Source of the DNA: Tribonema minus
Taxonomy: Eukaryota > Sar > Xanthophyceae > Tribonematales > Tribonemataceae
DNA length: 64,000 nucleotides
Assembly (NCBI GenBank): GCA_017506865.1
Contig: JAFCMP010000066.1
Location: 186,001 to 250,000, forward strand
Reading direction: 5' to 3'
Position numbers and translations under genes: made by a program. The notes under the pieces were generated by a model that made no database searches, had not been told where the DNA came from, and worked only from the letters and a program-made list of their open reading frames with translations. Position 1 is the first letter of the stretch. The number at the start of each line of letters is the position of its first letter. Below, piece after piece: positions 1 through 64,000 of this stretch.

Positions 1-814
1 GTTGAGGCTGAGTAAATGAGAATCCTAATTTTTGTGAACCAAACACCCCTGATCTGTAGCATGCGAGATGTGACACATGTACAGCATACACAAATGCAGT
101 TCGACTTTACCTCGGGCACAAACGCTATGGTCAGCACTCACTCGTGTAGAACACCGTGCTCATGTTGTTGTGAACGCTCTCTCACTGATCAAGACAAGGT
201 TCCGGAGGCGAGCTTGCAGAGCAACGGCAACGTCTCCATACCAAAACGCCTACAACGACCAATGCCTGCGCATGTGCATCATTCATGCCATTGTCTTTTC
301 ACGTGAACTGTGGTGTTGTTGATGCACGCAGTGCGCTGAACCATTGCAGCCAAAATGACAGACACAGCACCCTATCACCACATGTGCTACCGTACGCATT
401 CCCTTTATTAGAGGCACAGACAAGAGGGGGAGGCGCGCATCCCAGCCGCAGCACACGCGTGCGCGCTGCACGGGATGCAGTCACATCAACGCGCGCAGCG
501 CACCGTGCGCCACGACCGAGCGCTGCGCACGCAACACCCGCCACACGCAAAACGGGACACTACTAACATGCGGCAAATGCGCGCGGGGAGGCGCGGTAGC
601 CGCCCAATCCTTCGCGGGCTGCCCACAGAAACGAGCTGCAAATTTGAGCCCATTCCATTCGTATGGCGCTGAAAGGGGGGGGAGGGGGGGGGCACTCAAG
701 GAGCAAGCTGCGTGCAGGGAGAGCAGAAGGCTGTTTCATCACTTGTGCAGAGTTGCCGCCTGCCCCTCCCTGGGCTGCCGTTCACCAGCGGAACTCACTG
801 CGGCAACGCCTGAT
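1..814. other. 3' flank of the CoA-transferase gene, no gene seen
   Basis: I see no supportable gene here. The stretch lies downstream of the stop codon of the minus-strand CoA-transferase gene. It is GC-rich between about 420 and 560, where GCGCTGC-type words recur on the gene's sense strand. G-runs lie near 677-691. The open frames have no splice or homology support. Confidence 0.5.
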
Positions 815-3800
815 CTACCTGACGGAAGGGAAGCTCGGGAGGTCGAACCTGCGGGCGATGCTCGCGGGACGGCGCAGGCCGCGCTTGGTGGCCTCCTCCT
901 GCAACATAGCACATTTAGGAAGGTAGGTATGGGTTACAATGAGTTGTGTCGGCCAAAAATGCCAGCCATCAGTGATGCTGAAGTGATTAAGGGTGTACAA
1001 TCAGCTGATGCCACAAGTCAGGCAGCCCATCATCTGAGCTGGCTGGCACCCGCCCTGCCAACAGGGTTGTGATAGCTGGTATATAGCACATCTGACGCAC
1101 CGGCCCGAGGAACGCCCTGTTGACAGCACACAGGCCGTTGCGCACGACACCAGAGGGCAACGCACCCGCAACCGCAACGCGGCACCAGCATCGAGCAACC
1201 TCACTATATTCGCGCCTTCAGCAACAATTCAAACAGGAGAAGTACCGCATCATCACAACATTGTGAAGTCTCGGCGGCGGTGATACCTACGTACCCTCAG
1301 GTGCTCCCGGTCGTTGGGGTGCGCTACAGCGATCAACGCCTCGGTGCGCTCAGACGTGAGAGAAGCACCACAGCATTACGACATTGTGACAACGCGGTAG
1401 CGACCGGCGATACCCTACGTACCCTCAGGTGCTCCCGGTCATCGGGGTGCGCGACAGCGATCAGCGCCTCGGCGCGCTCGCTGAGGCTGCGCCCGTACAG
1501 GTACGCGATGCCGTACTCCGTAATGATGTAGTGCGCGTGCGCGCGCGTGGTGACGACGCCCGCGCCGGGCGCAATGGCCGGTACGATGCGGCTCAGGCCT
1601 TTGTGCGTGCGCGACGGGAGGGCGAGGATCGCGACGCCGCCGTCGGAGAGCGCGGCGCCTCGCAGGAAGTCCACCTGTTCGCAGTGGGGATAGAAGTACA
1701 CCTGAGCGAGAATTAATAAAAAGTACATCAGAGACACCTTAAACTGCAAAGTCCGTACATGTCTTGCACGGTACGACTGCGAGTACGCATTTCATGCATG
1801 CGCGACGGGAGGGCGAGGATTGCGACGCCGCCGTTGGAGAGCGCCGCGCCGCGCAGGAGTCGACCTGTTTGCGAGGGGCGCGTCAGCGCGGTGAGATGCT
1901 TTTAGACTGCGACGTCCATACCACAGTCTTGTACAGAACACGTTACTCCAAAGCAGTGTGCGTTTGTGCGTGCGCGACGGGAGGGCGAGGATCGCGACGC
2001 TGACGTCAGAGAGCGCGGCGCCGTGCAAGAAGTCGACCTGTTTGCGCAAAAAGGATACTTCGAAGTATATCAGAGACAACTTGAGCAGCGCCGTCCACAC
2101 AAATCTTGTACAGTCGTACAAGTATGCATTCAGTGCGTGTGCGACAGCAGGGCGGGGAGGGGCACAGCCGCCATTGGGTAGCGCGGCAATGCGCAAGAAG
2201 TCACCTTCCAAAATGGGTGTCGTCTAGAGCATGTCGCGACACGATGTTGTCTAGGGTGTCGAACTGTGTGTTTGCGTCTGCTGTGGGCCTTGCTGCGCAC
2301 GCGAGGGGAGAACGTTACCCCTTTTTCTAGATGACTGGCCGCTGGCGACATCTATGCTTTGCGACGAGAATTGGCCTGTGCACACAATGGCAACAGCAGC
2401 GTGCAGCCCATCGCAGTGAAGACACTTGACGCATACGCAAGAGAACCAGCAGCCCAGGATTTGAGGCTCTGGTTCCGACTGAGCACTGCTGCTCTCACCT
2501 GTCCGCCCACGCCGCTGTAGATGCGCGTGCCGATGGAGTCCGCCACCACCTGGCCCGTGAAGTCCACTTCAATGGCGCTGTTGATCGCTGTCATCTGTGC
2601 GCACACAAAAGGGGGGGGGGGGGGGGGCGTGGTAAGTGTTGCGTGTACCAAGGGGGTAGTGGCACACACCCAGTCGCAGAAGGTGTAGAGTGTCAACTAT
2701 AATGGCAATTCCAAATGTATTAGCCCAGCCTTGAGCAGAAGACGAGTGCTTCGGGTGTGCTGCTTGGATCACTGCAAAATGGCAAAATGCGGCAAAACCA
2801 CACAGAGCGCCACTGCACAAAAAAAAACAGTTTTACAGCGAGTGTACGCTCTCAGCAGGTCTTGCCACACCCTTTGGCGTACTTCACATGGCCGCAGTCA
2901 TCGGAAGTTCAACACCTGACGGCACAGATGTCAGGATCGCAGGTCACCCCGTCCTTCTGCCACCGCCACTCAAGTACAGTGCAGCCGCGACTTCAAAATA
3001 TATGCTGTCGAAAGCTGCAATTGAAGTACATGGGCAGTGAATGCCAGCAGTCATCGGCTTCGCAATGCTTCACCACTCTTGGAACTCACCCTGTCCTGCT
3101 GTCGGATCACATGCGGGTCGTTCTGCGTCAAAAGGCACCAGACGGCAAACGTGGGGAAACATATGAGTTGAGATGTAGACAGGTGATCTGTGCACGTGGT
3201 CCTTGCAGATAGTTGCACGAAGCCATGTGAGATGCTCACGCACAGGGTTTAACATGAGAGCATCTATAACGAGTGATAACATGGATCACATGAGGGTCGT
3301 TCTGCATCAAAAGGCACCGGACAGCAAACATATGGGAAAAATGGGGTGATATCTTGCGCGGCAATCTGTGCATGTGGTCCATACAGACGGTCACAGAAAG
3401 CCATGTAAGAGTTCACCCACTCGTTTCAATCTGAGGCCGTGTTGTAAGGGGTGATAACATCGTCAACATGATGGCGCTGTTGCTGAGATGTCCACTCTAA
3501 GAATGCTTCCAAGAAGCAGAATAGAACTGACTTGGTGAACAAGCCTCTAGCCTATTTCCAAGTCGGGACACCGTACGCTCATTGACCATCACGGCCCAAG
3601 ACTGCCCTGGTGAACCAGGCTGTTGGCTCCATGTTGAGCCGTGTCACCCAACATACGTGCTGCCGCCACAGCAACTGTTGCCGCAACACCCACTTAAGGT
3701 TAGGGTTAGAGTTAGGCAGGAGGCATTGCTCAACTGGTGCAAACAACACGCTCAGCGCTGGTGGGGCTTGCATACTCTTGCAACGCCCTTGTCACACACA

Positions 3801-6800
3801 GTGCCACCTAAAATTAGGGCGTGCGTACTTTCATAAAGTTCCGTATTGTGTCCTGACGCAGCAAACAGCAGTGAGCACTTGTACTGCGAGAACACTCAGG
3901 AACCCTGCGACAAAGTCATTTGCTTTAGACGTCAGCAACTACACAAACTTCTCAAGACAGATCGTAGCTGCAGCATCCCCTCCGAGCAAATCTCCTCATC
4001 ACGGACTCGTCCTCCATGTGTGCGTCACTTACGAAGAACTCGACGATGTCTACCAAACTTCAACTCACTGTGTACACGACGTCGCGCATATCTACGACCG
4101 GGCCTTCATCCACAAAGTTGTACACAGCGCCTGCAAGCCCACCAGGTACGTCACCTACTTGAAACTTGAAGATGTCCACCAAACTTCAAATACTCACCGT
4201 GTAGGCAGCGTCGCGCATGTCCACAACCGGGTTGTCATTGACAAAGTCGTTTAGCACCTGCAAGCCTCCACCTACTTACCTACTTGGAATTAGTCAACCG
4301 AGCCTCACCGTGTAGGCAGCGTCGCGCATGTCGACAACCGGGTTGTCGTCGACAAAGTCATACAGCGCCTGTGACCCCACGAGGAAGGTCGACACGAGCT
4401 TGCCGCGGTCGAGCGTCTTGCGGCTGTTGTTGACGACGCCGCTGTCGACAAGCGGCAGCACGCCGTCGCTGAACATCTCAGAGTGGATGCCGAGGTCCTT
4501 GTGATCCGTAAGCTGTGACAAGACCGCATTCGGTATGTTGCCGATACCCAGCTGCGGACATAGGCACGTGTAAAGGCGCGGGGGGGGGGGGGGGGGGGGG
4601 GGAGAAGTGGTAATTTTGCGGACGATACACAGGTTCCAGATACCCTGATAGCGGAGGCCTCGGTCATTGCGTTTCGTGAAATTCAAATGCATCATCAGTT
4701 GCATGTTGCGCTCTCTGTTCCACTCTGAGACCTGCACAGGTCCAGGTAGGTATACACGCATGTGCGCCCCCGCGGGGGGGGGGGAACAGTGCGGCTGGTG
4801 CCAAATACGTGTACTGGAGAACCTCACGGCGGATGCCTCGGTCACTGGGTTCTGTCACGAGCGATTTCAGCATCAGGGCGGTTGGATTTCTGCTTGGTGC
4901 TAGGACATGGCAACTGTGCGGCATTTGTAGGTGCTTGACCACAGGGGGGTGCAGCAGGCTGGGTGTCTATACAGTTTTGCCACATGCCCGGAGCATAATA
5001 ACCCTATCCCTAACGTTCGATGTGCTGACAATGCCCACTTGAAACCGTGCACTGCCCGTCGCATGCTGCCCGATGAGGTCAGTTGAATGCGGCGCTATAC
5101 GCGGCATCAGTGCGCAACGTGTGCAACGCTGCACCATGAGGTCAGCGCCGCCCTATGCACGGCATCAGTGTGCAACACGCAGCTCTCTTATCCGCTCCAA
5201 TTGACTTCACCATTGAAGTTCACACGTGCTCGTGCACCTGTAGCGTCGCGCCGCCACCAAGGGTGCTCCGCGATGAACTCCCCGATGGCGTCATCGGCGG
5301 GCGACACCTACAACGTAACGTCAAAGGCGCAAAGTCTGTAACTTCAAGTCAAAGTACAACACTTCAACCGAGACGCACCTGCAGCGTCGCGCCGTCCACC
5401 ACCGGGCGCTCTGCAATGAGCTTTCTGATGGCGTCGTCCGCGCGCGACCCCTCCTTGGCGTGCGAGGTGTACACCGAGTACGTGTAACTTCAAGTTGAAG
5501 ACCACAACTTCAACACAAGTTAAACATGGGACGCACCTGCAGCGTCGCGCCGTCCACCACGAGGTGCTCCGCGATGAGCTTCCCGTTGGCGTCGTTGGCG
5601 GGCGACCCCTCCTTGCCGTGCGACGTGTACAGCGAGTACGTGTAACTTCAAGTTGAAGACTACAACTTCAACACAAGTTCAACATGGGACGCACCTGCAG
5701 CGTCGCGCCGTCCACCACGAGGTGCTCCGCGATGAGCTTCCCGATGGCATCGTCAGCCGGCGACCCCTCCTTGGCGTGCGACGTGTACAGCGGCTGATCA
5801 TGATAGACGACCCTGTCGAGGTTCGTGTAGTGTATGATGCCGTCGCCGTGAGTCCTCGGCACGTGCTGGTAACCGCACCACAGAAAGAAAAGAAAAAGGA
5901 AAAAAGCCATGTGCACACACAAAGCCGTCAGCTCGAGCAGCAGCATGTACGACCGGCAGCGATGCACATAGATGCTACGCTTTGAGATGCGCAGCCCCAT
6001 CCGCAGTAGCTGCACAAATTTCCTGGCAATCTCTACTGCCGTGCGCTTTGCAGTGCAAAGTTGGTGCTGATGAATGAATTTATCCAGTGGTGACGGCGGG
6101 GCATAGAGCGGTGAGTTTGTACACCGTTCCCTGCACCCGTACATACACTGCAAGACCCTGCTCCGAGCATTGTGATCCTCACCTTGTTGATCATGGCGAT
6201 GACGGTGCGCGCCGTCTGCAGCGCGGCGCGCGTGCAGTCGACGCTCGTCCCCAGCGAGCAGAAGCCGTGCTTGTCGGGCGGCGACACCTGCACCAGCGCG
6301 ACGTCCAGCGGCACGATGCCCTTGCGGAAAACCCTGCAGGGGGGCGGGGGGGAGCAGTGGCAGCGGTGGTGACGCCCAGCAAGAAGTGTTGCAGTGCTCA
6401 ACAAGCGCATTTTGCGGTGACACTGCTCAAATGTCAATGTCGGGGGGCGACACCTGCACCAGCGCGACGTCCAGCGGCACGATGCCCTTGCCGAACACCC
6501 TGCGAAGGGGGGGGGGGGGCGGTGGTGATGCTCAGTCAATTTGCGTCAGAAGTTGCAGTGCTCAATGTGCGCAACGTCCAGCGGCATCGATGCCCTTGCG
6601 GAAAGCCCTGCCAAGGGGCGGGGGGGGGGGGGGGGGGGGGGTTGATGCTTAATCATGATCCTGGCACAGGCAGTGCTGAATGAAGCGCAAACATTCTGCA
6701 GCCGAGTGATGCTCGGTCAGAGTTGTTTCAAGAAGTTGAAGTGGTCAACGAGCGCGACGTCCAGGGGAACGATGCCCTTGCGGAACACCCTGCAGAGCAG

Positions 6801-9800
6801 CAAAAGGCGGTGGTGGCAACGCTCAGCTTGCTTTGTTGCGGTGCATAATGGTGCTAGCACTAGGGCTCAAAGATCGCGTTGCAAGGGGCACGGGGCGGAG
6901 ATGATTCTCGGCTAGAGTTCTGTCAGAAGTTTCACTGCTCAACGAGCACGGCGTTCCAGCGGTACGATGCGCTTGCGGAACACCCCGAAGGGTAGTCAGG
7001 GAGGCGGCGATCCTCAACTGGAAAGAGTACATTGCAGTGCTGAACAAATGCAGAATCACGCAACGTCCTGTGGTGTGGGGCAAGGGGCTGTGGTGATGCT
7101 CAGTCAAAGTCCGTATTATCAAATAGCACTAACCAAGCGCCCTAGACTGTAGGGCGCTGCAAGAGACGGCTCCGTCATCCCGAAAGACTTCTTTTCATAC
7201 ATTGCGATGCTCAGCTGACGCGCAACGATGCCACTGCAAAGCACGCTGCGGGCGGCGGCAGGGGCAGTGAACACGCTTGGTCAGAGTCGTGTCGTCCATC
7301 GCAACGCTCAACTAGCTGGCGAGACCCAATCGATTGGTTTGAATGTGGCGATGCTCCACGCTGCCGGTTCACGTGGTTGCCGCTGCTGCGATTCTTGGTG
7401 AGCTCGCATAATGCATGTTTGTGCAGCACTGCCCAGGGGTGGATGTAGGGTGCGAGTCAGGGGCGCGCGCTACAGTGCAGGAGGCATGCCATGACAAATA
7501 CGCTGTAACAGTATAGTGACACGACCACCCCCGGAGCCTGACATGTCATACATACACAGGAGGTGCTGTTCGACTTCATCCTTCCCGCCGCAGCGGTGTT
7601 TGCAACCATAGCGGAGGTGTCATCGCACCTCCAAGTGAGGTTGGGTCCAGCAATCAAACGCCTAGACAAGCTTGGGCCAGCAATGTAAATAGAATGTCGC
7701 ACCTGGGGGTCTCACTGAGGAAGATGGGGACGTAATCAGCGCGCCCCTCCTGTGTGGCCTTGCGCACATTGCCGCCTGCAGCAGCGATCAACAGCGGCAC
7801 ACGGAGGTCAGGCGCAGCGCGCTATCACCGACGCTTTTGCACGCTGCGTCAGATACTCATTCTTCTGAAAAGCACACAAATGGCCGCGACCACCCATGAG
7901 CGAATTCCACGTCCACCCACATTCACGGCGACATGTCAGAGGCGCATGCACCAGCAAGATTGGAATACTTCCAGTAAAAATTGAAGCTCAAGCACCTGAA
8001 TCTTGGAAACATGAAGTTTGGGCACTCGACGTATCGGTGACAAGACTTTGTCTGTCCACAAGGCACCGCGACGGCCAGCACACGCCTTGCGCAGCAGTGA
8101 AAGGCTCATACACTGGCCTCGCATACATGTTGCAGCAACCAGCAAAGGCGCTCGATGTCGCTCGCCATCGCTCAATCACGCGTTGCCGACCACTAAAGTC
8201 ACTCCTGCACGCTGAGGCAGCGACGCCGAGTACATGCACAGCGCGCGCGCAGCTGACGCAGTTACTCAGCGACGCGTAGTGAAAGCACAGCGCTCAGCGG
8301 TGCTTCATTAAAAGCACAGCGCGCGCAGCTGACCCAGTTTTTCAGCGACGCTATGAGTATTAGCACGGCAGCATGCGCAGCTGACCTAGCCACTTAGCGA
8401 TGCTGTCAGTGACGCTCTCTGAGGACACGCACGGCGGCGCACGCAGCTGGCCTAGACACTTGGCGATGCTGAGTAAACGCACGGCGGTGCGCGCGGCTGA
8501 CCTAGGAAGAAGGACTTGGTCCGGAAGATGCCGTCGCAGTCCTCGGTGACGTAGGGGCAGTCGCCCTCCGTGTGCAGGTGGTAGACCGTGCAGCCCTCGA
8601 GCCGCGCCGCCTTGCCGTGCGCCGCCATGGCGTTGGTCAGCAGCGACGGCGTCGCGGCCATGCCCTGCGATATGTATGTGTGCATGCACGCGTCAGCGAC
8701 CGGCATAATACGATGCCATCTCGAGATCATCTACTTACATCGGTAACTGACCGAAGCACTAACAAGGTTATGTAGCAGCGACGGCGTCGCGGCCATGCCC
8801 TGCAGTATGTATGTATGCATGGGCGGGAGACATGTTGTCATTTTCTAGCGCAGTACAATGCCATCTCCAACTCTTCGCACACTGCATGAGTAATACTTGT
8901 ATAGGTAACTGATTGGAGCATGAACAAGGACAGCAGCGTTGGCTAGCAGCCATGCCCTGCGGCATGCTTGTATGCACGCGCTAGAAATGGCGTCAGTTTC
9001 TGGCACTGAGTCTATCCATGCCAGTGTGCAGAAACGTACAGCATCAGGAACACACGACTACATGGCCGAATCGCCTCACACTGTACACAACTGCCAGGTG
9101 CACATGCGCATTTGGTATGTCAACTTCAAGTGCTATTTTGACTTCAAGTACTTGCCTGTACGAAGATGTTGTCGCCGCTCTTGATGCAAGTGACCGCCTC
9201 TTCCGCGCTGCCGATCTGCCATGCAAGGGTCACCAGGTCGCAAGATACTTGATTGTCAACAACTCAAATTCAACGTCATTAAACTCATACCTAACCTAAC
9301 CCTAACCCTAACCCTAACCCTAGGTGCAGAAGATCAACTGCTGCTTGTGTCCCACGGCTTTCGATGCGCAGACAGTGATACTGAGAACACCAGATTCTGC
9401 AGGCCATAGCAGCATGGCTCAGCAAACAAACGCGCAAAACGCACGATTGGAGGCCCGTTATAGATGAGCATGCGGTAGAACGCTCACTACTGCAGCCACT
9501 GCCACACATCTCTACCGCTTTGATTATTGACACCATGGCCGTTCTGCGGCACAGTCGCGCAACCTCGGGGCGAGGAGACTGGTGAACGCATCACGTCAGG
9601 TGCTGAGCGCTGCCGCCGCGCCGGACGGCATCCTTGGAATCTGCTGCCTCTCTCCTATGCCTAGCACGCATGCCAATGCTTGTGTGACAAGAGCGCACAT
9701 TTATTCGACATCCTTGTGGCAGGTGGGCGACTGCTTGATCAAGTGCGGATTTGAAGAAAGTGAAGATTCGAGAGTTGAGGGTTAGACATGGGCGCGGCAG

Positions 9801-10274
9801 CTTGCGCTTAGCGTCTGGGGTTGGCATTAGAGTTGGGCATACAGCAGTGCTCACCATAGCTCACGCCCGCGGGTTACGGTTAGGGCTAGGCAAACATCTC
9901 ATGATAGACAAACATCTCGTTGCTCACCACAGCTCACAACTTTGCGTTGAAATCGGGGTCATCAGTGCTCACCAAAGGTCATGCCTAGGGCTATGGTTAA
10001 AAGCAGAGTAAGAGATGATGAAAGCGAATCAAAAGATCGCAGAGCTCCACTTCGAAGTAGGTGACAAGGGATGGCTAGCCGCAAGTGCCTGCCACCAATA
10101 ACCGTGGTCACCGTTGCTGCAGATCATGCTAGGGCTAGACATGCGTCAGTGCTCACTCACCATGGGCGTCTTGTTGACGGGAGCCATGGGCTCATGCCTG
10201 TGCATGCCGACGATGCTCTTGTTGCCCCCGCTGGTGTGCAGCGCGCTCGCCTGGGCCAGCTGCAGGGACAGCAT
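815..10274 (-). CDS. Acetyl-CoA hydrolase/transferase family CoA-transferase (11 exons)
   Basis: This is a class I CoA-transferase of the acetyl-CoA hydrolase / 4-hydroxybutyrate CoA-transferase family, which moves CoA between carboxylic acids through a glutamyl-CoA thioester. Exons on the minus strand are 10274-10161, 9215-9156, 8664-8502, 7775-7703, 6333-6183, 5865-5695, 4551-4309, 3122-3090, 2594-2499, 1674-1423 and 898-815. All joins keep frame and give 479 residues, a usual family length. Visible landmarks are GMAATPSLL (from residue 59), FRKGIVPLDVALVQVSPPD, PRTHGDG, the GIGNIP loop (246-251), the probable catalytic Glu269 in GIHSEMFSDG, the GGQVDFLRGA oxyanion loop (366-375), TEYGIAYLYG near the C-terminus and a stop at 815. 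The start is the ATG at 10274. The N-terminus could be an organellar presequence, but this is uncertain. Intron 1 appears to use a GC donor. Substrate preference cannot be read from sequence. Confidence 0.93.
1286..1350 (-). repeat. Copy of exon 10 3' edge plus donor
   Basis: This segment repeats the 3' end of CoA-transferase exon 10 (true edge at 1423) together with the GTACGTAGG donor. It lies downstream of the exon in transcript direction, inside intron 10. The encoded residues AHPNDREHLR are nearly those of the true exon (AHPDDREHLR). Confidence 0.85.
1791..2200 (-). repeat. Three copies of exon 10 5' edge plus acceptor
   Basis: Near-repeats at about 1795-1870, 1963-2045 and 2133-2200 match the start of exon 10 (true edge 1674) with its acceptor. 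Each encodes a variant of VDFLRGAALSDGGVAILALP. They lie upstream of the true exon in transcript direction. The copy farthest from the exon is the most diverged. Confidence 0.85.
2611..2627 (-). other. 17-bp poly-C (sense strand) tract before exon 9 acceptor
   Basis: On the gene's strand this is an uninterrupted C-run about 16 bases upstream of the exon 9 acceptor at 2595. It is in the place of the polypyrimidine tract. Confidence 0.75.
3283..3345 (-). repeat. Copy of 33-bp exon 8 and its acceptor flank
   Basis: This segment repeats the sequence around exon 8 (3090-3122), including the run encoding NDPHVI and the flank before it. It lies upstream of the true exon in transcript direction. The copied donor region is not conserved. 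Confidence 0.75.
4055..4247 (-). repeat. Two copies of exon 7 3' edge
   Basis: Copies at about 4195-4247 and 4055-4125 match the end of exon 7 (true edge 4309), which encodes VDDNPVVDMRDAAYT, followed by a GTGAG donor. The farther copy is the more diverged. Confidence 0.85.
4580..4602 (-). other. 23-bp poly-C (sense strand) tract before exon 7 acceptor
   Basis: This is a homopolymeric C-run on the transcribed sense, about 28 bases upstream of the exon 7 acceptor. It is a likely polypyrimidine tract. Confidence 0.75.
5225..5660 (-). repeat. Three copies of exon 6 3' edge plus donor
   Basis: Copies at about 5530-5646, 5375-5482 and 5225-5300 match the second half of exon 6 (true edge 5695) and its GTGCGTC-type donor. 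The first two keep an open frame with near-identical peptide (for example KLIAEHLVVDGATLQ), while the farthest is badly decayed. None has a matching acceptor. Spacers hold TTGAAGTTGA-type motifs. Confidence 0.88.
6440..6990 (-). repeat. Four copies of exon 5 5' edge plus acceptor
   Basis: Copies at about 6440-6505, 6565-6612, 6740-6795 and 6945-6990 match the start of exon 5 (true edge 6333), encoding variants of FRKGIVPLDVALVQVSPPD. Those nearest the exon carry their own C-rich tract, with a 22-bp C-run on the sense strand at 6620-6641. They lie upstream of the exon in transcript direction. Confidence 0.85.
8770..8980 (-). repeat. Two copies of exon 3 5' edge plus acceptor
   Basis: Copies at about 8772-8825 and 8930-8980 match the start of exon 3 (true edge 8664), encoding GMAATPSLL, with the CAG acceptor flank. 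They lie upstream in transcript direction. Confidence 0.85.
9289..9322. repeat. Interstitial CCCTAA array
   Basis: About five units of CCCTAA (with two CCTAA units) lie in intron 1 of the CoA-transferase gene. The unit is that of TTAGGG-type telomeres, so it also hints at the host's telomere repeat. Confidence 0.9.
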
Positions 10275-10384
10275 GCGGCGCGTGCAGTCGATGATGCTGC
10301 CAACTCGGGTAAATTGAATGTGTGCACTGACATGGCTCCAGGTACTTCTACATTTTTGAGGATATTTCTACCCGCATACATCAC

Positions 10385-10670
10385 CGCTGGTGTGCAACAA
10401 GCTGGCTCTTGGGCCAGCTGTGACAGCACGAGTGACGGCGCGCGGCGCGTGTGATCGATGATGCTCAGCGACTCATGTGCGCACGAGCCGTGCAGCAATC
10501 AGGGCTCTTCCCTGCTGAAGCGGTCTTTGAGGTGGACACGGCAGCGCCCTTCCGGGCCGTGGCATATGCAGTGCTGGTGCGCAGCGCGCTCGCCTGGGCC
10601 AGCTGCTTAGGGTTAGGGTTAGGGTTGGCGGCAGGGACAGCGCATGGCGCGTACGGTCGATGATGCTCCC
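10385..10670 (-). repeat. Two copies of the first coding exon region
   Basis: Copies at about 10390-10465 and 10570-10670 match the start of the first coding exon (true ATG at 10274), including the words encoding LAQASALHT and the sequence before the ATG. The farther copy is split by a TTAGGG array at 10606-10630. They lie upstream of the gene, so they may overlap its 5' UTR or promoter. Confidence 0.8.
10606..10630. repeat. TTAGGG array inserted into an exon copy
   Basis: The duplicated exon word GGCCAGCTGCAGGGACAG is interrupted here by about 25 bp of TTAGGG repeats. Both sides resume the parent sequence. Confidence 0.85.
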
Positions 10671-13600
10671 AGCTCAAGTAGAATTCAAAGTGTGCACTAC
10701 ATGGGTACATTTTCTCCTTCGACAATGACAATATTTCTACCCGCATACATAAAAGCAAATTGGATAAATAGCGTAGAAGAGTGATACGACTACTGTTGAG
10801 CCCAACGAGGTACTGCTGTAGGTACAACTACACATTGCACCACTTGTAGATTGTACTGTACGACTAGATTGCACCACTTGTAGATCGGGTGCTAGATTAG
10901 AAATCATACCTGGTCTAGTTCCGTTCCACACAACACATCACCAGCACGTCTCCGTGTGTACAGGGGGCGATGTGATTTATCCTACTTCCAGAACTCCAAG
11001 AAGTACTTCAACATTGGCAAACATACTAGATTACACTGTAGGATATTCGTACTCATTGCCACAACACAGCTTCACAAATCCGCATCTGCAGACCTGACTA
11101 CAAAAAGTGAGCGTTGCAGCTGTCAACCATAAGTTACACAAGGCAAGTAACTGGTCGTCGTTGCTCCATTACTTCAGCAGTAGATTCACCATCCTGGAAT
11201 GAGCCAAGTTCATGAGGGAGGTCAATTCTCCTTTTGGGCTGTGACCACATTGTGATTGCTCATGCGGTGAGCTAGTTTATAGAAAAAAATCAAGTTCAAT
11301 ACATTACATACTCAGGGAGTCCAATTCAACAGGTCCGAGACCAGGCAGGTGCACGTGCACACATATCCACAAAACCATATGTTCCTCAACCGAATGTCAT
11401 TTAACTCAAACATAGGCACTAATAATCAATATTCAAATGGATGCACACTGTTATTCAATAATTTTACGATAGCATTCGCTACTCCCCACCAGAACGCCGG
11501 CAAATCTCGACAGGAGCGCTTCTGTGTCGGCGCGCTCTCGCGTGTTTGTGCCTGCTTCATAGCTACAGGGCAAACATGGTACCAGGGACCACAAAAGCGT
11601 CTGCTTTCTGCTGAGGACGGTGCTTATACGCTGCCGCTATGCTGCCGTGTGTACGTGTGGAACGCGAGTAATGAAAAAAAAAACACGACCAATGGGCCCT
11701 TGTTAGGCATTCATTGTGTCACGACCACCAAATTACTACTGCAGACACTGCGCATTGTATAATGTTCGCGTTTTTTTATGACTTACTGATGAACTGGATT
11801 CTACAATGCTTTTTCGTCAGTCCCGATCACTTATTACATTAAGCTACTTGCATTCATTGATTAAAATAAGTGTTCCCAAGCGAAAGTAGGTTTTGAATGT
11901 GCGGCCTTCAGGTCGCTAGTGTCAATCCCACGTTGTCACATGAGCTGATCGCCTTGACCAGCTTGAGCTCGCTTTGTTTGCAATGGCCATGGCTTTTGGA
12001 GACGTAAAAACTTGTGGTTCTGCAGCCACATGCCATTCATACAGCAGTGCACCCTCTCGCTATTGTCATGCAAATAACACTACATACAATACACTTATGC
12101 CAGCACAAGCCGCTACTGAACCAGCAGTGGCTGTGCTTAGTTTGTTTCAAGTGCGACCACTGTGCATTCTCCCACCTATGCTGTTTCGGCGATGGTTTGA
12201 AAGTCAGAGCTTGACTGAACGCATTATGATGGGTGTCTGCCCTCTTCAAGCAAGTGAATACCTGATCGCTGTATGAGCACCATCATATTTCAACAATTGA
12301 AGCAGCGAATCGACTGTTGTGGAAGCCACGATCTTTCAAATGGCTGGGAGGCAGTTAAGAGTGAGGGAGTCTTCTCATGCAAGTGACCGTTTACGGCGGT
12401 GATGGGTCACTATAAGCTTTTAAGAAAGTTCATGACTTCATGACTTTGGTGTTGATTTACTTATTGTTTTGAACTGCTATGGATTGCTCAAAGCGATTCA
12501 ACGGAAGCTAACGAGAACAGGCCTCGGCACACGGGGTGGCGCAGAGACAGTTCGAATCTAGCATTGCCCTGCACCTGAGCAGGCATAGCACTGCCGGAAG
12601 CCTGATGAGTACCTCTAGTGCATTGCAAAGCTGACTCCACGATTACACCTCGCTAAGTGCACTGAGGCTGTGCTTGCAGTCTATAACCGATGAGCCAACA
12701 GTTAGCGAAACTCCGTGTCGAGAGAACAAACGACTTCTTGCGCAAGACCTTTTATCATCGCGGTGTCTCACCGTAACGCCATCGATTCTCCTTCCCGTCA
12801 CAGCAGCAGCCACGCTCCTGCCTCCCGAATGAGCCGCGAGCCTGCACAACAGCGCGGTGAGTCGGGGTTTTCGAAATACGGTGAAGCAGGATCTTTTTTT
12901 TCGCAGTCTATTGTGACAATGGGTACACAGTGGTGGTCAGACGTACCGCTTCGCGCACGCCCTGAGGGCAGGCCTTGTTACAAAGCTTCTTGTCGCCATG
13001 GTCGTCGTCCTGGTGTTGTGAGAAGTCTCGTGACTCAAGAAACAAGTTCAAGTTCTCAGGAAACGGCCAACCAAACGTTTTGCAGTTCGCAAGCCGCGTG
13101 TGCTGGAGCTCTGGAGAGCTCCATGCAGTGGTCGCTGTGAGGCGGCAAACGGTCGCAAATTGGAGCTATGCGAGTGTGCGCCTGCCAAGCCAGAGAGCGC
13201 GCGCCCCGATGCATCGATGAATCAGTTGTCAAATAATATTCATACTTCTCTTGAGCACTACCGAGTCTTCACTCATGTCTGGGCGAGCCATCTGGTCCTC
13301 ACGTTAATGCTCAAATCTTGCTATGATGCCAGTCTAGGCTGCAATGGGCGCCCGCGTTCACCTGCAGGAGAATGCCTATGCTTCGATGTGCTGGTGTGTA
13401 CGGTGTTGCGTTAGCAGTAGCTTTCACCTCAACGCACATGTGTACACCTCGTCACTGCGGCCTCTGCGGATTTGAGCATGACCTGCACTGTGAGTTTATG
13501 CGGCAGCGACCACATTCAAAGTTCCGATAAGTTCCGATAATGCGACTGGTGCTGGTGGGTTGTGGCAGTGTGCTATGCAGGTGCGAATGCTCCCTCGGTG

Positions 13601-14984
13601 ATGCTCTCCACGGTGCAATCAAGTTGACGGCGCCATAGCTGTGCACCTTTGTATGAGACATGCTCAGTATCAGCTCCAGATTTTTGTGGTAGTGACTCAG
13701 CAGTGCAGAGCTGGCAAGCCCACATTTGCTTTATCATGCATCTCCTGCTTCTTCCTTTTCCTTTGTGCGCCAAGGGGCTTTTATCATGAGCACTTGCGGC
13801 ACGCATTGGTATGGCACCTGTTTGCTGCACTGGCCCAGCTGCCAATTTGCAAACATCAGATGCCACAGTATGACCCCAGTGCACCCGGGCCGCCTTAAGC
13901 GTAGCAATGTTCAAGATGACGTCAAGGTACTTGCATGCTGCCTGTCCGTCTTATACTTCCTAACACCGTTGGCACTGCCATCATGATCCTTGCCAAGCAA
14001 CCGCTTTGCCCACCAGCTTATGAGTGAGTAGTGAGCACACTGATTCATCAGGTTCGAGCATGATGCACCATTTTTTTGCCCGAGGCGCATGCAGCCTAAA
14101 TCAATGACCCCTCCTGCTCGGTATGCCTGCAGTGGGTATTTTTTTCGTACCTGAAGCATTCACACAGAGCGCGGATGCTGAGCTGTGTTGCAGTGCCTGT
14201 GTCCAAGCTCTCAGGACACAATGCAGACTAGGTTGCTGCATAGAAACAAACCCTATTGCAGGAATGCAGCCTGAGGACACCCAGCCTCCATTGGGGCCAT
14301 CATGGATGAGGTCCACGAGTACCTGAAGCGTACTCTTTGGGCTTATTCACGCCCTAAGCAATACTTCAAGATAATATTTCTATAATATAGTACCTGAAAT
14401 CACTCATTTGGACTAGCAGGAGGCACCCCCAGGACGATCGTCCTCCGAAGCGCAAGGGTTGTGAACTGCGGGCATTCATGCACAACTCATGGGACGCTTT
14501 TGAAATACTGTTGTTGAGGAACAACGGAAGCAGAGCCTGGGCCAAAGAGGCCCGACATTTGCTAAGCATGCACACAGTGAGCCTCTGGGTTCATCACAAC
14601 ATGAAGTTGTCGCAGTGGGTGCCAGATTCCACGAACTTCCGAACTTCAAGAGCAACAGCAGCGGTTCTTGTACAGACAAAAAGATGTTCACCAAGAAATG
14701 TTGCATGCAGTTCAATGACCATAATAATAAGCCTGAGTGCGAGTGCGCACACTGTGGCATGTTGAGGTTGGGAAGTGCATGATTCATGCTGCAAGAAAAT
14801 GTTCATGCTTGTATGCTATAGCAGCGGCTGCGTGCCGCAACCAGCATCATTACTTGGCGGCACCAGACTTGCATTCGCAACTCGGGTCTGGTATGCTATA
14901 TTCGCGTCCGCAATATACCACCTGTTATCCTAGCCAACAGCTCTTTCCGAGGAGTGCGCACAGGCTACGAAGGCACGGCAACGC
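10671..14984. other. No supportable gene
   Basis: I see no gene that can be supported. AT-richer stretches around 10.7-12.5 kb contain poly-A/T runs. Open frames such as 11349-11762 and 12715-13140 have no recognisable domain or splice support. TTTATTA-like words and short dispersed repeats are present. Confidence 0.4.
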
Positions 14985-15130
14985 CTCACGGCTCAGCGAG
15001 AAGTTGGCGGCGTAGACGGGCAGCGGCAATGGTGGCTGGGGCTGACGCAAAACCCAGCTCAAGGAGCCTCTGTGGCAATTCGAGCGGACCTTGGCCGCAG
15101 CGCGTCCGTCTCGTCCAAGCTCGCTACATG
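14985..15130 (-). repeat. Copy of terminal-exon region of the 15.3-kb gene
   Basis: This stretch is a diverged copy of 15330-15490, which encodes the C-terminus of the unidentified minus-strand gene upstream in transcript direction. Shared words include SWVLRQ and LSxEALP. Confidence 0.8.
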
Positions 15131-15329
15131 GACATGTGCAATGTTGCAAGATTTATTCTTCATGCATGTATGCTATACCAGCGGCCGCATGCAGCAGCCA
15201 GCATCATCCAATTTCAAGTCTGTCACCTTGTGGCACCATACTTGCATCCACAAGTCGCGTTCGGTACGCTACATTTGCGTGCCCAGTTCGTGCCTGTGAT
15301 GCTAAAAATTGACTATATGTGACCAAGCT

Positions 15330-17649
15330 TCACAGGCGCGGCAACGCCTCAGGGCTCAGCGAGGCGCTGGCGGCGCATACGGGCGGCGGCAACGGTGGCT
15401 GGAGCTGGCGCAAAACCCAGCTCCAGGAGACTCTCGGAAACTCAAGCGGGCCTTGGCGCCGCAGCGCGTCGGTGTCATCCACGCTCGCCACGCCAGTGAG
15501 GACGTGCAGCGGAGGGACGATGAGGACGCAGTCCCCCGGCTTGAGATTCCCTACGAACCACAAGTCGTGCCCTCCCTCAGAGTACGTCGTGATGTAGACT
15601 GCGGCGTCGCGCGCGCCCCCCTGCACCGTCCTGTGTGCAGCGACTCTGCCGCATGCCACAGTTGTCTCAATAGCGTATTCAAGAGTCATCGGCGGCAGCT
15701 CAAACTCGTCGTACTGGGCGCTGCGCAGTGTCCTGTGGTCCTCGTTTTCAGTGACACAACCAGTTTGCACTGTGCCAGGCCTCGCGGTCATGTCTTCAGC
15801 CTCATGTGGTAGTCCTGACTAGCACAACGCTACTGGTGAGCAGGCTAGGAGCAGGAAGGCAGACAACACCACACTCTGGCTGATTAGGCCAGGCTAACGT
15901 GCCACAGAAGAGTTGTAAATTGTATTTTTGCAAAGAAGGCATATGCGGTGGAGAGGATTGCCCCTTGCAGTTACCCTGCCAGTATCAACAGGCAGATGAA
16001 CCGGCATAGAAATGGGCATCTCTAGTGACAATGAGACATAGGCTCAACACAGAACTGGCTAGAGAACGCCCTGTGTGAGTGAGCCAAGAGCCATAATGGA
16101 GGATTGGTGGGGGATTCCGTGAGATGCGCTACAATGCTGGGCTGTAGTGACACTGCAAATGCTAGCACACTTGCCCACCATGCTGTTGGCAGTGAGCAGA
16201 GTGGGGCCGTGCTAGCATCTAGATCACTACCCGTGCCCGCAATGACCAAATGCTCAGGGCTAATCCCCCACCACTATGTAACTAAAGCGATGTGGCGGAA
16301 GGTTGGCGTAAAACTAATGTAGTGACAGAAGCCAACCACTGCATGCGCGTGAACTGTGGCTAGGTAGGTATCACAACAGTACAAGGGGTAGGTAGGCTGA
16401 TGCTACCCCCAGGCAAGGGGGAGGGCAGAATACGGGGGCACCACACTGAGGCGCAGCCACTCTGCCGCGCGCTACAGTTGTCTCACTTGTGTACTCAAGA
16501 GTCCTAGGCGGCAGCTCGAACTCGTCGCACTGGGCGCTGCGCAGCGCCACGTGGTCCTCCTTTTCAGTGACACGACCGGTGTGCGCTGCTTCAGGCATTG
16601 CGTTCACGCCTTCAGCCTGACGCGCAGTCACTGTTGACTCTGAGGTAAAGCCCTGTTGGGCCTCGCTGGTGACATCTGATGTGCCCGGAGCTGGCTCAGC
16701 AATGACGCAGAAGGCTTTCTGGGTGTGCAGGTTGACCGTGTCCTGCTTTGCGCGATTTGTTGCTGGGCACACGTCCGTGAGAAGAGCAGCTGGTGCGCAC
16801 GCGGCTGACATGTTGTGCGCCTGAATGGTGCCTGACGTGCTGGAGTCAACGTCGCTGCGCGTCAGGTCAACGGCGAGGGCGTACTCCGCAGCGCCGCATC
16901 CTTCTACGTCGGCGATCACCATCTGCGAGGAAAGAGCAAAGGCGAACTCAGTATAGATGTATACTACCCATGAATATACTTTCTATATTCCCAGCAGGCA
17001 TCGCTTACATACCTGCAAAGCTTGAAGACGGGCAGTAGTGCCAAGTTTTCCTACCCTGTCTAGTGTAGTGGCCTGTGAGGCCTCATCGGGCACGCTGACC
17101 AGTGCAAGCGGCTGACATTGTCTGCCAGCAAAGTAAATGAGTACAGCAGCAGGGAAGCCAGTACTGCGCATGCAAAATGCGTGCTGTAGTTGGTGACTGC
17201 CACTCAGCGCGCAGTCAACAATACTCACTGATATTGCTACGCAAAATCCGCAAGACAAGAGGTTCAGCGCAACTCACTCGCAATTTGTGGTCGTATCGGC
17301 ATCCTGGGACCTGCCGCCACAGCGATGCGGCGTTGCGCCTGCTGAACAGCAGCCCCGGGCGCGCTTCGCAGTGCGCGCACGCGCAAGCGCCGAAGCGCAC
17401 TTGGCCAGAGGCGCGGCCGAGCCCCAGCCATGCAGCTGTTACGTGGATGCTGGCAGAGCAGGTGGCGTAGGGCTTGCCGTCCGACGCTTGTACCACCGTG
17501 CCGGGGTTGGTGCCGGGTGGGATGGCTTTGATGGTCAGGTGTCTTCCGCTGCAGATGCTACGGGCCCGAAGTAGGACCTCCACTTTGAAGCGCTTCGACT
17601 GGAACAGCTTGTCGCGGCTGTTGCTAAACAGGTTCTGGGCAAGGATTTC
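15330..17649 (-). CDS. Unidentified spliced gene (partial model)
   Basis: I do not recognise this protein. Exons supported by splice sites and phase are 17649-17278 (124 codons, CAG acceptor, GTGAGT donor) and 17111-17013 (33 codons, GTATGT donor). An exon follows that starts at 16922 after a CTCGCAG acceptor and runs to about 16440. The last segment ends at a stop at 15330. The first exon encodes a Cys/His-containing stretch (ACACAHCEARPG) after a basic region. The segment near 15560-15640 encodes YITTYSEGGHDLWFVG and LKPGDCVLIVPP. The sequence encoding LRSAQYDEFELPP near 15640-15770 duplicates 16440-16590, so the join between the last two exons is unresolved. The start exon is not identified. 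It could be a spliced host gene or a remnant. Confidence 0.45.
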
Positions 17650-20600
17650 CTGCGTACGCAGACAAGGCGTCGTGGTGGGCCGACAGCATTGTGTCACGGC
17701 CAGAGTGACGGTGCTGTTGAGGCAGCAGCTGTGGAGCAGCCAACTTCAGTGACATGCTTCAGTGACACGCAACAATGTGGACAGGACACTGGTTGAAGCA
17801 CAGCATTGCAGCCTGCATGCGATCAAACCAGGACACCATGTGGTTCACATCACGTAATGGCCGCTTGACAGCAGATCGCGTAGACTAGCACAACATCTAG
17901 ATGGACGAGCTACTTCTAAGCATGGTTTATGGGTTATAGTATTTATCAATGAAAATTTCTGTGCTATTGTAACATTGTATGCAAAGGCAGGTTGCAAGTA
18001 AATGATGCCGTCATAGCAACATGGGTGCACAAGTCGCAATGGGGGATATAGCGGCATGAGCTTACAAACACGACCAGGTCTACGAGCAATACTTTGCCAT
18101 AAAAGGTTTGAGCGTACTGAAGCATCTCGTAAAACACCATTAAATTGCAAGCACGTACGCAAGTGCCATCATTCAAAGACCTAATGTGCTTAAAGAACCT
18201 GTAAAGCGCATGCATTTGGCAGACAAGACAGCAACAAATCGCCAACGCTGGGGCCACTGCATGTGTGGCAGTGGCTGTTCCTTCTTTCAGCAGCTGGGCA
18301 TCATGTGCATACAGGTGCCTGTAAGTTTAGACTTCATTCGCAGGTAGTGCCTGGACGTGCACTCGGACTTTAACCGACAGAGTGATGATAACGCACAATG
18401 CGGCGTCGTTTGATTTCTCACCTCATAGGGGAGGCTGTTGCTGTCCCTATATGAGTGGCGGCCTGGCCATTTCTTTTGTCATCTCCCTCAGGCTTAGCCA
18501 AGCAGCTGAAAGGGTTCTGACAGCAGGAGCGGACAGTCGATCGTCAACAAGAGTGAGTCAGCAACAATAGGTGTGCAACCCTTCATCGAAACAACAACTT
18601 GATGCATTATGTGTCGTCTCACCATGCTGGCAGTGCTGTGCAGTAAAGTATGCCTGAAGGCACACAGTTGACCAAGCCCTCTCGAAGGTATCATAGCTGA
18701 TACTGTTGGGATATGGGGTATTACTGGTAGTTCAGGAAGAGCTCACGATCTTTCGCAGGTTGCTCTTGGAAGCACTGGTTCAAACCAAGTTGCTCTTGGA
18801 AGCTTCTTTGCAAGTTCTGGCAGGTTCTTGTCATTTTCTGAGGAAGTTTGTGCCCCCACCGAAGGGGGAAGCAATTGTGTTTGCATGGTTTGGTGTAATG
18901 ATCACTTCTCTCTTTACGCACTCCAGCTCTTCCACTTTCCTCTGCTGCTGTGCATTGGCAACGGTTGCCTGCCTGCATAGCCAGATTTCCAACATACAAT
19001 TCCATGAGGCATTGTGTTTGCAATAAACATTCTGAAGCCTAGGCCTGCAGCATGTGACCAGCTGGTGCACTTCAAAACGCGGCAGCTCATAGCCGCCAAT
19101 GTGCACGCAGTCAAGCAGGCCGTGGTGATTCAGTCATACGCTTGCCAGTCAGACATCATGTGCCAGTGCTGCTATTAATGACATGACGGCACAAGCTTGC
19201 ACATTTTGGTTGGTGGTGACTTTGGCTCTGCTCACCATGAGCTTGCCTGTGCCCACTGTGGCGACGAGGCTGTAGCGACGAGGCTGTGCCCGTGTATGCT
19301 TGGCTTGCCAGTCATGATGCGCAACAACAGATCAGCGACAGCGAAGGGTTAGCGTCAGGGTTAGGGTAAGGGCTACTTCACATGCCTTGCACTTTTTGTT
19401 GCATAGATTCCAAGTGCATAATAAGCTCGTATTGATGAGCTTTGGCTCGAGGTTCTGAAGTGTTGCTGCAAGGCAAGGTTCATTCGTGCAAGTATCTCCA
19501 TCACGGGACATCACACTTTTATTGCCGATGGTGTCGTTTTCTCGCACAATACATAACTCATAGACTAAAGGTACACATGTCTCAAATTCTGCTTTCTTTG
19601 CAACATCAACTTCCTCGGTTTGCATTGCACCCTGCCGGTTAGTCGGGACCCTTGTGCCTACATATAGCATGGACCGTGCCAACGGCACCTCACGGTGTGC
19701 AGTCATAGACCAAATACACAACACACCACGCCCTTTACTTTCAACCAGATTCAACGTGCTGCTGTAGGTGTGCCGAAGGGGCACGCTGCTTGTGCGGCGT
19801 TCTCACCAGCAGCAATACTCGTGTGACAGCACGGACTTAAGCGTGCCCGGCGATTCCTCGCTGATGTTGCAGTTGCAGCGCCGTGACAAATCGGCCGCGA
19901 TGCAAATATTGATGGCGCAGTAAGCTGCTCAGAACCTCTACTCGCATCGCACGTTGACTGCCTGTGGGCTTCGTGAGGCTACGCGCGAACACTGTTTTGG
20001 CAACATACAAAATTTTACCTGAAATCTCGACCCTGTGGCACAGCGTGTGCCTCTGATAGAGGTCTACCGCCTGTGTGGCAGACTTGGTGCGATGGTAGCA
20101 GCCTCAGAATCAGCAGTATTTCTGGTGCTTTTGTATGTTGGGCACCTACTTTGGTCTTGATTGATGAAGACCAAAGTATTCTATTCTCGCGGCGAACAAC
20201 GGCAGAATAAACTTTTCAAGTTCAAGTTCAAAGAGGGCACTCTTTTGATTATACTTAATGACAGCGACTCACAGCTGGTGATATGGCAACATGGCTTCCG
20301 GTGCTATCACTATAGTACCCAAGGAATGGTACTCCCAATTCTCTGCAATCGGTGGTACCCTAATGGTAATGGTAATTTGAATAGGCCCCAAGGAAGGCCA
20401 TGGACATGCCTCAAAACATATGCAGCAGCGTAATCCGTACTGCACCGTGAGACCTAGGACCCTCAGCCTGGTACAGGCCCAGCCTTTGCGCTTCAAGCGT
20501 TTTCGCCATGATGCGCTCCGCCAGCTCCTGCGAGAGCGACACGCGTGCTCATAGGACTCTGGAGCAGTGAGGATATGATGCTTATGTACTTATGATCTTG

Positions 20601-22599
20601 TATTTATAGCAGCCCCAAGGTGGGCTTGATGCGTTGGATAAGATTGCAAAAAACTAAAATCGGACGGGCCCTTAGAGCCCTGCGTTGCAGGCTTGTACTA
20701 GACTCATGGGGGGTAGACACAGCGGCACCCAGTCTGAGCCACACCTATCGTAGCCGATGTCTCCATCTCTTGAGCGAAAACGCCGGAGGACCGCGGTTAT
20801 GCCTCTAGTATACATTTGGGCCAGAGGCGCCCAGTCCTCGATTCCTTGCATAAGCACGCCGCTGACGTGCCTGGCCGAGGTTCTCTTTCTTGCGTGTTCA
20901 AGCAAACGATCTGCAGTGTGCCCTGATGCTATCCGCATCCCCATGTTCCAATACCCCCTGCTGCTGCCCAAAGCCGTATCCTCACCACACGCGACTCCGC
21001 AGCTCCTGCTCACAGTCAGAGCCAGCATCTCCCATCCCCTAGCTGCCTGATGCACCCTCGCCACCATCAGCGCCACCGCAAGCGCTGCCGCACCTCTCGG
21101 TGCTAACGAGCAGCTGGTGTTTTGTACAAGCTACAACAAAATCAGCCTTGTGCGATGCGTTCACTTCCCTCACATCTGAGTACAATGCTGAGCATATCAC
21201 CATTTGCAGCGCCTTGCCAAGTGACAAAACTGTGTGCTTGCCCTATCGTACGACTCCTGAACAAATGACCTAAAGGCCCGGGGGGGGGGGGTACGCTCAG
21301 CCATGCCATGACTGTTAAATATGGACCAGTTCCTGCTTCTGTCACAATCATCTGGTATGGGGGTTCAGACCCAGCAGTTTCATAGCACGTATCAGCGTGG
21401 TCTCGGCAATGTCCGTTACTAAGCGGTTACATCTACCGTCTGACGGTTACATTCTACTTTGTGTGTTTAGTAATATTCACTCTCATAAGCCCAGCACCCA
21501 CGGTCTGGCGATGCCTCTCAGCCTCCTCTGCTGCCTGTGCTAGTGCACAACACCGCATTTCTAACATGACCCCAGCTGGGCGCCCGCTGTCAGTGGCTGC
21601 GCACTGCGCCATGACCCGCTGGCACGCGCTAGCTGCTGCAAGTTGACAGCAGCGGTTGTTGGCAGGCACGGCCGACAGCTTGCCAACGGCACCAGCCACC
21701 TCCAGGTTCTGAAGCAGGCAACCCTCAGGCTTGTGCCGATACTGACGGCGAAGGGCATTTGAGATGCTGCCAGTAGCCTGTAGACCATGTGTGAAGTGGT
21801 CATGCAGTGCTGACAGCCACGCGTGCCCACCAGCCTGCCAGCTGGGCAGTGCCACTGAGCACTACGCGCATGAAGGCTTTGTTCAGCATCCCAGTCGTCA
21901 CTGACGGTCATCACTGAGTACTGCCTGCACGAAGGCTTCATCAGCGTCCCAGTCATCATCATTACTGTCACCTCAGGCTGGTCCGCTACCGCACTGTCCT
22001 TTCTTATGCTTATGCGTGTTTGAGCGGGCGCAAAAAGGGTGGCTGCATGCACTAGCATCGGCAGTTGGAGGAGGTGCCACGGATGCAGTGCATCCGCACT
22101 GGCCGCTGCGGCGTGTTGGGGCTTGCAATGTACTTTGAAGTATTACTTCTACTAGTAGGCCTTTTGAGATAAGAAAAGCTCATCAAGGTGCAACGTAATA
22201 CAGTATACATACATAGTATAGGTACAGTAGACATATTGTATGTGCATACTGTGCAGCATACATCTTGGTCAAGGGCCCCGGTGAATCGATGGTGAACCAG
22301 GCAACATGCGGGATGACTCTACAATGGCTTGAAGCACTAGCAACATGCACTTTGCAAGCGACTCCAGGCATGACCCCCTACAAATACTAAGAAGCCATCC
22401 TGTTGCTGAGTGCGCTGCTTTGCCAAGGACCCATCTGACCTTTGCTCTGTTCAGTTCTGTTGTATATCCCCGCGAAAAAAAACTTTATTGCATATGCACA
22501 CAAGCAACACTTGCAAAACTTCCTTCACGAAACAAAAACAGCCGTGGTTGCAAACAGAAGAAGAGAGACCACGCAGCAGCCTACATAGTGTGCAGTGCG
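17650..22599. other. No supportable gene
   Basis: No gene is supported here. Minus-strand open frames at 20672-21076 and 21454-21855 are GC-rich and could be exons of something unknown, but show no domain I recognise. A perfect hairpin lies at 20147-20178. A roughly 60-bp direct duplication occurs near 21845-21960. A G-run sits near 21279-21290. Confidence 0.4.
20147..20178. repeat. Perfect 12-bp inverted repeat hairpin
   Basis: The arms TACTTTGGTCTT (20147-20158) and its exact reverse complement (20167-20178) flank an 8-base loop. No adjacent gene is recognised, so a terminator or regulatory role cannot be argued. Confidence 0.85.
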
Positions 22600-23260
22600 A
22601 TACCATTCGTGTGTGAAAAGAATGAAGTACTTTTTATTATGGCGCGCCAGGGATTCGACCACAGGACCTCTACAACGCTAGTCGTTGGAGTATAGCAACT
22701 GCGGTATCGGTGCCCCGGTGGGAAGTTTGTCTTGAATTGATCATTTAAAACCACGTCCTTAGGCACATCGCAAGCGCCACAGGCCTGCAGCAGCAGCGTG
22801 AGTGCAGAAACTGCACTCGCTGTCACACCGCAGCCCTGTAAGTAACAGGCACCAGTCAGGTGCGTGCCTGGCCACAATGAGTGCACACCTATAGCTCGAG
22901 CTGAAGAGAGTGACTACGTTGCAATGCAGACTCTGTAGCCGTCAGAGCAGGTCACGCGACATCACAGCCCTGTCGCCTTTCATCGGCATCGTGTACTACT
23001 CGTATGCACACGAGCAAGCGACCATGTTGCAAACTTACGGTTCACGAAACAGCCACGTTTTCAACAGAACAAGAGATACACATTGGCTTCTACATCTGGT
23101 GTTTCTTTGCACACATTATGCTCATGGCTGGCCATGGCTAGATCAAACACCGTTACTTCCCAGAAAAGTGAAGTTAGCTTTTGTGCACGAAATTTTTTGG
23201 GTCAGCGTGAGCGCGTAAGCGCGCTGTCACTCTGTGAGCAAAGCCGAAGCACTTTGAAGT
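22600..23260. repeat. Dispersed repeat copy 1 (with tRNA-like module)
   Basis: This stretch is similar over several hundred bases to 44596-45270. The strongest blocks are the tRNA-like module, the CATCGCAAGCGCCA word, the GTAGCCGTCAGAGCAG word and the GTGAGCAAAGC word near its end. It is a dispersed repeat family, possibly a non-autonomous retroposon. Confidence 0.75.
22641..22716 (-). other. 76-nt degenerate tRNA-like (SINE head) module
   Basis: On the minus strand this is 76 nt long and resembles a degraded tRNA. It has an A-box-like ACCGCAGTTGC, a strong central hairpin CAACG-ACTAG-CGTTG in the anticodon-arm position, a B-box-like GTGGTCGAATCCC and an acceptor-like end pairing of about 5 of 7. 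Position 33 is not T and the T-stem is poor, so it is not a working tRNA. A tRNA-derived Pol III promoter is the likely reading. Confidence 0.55.
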
Positions 23261-24349
23261 GGTTCAGTGCTGGAGCGGGCGGGATGCTTGTGCCACTCTC
23301 GCAGGAACGCTGCGCTTGCTTGTGCTGCAGCTGGCAGCGATCGGCACCCAAGACGACGAGGTTGCAGAAAACGTTGTCTGCGGTCCCTCGTGCTGCCTCG
23401 TAGGCAAATTTGCGCACAACGACAGGGCACGTGTCAGATTGATTGTCGATCGATGAGGAGGAAAGAGGCGCGTGATCATCAGTCGTTGTGCTCTGGCAGG
23501 GCCTGGACGAAGAAGCACTGCCTGAAGTGTCTCTTTGCCTCTAGCGTGTGCATCTAAGTACATAGGCACTGTAGATAGGCACAAATCCTCACGGCGCATG
23601 CTGTCGGTTCCGGGTCATGAATTGCTGACCACAGCATCCAAATCACAAGGGCCGCGGCGATATCGTACTTGGTGTCACTCTGTTCACATGCAGTCACTTC
23701 AGCTGTGCTGTGCCTGTGCAGGTGCGCATTTGCGTTTCCCCTGTAGAGGCCAAATTTGAAGAGTGCCTGGTTCGCCCCACCATGGTAGCCACAAAGCGTT
23801 CGTTCGTCGTACTAGTAGGACTTAAGCTATTGAAGCAGGAAAATCCCTGGGGATTGGGAAGGCCATGCAGACAAGGCCAATGCACCGTACTGCAGTAGAA
23901 GAAGCAGGGGCACTGGACGTCCGGACACAGTGACGGAGGCGGAGCCGGCACCTGTGTGCGTTCAAGAGAGCAGTGATTGTTTTTACTTGACAAGCACAAC
24001 AGGTACTGCGGGATGAGCAGCCGTTAAAGGCAAGCTGTGCTTTAAAAGCGTAACCAGTGCTTTAAAGACCAACCCATTAATCCGAAGTTCTCGAGCCTTT
24101 CCTACAGTACGCCAAGGCATGCTCATATTTCTGTTAATGATGTATGGCACGAAGCCAGCTGGCGCATCATATTGCGGACATGCTCAATTCAAAGAGCACA
24201 TGCACGTCATGTGCATCTCAGCAATCGTGTATTGGCAAGCATGGCAAAACGGAAGTTTAGCATGTAATCAACCATACAGTGCATATGGGGAAGCATTTTC
24301 ATGTGCCTGCCGTTTTGGATGTTATTGCACCACAATGTGCACGTCAGAA
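23261..24349. other. No supportable gene
   Basis: I see no gene that can be supported. The open frames on both strands near 23260-24000 lack recognisable motifs or splice support. Confidence 0.35.
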
Positions 24350-24406
24350 GATGTACTTTTTATTAATTCTCGCTCAGGGCGCGAAAAAGCCCAGATGATT
24401 GGCATC
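24350..24406 (-). repeat. Terminal motif, left end of the LINE
   Basis: The minus-strand sequence reads CTGGGCTTTTTCGCGCCC, then GAGCGAGAATTAATAAAAAG. It is the 3' tail of the retroelement and is present inverted at 27845-27905 and directly at 47249-47300. Confidence 0.85.
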
Positions 24407-27400
24407 TAGCTGTAAGGAATCTACATGTCGTATGACAGTCTGAAAGTGTCGCAACGACAACCACTCAAACGCCACCGCCGCCAAATGGCATCTCGGGGTC
24501 CTCCCCTACGTCCTCCTCCATGTGCCCCCCCCCCTGGATTCTGCCATGTGTGTCATGACACGGCCAGAGTACGCCATGTGGAGCGCTGCCGACAGTGCCG
24601 AGCGTAAGCGCGCCAGGGCGATGCCCTTGAGAGCTTTAGGGCGCGCTCCTCCGGGCACTGACATCCTGCTGGCATACTCCGTCGCCACAGCCTCCAGCAG
24701 CTTCCGCCCCAGCTCCCCGATGCTGCCAAATGACCCTATTGCCAAAGTGGCAAGTTTGTAGCAATTCTGATCATAATGACCAGAATAGTGGGTAGTCTTG
24801 GCGGCCTCCTGGTCGCGGCAGCATCGCTCAGGGTCTGCTGCAGTCTTCGTCGCCCGCGACGCCACCTGTGCCTCGAAGCAGGTAACGTCCACCATGAGCG
24901 GTAGGTGGCGTGTCGGGTCGTCGTAGCCGGTCACCGGGAAGGCGTCGGCAGGCAGCACGATGTCCATCCTGCGACTCCCCGGCGGCCCGGCGGACCCCAG
25001 AAACGGCGTGTAGTCCTCGTCAACCAGTCCCGTTTTGAGGTATTGCCGCAGGATGCGCTGCGTGGCCCTCTTGACGCTATTATGGACGATGGTGTCGTGC
25101 GCCTTGACGCGTGGCGCTTGACATAGCCGTGCATGCAGGGTGCCGCCCGGCGACTTCCCGCACAGCTTGCAGCCTGTCGTCTGTTCCTCTACTCCGATGG
25201 CGCGTTTGACGGCCAGTTGCCAGGATAGGCCGTCGAACGAAGCCGTTGTGGAGTACATGGGCTCGTTGAGGAATGCCATGCCGATCGAGTGCATGTGGCG
25301 CTGCGACCGGAATCGAGCAAGTGCTTGCGTGCGTTGCGTGCCCTGCGGCAGCTGTTGCAGGTCCGCCTCCACCTTATCTGCAAGCTCGGTAGCGACGGCA
25401 AGCGCACTCTGATTGGGGCGCTTCAGGCTACACTGCAACTGCAGAGCACTGACGTCAAGTACGCAAACAGCCTCCGCACCAGTGCCACCACCTGCTGTCG
25501 GCCGCAGCGGCGGCTGCTGCGTAGGTGGTTGCTGCTGCAGTGGCGTTAGCGCTGGTGGCAGTGTATGTTCCAGCTTGTCACCTGTTGCTGCACGTAGGGA
25601 TGCGGCAGCTGTGGCGATCGTCCGCATGAGGGGCAGGCGCGCCACCTCTGCTGCTGCTGCGCCTTGTAGCATTGCTGGTGTGGAACGCGCAGCGCCTGCA
25701 TTGACGGCTGCCGTGCGCTGGTGCTGCAGCTGCGCCGCCTGCCGTTGCTGCTGCTGCCAGTGGTGTTGCTGCTGCCGCAGGTGTTGGTGCAGCACCTGCC
25801 GCATTGGCCGCTGCCACCGCCATTGCCGCTGTCGCAGCCGGCATGATTGCGGCGCCGCCTGCCGACGCTGCTCCTGTTGCAGGTGCTGCAGCAGCCCTAG
25901 TAGGGCCTGGAGCAGCTGTGTTGCCTATGCCCGCAGCAGCTGCTGTTGATGCTGCAGTTAGTGATGCCGCCGAGGCCACTTGAGGTGCAACATGTGCTGC
26001 AGCTGCTGCAGCAGCTTCTGATGCTGGAGCAGCTGCTGCTGCCGCCGCCGCTGCTGCCGCCGGAGTAGGTGCGCCGTGCGCCGCCGCTGCTGCTGCCGCT
26101 GGTGCCGCCTGTGCTGCCGCCGCGGCCCCTGATCCAGCGGCAGCTGCGTCGTGTGTTGCCGGAAAGGCTGCGCCATAAGCGCGGCCTGCCGCTGATGCAG
26201 TTGCTGCTGCCGGAGCGGTCGCGCCTCCACTGGCAACCGCCGCTGCCGCTGTAACAGTTGCCGCTGCTGATGCTGCTGGTGCTGGTGCTGCTGCCGCTGC
26301 TGCCGGTGCCGCTTGTGTTGCCGCATCCTCAGCAGCGTCGTCTGCAGCCGCTTGAGGAGCCGCCTGCTGCATCACCCCCGCCCATCCAGAGAGTGCTGGT
26401 TGCAGCGCTTGCAACGTGCCCGCCACATACGCAGCATCAGCGATGTCGCAGGCGCTGGTAATGCCAGGCCGCCATGCCGTGTTGGGAGTCGCGCTTGCTG
26501 TAAGGCTGGGTCGTGTGCTGCCAGATGGAAGTGGGCCCCACTTTGCTCAAACTGGTGCCAGGTCTGGCCTGGTGGCTGCAGGCCCATTGAGTGCTCAAGC
26601 ACCCACTGCGTGACACGATCCCACTCCTTGGCGGCTGGCGCTGTCTGCGTAGTGGGAATGGTGCGCAGGCAGTACGTCATGCGAGGCACCACGCAGTAGC
26701 GCAGTAACCTGAACATAGCCCTCGGAGATGTCAGGCGCGCGCATCGCTCTGCGAATCAAGCCCCTGCCCCGCCTGCACCCGCTTCCCTGCGCAGCCATGC
26801 GTCCTCAAAGCTGCTGTGGCCCACCGACACCCCCAGCAACACAGCTCCACGGTTCTGATTTTCATCCGTATCCCCCACTAGCTGAACGCCCAGCTGCTGC
26901 AGCAGTTGCCGCTCGTGGTCTGTCACCACATGCCCCCTGCCAGGCAGCGCGCGTGACTTGGTGAGGTTTAGCTCCAGCCCCACCTCCGCAAAGTGTTGTT
27001 TGAGCTGCGCCACCGCCTGTATGTCATCCTGAGTCAGCGTGCAAGCGCCTGTTCGGACGTTGGCATCGTCCATGTAGGCGCCCATCCGCCTCCGCGCGCG
27101 CTGCGCGGCTGCCGCCTCATTGAACCGTTTCAAGCACTGAGCAATGGCGCCGCAGAAGAGCATCGGTGCTGCGGGGCCCCCCTGCTCAAACCCGCGCTGA
27201 GACATGATGATGCGCGTGGAGCCGTCGACGGCTGGAACAGCAGGCGTGGCCGAGTGCGAACGTATGTGCCGATGAAGTAGTCGAGGAAGTCCGGCAGCTG
27301 TGCTGCTACCCATTCCGCTGCCGCCAGGACGAACACCATGTTGAAGGCATTCTTGAGGTCCAGCATGAACTGCCAGTGACCAAGCTCATACGCGAGTTTG

Positions 27401-27844
27401 CCGGCCATGGCCGCTTTCTCCGCTCCTGCTGAGACGGCTACCCCATACTGCCCGTCTGGCTCAAGGAGCTCCGCCAGGAAGTCTTTGCGGTCTGCCACGT
27501 ACACCGAAGTGCATAGTCGCTGCAGCACCTCGCCGCAAACGATGGGCCGCTGCTTAGCTGTAACATCTTCCTGTTGTTCTGCAAGTGGCGTCAGGCGCCC
27601 CGCGCCATGCAACTGCCAGAAGGCATCCGGCAGCCGCGCAGCCTCCCGCATAACGGCCTGAAGCCACCGTGTGAGGACAGCAGCAAACTCATGCCGTCCC
27701 CAGCTTGTGCGTAGCGCATCCTGCAGGTGGCTGTAGCGCAGCCCCGATGGGCCTGCTCCACTGTAAGGGCTTGCTCGCTGGATGCTTGGCAACCGTCTCT
27801 GGCTCAATTGTACATGTGCCAGCACATTCTGCTTGCAAGCTAGA

Positions 27845-27905
27845 CATCCACCACCATCTGGGCTTTTTCGCGCCCCAAGCGAGGATTAATAGAAAGTGTA
27901 TGATG
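27845..27905 (+). repeat. Terminal motif, right end of the LINE (inverted)
   Basis: The plus-strand sequence CATCTGGGCTTTTTCGCG and its AT-rich tail match the left-end motif in inverted orientation, with a few mismatches. Confidence 0.85.
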
Positions 27906-28549
27906 TTCTGCTCATAAACTGCTGCCTCAAAACCTGCACTGAGTCCGCTTGTCACATGCTGCTCTGCGGCGGTTGCTCACCTTTGTTTTGCCTTGATGAG
28001 CAGTGTTGCACGGGCACATTACATCAAGTTATGGTGGTGCTAAGCTCATGCTCAGAAGTTTGTGCTGCTGCCATTCACAGCACTACCATACCCGACAGGC
28101 ACAGGCCTGGATTGCACGACTCAAGGCAAGCAGCAGCAGCAGCAGCGGAGCAGCAGCAGCAGGAGCAGAGCGACGCAGCCGGGGAGAGTATGTCGTGTGT
28201 GTGTATGCACAAAAAGCCTGTCTGCGCGGCATGCAACCCTGCACCAGCATCCATGCCTTGCTAGGCAGTACCTAGCATGGAAATCGTCGCATGTGCACCC
28301 CCCCCCCCCCCCCCCACCCGTCCCCCCTGCCCCCCAAACTACTCACTCAATTGTGACTACAGATTCAGGCAGTCTGTGAAGACAGGGGATGGCGGCTGTG
28401 CGGCTGGGAGTATTGGCCAGTCTGGCTGAGGCGGGGAGGTGGGAGTGGTACCTCGCGAAGCACATGGACATTTGATCGTGAACAAGGTGGCATGCCAGCT
28501 GCGAGGGTGCGCAGCGGAGCTCACTGCAGCGCTCGCCGCAACAGCAGCG
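27906..28549. other. No gene; microsatellite and poly-C
   Basis: No gene is supported. A CAG-type microsatellite lies at about 28128-28165 and an 18-bp C-run at 28298-28315. Confidence 0.5.
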
Positions 28550-28805
28550 ATGCTCAGCACCAGCACAGCAGCGCTCAACCAGCGCGCGCGTACTGCCTCA
28601 CTGGCGGCACTCAACACTGAGACTGCGGCGCACGTGCGCGGCCGAACCACTACTCAGCATCGTGACAGCACACAGCGCTCTCAGCAGCAGCGCTCAGCTC
28701 CCACCCCCTCTACAGCAGCGCTCCGAACCCAAATAGCGGCGCGCGTATTCCGGACAGCAGCGCTCAACAGGCTGACAGCAGCGCTCCGCATGACAAAAGA
28801 ATGCA
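28550..28805. repeat. Degenerate CAGCAGCGCTC repeats in 3' flank
   Basis: The word CAGCAGCGCTC(A/C) recurs about every 40-50 bp just beyond the stop of the SEP-UBX gene. On the gene's sense strand it reads GAGCGCTGCTG. Similar words occur in the 3' flanks of the 56.9-kb gene and of ubiquilin. Confidence 0.65.
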
Positions 28806-28809
28806 GCGC

Positions 28810-31800
28810 TCAGCACAGTTTTTGCGTGAGCTGCGCCCCCGCAAGACCCGCAGCCTGCAGCGTTTGCGAGAAGTCCGTGATGACGGCGGGGGGGTAGCCC
28901 CCGAGCAGCACGAAGGGGGTCGCGCCGGCGCCCTCGCTGCGGAATGACAGAAAAGAGACCGCAGGGATAGAAATGCCAGCGGGTGAGATGTGACAGTGGC
29001 GAACACGTCAAGCGTTGAAGACGGCCGCGATTCTTAGCTCATTAGAGCCCGCTTGAGCCAGGGTATAGTCCGTCCCTCCCCACCCCCCTCGAAACATGAA
29101 GATATCATCTTCCCATATGGGCGTTGGCAGCCGCCGGTGCAGGGTCGCCAGGTTCGTTGCTGCAGCGGCACTTCCTGGGTGCCAGCAGCGCACAGCGGCA
29201 GGCCGGTTGGCGGCTTGCTCCTCAGATTCACTGTGTGCAGCCACATCAGCATCGCCACAAAGGAATGGAATGGGGGGTACCGCGGACTCTGGGGCAGAGA
29301 GGCAAGCATGCGCGTGTGTGCAAAGAGGATGGGTGGAGCCAGCGTCGTGGTGACAGACAGAGGGACAGCCGGCGCGAATCGCTGCCGCAGCTCTAGCTTC
29401 GCGTGGACGGTGACCATGCTGAAAGCGGCAATCGCGCATGGCCAGGTAGCATTCCTGCATGAAGCTCTGACAAGGTGGCTTCACATGGGCGCCACAAATG
29501 GATGCGACATTGCTGCCAGGCACGGGCAGCTGCATCGCGCCTAGCTGCCCGTGCTTGACAGCGGTGTCGCACAGATCGGTGGCGCCTAAGTGAAACCACA
29601 TTGTCAGAGCTTTACGCAGGCACGCTACCTGGCCATGCGCGATGGCCGCTCTTTTAGCATGGTCACCGTCCGCGTGAAGCTGGAGCTGAGAAAGAGCTAG
29701 GGCGAGGGTTAGGTTTGAAAGGGGTAGCGCCGGTGAGGCATTGTTAATCTTCGGATTTGCCCATTGTTGGCCAAGGCCCTCGCATCAAGAGACTTTGATT
29801 GACCTTTCCGCCGTTCTCTGTAACTAGGCCGCTATGCGTGCACAATGCTGCAGTCTGCAATTGCACTACCGAGGTGTCAGTGCGAGCGCGTTGAGCGCAC
29901 TCCAGCAGTACGCGTAGTGTCCGCCAACCTCTCATCCTCACAACCTGCGTCAACTCTGCGGCACTTCGGTGCAGCACAATGCCATGCGCCTGAAGCGCAA
30001 AGCATGACACCGAAGCAGCACGGTTGCAGCATCGGTCAGCAAAGCTCAGTGCGAGCGCGTTGAGTGCACTCAGCAGTACGAATAGCGTCCCCCAGACTCT
30101 TGACCTCACAGCCCGCGTGCACTCTGGTATCTCCGTGTAACACAATGCCATGCGCCTAAAGCGCAAAGGATGACACCGAAGCAGTACGGTTGCAACACCG
30201 GTCAGCAAAGCTATCAATGCTCCTGCGAACCATACAACATCCCCACCAAGACCTGCCCACAGCCGTTGGGCGTTTGCTGATGGCACACTTTGATGTCTGA
30301 AACTGTTTTGTAATTTTTGTTTCTCCGCATCATTGAGGCAATACCTTTTCAGCCCCTATCTGAAGATGCAGGGTGCCCTGCATGACGCCCACACAATTCA
30401 TGTACATGAGTTCATGTACATGTATTACAGAACATGAATTCATGTATGTGCATGACGGCGCAAGGCGTTATATTACTCGGCGACGCACCTGTGCATGAAT
30501 GCCTGGCATTTGCTTGCAGTAAAGTAAAAACACACAGTCACCTGGCGTTACTCACATGGGACAAGTGCAGGTTAAAGTCCAAAAAGCCGATGGACCTGCG
30601 TAATGCATGCATGATTCAAAGACAACAGCTTACGGAACCCCTCGTTGACATGCCACAACGCACCTGTGTATGAAAGCTTGAACATCTCTGCAGGGTGGGG
30701 AGCAGCAAAACGGCGGAAAACGCGGGACAACAAAGAGGACGTCAGCACCCGCAGCGCACCGCCCCTGCACCAACATGCTATTAACATGGTTGTGGCAGTG
30801 AAACACAGCACTCGCGCAGACTCTTCATCAATCATGTGCAGATTCAAATAACAACATAAGCGTCTGCTCATGACACTCATCATCATGTGTGCAAACCAGA
30901 TACCAGTGGTTCTACTTGGGTGTGCCACGCGCCTGTGCGGACTTGCAGTTGACCTGCGCCCTGAGCAGCACCCGAGGCCATGATAAACACTTTGAAGTAC
31001 TTCAAAGCGCAGTCGCATTGAATTTAAGAGCATGCTTATCATCTCACGGTGTGTGACAGGTCGAGCCGTGCCCTCAGGCGGCGCACACAATACACTATCC
31101 GTGGCCCTATCGCGCAGTGCACCGCCTGCCGGCGTAAAACACGTCAAGCGGCTCCAACACGAGGTACCTACTTCTGAACCATGCCTCACAATGTACTTCA
31201 CCTGAGGCGATTGCCAATGCGTATGCAGCCGCGTTTGAGTTGTCGCAAGATGTGCGTACACTATGGCAGCAAGCTTGACAGACAGAATCTGGACAGGTTA
31301 AGCAGTGCTGCCACGAGGTACTTTTGAACCATGCTTCACATGTATATGGCCTGAGGCGATCGTCAAGGCGCTTTAAGACGTTTCGAGTCGTCACGATATG
31401 CATGTAGACTCTGGCAGCAAGCTTAACATCAACCATCTGGGCGTTTTCGCGCCCCAAGCGGTAAATGCAGTATATCACCTGACGGCACGCGACAGGTTTG
31501 AGCCGTGCCCTCAGGCACCGCATACAAATTCGCTTCTCGCACGGTGCATCACCTGACGGCGTAGGCAGGGTTGAACGGTGACACGAGGTGCTTCGGTGCT
31601 CATGAGGTACATCACCTGACGGCGTGTGACAGGTTGAGCCGTGCCCTCAACGGTACAGCGTGCAATTCATCTAGTCCCTTGCGCAACAAAGCACTTCTTT
31701 TGCTTCTTTCTGAACCATTTTGCACATGAAAACAAAAAAACGTACATTTTCAGAATATGTATAATCGGAGGATTCCTAGTTGATCGAACGTCTTGTGCAA

Positions 31801-34800
31801 CGTTCTTCTGAAATTCATCACCTGACGGTGTGCGACAGGTTGAGCCGTGCCCTCAGGCGGCGCCCGTCGGCCAGCCGGATCTGCAGCGTCGTCACGGGCT
31901 GAGCGTCATCGACAACGGGCGGCGCGCCCACCTCGTCCGCGCCCGCAATTGCCGCCGCCGCGGGGGCAGTGCTCGACCTGCAGATCATCACCATCATCAA
32001 ATCAACAACAATTATGGTATGCATTAAACTAAGCCGCCGCGGGGGCAGTGCTCGACCTGCGGATCATCACCATCATCAAATTAATAACAATTGTGGTATT
32101 CATTGAACTAAGCCACTGCGGGGGTAGTGCTCCGCTTGCGGATCATCACCATCGTCAAATCAACAACAAGCATGTTATGGCTTAGGCCGCCGCCGTGGGG
32201 GCAGAGCTCGACCCGCGGATCAGCTTCATCAATGACGTGAGTTTCCATCACCGCATGCGTGCATGAGTCTGTGTCTTCTTTGTTTGCAGAGCGCATGCCC
32301 GCGCTGCAATGCTCAGCAAGGCAGTGCGCGACCTGCGGATCATCACTTTCTGAGGCTGTAGATGCTACCTACCCCATGGTTTGCCCCTCCCCTCCGAACG
32401 GTACGTACGCCGGCGTAGGAGGCGGTACGTAGTCCTCGTTGCGCCTGTCCGCCAGCTTGACATGCACCTCCCCGCGCCCCTTGCCCAAGCCGTCCGCGAG
32501 CTCCCGGGGAACGATTCTACGTAGGATTAGAAACAGGGCTGGGGTAAGCGGCGGGGGTCGCCAAAGGGCGCCAGAGCTCAACAGGGGACTTGCATGCCAT
32601 CAATGCAAGCCGTTGATCAGCAAGATATAGGGTTGAGGTTGATTTAGGCTCAGGGTCGCGCCCAGGGCTAGCGTCTAAACTCAGACGGCCTTGGCGCAAC
32701 TGACTTTGGGTTTCGAGCCCCACCTAAACTAGTTTAGCCATGGCGCAATTGGCGCAACTCTATTAAGGCTTATAGCGCTTCTACAGTCACTACTAAGGCC
32801 CATACAGCTTACATAAGGACAAGGGTTAGGGTTACGGGCATGGCTAACCCTAGTTAAAGCACTAACCCTAGGCACAACTCTCGAGTACACTCACGAGTAA
32901 TGAGTAATACTCGTGAGTAAGCGTGCGAGTATCGCCAGTTGCGCCACAAGTCACTTGCCGGGGCAGCTGGCGCAACTGGCGCAACTCGCTGGCGCAACGT
33001 GTTTGGCGCAAGAGTTTAGTTTAGACGCTAGCCCTGGTCGCGCCGCTTGCCAGGCCGTCTGCGAGCTCCCGCTGCTTAGGCTTAGCGTTAGGGTTAGTGG
33101 CGCAGGAGTCGTCGAAGGGCACCAGAGCTCAGTAGGACGCTCGCATGACGCCAACGATGCAAGACGCTGGAAAGGAAAACCTAGTGATAGGGTTAGGGTT
33201 AGGGCTAAGTTAGGGGTAGGGTAGGGCTGAAGGGAATAGCCACCGCGGCGTCGGCGGAGCAGCTTGCGATCACATAAATGTCTGCAGAATGGTCCTGCAG
33301 AACGTTCCTGCGTCAGAGCGGCATTCATTGAGGGCAGCAGCGCTCGCAGGGCGCTTGCGTGGCGTTCATGATGCGCGGCGCTCTTTGAAGTTTGGCTCAC
33401 ATTCGATGGCTGCAGTGGCCTACGGCGCAACTAGTGATGAAGGAGCGCCGCCAGCATGATGGCCATGAGTCAAAATCACGAGTCAGAGTCATAATTTGTG
33501 GCCATGTCCGTCGTGACGCGCATGCCCATGCCAAGAGGCGCTAACGCGCCACAATCATTAACATATGAGCCACATGATGATTTATACACATTGCGTTACA
33601 CTGGATTTCATGGCAATGATGCAGCAGCGGGGCTCATAACAGGCATACAATCAGTCGCACATTCCTGTGGCAGAGTCTCGCAGAGTATAGTGTATAGTAG
33701 CAACGTGTCTGGTGCTCTTAGCGTTAGGGTTAGGTTGGGGTTGGGCTGGTGCTGCTACTCCAGGGACGATACAGTGTACTGTTGTCCATTGACAACTTCT
33801 GTGTATTCAGAGGATTACTAGGGTTGAGCACTGAGTCACTTCGTCGGCCTGTTGTGAATGGCACAGCAATCCAGGGGCCTGCACACCTTTGCGTACACGT
33901 TTGTGACGTGCTTGCAGTTACGAAGCTGCCCTCAAGATCGCACGCAAGCTTCAGATGTCGTGGCCACAAAGTATGATACATACATAAGGCGACAACTGAG
34001 CCCACTGAACTGCCGCAGAGGAACATGTTGCAGTGGGTTGAGGTTGGGCTGAGTCAACATTCAGGGTTGAAGTTGGGGAAGGTGTTTTTGAAAGCACGGG
34101 CTACTGCGGCCTGCCAGTATTCATCTTAGGGTTAGTCTGACCCTAAACCTAACCCCAAACCCTAACCTTAGTGCACCTCGGACAGCACTGGAGGCAGCAG
34201 CAGATGCGTTGCGCTATGTTTTCAAAGGGGCCTCCTGGGCACCTCACATTGCGCTCGTCTTGCTGATGCATTGAACAACTCTTTTCAAAGTATACTGGTA
34301 CGCGCTTCGCGACTCCTGCCATCATACAGTCGCGAGGGCAACAAGCGCGAAACAAGGCCACCCACTCACCCCTTGCCCAAGTCCCTCAGGAAGGGCTCAT
34401 TTGCGGGATCGTCCAAGCGCCGGAACGGGCCATCGTTCACCGTGAACCCCTGCCGATACATGAATATTGTGATCTGAGAGTCAGCCCCTTCCTCCCCCCC
34501 CTCCGCCGCCTCCTGATGGCTGCACAGCGCAAAAGCATCGGACAGCATGCACGCATTCATGTTACCATTGGACGAGCGCAAGTGGATGATGACTCTGGAT
34601 CTCTAAGACGAGGCGCACATGGGAGCGGTTGCCTGAAGTACGGCTCAACAGGTGGGGCATGCAAACAGCGCGTTAGCAGTTACATGGCAGTTACGGCCGT
34701 TGTGCCATTGTCCATTTTACTAGCATACCAGTTGAAACGTGCAACTGCGTGATAGCAGTTACAGCCGTTGCGCATTCATCTCGTGCCCCAAGATGAACAG

Positions 34801-35820
34801 CACGATGGCAGTTACAGCCTATAATGCTCTTACTTCACCACTGCAGAGTCTGAGCTTTGAGCATAGTAAAGTGGTGAGCAGGACAGCCTGCGCAGTGTGC
34901 TAGAGCTGGGGCGCACAGACTCGCAATCTGGTACCTACCTTCCCTGCTTGCAACACTATGCACAAGAGTAGGTACAGGATTGAACCGAATCACCAGCTGT
35001 AAAAAAGTGGGGGGGGCGGGGAACGCGCAAGGGCGCCAAGCGTCATGAAGTTCTGCAACTTCCTGTTGTCAAACGCAGGTGTCATCGGATACTTGCAATG
35101 TGCGACTTGTGCAGTACGCAGCATGCGGTACTCTCGTGGCATCCAGCAAGTGCTGCTCTGCTGCTGAACAACAAATGTGCGTTGCAAAAAATTCCAATTG
35201 ATGCTACACGGACGAACTTGTTGATTCCCGCGCTAAGCCAGAGCCCCTGCCTCGCTCCTGTACATCTAATCAGACGGATGCACAAGCAGCGGATGTACTT
35301 GCCTGCTGGCTCGCTGGAAAATGTCCTGTACCGGCGACCCAGCGCCCCCCCTCCTGCCTCCAGGTGGTCCCACCACTGCCAGGCCGCTGTAGTGAATGGG
35401 GAGCAGAGGCCGCAGGGGTGCGAGGACATGCTCGTGTTCAAGAGGTGCCAGATCATGGAATTGAAGTTCAACTAATTCAGGTAGCAGTAGCAAAAAAGCA
35501 AGATGGCAGCACAGGCTTTGACATGCTGGCGAGGAACGCTCGTGGATTCTGCCCGATCTGTCTTTGAAAGGCTCCGGATCCAAGCTACACTTCACACTTC
35601 AGATGTTGAAGTTGAATATTAAATTGTATAGCCATTGCCACGAGTTCGTTGGCCTGGACTGTGCCAATGACCCATCCTGATATCGTCAGACATGCGCTCA
35701 CCTGCCACCGTGCTGAGCAGAGTTGCCGCCCGCGTAATACTCCTGCCCCTCGTCCTCGCTGTCCGCTTCCTCCTCCTCTTTCTTCTTCTTGAGGCTGTCT
35801 AGGGTGGCCATGCGACTCAT
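28810..35820 (-). CDS. SEP-UBX domain Cdc48/p97 adaptor (p47 / PUX4-like)
   Basis: This is an adaptor that binds Cdc48/p97 through its UBX and SEP domains in ubiquitin-dependent or membrane-fusion work. Exons on the minus strand are 35820-35702, 35386-35303, 34519-34370, 32516-32373, 31977-31822 and 28936-28810, all phase 2 at junctions. The first exon gives MSRMATLDSLKKKK, then an acidic run and GQEYYAGG, the signature of p47/Shp1/PUX proteins, without an N-terminal UBA. The second ends PVQDIFQRAS. The SEP domain spans about residues 83-165 (FMYRQGFTVNDGP, FVRDLGKG-like end, YVPFGGEGQTMG). The UBX begins VTTLQIRLADGRRL and ends PFVLLGGYPPAV..TLQAAGL before the stop at 28810. About 15-20 residues of the central UBX are missing, so one small exon probably lies undetected between 28936 and 31822. 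Intron 2 looks like a GC-AG intron. It is head-to-head with ubiquilin. Confidence 0.9.
29385..29700. repeat. Foldback of two ankyrin-like fragments
   Basis: Arms of about 150 bp (29385-29537 and 29545-29700) are imperfect reverse complements meeting at GGCACGGGCAGCTG / CTAGCTGCCCGTGC. Each arm, read inward, encodes GATxxCDxAxxHGQL, which resembles one ankyrin-type repeat. It sits within the last large intron of the SEP-UBX gene and could be a foldback element or an inverted duplication of an ankyrin exon. Confidence 0.75.
29870..30230 (-). repeat. Tandem duplication, about 175-bp unit
   Basis: Two units (about 29870-30050 and 30045-30230) share CAGTGCGAGCGCGTTGAG, the AATGCCATGCGCCT word and the GACACCGAAGCAG word. 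The minus strand is open across both units but has no ATG start, so I do not call a gene. Confidence 0.75.
31055..31660 (-). repeat. Copies of UBX exon 5 3' edge and flank
   Basis: Repeats of the exon 5 end (true edge 31822), with the word GAGCCGTGCCCTCAGGC, occur at about 31055-31130, 31470-31520 and 31610-31650. A second internal duplication (about 31140-31260 and 31320-31440) shares GGCAGCAAGCTT words. All lie downstream of the exon in transcript direction. A diverged copy of the LINE terminal motif lies at 31436-31475. Confidence 0.75.
32033..32345 (-). repeat. Serial copies of UBX exon 5 5' edge
   Basis: Repeats of the exon 5 start and acceptor (true edge 31977), sharing GCGGGGGCAGTGCTCGACC and GATCATCACCATC, lie at about 32033-32110, 32112-32180, 32190-32235 and 32320-32345, upstream of the exon in transcript direction. 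Confidence 0.85.
33010..33160 (-). repeat. Copy of exon 4 5' edge region of the SEP-UBX gene
   Basis: This segment resembles 32470-32640, sharing CCGTCTGCGAGCTCCC and CACCAGAGCTCA, which includes the exon 4 acceptor area. TTAGGG units occur inside it and just after it (33070-33090, 33185-33215). Confidence 0.65.
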
Positions 35821-36171
35821 GGCTGCAGCTGTGTGCGATGCGCCGCCGCTGTGTGCTTGTCAGGATCTAACTTGCCTCACACACTCCGAGATTGCTTGCA
35901 ATATGATCAAGCCAACGCAAGATCCGACTGAGCATCATCGACTGCGAATTCGACGACTTCCAGAGAGTTGACACTTCTCGGATTTGCAATTGAGTTTCTA
36001 CAGGGCTCGTGTAGCCACAGCAGAAAACCTCTACAAGTCAGGGCCAGATTACCGACACTGCCATCGTCAGCTGCCCGCCGCCAGCTGCGTTGCGACTCTC
36101 TCCGGCTTTCTACGGCGTCTCGCTCAGAGCAACACGGGACAGCAACTGGCAGCAGTTAACGCCTGCCGACG
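35821..36171. promoter_or_regulatory. Divergent intergenic region between SEP-UBX gene and ubiquilin
   Basis: These 351 bp separate the two start codons and must hold the promoters and 5' UTRs of both genes. I see no clear TATA box. The stretch is moderate in GC and free of the exon-edge repeats seen elsewhere. A shared bidirectional promoter is an inference from spacing. Confidence 0.6.
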
Positions 36172-39100
36172 ATGTCTTCCGTAGTACACATCCGCTGCAG
36201 CAATGCGCAGAAGTTCACGGTGCCTCTCGACACCTCCGTTACTGTGGGAGCCTTTAAAGCCACCATAGCGGAGCAGGCACAGGTCCCAGCTGAGTCCCAG
36301 CGCCTGATTTACAAGGGCAGAGTTCTCAAGGATGACCAAACTCTCGCCAGTTACGGTAAGAGCACCCTCGATGACAAGTATGTTCTACCTTCTTGCTTGA
36401 CGCCTGCAGAGGTGCACAGTTAGCGCCTGCTATGCACCTCATGTTGTCCTTCACGCAGTCAGCAACTCAACATTCTTGAACCTTCCCTCGTCTTGTACAC
36501 CGACAGACGTACAGCCGGACACAACCATTCACCTCGTGCGGGGTGCACGGCCGGCGGGCGAGGCAGCCGCTGCAGCGCCGACAGCAGCAGCGGCGCCGGC
36601 GGGCATGCCGGCGGCGGCGGCAGCGGCACCCGCCGCTCCACCAGCGTTTGGCGGCGCACCGGCCGGAGGGTCCGCTGCTGATATGCTGGGAATGATGCAG
36701 GGGATGATGGGGGGGGGCGCGGACATATCTCGCATGCAGCAGCAACTGCTGTCGAACCCCGAGATGATGGCGAACATCATGAACAGCCCCATGATGCAGG
36801 TGAGAGGGGAATCTGTGCCCCAGTTGAACTTGATGTGCACCTGCCAACTTGAACCACGTCATTGCGCGAACTTCAATTTTCTGCAAGCAAAGTTGGTGAT
36901 CATAGTGCTGTGCCTGGCGCATATTTCAGGCCTAGGGTCTTCAGTCATCTGCAAACATGAAGGGCTGATGATCATTCAGTGTGTCAGTCAGACAGACGCC
37001 ATCACGCTCAGCCTTAGCCGACGCGGACTGTCACCACGGCCTGCACTGTGTGTGGTCGAGCATGTTGGCATGAGTGGCGTAGCCCTTAGTTTGCATACAC
37101 TTCATGGCGGCTGCCTTTCTTCAAACAAACTACTCAGGAGCACACTGTGTCACAGTACCCGCAGGTGCGTTCGTCAGAAGCCTATGTACAGACACGACCC
37201 ACTTTTATCATGCTGTGTGATTGAAGGTGGTGACATGCTACAACGACACATACTTTGTGAAATGTACCCGCACTCTTCACACAAGTACGTCTCGTTAGAA
37301 GCCTCGCATTGCGAGCTCGTCGTTGCTTCGATACAAAGCCTCCACCCAATCGAGCGGCGTGCCATGGTGTGCTGCTGCTGCACGGCAACTTCGTTTCTTT
37401 GAGAATTTCGTCCGCTATCGATGCACCAGTCGCTTCACAATCGCAAGTGGAACATCACTTGCGGCAAAGTGTCACCTCACAAGGCTGCTAATTACCAACT
37501 ATTTCTAGAGAGGTGGCTATTTTTCAGTTGTGTTTCTCGGCCTCGCAGATTTGTCATTTACACATGCATTACTTAGCCCACTCTTATTTTGCTGTGAAAC
37601 AAAGACGATATGCAGCACTGCCAGCAGTATGCGCCGAGTGTTTAAGGCGCCTCAGGCAAACTTGTCGCCCCGCCCCTGCCTTCAGCCAGCCCATTACACT
37701 GCGCTGCGTATAGTCATCGTAAACTTCACAAGCTGTAGTACAAGCGGTAGCGTAAGCGCAACTGACGCCGCGCGGTGCAGTCACCGGCAATTACTGCGCT
37801 GCTGACGGCACCCTTGCCTTGCAGTCATGACTCACTGAGTGCTGCGCCTGTCTCTTCCCTCTCTCGTTCTAGGGCCCCCTGAACGCCCTGGAGACGCTGT
37901 GCAGCATGGTCACAGCCAATCTGCAAATGCTGGTGGCAGGTAACCATCAAGTGCTGAGCACTGCTGACCAACCTCCATGGCTTGCGCGCCTCATTGCAGG
38001 GCCTGCTGAACGACCCCGAGACGCTGCGCAGCAGGGTCACGGGCAACCGCAGATGCGCCAGGTGCTGCTGGAAGCGAATTGGCAGCAAACCCTGACCCTA
38101 AAACTAACTTTAATCCCAGCCCTAACCTCGACTATGGTTGACCGAGTGCCGCATACTCCCCTCGCGCTATCCCCGCCGCTGCAGGGCCTGCTGAACGACC
38201 CCGAGACGCTGCGCAGCATGGTCACGGGCAACCCGCAAATGCGCCAGGTGCTTGAGGCGAACCCGCAGCTCGCGCACGTGTTCAACGACCCCGCAGTCAT
38301 CCGCCAGTCGCTGGAGATGATGCGCAACCCCGCCGCGATGCGCGAGGCGATGCGCTCGCAGGACCGCGCGATGAGCAACCTCGAGACGCACCCGGAGGGG
38401 TTCAACGCGCTGCGCCGCATGTACACGGAGATGCAGGTAGGCAGAAGTTGAGGTTATAGTTGAAGTTGAGGTTGAGTGCGCTCGCAGGATCGCGCCACGA
38501 GCAACCTCGAAACGCACCTGGAGGGGTTCAGCGCGCTGCGCCGCATGTACACGGAGCTGCAGGCGGGCAGTGTTTCAGGCCACGTCTAGGGCTAGGGTCA
38601 GGGTAGTTACATTACAGTTGCTGTTGAGGTTGCTGTTGAGGTCAGGGTTAGGACCCCGCAACCGTGCCAGAGGCGCGCGCCTGGGCTAGGGGTGTGTGTG
38701 CCTACAGCCAGCGATAGTACCAGTAGTGGCTGCTTTCTACTGCTAGTAGCGGTCGACAGGCGGGGCACACCATACCTGGTTCTTGATTATTTTGTAAACG
38801 TCAAATTATACACAGGTCAGCTGACGTTCCCACCATGTCTCCATTTTACCCGGGAGCCTATGCTGGCCCTGTCAACCCCCCAGAGCAGCAGCAGCAGCAG
38901 CAGCACTACCATTTAAGTATTCTGTGTACGACTCTTGTCTGTTCATGTACTTTGAAAAAGTATGACAGTAAGGAACAGTGCTCGACCGATGTCTTCAATT
39001 GCATTGGCATGTTCGCAGGAGCCTATGATGGAGGCCATGTCGAACCCGGAGCAGCAGCAACAGCAATCAGGCAGCGGCGGCGGCGGTGCGGGCGCGGCGG

Positions 39101-42100
39101 CAGGCACTGCAATGCCCAACCCCTGGGCAGCCCCCGGCGCAGCCCCTCAGGTGTGTGTGGTTCAGTATTGCCAACACATACATATCCCATATGCATGCCC
39201 GAAGTGTTCATCAATGAGGTATATGTACTTCTATACGTACACATATATATATTCCAGTGCACCCCTTCGAATGTGTGCACTTTGCACCGCTACGCCTGCA
39301 AGCGACGGGCTTGAGGCCTCGGGTGTGTGTCGCTCAGCATTGCAAAATATAGTATCAGAGTACATCAGTTGTGAGGCGCCAGACGGTAGTCGCGAGTGGT
39401 TGCGGTTAGGGTTAGGGTTAGGGTTAGGGTTGGGGTTAGGTCCCAGTAGCCCGACGCTGACGAAGAAGCTTGTGCAGAAAACTCAGTCTTCATCTGAGGG
39501 TTGGGGTTTCGTAAATAGATGTGGTCGGCAGTGCTTTGAATTGAAGTATACACGTGCTGCCAAATATCATGGATTGTACATCCCCGTCCTGGTGCGAGAC
39601 CCCCCCTTCTGCGGAATAAGGTCCCTGTCTCCCTAGGGTAGAAGTGTGTGTGTGTGTGTGTATGCCGATTGGCGGCGCGCTGTCTGAGACGGGGCGTTTT
39701 AAGCAAGGGGAAACAGGCAGTTGTACAAACTTCAAGTCATGCACGCTAGGCTCAAGTCATCGTCTTGGCAGATCTTGAGATGGAGGGACCATCGTGTAGG
39801 CAGGTGATGCGCCCTGTGTTGCTGCAAAAACACTCTTGCTGCCAGCAGCAGTGTGCTGTAGTAGCAATCAGCTGTAGTTAGGGTGTCTGTTCCGCTGCCC
39901 ATCCCGCTCACGTGCCGTGCCCACCATGACCTCATGATGCATAACTATAACCCTAACCCTAACTAACTTCAACTCCATGCCGACAGGCCGCTGGGGCAGC
40001 GGGCCAACTTTAACCCCATCCCTATGCGCAACGCATGTGACAGAGTATTGTGTGCCCAGGGTTTAGGTAGATTTAGGGTTGGGGTTAGGGTTTCCTCACC
40101 GCGCTCACCTGCTGTTTCCCCCTATTTGCGTGACGCGCTCTACGCTGACAGGCCGCCGGGGCAGCGGGCGCGGGCGCAGCAGCTAGGGTTAGGGTTTCCG
40201 TTCAGCTGCTCACCCGTTCACCTGCCGTTGCCCCATTACCTCATGATGCATATATATAAATCCTAACCTCAACTCCGTGCCAACAGGCCGCGGGGGCAGC
40301 GGGCGCGGGGGCGGCAGGGGCGAATCCGTGGTCGTCGCTGATGGGGGGGGCGGGCGGCCCCCCCCCCGCGGGCATGGCCCCCCCGGGTATGGCCCAGGAT
40401 CCCGCAGCAGTGCTCAACATGATGCAGAACCCCATGGCGCAGGACATGATTCGGCAGGTGCGTGCGGCTGACTGAGACTTGAAGTTGAGGTATTATGGAG
40501 ATTCGAAGTTGGAAGTTGGATCATGGAAGCTGAAGTCGTGTGATATCCTAAGGGGACCCTGATGGAGACTTGAAGCTGAAGCTATGTGCCTCATGAGACC
40601 CTGCAGCCTTGCTCAATGTGATGTAGAGCCCATGAGTTGCATGCCTCAGGACCCCACGGCAGTGCTCAGCATGATGCAGAACCCCATGGCGCAGGACATG
40701 ATTCGGCAGGTGCGTGCACTGGTGTAGTAGACGGGCTGACAAGGCAATTTCAAGCTGAAGTTGTGTGCCAGGGCCCCGCAGCAGCGCTCAACATGATGCA
40801 GAACCCCATGGCGCAGGACATGATCCGGCAGGTGTGTGCGCTATATAGTAGGGCTGATGGGGGATCTTGAAGTTGAAGTTGCGTGCTCTCTTGGGACCCG
40901 TAGCGCGTCCATCTGGCCCTCTCTTCATCCATCGGTCTGCGTCAGATGAAGTGCATATATATGTACTGTGTAGACTAGACATGTATGCACTCCTGGACTG
41001 CAGTGCCTTGATGCTGTACACTCTGCTCTTGTTCACCTTCGACAACGAGCAGCCCTGGTTGCGCCTAGAACTAGGGTTAGGTTTACGTCACGCCCATCTG
41101 TTCTTTGTGCGTTCACCTGCTTCCGTTCACATCAGATGAACAAGCAACCCCGATTCCATGCGCCTCTGTCCCGCAATGCGTTAACCCAGTACATGCGCCC
41201 TCTCCTTCCACTCGTGTCACCTCGGATGACGAGCAATCCCGATTCCACGCGCTTCTGCATGACCATGCATTGACCGGTACATATACTGATACCCTCTTTC
41301 TATCGGTTTGTTCACCTCAGATGACAAGCAATCCAGCGGTGGTGGAGCAGATGCTCAACATGAATCCGCAGCTGCGCGCGATGGTGGATGCTCAGCCGGG
41401 GATGCGCCAGCAGCTGCCGCAGCTGCTGTCGGGAATGTCGGACCCTGCCAATCTGCAGGCGATGATCCAGATGCAGCAGAGCATGGCGCAGCTGCAGGTA
41501 TGCATGTATATCTGATTCTATACTTCAAGTGTCTACTCAAGATGGCACACATACTAGATCCGTCATATAGTATATCGGTGTACGTTGCTATAGTATATTG
41601 TGTATGTACCGTCGGGCATGTCGGACCCCGCCAATTTGCAGGCGATGATACAGATGCAGCAGAGCATGGCGCAGCTGCATTGGCAAACTGAAGTAGGACA
41701 ATATACGTGTGTACGTGCACTTGCAAGTGGCACAGACAACTCATGCGCACGCACGGCAGCACGCTGGCAAGACCCTCCTCAGCACGCATCGTATACAAGC
41801 AGAGCATGGCGCAGCTGCATTGGCAAACTGAAGTAGGACAATATACGTGCGTACGTGCACTTGCAAGTCGCACAGACAACTCATGCGCGCGCGCGGCAGC
41901 ACGCTGGCAAGACCCTCCTCAGCACGCATCGTATACACAAACTGCAGGCACCCTACATATACGCACACTGCCCCTCTCTCACCACCCCTTTGCGGCCCAT
42001 GACTCCCTCTCACACAGTGAGACATCTCTGAATCCGCACGACTGCGGTTGGCCACGGGCAAAGCGTCCGAGCTAGTGCGCACATATTCAGGTCTGCGGCA

Positions 42101-42563
42101 GCAGCGCAGCAGCACATTGTTCACCCACCTATACATACATTATAGTCACTGCGTCCTCTCTCACACCCTTGCCCACCCACCCACCCACCCCTACCCCCCC
42201 CCCCGCCCCCCGCAGCGCGCCGGCATCATGCCGCCGATCCCCGGCATGCCCCCCATGCCCGGCGCCCCCGCCGCCGCCACACCTGGCGCACCCCCCGCAG
42301 CAGCCGGCGGCCTCGATTTCTCCGCTCTCCTGGCCGGTCACGGCGTCGGAATGCCACCGGGCAGCGGCGCTGCTGTGCCGCCTGCGTGGCTGGCCGCTGC
42401 GCAGCCGCCGCCGCCGCCGGCGAACCCCGCGGAGGCGTACGCGGCGCAGCTCGCGCAGCTGCGCGCGATGGGCTTCAGCGACGATGCCGCAAGCCTGCGC
42501 GCGCTCGTCGACGCGCGCGGCAACGTCAACGCCGCCGTGGAGCGCCTCATCGGCGGCATGTAG
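36172..42563 (+). CDS. Ubiquilin (UBL-STI1-UBA proteasome shuttle)
   Basis: Ubiquilin (Dsk2/PLIC family) carries ubiquitylated clients to the proteasome and chaperones hydrophobic segments. Exons are 36172-36355, 36507-36799, 38185-38436, 39019-39150, 40287-40457, 41321-41497 and 42216-42563. Every junction keeps frame, giving 518 residues, slightly short of animal ubiquilins. The N-terminal UBL (about 1-75) contains [17 protein letters not shown]. An Ala/Pro-rich linker follows, then STI1 repeats rich in NP and M (about 119-243 and 325-403, e.g. [25 protein letters not shown]). A C-terminal UBA (about 478-516) carries the MGF loop at 488-490 and ends VERLIGGM. The start is the first ATG of the UBL. 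The last acceptor follows a C-rich tract at 42195-42214. It is divergent from the SEP-UBX Cdc48 adaptor, a functional neighbour. Confidence 0.96.
37873..38075 (+). repeat. Two copies of ubiquilin exon 3 5' edge
   Basis: Copies at 37873-37940 and 37999-38075 match the start of exon 3 (true edge 38185), with variants of [16 protein letters not shown]. The nearer copy is the more alike. CCCTAA-like words follow at 38092-38130. Confidence 0.9.
38480..38575 (+). repeat. Copy of ubiquilin exon 3 3' edge plus donor side
   Basis: This repeats the end of exon 3 (true edge 38436), with words encoding [19 protein letters not shown]. It lies downstream of the exon. Confidence 0.88.
38850..38905 (+). repeat. 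Copy of ubiquilin exon 4 5' edge
   Basis: The segment GGAGCCTATGCTGG followed by a CAG run mirrors the start of exon 4 at 39019 ([16 protein letters not shown]). It lies upstream of the exon. Confidence 0.75.
39404..39440. repeat. Interstitial TTAGGG array
   Basis: Five to six TTAGGG-type units lie in ubiquilin intron 4. Confidence 0.9.
39985..40190 (+). repeat. Two copies of ubiquilin exon 5 5' edge
   Basis: Words matching GACAGGCCGCNGGGGCAGC at about 39985-40006 and 40148-40185 copy the exon 5 acceptor and start (true edge 40287). TTAGGG-type words lie between them and after them. Confidence 0.8.
40650..40835 (+). repeat. Two copies of ubiquilin exon 5 3' edge plus donor
   Basis: Copies at 40650-40712 and 40773-40835 match the end of exon 5 (true edge 40457), encoding [15 protein letters not shown] and followed by GTGCGTGC or GTGTGTGC. 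Both are nearly identical to the parent and keep the frame. Confidence 0.92.
41132..41250 (+). repeat. Two copies of ubiquilin exon 6 5' edge
   Basis: Short copies at 41132-41160 and 41218-41248 match the exon 6 acceptor and start (true edge 41321; CACCTCAG then ATGACAAGCAATCC). Confidence 0.75.
41610..41950 (+). repeat. Copies of ubiquilin exon 6 3' edge and a 120-bp tandem
   Basis: The stretch 41610-41680 copies the exon 6 end ([21 protein letters not shown]). A unit of about 120 bp beginning AGCATGGCGCAGCTGCATTGG is then repeated (from 41663 and 41804) almost without change. Confidence 0.88.
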
Positions 42564-43859
42564 GCGCTGCGCTGCGGCTGCTGCTGCGGCGCTGCGGCGG
42601 CGGCGGTGGCAATGGTGGTAGCAAGCAGCTGCTTCGCGGCGCGACGGCGGCGGCGGCGGCAGTGGCAGCGGCGGCGCATGAGTAGTACCAAAGAAGCGCG
42701 TGCTGCCGCCACTGTCGCTGTGCTGGCCGAGCTATGCGCAGCGGCGGCGCGAGCGCTGCATGCAGAGCGGCGCTGCTGCTGGAGGCGGTGGCGCTGCCGC
42801 CCCAACGGTCTGCGCGCGCGCGCTGTGCGCTGCTTGCTGTACACCTGGCGAGTGCTGCCGCGGCGGCATCGCTCGCTGCTACGCGGGCGGCAGCGCTGCA
42901 CGCCGCGCTGTGCTCCCGCCGCTGCGCGTTAGCCGATCGCAAGTGCGACGCGCTGCGATTCTGTCGCCCCCCTTGTCCCCTCTCCCTTCTCATTTTCCAT
43001 TCCGCCTTGATCAGCGCTGTGCGCCGAGCGGCGGACATCCCCCCCCCCCCCCGTGTATTTCGGGCTTCTGCCCTAATGGCGCAGCTAGCCCTCGCGCGCA
43101 AGACAGCCCTGCATTCCAGCGCACCTGTGGTAGAGAGGGCATGCGGGCAGCGGCATGTGCTGACAGCTCGAGCTTGCGAGTCACGAAGCTCTGTAGGATG
43201 GCAACCGTCATCAGCAGGTGTTAGTGCAGATGGCATACGTCACTTCACGCATTTCCACGCAACGCAAGCCGGGGTCCGTGATTCAGTCATGGATTGGGGA
43301 GGGGGGTGGCGGGGGGGGGGGGTCGAGGGGTAGGGTTCAGATCGATCCTTTGCCCTTGTGAGGTCGCAGAGTCTGTAAATGACGCTTTGAACCTGTGTTT
43401 GGTGACTGGGGGGTGTCCAAATCTGCTTGCATCTGTTCATGAACTTGACTGCTCAAGTACTCTCCGTGGCCACTTGCATCGTGTTCATGAACTGGCTGTG
43501 GCCACATTTGCTTGCATTGTGTTCATGAACATGACTGGCTAAGTACTCTCTCCGTGTCCACATTTGCTTGCATCATGTTCATGAACTTGCCTGCTCATGC
43601 ACCCTCCAGCATTTAGCCTTGAACTGTAACGGCGAGTCTGATGCCGTGTTCCGCAATGCGTACCCATGTGCGTACATACATGTGAATGCGCGTCAGCAGC
43701 AGTAATCAGCTGGCCAGCAGCACTCGTTGGCATGCCAGCGCACCAGCGCTAATATGTCGCAGCAGATGCTGGCATGACAGGATGTGCGCCAAGGATCACT
43801 CGGCATTTTTATTTGTGTTTGAGGTCATTTGGGCACTGATACAGTACGCACCCTCCACG
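42564..43859. other. Ubiquilin 3' flank, no gene
   Basis: Very GC-rich DNA with GCTGCTGCGGC words follows the ubiquilin stop to about 42950. A 14-bp C-run lies near 43037-43052. A tandem repeat of about 65 bp with GTTCATGAAC and CACTTGCATC words occupies about 43418-43605. Long open frames here reflect base composition. Confidence 0.5.
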
Positions 43860-44570
43860 CATGCGATCAGCTGCCCCAGCCAGCACATACGGGGGCACAA
43901 CGCGACACACACTGCCCAAAAGCGGTGCCTGCAGCGCATCTTGAGACAGCACCATGTCTCTATTGTCCGCAATAAGGACGCTAGCGCCTTCAAGGTACCG
44001 AGGTATCGGGCGGACACAGTCAATTGACCCAGGGTGTCTGCACATTAGCAGTGCATACCGTAACAAGGGAATAGTGCTAGACACAAGTGTGCGCGCGCCC
44101 ACAGCGAGCTCGTATCTGACAGGCAAAACAAATGCCTCGAACACGGACGGCTATGCTGCTGGGGTAGGGGAGGACGAGGTCAAGCACCACACCGGCACCT
44201 TGACGTCATCTTGGGCTTTTGTGCCGTTCGTGCAGGAGTCGTACGGACGGCTGGGCAAGCAGACAAGCTTTTTGTCAAGGAGTTGGCAATGCATTCAGCA
44301 CTGTGCTCAGGGGAGGGGAAGGCGGATGTGTTGCGCAAGGCCGGGTTAGCTAAGCGTCAGATCCTCATTGAGATTAGCGTATCGCTGGCGCGGGAGTTGG
44401 CGGAGCGCGTCATGGCGTACACACGCGGAGCGCGAATGCTGGGCTGTGTTGCAGCGCCGGTATCCAAGCTCCTAGGGCACAGCGCAGACGAGGCTGCTGC
44501 GTTGACGCAAGCTTTTCGATTGCATAGGCAACCCGGCCTCCCTTGGGCCTTTATAAATAAATAAATACAA
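43860..44570 (+). mobile_element. Retroelement 3' fragment (second RLE-type LINE lineage)
   Basis: The plus strand encodes, across decayed frames, a zinc-knuckle-like GHNATHTAQKRCLQRIL, VLDTSVRAPTASSYL and WAFVPFVQESYGRLGKQ. This spacing is like the end of restriction-like-endonuclease LINEs. It is distinct in sequence from the element at 24.3-27.9 kb. An AATAAATAAATA tail follows at 44557-44570. Confidence 0.6.
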
Positions 44571-44595
44571 GTCCATACGTACGCATCGAAAAAAA

Positions 44596-45270
44596 TGTGA
44601 GAAAAAAGAAAGGACTTTTATTATGGTGCGCCAGGGATTCGACCACAGGACCTCTGCAACGATAGTCGTTGGAGTATAGCAACTGCGGTATCGGTGCCCC
44701 GGTAAACACCGTGTCTTGAATGGAGCCTCTGAAGAGTCATCAGGCACCATGACGACATCGCAAGCGCCAGACTTTGCATAGCATGAGTGCAAATGACTGC
44801 ACTTGCTGTCACGACGGCAGCCTTGGCAGCCTTCTCAGTGAGAGGGCACCTGGCCCCATAAAAGCACGTGTATTGATTCAATCAGCGGCGCGACTTTCGT
44901 TGCAATGAAGGCAGGCGACTCTGTGGCCGTCAGAGCAGTGGCACAGCATCAGCATCGTGTAATATTACCAAACACATCGAAGCGTGCACGATGGCGTATG
45001 CACACGAGCAACTTTTGCAAAACTTCGTTCACCAAACGAAACAGCAGCGGCTGCCGCACCCGGGTACTATGCACACATACATGCATACATTGTGCATCAT
45101 GGCTTGCTGTGCCCCCATTCAGTGCCCGTCCGTTGCTACCCGTTACACGCAGTTGCGTGCCTGTTGAAGTGCAGGGAAAGTTGGTCAACTCTGTGAGCAA
45201 AGCTGAAGCATCCAAACCGAGTCAGTGTCAAAGCACGTGCGAGGCGCGTGTGGCACTGTCCTGGAAAGCC
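44596..45270. repeat. Dispersed repeat copy 2 (with tRNA-like module)
   Basis: This is the partner of 22600-23260 in the same orientation. It follows directly after the LINE fragment that ends near 44570. Confidence 0.75.
44625..44700 (-). other. 76-nt degenerate tRNA-like (SINE head) module
   Basis: This is nearly identical to 22641-22716. The hairpin is CAACG-ACTAT-CGTTG, with the loop changed but the stem kept, and the B-box-like GTGGTCGAATCCC is identical. Confidence 0.55.
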
Positions 45271-46139
45271 CGCAATTGCAGGCTTTGGCAATCATTACGA
45301 TGGCGCTGCGTCAGGTGCGCTGGCTGATTCAGGTGCTGCAGCGGGAACTGCTTGCAGCTGCATCAGGCTTCCTCTGATGCTGGTTCACGGCTTTCTAGCT
45401 GGGTGGTGCGGGTTCATCGATGCGATGCCAAACGAGGGGGATGGCCAATCAGCAAGTGATCTCTGAAACCCCATCGCTGTACCAAAGATTCTGTGCTTCT
45501 TGGCTGCTGCAAAGATGATCAGCTGCTGTGCAGTAGTAAGGAAAAATCGACACTGCTAGCTGCCTGCATCGCCACCACACCTGGGGACGAGCCCAGCCGG
45601 CAAACAAACACAATTCCAGTCAATGATCCTACGCCAGCAATTCTGCAGCCTCAGGAAGCAGGGCAACACTATAGCTGCAGCTGCAAGATCTGCCAGAACT
45701 TTGCAGCAAAGCTTTGAGACAGCCTGAGAGTGCCCGCACCAGAGCATGGTGTGTCGCTGTAATGTTGGCAACGGCACGGGCACCAAGAAAAGTGTGGCGG
45801 CACGCCAGCGCATTGAGACCTATTTAACGTCCGGCAGGCACGTCACATGAACATGAACAAAACTCCGGTGCGCGAAGGAGCCTCAAGGCGCCAGGTTCCC
45901 TAGTGAAAAATGGGTGGAATCATCTGGTGTATGTGCATTCAGCGCGCCACTGCCCACATGTTCAGTCAGAAAAGGGTTGTGGTCTACGTGCACTGCCATA
46001 CTATGGCATATGCATTCTTTAGAATGTGGTACCCATCATGCATGTCAGGTCATGATTTTGCAGGCACTGCATATGATACAGGCGAATGTGACGCTGCCAC
46101 TGATAAGCGCTGAATTGATTTTACTGACTGGGCATTCTG
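45271..46139. other. No supportable gene
   Basis: I see no gene that can be supported. A few short open frames occur without recognisable motifs. Confidence 0.4.
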
Positions 46140-46395
46140 TGGCCCGGCGGACCGCAGGAACGGCGTGCAGTCCTCGTCCACCAGTGTATTGCCGCAGGAT
46201 GCGCTGCGTGGCCCTCTTGACATTGTTGGCCCTCTTGACGTAGGTCGCGTCTCCACAGCGGCCGCTGCCGCTGTAACAGTTGCCGCTGCTGGTGCTGCTG
46301 GTGCTGGTGCTGCTGCCGCTGCAGCCGGCGCTGCTTGTGTTGCCGCAGCCTCAGCAGCGTTGTCTGCGGCTTGAGGAGTCGCCTGCTGCAGCACC
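46140..46395 (-). mobile_element. Internally deleted LINE fragment
   Basis: This fragment matches 24985-25060 and then 26230-26380 of the LINE at 24.3-27.9 kb, so about 1.2 kb between them is missing. The encoded words include LVDEDCTPFL and an Ala-rich linker. Confidence 0.8.
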
Positions 46396-46458
46396 CCGCC
46401 TGTACAGGTATGGTGTGTGTGTCGTTAGCACCACCACGTACTTTATCCACAGGTCTAC

Positions 46459-46920
46459 TTGTTGTCGCAAAGAGGCATGGATGACATTAAGAATAGCATG
46501 CACCAGGAGCTTGGGAGCATCCGGCAACACACAAGCCTGCCAGTCAGTGTCAGTGCCAGTGTGCTCGCAGGAGTATCTCCAGGATTACAAGCCTGTTATG
46601 TACAAGTGAATCGCTTACATCACATACAAAGTCACGGTTATTATTGGTGGGAGGCTCTTGCGGCTAACCATCCCTTGTCACCTAGAGCTCTGCGATCTTT
46701 TGATTTGATTTTCATACAAAGTCACATGTCGGCACTTCCGGAGCAGTACATAGATCAACTAGCACCGGTCTTGCTGCTCACATTCGCAAGCAACTGCCAT
46801 TTCCTGGGGCCACGAGCTTCCAGAAACAGCCACATACACATTGTTACTCGAAGTGTACATGTGTGGAGCTCTTTTGAACAACGCCCTTCCCAGAGGCCAC
46901 TTAGAGCCTTGAGAAAATAG
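46459..46920 (+). CDS. Orphan open reading frame, 153 aa
   Basis: This frame begins at ATG and has mixed, non-repetitive composition (MLSQRGMDDIKNSMHQEL...). It ends just before a LINE fragment. I recognise no domain and see no splice sites. The word GATCGCAGAGCTC near 46690 recurs inverted at 10040, so part of it may be repeat-derived. Confidence 0.2.
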   Translation: MLSQRGMDDIKNSMHQELGSIRQHTSLPVSVSASVLAGVSPGLQACYVQVNRLHHIQSHGYYWWEALAANHPLSPRALRSFDLIFIQSHMSALPEQYIDQLAPVLLLTFASNCHFLGPRASRNSHIHIVTRSVHVWSSFEQRPSQRPLRALRK

Positions 46921-46993
46921 TCACAGCTATGTAGCGTGCTACATGTATGCTTTCGAGTATTCAAGTATGCTTTCCAGTGTATACAAAACACTA

Positions 46994-47300
46994 CATCCCT
47001 AAAGCTCATAAGGGCATCGCCCTGGCGCGCTTACGCTCGACACTGTCGGCAGCGCTCCACATGGCGTACTCTGCCGTGTCACAACACACATGGCAGGATC
47101 CAGGGGGGGGGGTACATGAAGGAGGACGTTGGAAAGGATCCCGAGATGCCATTTGGCGGCGGCGGCGTTTGAGTGGTTGTCGTTGAGACACTTTCAGACT
47201 GTCACGCGACATGTAGATTCCGTACAGGAAGCTTCGAGTTAGATGCAATTCATCTGGGCTTTTTCGCGCCCTGAGCGAGAACTGATAAAAAGTACATGTG
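46994..47300 (+). mobile_element. 5'-truncated LINE 3' end
   Basis: This is the reverse complement of 24350-24645, carrying the last codons, the 3' UTR and the terminal motif with TCTGGGCTTTTTCGCGCCC. Truncation at the 5' side is the usual mark of LINE insertion. Confidence 0.85.
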
Positions 47301-47411
47301 TTGAGCTCCCTTCACTGAGCGCCTTCAGCAACGCGCCTCCCGGACACCAAGGACGTCAAAAAAGCAGTCACGAACACACAGTGCACACTTATCCTAATAA
47401 TTGTACATGTA

Positions 47412-50400
47412 TTAATCTGCCTTGACGGACAGCACGCCCACTTGAGGCCGGCCTTCTGCCTCCTCCGGGCACACTCCCCCAAACACCAAAACATCGCCAC
47501 TGCGCGCAGCGGCAGCGCAGCAGCGGTGCGCGAAACGGCCCGGCGGCTCTTCGACATCCCAGGCAGCAGCGCTCCACGACTGCGCAGCGACGTCCAGTAT
47601 GAAAAGATCGCTGCAGAAAATGGCGGCACCGAGAGCGGAGAACACACACACACGGGTCAGGCAATGAGATTGTCAGTATTGTATCACCCAGCAATTGGGA
47701 TTGTGGGCTTCACGTGTGTGCGTACCAATGTGCTTCTGCGTCATGGCATACTTGATCAGATTATCTCAGCAGCGCTCCACGACTGCGCAGCGACGTCCAG
47801 TATGAGAAGATCGCTGCAGACAATAGTGGCGTCGAGAGAGGGAAAACACACACAGGTCAGGCAATGAGATTGTCAGTATTACATCACCCGCCTATTCGGA
47901 TTGCGGGCTTCCCGTGTGTGCCTACCGATGTGCTTCTGCGGCTAACCCTAACCGAAACCCTAACACGAGCCCTAAGCCTAACCCTAAGGCATATGAGAAT
48001 GCTGTGCGGCAGCCCAATCGCTTCAGCAGAGTGCAGTCGGCACCACGCACTACTTGGACGTGAACTCACCACGCACCATACTTGAAGTTAGGGCAACGGC
48101 AGCATGGATCAGTGCTCATGCACGCAGCTTAAGCATCGATGACCCATGGCGCACACCGCACGAGAGGGCGAGCGTCACTTCTTGGCAGGTGTTACTTTGG
48201 GGGCAGCAGTCCAGCAATAAGTGGTATTGTAGCTTCAAGTGTGTCTCTTCGGCACAATTGCTTGTTTTCTTGCTTATTTCCACTGTGTTTTCCTTGTTTG
48301 TCATCGTGTTTCTTGTTGTGGTTTTCCCAAGAGGCCTCACTCATTGCGAAATCCGAAATAATTCGGGGGGGGGGGGGGGGGGGGGGGTGTAGTGGTAAGC
48401 GGTACTGCAGCGGCAGGAGAGGTTACTATTTTGCGGGGGTACGCAGTGGTAAGCGGTATTGGCGAGGTAGGTGCTATTTTGGGGGGGTACGTAGTGGCAG
48501 GTGGTACCGCAACACCGGGAAAGGTGATTTGGGGGACACTGTACCATTTGGTGTGGGGGGGTGTGGACTAGTGGTAAGTGGTACCGTAGCGGCAGGAAAG
48601 CATGTGATGACAGATGTGCTCACTTTGCGACGCACGTCCCGCCGTCCCAGCCGCCAAACACGGCGACGCAGCCGCTGTCAGCGCTCTCGTCGCCTGGCGG
48701 CGCACAACAGAGCCGAGAGATGGCAGCGCTCAGTATGTGTACATTTTTAGAAAGTTATCTGAAATCGATTACTCGATTAGAATTAAAATATACACGAAGT
48801 ATTCACTTGAAGTATACTTTGAAGTTATGAATTACAGTCATATATAAAAAGTGCGGTTCGTTTCGCTCTTCATGCAAACATGCGTGCTGTCACCTGATGT
48901 AAAAAAAGTACACTTCGAGTATGTGATTCACGTGCAGTGCCAGCTGCGGCGTGAGCGTGCAGCTTACCCCGAGAATGCCTTGGGCGATACCCAACAGAGC
49001 AAAACGACGGCAGCGCTCAGCATGTATAGATGCATAGTTCTCTGCAATTAGTGGGGTTCATGTGGTTTCAACAACTAGCCATGGGTTTTTGCAGCTTTCC
49101 GCAACCCCAGCGCTGCCTGGTGATGCAGCACAGACGGACCTACTTTAAGACACGGCTGAAACAAAACATTTCACTGACATGCGGCACGGCCGGAAGTATG
49201 CTACCTCTCGCGCCTTCTACTGCAGAATGAAATTCAACAACAACAACGCCTTGCACAGACGGCGTGCAATGAATGATGGTGCTTGCGTACACTCCATACA
49301 TTTTCATATCACAGTCTGATTGTGAAAGCCTGCGCACTTCCACAAAAATCATGACGGCACCGCAACACTGACAAACTACTGTCCAAACGTGACAACGTTC
49401 AACACCCCCGCTCGGCTCTTGCGCTGGTCAGCACAGGCGCGCGAATCAGGAGCCTCTTTTCTGACCAGTGGAACTGGCACAAATACTGCGTGTGTTCAGG
49501 GTTAGGGGTAGGGCTATGCGGACCCTGAGACAAAGTGCTGCGCGCAACATCTGCGCTACCGTAGCGCTCACAAGTGCGCACACGCGCGCTGCTGGCGCGG
49601 CCGCGGGCCTGTTTGAGACTGCAGCAGCAGCGCTCATACACCTTGTCGCGCCTGATCACGCTGCACACGATGCTGTGCCGCTGATCCATGTACACACATG
49701 CCTGCCGCGCAGCTGCATTTGCAAACAACGCTCTGAGCATCACCGCTGAGCAACGGCGCCGGCGGCAGGAGACGGCATCGGCACGCGCGGCATCTAAAAC
49801 ATGTCCTGCATATGCCCTCCACGTAGCAGCGCGTGCAGAGCGCCGCCGCAAACACTGGCAAACCGCCGCACACACACAAACGTACAGACCGCCGCGCTTG
49901 TCACCGTGGGCGCCGTTTGGATACCGTGGCCGGCTGGCTCAGTGAAGGACACCGGAAAACAATTGCTAAAATACTGTTCTCCTTTTACAAAAATCAAGTC
50001 AGGAAACCGCTTCTACCTGCGCCGAGCTCCCACGCCGCGAGCGCGCAGCGCGCCGCCGGGCAGTCCGAATGCTGCCGCCACCGCCACGCCTGCGTGTCCA
50101 AACTCCAGGCATCGCTCAGCACCGCCCCCTCCGCGCCGCGCCCGCCCACAATCACGACCTGCTGCCCGCCGCGCGCTGCTGCTGCTGCTGCTGCTGCTGC
50201 TGCCGCGTGCATCTCGCGCGGCGGCGGCGCAGCGCCCGAGCACTGCCTTTCCACCCACCGCAGCGGCTCAGCAGGCTCGCCGCTGCTGCCGCTGCCGCCG
50301 CCGCCAGTGCTGCTGCCGGCGCCGGCGCCAGCTGCATTGCCGTCGCTGCCGCTGCCAGTGCTGCCGGCGCCGCCGCCGCCGCCGCCACCGCCGCCGTCAG

Positions 50401-51229
50401 TGCTGCCACCGGCGCTGCCGCCAGCTGCTTCGTCGCCGCCGCCGCCGCCGCCGCCTCCGCCACCGCTGCTGCTGCTTCCGCCGCCGCAGCTTTTGCCGTT
50501 GCTAGTACTGGCGCTAGAGTTGTTGCCGGCTTGCATGAGCGATGTAACATCCGCGCTCCACACGCGCATGCACGGGCCATCCGCCGCGACGCCCCCTACC
50601 AGCACCAGAGTCGCGCGCGCGCCGCCGCTGCGTATGAGCACTGCTGCGGCGGAGCTCAGCGCCGGGGCCCCCTCACACGCAATCTGACGCCAGGTTATGG
50701 TTGCCGTGTTGAGGGCCCAGACGTCAGAGCGTGCAGCGTTGCACGCAGGATCCATGCCTCCAAACATCAGCATCGTGGTGTCGTCCATCGCCACCGCTGC
50801 GTGGCCGCTGCGCGCCGGCGGCGCCTTGCCTTTGAGGGGCGGCTGCGTCCATGTGCACTTGTTGGTGGCGGAGTCAAAGGTGAGGATCCAGGTGTCGTTG
50901 AAGTGCTCGCCAGTCATGGCGGCTCCGCCGAAGAGCACGTATTTGGTGCCGCAGGCGACCCAGCTGAAGTCGCCACGCGCTGATGGAGCTTCGCCACTGC
51001 TGCATGGCAATGTACGATGTGCCCATGTGCGGCCAGCACCGCAGTTAGCTGGTGTTTCCGCGTTTTGCTGCTGGACCACTGATAAGTCAACACGACCGTC
51101 TTTCTCCTCGAGGTGTAGTGCGGCTTCAGATGGAGGTTCAGCTTCTGTATCCTCGCCATCTGAGGGCGGCAGCTCTTCTATGTACCATTGTTGCTGGCTG
51201 CTATCCACGGCAGCATGAGCCTTCTTCAT
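47412..51229 (-). CDS. Kelch-repeat beta-propeller protein
   Basis: Exons on the minus strand are 51229-50017, 48693-48624 and 47610-47412, joined in phase for 493 residues. Kelch blades are clear: YVLFGGAAMTGEHFNDTWIL, MLMFGGMDPACNAARSDVWAL, VVIVGGRGAEGAVLSDAWSL, VAVFGGWDGGTCVANDLFIL and VLVFGGVCPEEAE. Between the third and fourth visible blades lies a linker of about 90 Ser/Gly-rich residues (about 50270-50530). The start is the ATG at 51229; an upstream in-frame GTG is not needed. Kelch propellers are protein-interaction platforms. No BTB, F-box or other partner domain is visible, so the role is open. Confidence 0.92.
47560..47990 (-). repeat. Tandem copy of kelch last-exon 5' edge with intron
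   Basis: A unit of roughly 205 bp holding the exon edge (CTGCAG acceptor, DLFILDV start) and adjacent intron is present twice, beginning near 47560 and 47765. The second copy is interrupted by a CCCTAA array at 47941-47989. Confidence 0.88.
47941..47989. repeat. CCCTAA array inserted in a tandem copy
   Basis: In the first copy TGTGCTTCTGCG runs into TCATGGCATA. In the second the same left word is followed by about 49 bp of degenerate CCCTAA units before GCATA resumes. Confidence 0.85.
48340..48600 (-). repeat. Intronic minisatellite, about 60-bp unit
   Basis: About four to five units sharing GTAGTGGTAAGCGGTAC and GGGGGTAC lie in kelch intron 2, next to a 23-bp G-run (48365-48387). Confidence 0.8.
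48975..49030 (-). repeat. Copy of kelch exon 2 5' edge
   Basis: The words ACAACAGAGC and GGCAGCGCTCAG around 48980-49025 match the flank of the exon 2 acceptor (true edge 48693). The copy lies upstream of the exon. Confidence 0.6.
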
Positions 51230-52034
51230 GACGACGTGCTGCACCACAAGCCTTCACTTCCAGATTGACTAGCACGCTGAAGTCCAGCTTGATCTCCCGA
51301 GCATTTTAAGTTTTCCGTTGAGTTCGGAGTTGAAGATTTCCCAATACTTTTTTTTTTTTTTAATCCAGCAGCATTCCCTTTCACCCAAGCAACGCCATCA
51401 GCGCCCTACACGGCAGCCCGCCATCTTGTTTCCATTTTTGTGGTGGAGGGCCACCCAGTTGCTTCGTGCATCAGTTAGTGCGACCCCATGAGCCTCTGTG
51501 ACTCAAGGGCTTACCTGGGCCCAGCAGAAGCCACTTGGGTGACGCCGCCTTCAGTGCCATCCCTGCTTGCAATAGCCGTGCCCCTGCTGCTGCCCTCAAC
51601 CCTCGTTTGCCGCTGTGCTTTTTGCGTGTGTTAAAATAAGTGCAAGCAATAGAGATTCTGTGTGATGTTGAAAATCCTAGGCAAACAGTAGCGATCACAG
51701 ACTAGCACAGGGTGCTTGTGCATGCGCATCACTTGAGTCAGTGACTAAACGGAGAGAGTCTCTTGGTTGAGTCTGGCATGTTGATGCCTGAATCATTGAC
51801 TCTGTACCAACGCTTGGCTCAGTGTTGCAACAGTTTCACTTCACAAGCGCCGCCATTGGTTATCTGAACCAACAGACTCTATTCATGACAGTCCAATGAC
51901 AAAAGCATTTCAGTGTATGCACTTCACTCAAGTAGCTCCGTGTCTGTCAAAAAGAGCATCATGACATTGACGCCTGAAAAAGGTGTATTCAAATTCATTT
52001 GCTGGCTGAATTGCCACACGCCCGCCAGAATTCT
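51230..52034. other. Intergenic, nothing recognised
   Basis: This stretch holds the 5' flank of the kelch gene and the 3' flank of the GNAT-like gene. A poly-T run of about 15 lies at 51347-51361. I see no gene. Confidence 0.45.
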
Positions 52035-52790
52035 TCAGATCCCGGAATAATCGCGTCTGCTGTGTCGATATCCAACAATCAGCGAACGTGCGAAGCCTTT
52101 CCTTCTGGCTCTTGTATGTACCCAAATGATAGATGCACTTTTGTCTTCTGCAATGCAAAAACAGGGCAAGAGGCATAGAGTACCCGGAGCTGTAACAAAC
52201 AGAGAGTCACGCTGTGGTCCTCGCTCGAACATTGAGTCCGTTTCAACTACTCGTAAACAGTAAAGGTGTCCGTCTCTATACGCCTGTGCAATGAAATTTC
52301 TGTTGTGTACAAAGCCGCTTTTGTCATCGCAGAGTTCCTCAAAAAGCCCCCAGAAATCTGCTCCGCTTTTTACTTTGACAAGTGCAAGAGGACCCCAGTC
52401 ATCCATTCGCTGATGCATGGAAAAGCCTGGGGGGGAACAGAGTCAAACAGAATCCAGGAAGAAGCTTAAACAGAGTAACACGGTGTGCGACGCGGCCGCA
52501 CAAGCTGAGCACTGTGCTTTGGCGAGGGTGCGCACGTTCGCCGCGACAATAGTAGACTTATAGCAGTAGTAGATAGTGGAGGAATGGCAGTGTCGGTGTG
52601 ACCATGAAGTTTGGTTAATCTCACCCTCAGCATCCTTGTCATTTGTGGCCATCAAGGGGCTGTGGCACAAGCTCGTAGCAAAGTATGACCCGCGCTGAGC
52701 GACGGGAGTGAAGCCCAGGTGCAGCAGCCCACTGATCATTGTGGCCCATGTGAGAGAGATCAGCAGCAGCAACGACTCGCTGGTCTTCAT
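52035..52790 (-). CDS. Small protein with N-terminal hydrophobic segment and GNAT-like C-terminus
   Basis: Two exons on the minus strand, 52790-52625 (ATG start, GTGAGA donor) and 52426-52035 (acceptor after a CCCCCCCAG tract), join in phase 1 for 185 residues. Residues 1-24 contain SLLLLISLTWA, which looks like a signal peptide or membrane anchor. The C-terminal part has IIWVHTRARRKGFARSLI, which resembles the acetyl-CoA-binding motif of GNAT acetyltransferases (R/Q-x-x-G-x-G/A). A predicted secreted or membrane GNAT is unusual, so the segment could instead be an organellar targeting peptide. The substrate is unknown and the family call is tentative. Confidence 0.6.
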
Positions 52791-52999
52791 GGCGACAGTC
52801 CTGCAGCAGCAGCAACAGCGATGACGAGTCTGTCAGCTGATTGCAGTATGCTGCTGCATGAGTGCATGCCCCTCCTTGACAGTCACACAACGTCTTGTCT
52901 GGCTGTGTAGCACAGTTTAAAAACCTCTGCAGGCACCGCTGTCTGCTCTGTGCTCTCCGAAAACTCATTTTGTCGAATGCTGTGGCGCAGCTGGCTGCA

Positions 53000-53535
53000 G
53001 GGCTGAGCGAGTAACGACTGGATCTACGCCGGAATGAGCCCTGACGAGACTAGACCAATCAGGATCTATGTGAATATGTCATCTTTCAATGTATACCATT
53101 GTCTCTGTGCGATGCCATAAAACACTGCTTTGGTGCCGCTTGTGTCATGGGCTCAAGTGTGCACTCACCGCACTGCTTGTTGCCATGAGGCGCTTGCGTC
53201 AACAGACTTCAGTGCACTTGGTTGCACTGCTTGAACCATTGAGTCAGCACTTCACCTGTCACTCACCCTTGTGCCGTGCGCCGTCAGCTAGCGTGCGCGC
53301 CACGTCCCACTGCTGCTGCTGAGCGCGCCTGCCCCGTTACTAGAGGTGAACCAAGTTCAAGTTCTGTGCTCCAAACTTGAACTTCGAATCGAAACAGACC
53401 CAGAAGCGAGTGGCGCAGTGTCGGCGACAGTGGCAGTAGCGGTCCAGCAGCCGCAGCGAGCAGCAGTAGCACCTCATCGGCCGTTGCATCACAGCAGCAA
53501 GGTCGCAAGCGAAGGGTGCAAAGAGTGATACCGCG
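53000..53535. other. No supportable gene
   Basis: I see no gene that can be supported. The stretch precedes the Helitron-type remnant and may include its decayed 5' part. Confidence 0.35.
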
Positions 53536-54660
53536 ATGGAGCAGCGTGAGCACCGGCTTGCTGTTGCCCGTGCTAGGCGGTCTGTGCAAGAGACACCAGA
53601 GCAACGTGAGCAACGGCTTGCTGTTGACCGTGGTAGGCAATTTGTAACGAAACGAGCACTGAGCGACTCGCTGCTGCCAGTCTGATGCTCGTGCGCGAGA
53701 GACACCACAGCAACGTGAGCAGCGACTTGCTGCGCATCGTGCCAGGGCGGCTTCTCGTAGAGTTAACAATGCTTCTCTGGACCAACGCGCACAGAAGGTG
53801 GCGGCTGAACGCGAGAGGCAATTCAATCAAAGAGCTGCAACAATTGCAAGTCATCGCAACATAAATGGCATGAATTCGTCAGTGAATGCCTCAAGGACGC
53901 ATTCAGTCCTGGTGATTTATCGCGTGCAGAGCCTCAAACTGCACATGTGCAGTTGCCACATGAGCAACCACCTACAGGAGGAGGCTGCCACCACATGCAG
54001 ATTTGCTCAAGAGTCCTCATGTTTTAGGGCTTGCAAATGAGTTCTATGATCGTATTCCTACGAAGTCAAGTCTTGCTTGGCCACAGGAGACCTATGATGA
54101 GCGCCAGCAAGCTATGCACAACAGTGCTCCTTTCGTTTGTCCTGCAGTTTTCATCTTTAGTGAATGCATAGGTGCATACGATGCCCACCAACAGCGCATA
54201 TCGGGTGCTGTTGTGCCACCAATCTTCAGCGTTGACAATCATATGGTCCTTGACCCATGTCCCCCTGAACTGTCCGAGCTCATGTATTTGGGGCGGCCAT
54301 ACATAGCTCACATTTGCCTGTTGTGGAAGTGTATCGCCTTCCTAAAGGACAAGTAGGTTATGGAGGGCATGTGACAACGCTGGACAATATCAATGCAGTG
54401 CAACAGATGGCTCAGTCTCTGCCCCACCATTTTGCATACATGCATGTGTGCCTCGTGATGCATTGCAGTGTGCCGCATTGCAGTGTGCCGCCGTGGCCTG
54501 CTCACTGCTGTGCCATACGCTCTCACATTGCCCGTATCCCGTATCCTTTTTTAAACACCCAACACAATGCTGCTCTCAGTCTGCCTGTTCTTGACTGCAA
54601 CGTCCTGGGTGTTGAATGCCTGCGGCACTGGTGGTGCACGACATCAAAGTCTGCCTGATT
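53536..54660 (+). mobile_element. Helitron-type transposon remnant
   Basis: From the ATG at 53536 the plus strand encodes repeated ETPEQREQRLAVDRGR-type units (about 53536-53850), a basic coiled repeat typical of the N-terminal region of Helitron-encoded helicase-like proteins. Farther on, words such as DPCPPELSEL, then VVEVYRLPKGQVGYGGHV (54230-54380), resemble the DUF6570-like domain found next to it in Helitron proteins. The frame changes more than once. No helicase or Rep domain is in the window, so it is a fragment. Confidence 0.65.
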
Positions 54661-56199
54661 GACCGTAGGTTATGACCTTTTGCCCTCCACGCCTACACCC
54701 CGCAGCGTTCACCGCAGCTTGCCCTGCCTAGATGAGGGTTTCCTTGCATATGCATGCGACGCCCGCCGTCGAAGATCATTCCCTTGTATTCAGAACAAAC
54801 TTCTTGGAGTGCCAGCCAATCTTGGTTGAGGTTTCACTCATGTGCCCATCTTGGTTTATTCACTTGTGAGCTGGTCTTGCCTGTACAGCTGTATCGGCAA
54901 CTGCTGTGAAGATGTCTGTATGGATGCTTGTGGTATTTTGACGTACTATTTTCACTCAGTTGCTTTCCTTCATCTACTTTTCAGAAGAAAAGAAACAGTG
55001 AAAAAAAAAGTTAAACAAGCTCGCAAATATCAAGCAGTGCATTTTCGTCGCCACTGGTGATGTCAATGCATCTAATACGCTCAGTCTTCATGATCATTTG
55101 CATATCATGGTCATCATCTTAGTTTGTTGTAACTGCTCAATCCGGCGGGTATGGCACAACTATGAAGTACCCATGCATGCCTTAACATTTGCCGCACTCT
55201 CAGCAAAGACCAAGGCACCATTCTTGACTGTGCAGCACAAATGAACACAGCACAGCCACTGCTGTACGCAATGAAAAATTACGTGGAGAGGTCAACGGAT
55301 TCCAACAAGATGTTGCAAACAGGAAGGTGATGCAGTGTGAAGTGCTGAAGGGGAGCATTTTTTTTTCTTCTTGAGGCCGGATACATGAATGATGACGCGC
55401 GCTTAAGCAATTGTCTTTTTCTGGAGTGGGCACCTCTACAAGTGCCGAGTACAATGGCTGTAGGGTTTGGTTGTGGGGTGTTAATGGTAGTTTGAAGAAA
55501 GGGAAGCCTGTTTGCGTTTGAGGCTCTCTTCGGAGAAGGCATGTTGCATTGAGTGAGTACACATCCAAAGAGAGGGTTTTTCGCGCCCCTAGCGAAGCGA
55601 AACAAGTAAAAGCACAATGGCTGGCAGGGTCTCGTGGTACAATGTCAATGTGCATCTTTGCAGCGACAGTCAAAAAAGATCTGCACGACATCGCATCAAG
55701 CGGCAAAGCATCCAGCGCACTGGCACGGCAGAAGCATGAGCCAAGCATCACAGAATCGTAAATATCTACAAAGAGGTGGCTTGTTTGTTATCAGCCGAAG
55801 CGCAGCACGGTGGTGTGGCATCGGTCCAGGCAGGCGTGACGCTGCGACCTGTTGTGATTATGCTCCGTCGCAGGCGCATGGTGCTGTCACTCATGAAGTG
55901 GTCACAATGTATGCAGCCGTGTGACCGAGCCCTGGGCGCGGTTGGCGCGGCGCACACGTCAAGTGGGCACCACCTGCGACGAAGCCAGGGTCAGCACGAG
56001 CCCGCGCTTGCAGGCAATGTTTGTCTGCGTTGTGAAGCACGGCGCTGGCGTTTCTGCGTTGTGCAAATACTCATGTCTGCAAACAGTTTCCTGTTGTGTT
56101 GGAGACAAAGGCGTACGCGTGTAGCAGGCACCCGGCGGCCAACCCCCGCACTGCAGCAATCTGCAACTGATTTGCAACTGCCACAACTGCCGCCATTGC
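54661..56199. other. No supportable gene; a terminal-motif relic
   Basis: Open frames here lack recognisable motifs. At 55563-55610 the plus strand has GGGTTTTTCGCGCCCCTAGCG, a diverged copy of the LINE terminal motif. Confidence 0.4.
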
Positions 56200-56893
56200 T
56201 CTCGACCTAACCGCTGCTCATGAGGGCAGTCACGCGGTGACGCTCCTACATCTGCAGGGCAGCGCTCAGAACAAAAGCCAGTAGGGGCAGCAGCGCTCAA
56301 CCGCCGCACGTCAGCGCTTGTGTCAGCGGGCCGATGCCGCAGCGCCTCGGCGCTATCACCACTGCCATCCGCAGCGCTGGCGCGCAAGCAGCGACACACG
56401 TCTACACGTGACCAGCGCTCGACTGCCCCGACTGCCAGAGCCACATATTTCTATCCAGGCTCCAGTACCGCAGGGCGTCAACGCTGCCTGCATCGCCACG
56501 TGTTGTGCCGGTCGGCAGCAGCGATGCCAGCCGGTGGCGCCGCTCCAAGTGCGCGGCGGCGATGCCCTCGCGTCTAAATGGGCGGTGCTGGGCGGCACTG
56601 AAGGCCGAGCCTCATATTCCTATCCAGGCTCCAGTGTCGCACGGCGTCATCACTGCCATGTGCCGTGCCGGCAGCAGCGCGGCAATGTCCGCAATGTCCG
56701 GCGGAATCCAACGCTGTCACTGCTGGCTGCCTCCTTGTCGCCAACGGTGCACAGGTGGCCAGCAGGTGTTACCTTGAAGTTCATGCCATGGTCGCCGCGG
56801 TAAGTAGCGCAGCCGTGCAGGTGCAACGTGGCCACGCGCCGCGCCGCCGGCCGGCAGCAGCGCTCCTCGCTTTTTTTTGTTGCATGTCAGCGC
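56200..56893. repeat. GC-rich repeats in 3' flank of the 57-63-kb gene
   Basis: CAGCGCTC words recur through 56250-56430. A unit of about 190 bp with TATCCAGGCTCCAGT is repeated (about 56410-56560 and 56600-56750). The stretch is downstream of the stop at 56894. Confidence 0.65.
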
Positions 56894-59800
56894 TCATCCC
56901 AGGCCGAGGTCGCAGCGCCTCAGCGCCTCCTCCGTCGTCATCACGCGCGGCCGCCACTGCTGCGCGTGCAGCGCCGCCGCGCCGGCGGTCGCGTACGCGT
57001 AACTGCCGACGCCGCGTCCGGCGGCCTGCAAGTAGGGGAGTCACCGAAGGGGCGGGTTGACTTCAACTGAGGGCAGGCGATGTGTGTGTGTCTGGCTGCT
57101 GCTTGGTGAGCTTTTTGTGCGAGCGGGCAATTTGTACGAGCGGGTAGCTACCGGGGGGAAAGGGAGCCGGGGGGGGGGAAGGGGGCACCGTGACTTCGCC
57201 CAGGAGCTTGTGGGTGAATGTACCATGCACCAAAGTAGCTACACGCCGTAGGGGCTACACTGTTGCTGCTGTAGCAGGCAGCCGACCTGTTCTGCTGCCC
57301 TAGGCGCACCCACCACACTTCTTGCCCTCGCAAGAGCCTCAGCAGCAAGTAATTTACACTGAAGCAGCCGTGCTGCTGTTTGGGCACATGACGAAGGCGG
57401 CTATGCCAGCTCCGTTGTCCTTGAAATTGGCCTTGAGCAGATAGGGCTCGCCTGATGCCTCAGCAGTGCGCACTTGAGCAATGCCCCTGAGTCTTGTCTG
57501 ACATCTGGTTGCCAAAACGTTGACTTTGCTTGGGGTTCACGCTCCGGCGCTGAGAACGACTGACGTCGTGGTGAACACATGAAATCTGGTTCGGGGTAGT
57601 GTTGACGTTAGGTGAGCGTTAGGCTGATCGTCGCGCTGGTCACTGACCTCGTGCCTGAGGCTCTGCTGCCTGAGAATGTCCCTGATCGGGCCACCCTGCT
57701 TCACCCGCATGGGGTCAAGCTTGGGGGTTAGGGGGAGGCTTAGGGTTAGGATGAAGTTAGGGTTATGTACCGCGCGCGCTGGTCACTGACCTCGTGGCGG
57801 AGCCTGAGGCTCTGCAGCGACGCGCGCATGCCCTCCAGCTGCCGCCTGAGACGCGAAAGCATCAGGAAGGGTAAGTGTACAAAATGCATGCCAAATTGTG
57901 CACATTCAACCTCAAATGTGGCTGCTCGACATGGCCCTGACTCTGATGTGCGCATGCCCCACAGCTGCCGCCTGAGACGAGAAAGCGTTGGGAGCTAGGG
58001 TTAGAAAACACGTATACTCGGCTACTCAAGACGGCTTTGAAGTAGGTCGCGGGCCTGTCAAGGGCCATCCTGCCTCTCACACCACAGTGACTGCTATTTG
58101 AGACACAGGCGGGGACTCGTTTAGAAAGACTTGAACTCGTGATAACACCTGGTGCAGGGGGATGCACGCATGCCCTCCAGCTGCCGCCTGAGACGAGAAA
58201 GCGTTGAAAGCGAAGGTTACAGAAGGACTCGACTTTGTGCAATAGCAGGTAACGTCCAGGTGGGAGCTGCAGTAGGTCAAGCATGAAAGGGTTAGGTCAG
58301 TTTCCCAGTTTTGCATGGGAAGGGAAAACATCAAGTTGCTGGTCCAGGAGTGGCGGCGCAAGCAGTGCCGCCAACAATGAAAGCACCCTCGGCCACATGG
58401 TCACAGACGCAAAGCTTCACCTCTGCCGCAAGACGGCCAAGGCCCGAAAGCTTCGTTGGCTGAGCACCGGTGCGCGTTGCAATAAGGAACTCATGGGAGC
58501 GCCCGAGCTATCAAACTGCTTGTGGCGCTTGTCGAAGCATCCCTCACCTGAAGGCCTCTTGGCTGTCGAAGCCACTGGCAAGCCCCTCCATCGCCGCACC
58601 ACTCCCTTGTGCACGGCCCCCCTCCCCGGCCCCCTGGCACAACTCCGCCGCCTGAGCGCTAGAGGCTGTCGCATCGGGTGCGTCTTCCGCCACGGCCGCA
58701 GAATCAGTGGCAGCAGCAGCAGCTGCAGGTGGCGCTGGCGGGACACCAGCGGGGTCTAACGGCGGCGGCGGCGGCGGTGTTGCAGTTGAACTTGAAGTTG
58801 AGGTCTGCCGGAGCAGCGCCTCGTGCAGCCGGCGCTGAGCCGCTAATGCCTCAGCCTGTGAGGCGCACGCGGGACAGGGGGGTTGCAAAGCTCTGATCAG
58901 GGGGGTGTCTGGACTGTTTCAGGACTGACGTGGTCTGAGCCAGTGCCACAGCGCGGTGGCATCAATGCACAATCGAACAATATTAATGCCAGAGCGGTTT
59001 GAAATTGACTGTGCTGATCGATCACGACCCTGGAGTTTGCGTTTCAGGTGTACTTGCGCGTTTCAGTACTCAAAATAAATGTTGCCTCAGTCACCGATAA
59101 AGACAATCTTTTAAAAACACTTCACCTGGGCCTGAGCGAGCAGCTTGATGTACGCCTCCGCAACGCTCAGCGTACCCCCTGCCCCTCCCCCAGACAATGT
59201 CAGCAGCGCAGGAGCTGGGCATGACAGCCACGCAGAATGACTGTCTGGGGCGTGCTGCTGGTGCTGCTGCTGCTGCTGCTGGTGCTGCTGCTGCTGCCGC
59301 TGCCACTGCTGTGGCTGCTGCTGCTGCTGCTGCCACTGCTGCTGCTGCCACTGCTGCTGCTGTGGCTGCGGCTGCTGCCACTGTTGCTGCTGCTGCTGCC
59401 ACGGCTGCTGCTCTTCCCACGGCGGCCGCGGCAGCAGCGGCGGCGGCGGCAGCGCGAGGTGGCCTTGTGCGGGCGCGCTGAGGTCTCGCGTTGCAGCGCT
59501 CAAATCGTAGTGGAAGCGGCCCGTGGCATAGGGGCCCCCTGGCTGGTACCCCACACCCCCCAGGCCGAGGCGCGCGTCGAGGGCGCTCTCGGTGCCTGTC
59601 GCGGTGAGGGGGTATGCCGGGGGGAGCGCGCAGTCGTGAGCGGGTAGGAGTAGGGTTAGGGTTAGGGTTAGGGTTTGGGTCAGTTGCGCCTGTCGCGGAC
59701 AAGGGCACATTGGGGTCAGTGCGCCATTGTGCGTTGCGTTGTTGCAGCCTGGCATAAGGTGCGCTGAAGCGGTGCACACTGCGTAGGCCTACGATACACA

Positions 59801-62800
59801 CCTGTCATGCCGTAGGCGCTGACGTCGGCTTGCACATACGTCCACTCCTAATGAAGTTCACCTGTAGAGTACTAGCACGACACATTGCCGTAGACGCTGC
59901 CATCGGCTTGCACGGCGGCGGTGTTGCCATGCAACCGCCAACACCGTCGCGTCGGTTTTCTGAGTAGATTCAAGTGCCAGCGTAAACAACACCTGTCTGC
60001 CCTATTTAGATGCTGACGTCAACGTACTGGATTTTCTGAGTAGGCTCAAGTACCATTGTAGCGTCAACTACACCTCTCACGCCATAGACGCTGACGTCGG
60101 CGTGCACGGCGGCGGTGTTGCCGTGGGACTGCGTGCCGCAGCTGCGTTAACGAACATCACCAACTTCTGATCACAAAAATCAAGTATTAAGCACCCTGAT
60201 ACACTCCTGTCATGCCATAGACGCTCATGTCGGCTTGCACGGCGGCGGTATTGCCGTGCCGCAGCTGCGCAGCGCTATTGAACATCACCCACTTCTGAGC
60301 AAGTTCAAACACTAGGTTGATGCACACCTGTCTTCTGAGCAAGTTCAAACACTTGGTTGATACACACCTGTCATGCCATAGACGCTGACGTCGGCTTGCA
60401 CAGCGGCGGTGTTGCCATGAAACTGTGTGCCGCAGCTGCGCAGCGTCGCTCCGCGCTCGGCGTCGTAGGCGTACTCGGGCGCCGCCACCTGCGTTGCACG
60501 CGGCGCCAGGACCGTCACCTGTTGAAGTTGAAGAAAGAGCGAGAGGAACAGCATCGGGAGCGAGTGGCTCAGCGTGACATGTTGAAGTTGGGAGCATGCG
60601 AGGTGGAAAAGTAGCAAACAACACAACACAGTGCTCACATAAGTGACAGCAATCAACAGCAATGGGGCGAGCAAGTAGATTAGCACGACAGATCAAGCAG
60701 CGCTTGCTGTTGACGCAGCAACACACGCAAACCATCGCCGTTTGTGCTGTGCGCCAGAAAAGTACAGCCATTGCTGTCGAAGCAGCTCGCCGGATGCCCC
60801 GGATGTGACGATTGACACTGATGACAAGTTTTCATCTGTCATGCCCTCTTTGTGATATGGCGTCATGGCTAACAAGTCCACCATGAGGTGCAATTTAAGT
60901 TCCCAGATTTTATTCAGGTTACATTTCCAAATCGGAAAAAAAAAAACAGAAAGCCATGTACCTTGGGAAGCATGTACTGCGAAGTACTTGTTAAAGGCTT
61001 TGGCTAGTCCGTCGTGCAAGGCCTCACATCTCCCTTCATGTACTCCAATTCTACAAAACTCACTGATGATCCGCGAGCTGTACTCAATCTATTTTTCTTG
61101 CAGGAGCCCAACACTGACATACTTCCCACCAAGTATCTAGGCAGTGTGACATCATCACGACCGCGGTGCGTGACCACAGACCACTTTGCAATACCATGAC
61201 TCAATGAGGCTGCACATACTTTGATGTACGCAGGGACCCACAACGGCATACCTATCACAAAGCATCCAGCGCACGGACGCAGTATCACGAACCACTGTGG
61301 AGTCGAAGCACTCAGACACGCTCACACCCTTGTACAATGCGCGATACGCTGCGGATCAGCATTATACGCATGCAAATGCTGCTGTTGAGGCAGGGCATGC
61401 TGCCAGTAGCATGTGGCGCGTGGAAAAGCCAGCAGCACGGCCTGGTGAATGTTGTACTTGGAACTCTGACACAAAGTTCAGCTCTGCTGCACTTTGTGAG
61501 TAGATTTGAGAGCGCCACCACCACCACACGGCGCGCTGAGCTGTGCAGGCTGTCGTGTTGCATTCATGTCAACACTCGGGAAATGACCGTTACAGTTTGC
61601 GAAACGCATGTGACTCCAGTGCTCAACTTCATACACTTCTTGAAGTACACTACATGCATACATACCTGCCCTGATGGCTCCTCGTCCGCCGCTTGCTGCG
61701 AACGGTCCACCACGACACCGCCCCTGGTGACCTCCGCTGCCCCGACTGCAAGCACCGCGCTCGCATGCGGTGCCGCGAATGCTGGCGGCAGCGCTCCACG
61801 TGCTGCGCCTGCCACTGCTGCTGCTGCCGCTGCCGCTGATGCCGGCGGCGCCGCCGCTGCCGCTGCTGCTGCTGATGTCAATGGTGCTGATGGTGCTGCC
61901 CTTGCCGCCGTAGCATCTGCCACCGCAGCTGCCGCTGCTGCTGCTGCGCGCTCTGCGCCCCTGCGCGCACCTGCGTGGCCGCCCTCGTGCGCATCATCGC
62001 CGAGCGCTGACGCCGCCAGCGTAACTGACGTAACCGCTGCGCGCCCGGGGTCATGCGTTGAAACCGGTGCACTAACGCCATCTGCAATGCGATCGGCGTC
62101 AGAGCTGCGCGCTGCCGCCGCCGCCGCTGCCGCTGCAGTGCCCGTCTTCGACCTCAGATCGGCGTTCTCGAGAGAGGAGCGGCGGCGCGCGCTCTGTAAC
62201 GCGCGCGTGAGCGCATCTTCCGGAGGCGCCGCAGCAACGAGGCTGTGCTGCCGGGTCAATGCCCTGAAAGCGCTGCCCCCCTCCTCCCCCTCCGCCACCG
62301 CCGCGTAGCTCTGGTCGTGCTCGAACGAGAACGAGTAGGAGCGGTCAACAGCGGCAGCGGCAGAGGCGGCAGCGGCGGCGGCGCGCGAAGAACCGTCCAG
62401 GAACGATGCCCCGCCCGCGCCGCCGCCGCCGCCGCAGCGGAAGGAGCCGCCGCCGCCGCCGATGTGCTCATCAAAGTCTTCGCTGTACCTGTCGTCCTCC
62501 TCGCTGTCAGCGCCGCTGCCGCCGCTGCTGCCGCCGCCGCCGCCGCCGCCGCTGCCGCGGGACGCGCCCTCCGCTGCGTCGCTGTCGGCGGCAGCGCTCG
62601 GAAACGATGGCATGCGGCAGCGCGCCGCGCCGGCGAGCAGCTGCTGAGCAACCTCTGCATAGTCGGGGGTCTCTCTGCTGTCGTCGTCTTCTGCTGCCGC
62701 GGCGTGAGAGGGGGATACTTCGGAGGGGACCTCGCTGCCGCGCGAGGGGGGTCTCGTGCCTGGGAGGTACGTAGGTATGTGTGCGTTTGTTTGGGGGGGG

Positions 62801-63831
62801 GGGGGGGGGAGTGTTGAGCACTGGTGGTGGCAGCACACGTGAGGGGTGAGCGGTGTTGAAGGTTGCAGAGCTTGCGCGGCCTTCAGTGCATGCGCTGCAG
62901 CTGACAATACAACGCAAGCATGATGGACTTCAACAGTAGCACCTAGGCGATCACTGAGGCACGCTGCGCCAGGCACTCCGTACAATAGCAGCTTGTTCTC
63001 ACTTCAACCAGTACACAGATCAAGTAACACCTAAGCCTACGTTGCCATGAAAGCATTTGGCTTCATTGCAACGGAATTCTAGTTGGCTGCACTATCCACC
63101 AGTGCAGCTCCCGCTAAAACTGCGGTGTCAATTGTACAACTGATTCTGTATGTGTAGCCAAGCGCCAACTTCAACGAACTGAAACTGTCACAGCGCTCAA
63201 CAGCCCCAGAACAAAATAGTCAGCGCTCACACTGCCCACCATGGCTGCAAAGCTCAAGAACCGCATGCGGCGTCACACATGGCTGGCGTCGAGCACTGCC
63301 AATGAGATGAGCGCTGCTGCTGAGCGCTGCTGCCGCGTGCGCTGCAGCGATGCGCTCCATGGGAATGGTGCCGCAAACTGCTAATGTACTGCACAGAGCA
63401 GCCACGCTGTGCACACGTGTTCCGTCACGCTGAACTACATACCTTTCTTGTACAACGTCAATGTATGTGTATACGTACCATATTTTGTGTATATATGTTA
63501 CAGACGAAGTACTGCATTCAGTCAGGCAGGGCGTAGAGGCCCGCGCCATGTAACAGACAGGAAGAGGCCACAGACACAAGTGCGTACACATGCATATACT
63601 GTATATGATATACAGACAGTCGCCATCACCTTCATGTATGCTCTCGCCCTCCTTCCACGTGGACGCCTCGAGCTCGGAGGCGCTGAGCGCTGCTGCACTG
63701 GCGGTTACGGCGGTTACAGCCTGGCCCGTAACGGCAAAGAGGTCGCTGAAAGATGCCAGCTTGGGCCGGCCGCCGCCGCCACCACCGCCAGAGTCGTCCG
63801 ACGCGTCTGATTGGTCGCTGCTGTGCGAGGC
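56894..63831 (-). CDS. Large low-complexity protein, 5' end outside window
   Basis: I do not recognise the family. Seven exons on the minus strand, 63831-63630, 62759-61666, 60518-60368, 59595-59126, 58855-58548, 57845-57791 and 57025-56894, join in phase and end at a TGA, giving 803 residues in the window. The acceptor at 63831 implies at least one more exon upstream. Features in order: a Gly/Asp/Ser stretch, YAEVAQQLLAG, an acidic EDDRYSEDFDEH, long Ala runs, a conserved-looking block (EYAYDAERGATLRSCGTQFH), a Gln/Trp-rich tract (about 59420-59240), SVAEAYIKLLAQAQ, a coiled coil (EALAAQRRLHEALLRQ; RRQLEGMRASLQSLRLRHE) and a C-terminus MTTEEALRRCDLGLG. A scaffold or cytoskeletal role is only a guess from composition. 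Confidence 0.75.
57630..57670 (-). repeat. Copy of 55-bp exon 3' edge plus donor
   Basis: This repeats GCTGGTCACTGACCTCGTG and CTGAGGCTCTGC from the exon at 57791-57845. It lies downstream in transcript direction. TTAGGG-type words lie between this copy and the exon (57725-57770). Confidence 0.8.
57940..58205 (-). repeat. Two copies of 55-bp exon 5' edge plus acceptor
   Basis: Copies at about 57948-57990 and 58163-58205 share GCCGCCTGAGACGAGAAAGC and the CATGCCC word with the exon start at 57845. They lie upstream in transcript direction. Confidence 0.85.
59649..59679. repeat. Interstitial TTAGGG array
   Basis: About four TTAGGG units lie about 55 bp upstream (transcript direction) of the acceptor at 59596. 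Confidence 0.9.
59795..60275 (-). repeat. Four copies of an exon 3' edge plus donor
   Basis: Copies near 60205-60275, 60080-60135, 59885-59930 and 59800-59835 match the end of the exon 60368-60518, with words encoding NTAAVQADVSVYGMTG. They lie downstream in transcript direction. Confidence 0.88.
62793..62809 (-). other. 17-bp poly-C (sense strand) tract before acceptor at 62760
   Basis: This homopolymeric C-run on the sense strand lies about 33 bases upstream of the acceptor of the 1094-bp exon. Confidence 0.75.
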
Positions 63832-63844
63832 CTGGGCGTGTAAG

Positions 63845-64000
63845 CGCGTATGTTGAACTTGGGGAGTGAAGTTGAGGAAAGTGTGGCGAATTTTAAGCGT
63901 GGCAAGCATGTTGAAGTTGGGGGGTCAAGTTGGGAAAGTGGCGCACTTGAGCGTGGCGAGCATGTTGAGGTTAGGGAGTGAGGTTGGGGAAAGCGTCACA
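63845..64000 (-). repeat. Short tandem repeats at window end
   Basis: Units of about 52 bp sharing GCGTGGC(A/G)AGCATGTTGA and GGAAAGTG words repeat two to three times and run off the window. They resemble the TTGAAGTTGA-type intronic motif. Confidence 0.75.

Follow-up and report, generated by a model that had tools for sequence, protein, structure and literature searches.

In the xanthophyte (yellow-green) alga Tribonema minus, exon edges are copied outward into the adjoining introns, apparently by a form of tandem genomic duplication, in the same orientation and locally, which recurs at the existing introns of many genes. We read the copies as fossils of repeated local DNA duplications, each across a single splice junction, and place the probability of this reading at roughly 0.72. 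In the proposed course of events, a segment comprising part of an exon, its splice site and flanking intron would be duplicated beside itself, the two copies often being set apart by unrelated filler of tens to about 160 nt. An intact mRNA being required, the inner site would stay in use and the surplus edge would join the intron, where it would decay neutrally. The next duplication would copy the living edge again and displace the older copies outward, introns thereby lengthening from their ends; the source would be the end-joining of staggered breaks with fill-in across junctions.

The analysis started from a window of 64,000 nt, whose minus-strand CoA-transferase gene (Pfam AcetylCoA_hydro and AcetylCoA_hyd_C) had been described in an earlier note as having eleven exons. 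All eleven could be placed from reading frames and GT/GC-AG ends (e1 to e11, Table 1), and two further exons have to be added at the 5′ end, near 13.0 kb and 12.8 kb. The inner splice sites were compared with P0003, a EukProt transcript protein with 97% identity over 73% of the predicted window protein, which fixed the 5′ edge of e1 (ctgcag followed by CTGGCC) at 10259. P0003 joins the inner sites letter for letter at seven of the ten junctions (e1/e2, e2/e3, e3/e4, e4/e5, e6/e7, e7/e8 and e8/e9); at e5/e6 its join falls at the same place, flanked by three residue differences. It leaves e9 early, so that transcript support excludes e9/e10 and e10/e11 and hence the inner sites of e10. After this exit, its C-terminus (CVAVVKFKLKLH) resembles translated intron sequence at 5640-5675 and may represent an aberrant isoform. 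The intron after e2 has a GC donor instead of GT (9155-9154, minus strand).

Self-blastn of window positions 1-11200 (same strand, any distance, E<1e-3) returned 31 rows, of which 18 touch an exon, and each of these 18 covers one edge only. They comprise eight copy sets on seven exons, with 5′ edges copied upstream (e1, e3, e5, e8, e10) and 3′ edges copied downstream (e6, e7, e10), all on the same strand and at most 651 nt away. E-values of the best row per set range from 8e-16 (e3) to 4e-115 (e6), which excludes a chance origin. The earlier note had listed these same eight sets with the same polarity, had seen no full exon duplicate and had proposed a self-alignment with exon coordinates overlaid; that alignment reveals edge-restricted, outward copies, and the pattern around the gene is confirmed as genuine. 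A short array past the e3 donor (8353-8505), holding only the last four exon letters, is a possible ninth set below the threshold used.

Table 1. Exons, exon-edge copies and associated features in the window (positions in nt; empty cells, no entry).
Feature	Position	Strand	Identity	Observation	Basis
CoA-transferase first coding exon (MATRSFVTRPALRACAKR)	12946..12999	-		lower end approximate	tblastn of P0003 N-terminus
CoA-transferase second coding exon (LAAHSGG..DGVT)	12770..12841	-		ends approximate	tblastn of P0003 N-terminus
e1	10259-10161	-		5′ edge copied upstream	self-blastn; P0003
e2	9215-9156	-			gene model
e3	8664-8502	-		5′ edge copied upstream	self-blastn
e4	7775-7703	-			gene model
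e5	6333-6183	-		5′ edge copied upstream, 4x	
e6	5865-5695	-		3′ edge copied downstream, 3x	
e7	4551-4309	-		3′ edge copied downstream, 2x	
e8 (33 nt)	3122-3090	-		19 nt of 5′ edge copied upstream	
e9	2594-2499	-			gene model
e10	1674-1423	-		both edges copied	
e11	898-815	-			gene model
e1 5′ edge, copy	10384..10417	-		exon part	self-blastn
e1 5′ edge, second copy	10573..10602	-		exon part	self-blastn
Telomere-like (TTAGGG)n run	10607..10626 (also given to 10635)	+		in acceptor region of outer e1 copy	sequence
e3 5′ edge, copy	8774..8799	-		AG kept	offset 135
e3 5′ edge, second copy	8928..8956	-		AG kept	offset 292
e5 copy 1	6438..6499	-	95%		offset 166
e5 copy 2	6569..6607	-	92%		offset 274
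e5 copy 3	6748..6789	-	90%		offset 456
e5 copy 4	6942..6984	-	84%		offset 651
e6 copy 1	5537..5634	-	94%	entire 158-nt unit contiguously duplicated, intron part 97%	
e6 copy 2	5379..5476	-	87%		
e6 copy 3	5238..5309	-	85%		
e7 copy 1	4198..4260	-	89%		
e7 copy 2	4069..4152	-	73%	intron-copy joint resembles paralog's	
Array with e8 5′ edge copy	3283..3474	-		exon part 3283-3301	
e10 5′ copy 1	1769..1864	-	85%		
e10 5′ copy 2	1960..2037	-	90%		
e10 5′ copy 3	2133..2204	-	74%		
e10 3′ edge, copy	1237..1351	-	91% (exon part)	includes donor	
Ubiquilin exon (Pfam UBQLN1)	38185..38436	+		both edges copied	
Its 5′ edge, copy	37995..38066	+	96%	starts 5 nt before splice site	
Its 5′ edge, more diverged copy	37871..37930	+	83%		
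Its 3′ edge, copy	38477..38570	+	90%	donor now GC	
Ubiquilin exon ending 40457, 3′ edge, copy	40641..40717	+	92%		
Ubiquilin exon ending 40457, 3′ edge, second copy	40768..40840	+	93%		
Ubiquilin exon ending 41497, 3′ end, copy	41611..41679	+	94%	ends just short of donor	

An independent second case lies in the same window, where four exon edges of a plus-strand ubiquilin gene (37871-42557) are copied outward. In the whole genome (158 Mb, 554 contigs), kinesins served as the gene sample (132 Pfam matches), their loci being picked for several matched exons and not for repeats; one doubled match in contig C246 had been noticed before that locus was retrieved. Sixteen kinesin loci, the window CoA-transferase gene and its paralog constitute a set of 18 genes, whose known spans contain 68 arrays: 40 cover one exon edge, 27 cover none and one (locus L039) covers a whole exon that is itself not repeated. 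Counted as alignment rows, which are not independent events, 3′-edge copies lie downstream in 26/26 cases and 5′-edge copies upstream in 47/47, and the corresponding counts in 14 further kinesin genes are 18/18 and 11/11. Edge rows of the 18 genes are at most 700 nt apart in 69 of 73 cases, the other four all belonging to L044. No copy in either set sits on the wrong side of its own exon, and whole-exon copies number zero both in the rows of the two sets and in the arrays of complete introns. Whole-exon duplications, named in the earlier note as evidence that would speak against its claim, are thus absent from the window gene and from the kinesin genes compared, and tandem exon duplication, which would copy a whole exon with both splice sites, was rejected.

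Some rows were set aside from these counts. In the 18 genes, they are 22 rows of L043 (17 interior and 5 inverted, from GCC-type coding repeats) and 15 unclassified exon-exon rows; two interior rows are left, one in L036 beginning 10 nt in from a refined edge and one in L046, where the edge is unrefined. In the 14 genes, they are 17 unclassified exon-exon rows, 13 interior rows (8 in C168, of low complexity, and 5 in C73, with unrefined edges) and 11 inverted rows (4 in C168 and 7 in C148, from GCC-type repeats). At least two of the copies in C73 carry the donor. Array-free genes (L037, L045) and introns (5 of the 12 in the replication set described below) also exist.

The earlier note had taken the strict polarity as a sign of outward duplication by which these introns grew. 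The edge restriction, the local and recurrent character of the copies and their presence in many genes all stand, but the polarity itself is no evidence for an outward-facing mechanism. Outward orientation, edge restriction and the lack of whole exons are expected because a local duplication across one junction is combined with selection for an intact mRNA: one copy remains attached to the body of the exon, and the other has to fall on the intron side together with the splice site, while duplications of whole exons or within exons would alter the mRNA and be purged.

What is truly anomalous is that duplications spanning a junction are too common relative to those confined to introns. We considered complete introns, that is, those with both splice sites refined and lying between adjacent matched exons, of which there are 44 (27 from kinesins, 10 from the window gene and 7 from the paralog). 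Of the 35 arrays in these introns, 11 are internal and 24 cover a junction (a donor in 11 cases, an acceptor in 13), against 8.0 expected (sd 2.4) under uniform duplication, an expectation computed with unit length and intron length. With the window gene left out, since it was chosen for its copies, 17/26 arrays are at junctions against 6.0 expected, and in a replication set of 12 complete introns the figures are 7/11 against 3.0 (sd 1.4). The window gene alone has 8/10 arrays at edges. These proportions bear on the simplest rival, namely that slippage or unequal crossing over duplicates DNA uniformly anywhere in introns and that edges merely stay recognisable through exon conservation. Some contiguous tandem arrays do lack a known exon edge, and neither the polarity nor the lack of whole exons needs a special mechanism under this explanation. 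In forward simulations that froze the exons, let introns evolve neutrally, allowed indels and deletions and applied the detection used on the real data, however, only 25-34% of arrays were at edges when rates were equal, far from the 8/10, 24/35 and 7/11 observed, while fourfold hotter junctions gave 55% and eightfold hotter ones 67-73%. We hence regard uniform duplication as improbable. Within the limits of the simulation, which has a single gene layout, 800-nt introns and duplication blind to base composition, the observed edge share would call for junctions roughly four to eight times hotter.

Edge-covering arrays make up 29% of intron bases (12,027/41,010 in 56 complete introns), and introns with such arrays have a median length of 824 nt (n=25) versus 549 nt for those without (n=31; p 0.0005). 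The effect on gene architecture is therefore large.

Exon-derived parts of the copies are 71-100% identical to the exon and better kept than the intron parts, and AG or GT/GC is retained in 45 of 50 copies, as might be expected if the copies were selected as functional decoys or alternative exon ends. The mismatch between exon and copy is, however, 0.095, 0.073 and 0.174 at codon positions 1, 2 and 3, and 0.204 in the aligned intron part (50 copies). This is the pattern of neutral debris, in which only the codon positions 1 and 2 of the master are held, and it led us to reject selection on the copies. In the absence of selection, an estimated 40 or so of the 50 would still have the dinucleotide at 90% identity, and use of the copy's own splice site would keep an open frame in only 5/50, the frame being broken or a stop met in 45/50. 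A decoy function is accordingly very improbable.

The order of the copies suggests an age gradient outward from the exon. At 13 edges, with that of e1 taken 2 nt off in the copy listing and in this comparison, the farther copy is the more diverged in 28 pairs versus 6, with one tie; when only the nearest and farthest copies are compared, 10/13 edges fit (p 0.09). The serial copying proposed in the earlier note is thus supported as a trend by the pairs and falls short in the stricter comparison. Gene conversion between the exon and old copies could keep the exon parts alike, so that copies seem too young. Copy-copy mismatch is indeed lower in exon-derived (104/815, 0.128) than in intron-derived sequence (288/1358, 0.212), in pairs that are not independent, and one copy in L036 (exon 150-233; gene-oriented 5895-5960) matches its exon at 66/66 letters with an intron part near 70%, which suggests conversion from exon to copy in that instance. 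Lower exon-derived mismatch is nevertheless expected if each copy was taken from a conserved edge at a different time; conversion would look alike, serial copying from a conserved exon yields the same average, and the age trend persists. As a general explanation, conversion therefore seems rather unlikely to us.

The paralog of the CoA-transferase gene (C190:475781-479917; L003, L004) encodes a protein 85% identical to that of the window gene and has smaller introns. It has no introns at the positions e2/e3, e4/e5, e5/e6, e9/e10 and e10/e11 of the window gene and possesses two that the window gene lacks. Both genes share the copy-bearing e6/e7 and e7/e8 introns. In the paralog, too, the e7 counterpart has had its 3′ edge copied, and alignments between the genes pass without a break from the exon across the intron into the e7-edge copy (430 nt at 77% and 203 nt at 80%), with a similar joint between intron and copy. 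Judging from these alignments, the e7-edge duplication probably preceded the gene duplication, exchange between the paralogs being an alternative source of the likeness. The absence of several introns from the paralog raised the possibility that the copies are remnants of newly born introns, which we rejected as copies are also found in shared introns. Intron creation by AGGT duplication was likewise dismissed: the copies carry one junction plus intron, and they sit in introns shared with the paralog. An assembly artefact, for which nothing speaks besides the repeats themselves, is scarcely credible given exon-part identities that span 71-100%, copies on many contigs and one copy probably common to a paralog on another contig.

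The nearest copy abuts its edge (gap of at most 14 nt) at 14/35 edges and lies at least 28 nt away at 21/35. Clean young tandem duplications of 60, 101 and 140 nt (95-97%) have a spacer of 0 and no microhomology, a fourth (L012, 90%) has a 5-nt overlap, and other young copies are separated by 47-164 nt of filler. One young filler (L049) was single copy in a genome-wide search, and ten fillers compared with 261 kb of loci gave as cross-locus matches the homologous intron of the paralog and short telomere-like stretches. A mobile element as filler was rejected on these grounds for the fillers searched, as were introner-type elements, since the fillers searched do not place the same insert in many unrelated genes.

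Interstitial telomere runs number 57 in the 261 kb (2 of them counted twice, L030 lying inside L045) versus 0.7 in mononucleotide shuffles, whereas 15 kb of exon contained none, although the overall density predicts about three. The telomere unit was taken as TTAGGG because contig C2 starts with a long run of it. Such runs occur in introns and intergenic regions of the window, at 9290-9322, 10607-10635, 39404-39427, 59651-59674 and elsewhere. The window also contains a retroelement reverse-transcriptase remnant on the minus strand (24797-27232; Pfam RVT_1 at 26801-27232), with similar stretches near 46-47 kb; matches to locus L014, at 85-90%, occur near 24.3-25.0 kb and 47 kb. A search against Rfam at gathering thresholds gave no match.

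In several young copies, the match ends close to the junction, at +3, +8, +8, +8, +9 and -1 of donors and at about -5 and -8 to -14 of acceptors, positions that were gathered after being noticed and whose count is descriptive only; other copies (L036 97-154, the second copy of L036 150-233, L039 223-268, and those of e5 and e6 in the window) run farther into the intron. Ends of this kind could be produced by RNA-templated insertion of exon ends protected by the spliceosome, which we consider most unlikely, as the loci examined contain no copy on the other side of its exon and as contiguous units with long intron parts are also present. The position of these ends may instead be a survival effect, a duplicate needing only to include a working site; alternatively, breaks or copying may sense the junction.

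Returning to local duplication across single junctions, the young duplications without microhomology, the filler and the telomere runs make end-joining repair of staggered breaks the favoured and best-supported candidate source, and exons or junctions would be mutational hotspots. Several observations run against this model: a simple contiguous repeat is the exception among edge copies (21/35 being separated), several young copies stop within about 10 nt of the junction, unlike the product of random breakpoints, the L036 copy points to gene conversion, the nearest-farthest comparison falls short of significance, and some genes or introns have no array. A stronger version, in which splice junctions or their bounding exons are duplication hotspots, transcription- or splicing-linked breaks copy the living edge repeatedly and introns act as an age-ordered conveyor belt, is a possibility that we hold tentatively and at less than even odds.

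To our knowledge, intron lengthening without transposons is poorly documented. The nearest case found, going by the portion of the article available, is the RdRp gene of potato (PMC4974935), where a tandem duplication also crosses an intron-exon border, in a single gene; there the duplicate makes a new intron with a cryptic donor, whereas in Tribonema seemingly silent copies lengthen introns already present, repeatedly and across many genes. The creation of introns by AGGT duplication, as outlined in the excerpts at hand, shares with Tribonema a local duplication of gene sequence that is later hidden by splicing, but derives introns from exon with a pair of AGGT motifs, in contrast to the single-junction copies in pre-existing introns described here. 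Repair of staggered breaks has been proposed for intron gain (PMC3443670), and the features in common, as far as the accessible sections describe them, are a staggered break, gap filling and repeats flanking the insert; in Tribonema, by comparison, the repeats have tens of letters, are found at junctions that already exist and build up serially. In mouse cells, according to the part of the source available, cNHEJ of breaks with overhangs yields short tandem duplications as a major product, while duplications by the alternative pathway are almost all tied to microhomology (PMC5730883). These duplications are likewise short and local, one pathway occasionally adding inserts, yet they stem from laboratory breaks and, in those extracts, have no tie to splice junctions, unlike those of Tribonema. 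Telomere-type repeats are a mark of break repair in mammals, inserted at break sites of the horse and human genomes (PMC7215372), where the passages available similarly report scattered internal telomere repeats, some with duplication of flanking sequence; that work concerns mammals, and in Tribonema the telomere runs are only background evidence of break repair in introns. In open-licence PMC text, we found no description of the repeated growth of existing introns by silent border copies in many genes.

Introns that carry datable copies of their own borders allow intron growth to be measured in individual genes, in its rate, its direction and its mutational source. Should junctions prove to be true hotspots, the sites of DNA duplication would be shaped by splicing or exon structure. 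The stacked, decayed copies would provide a readable record of intron growth.
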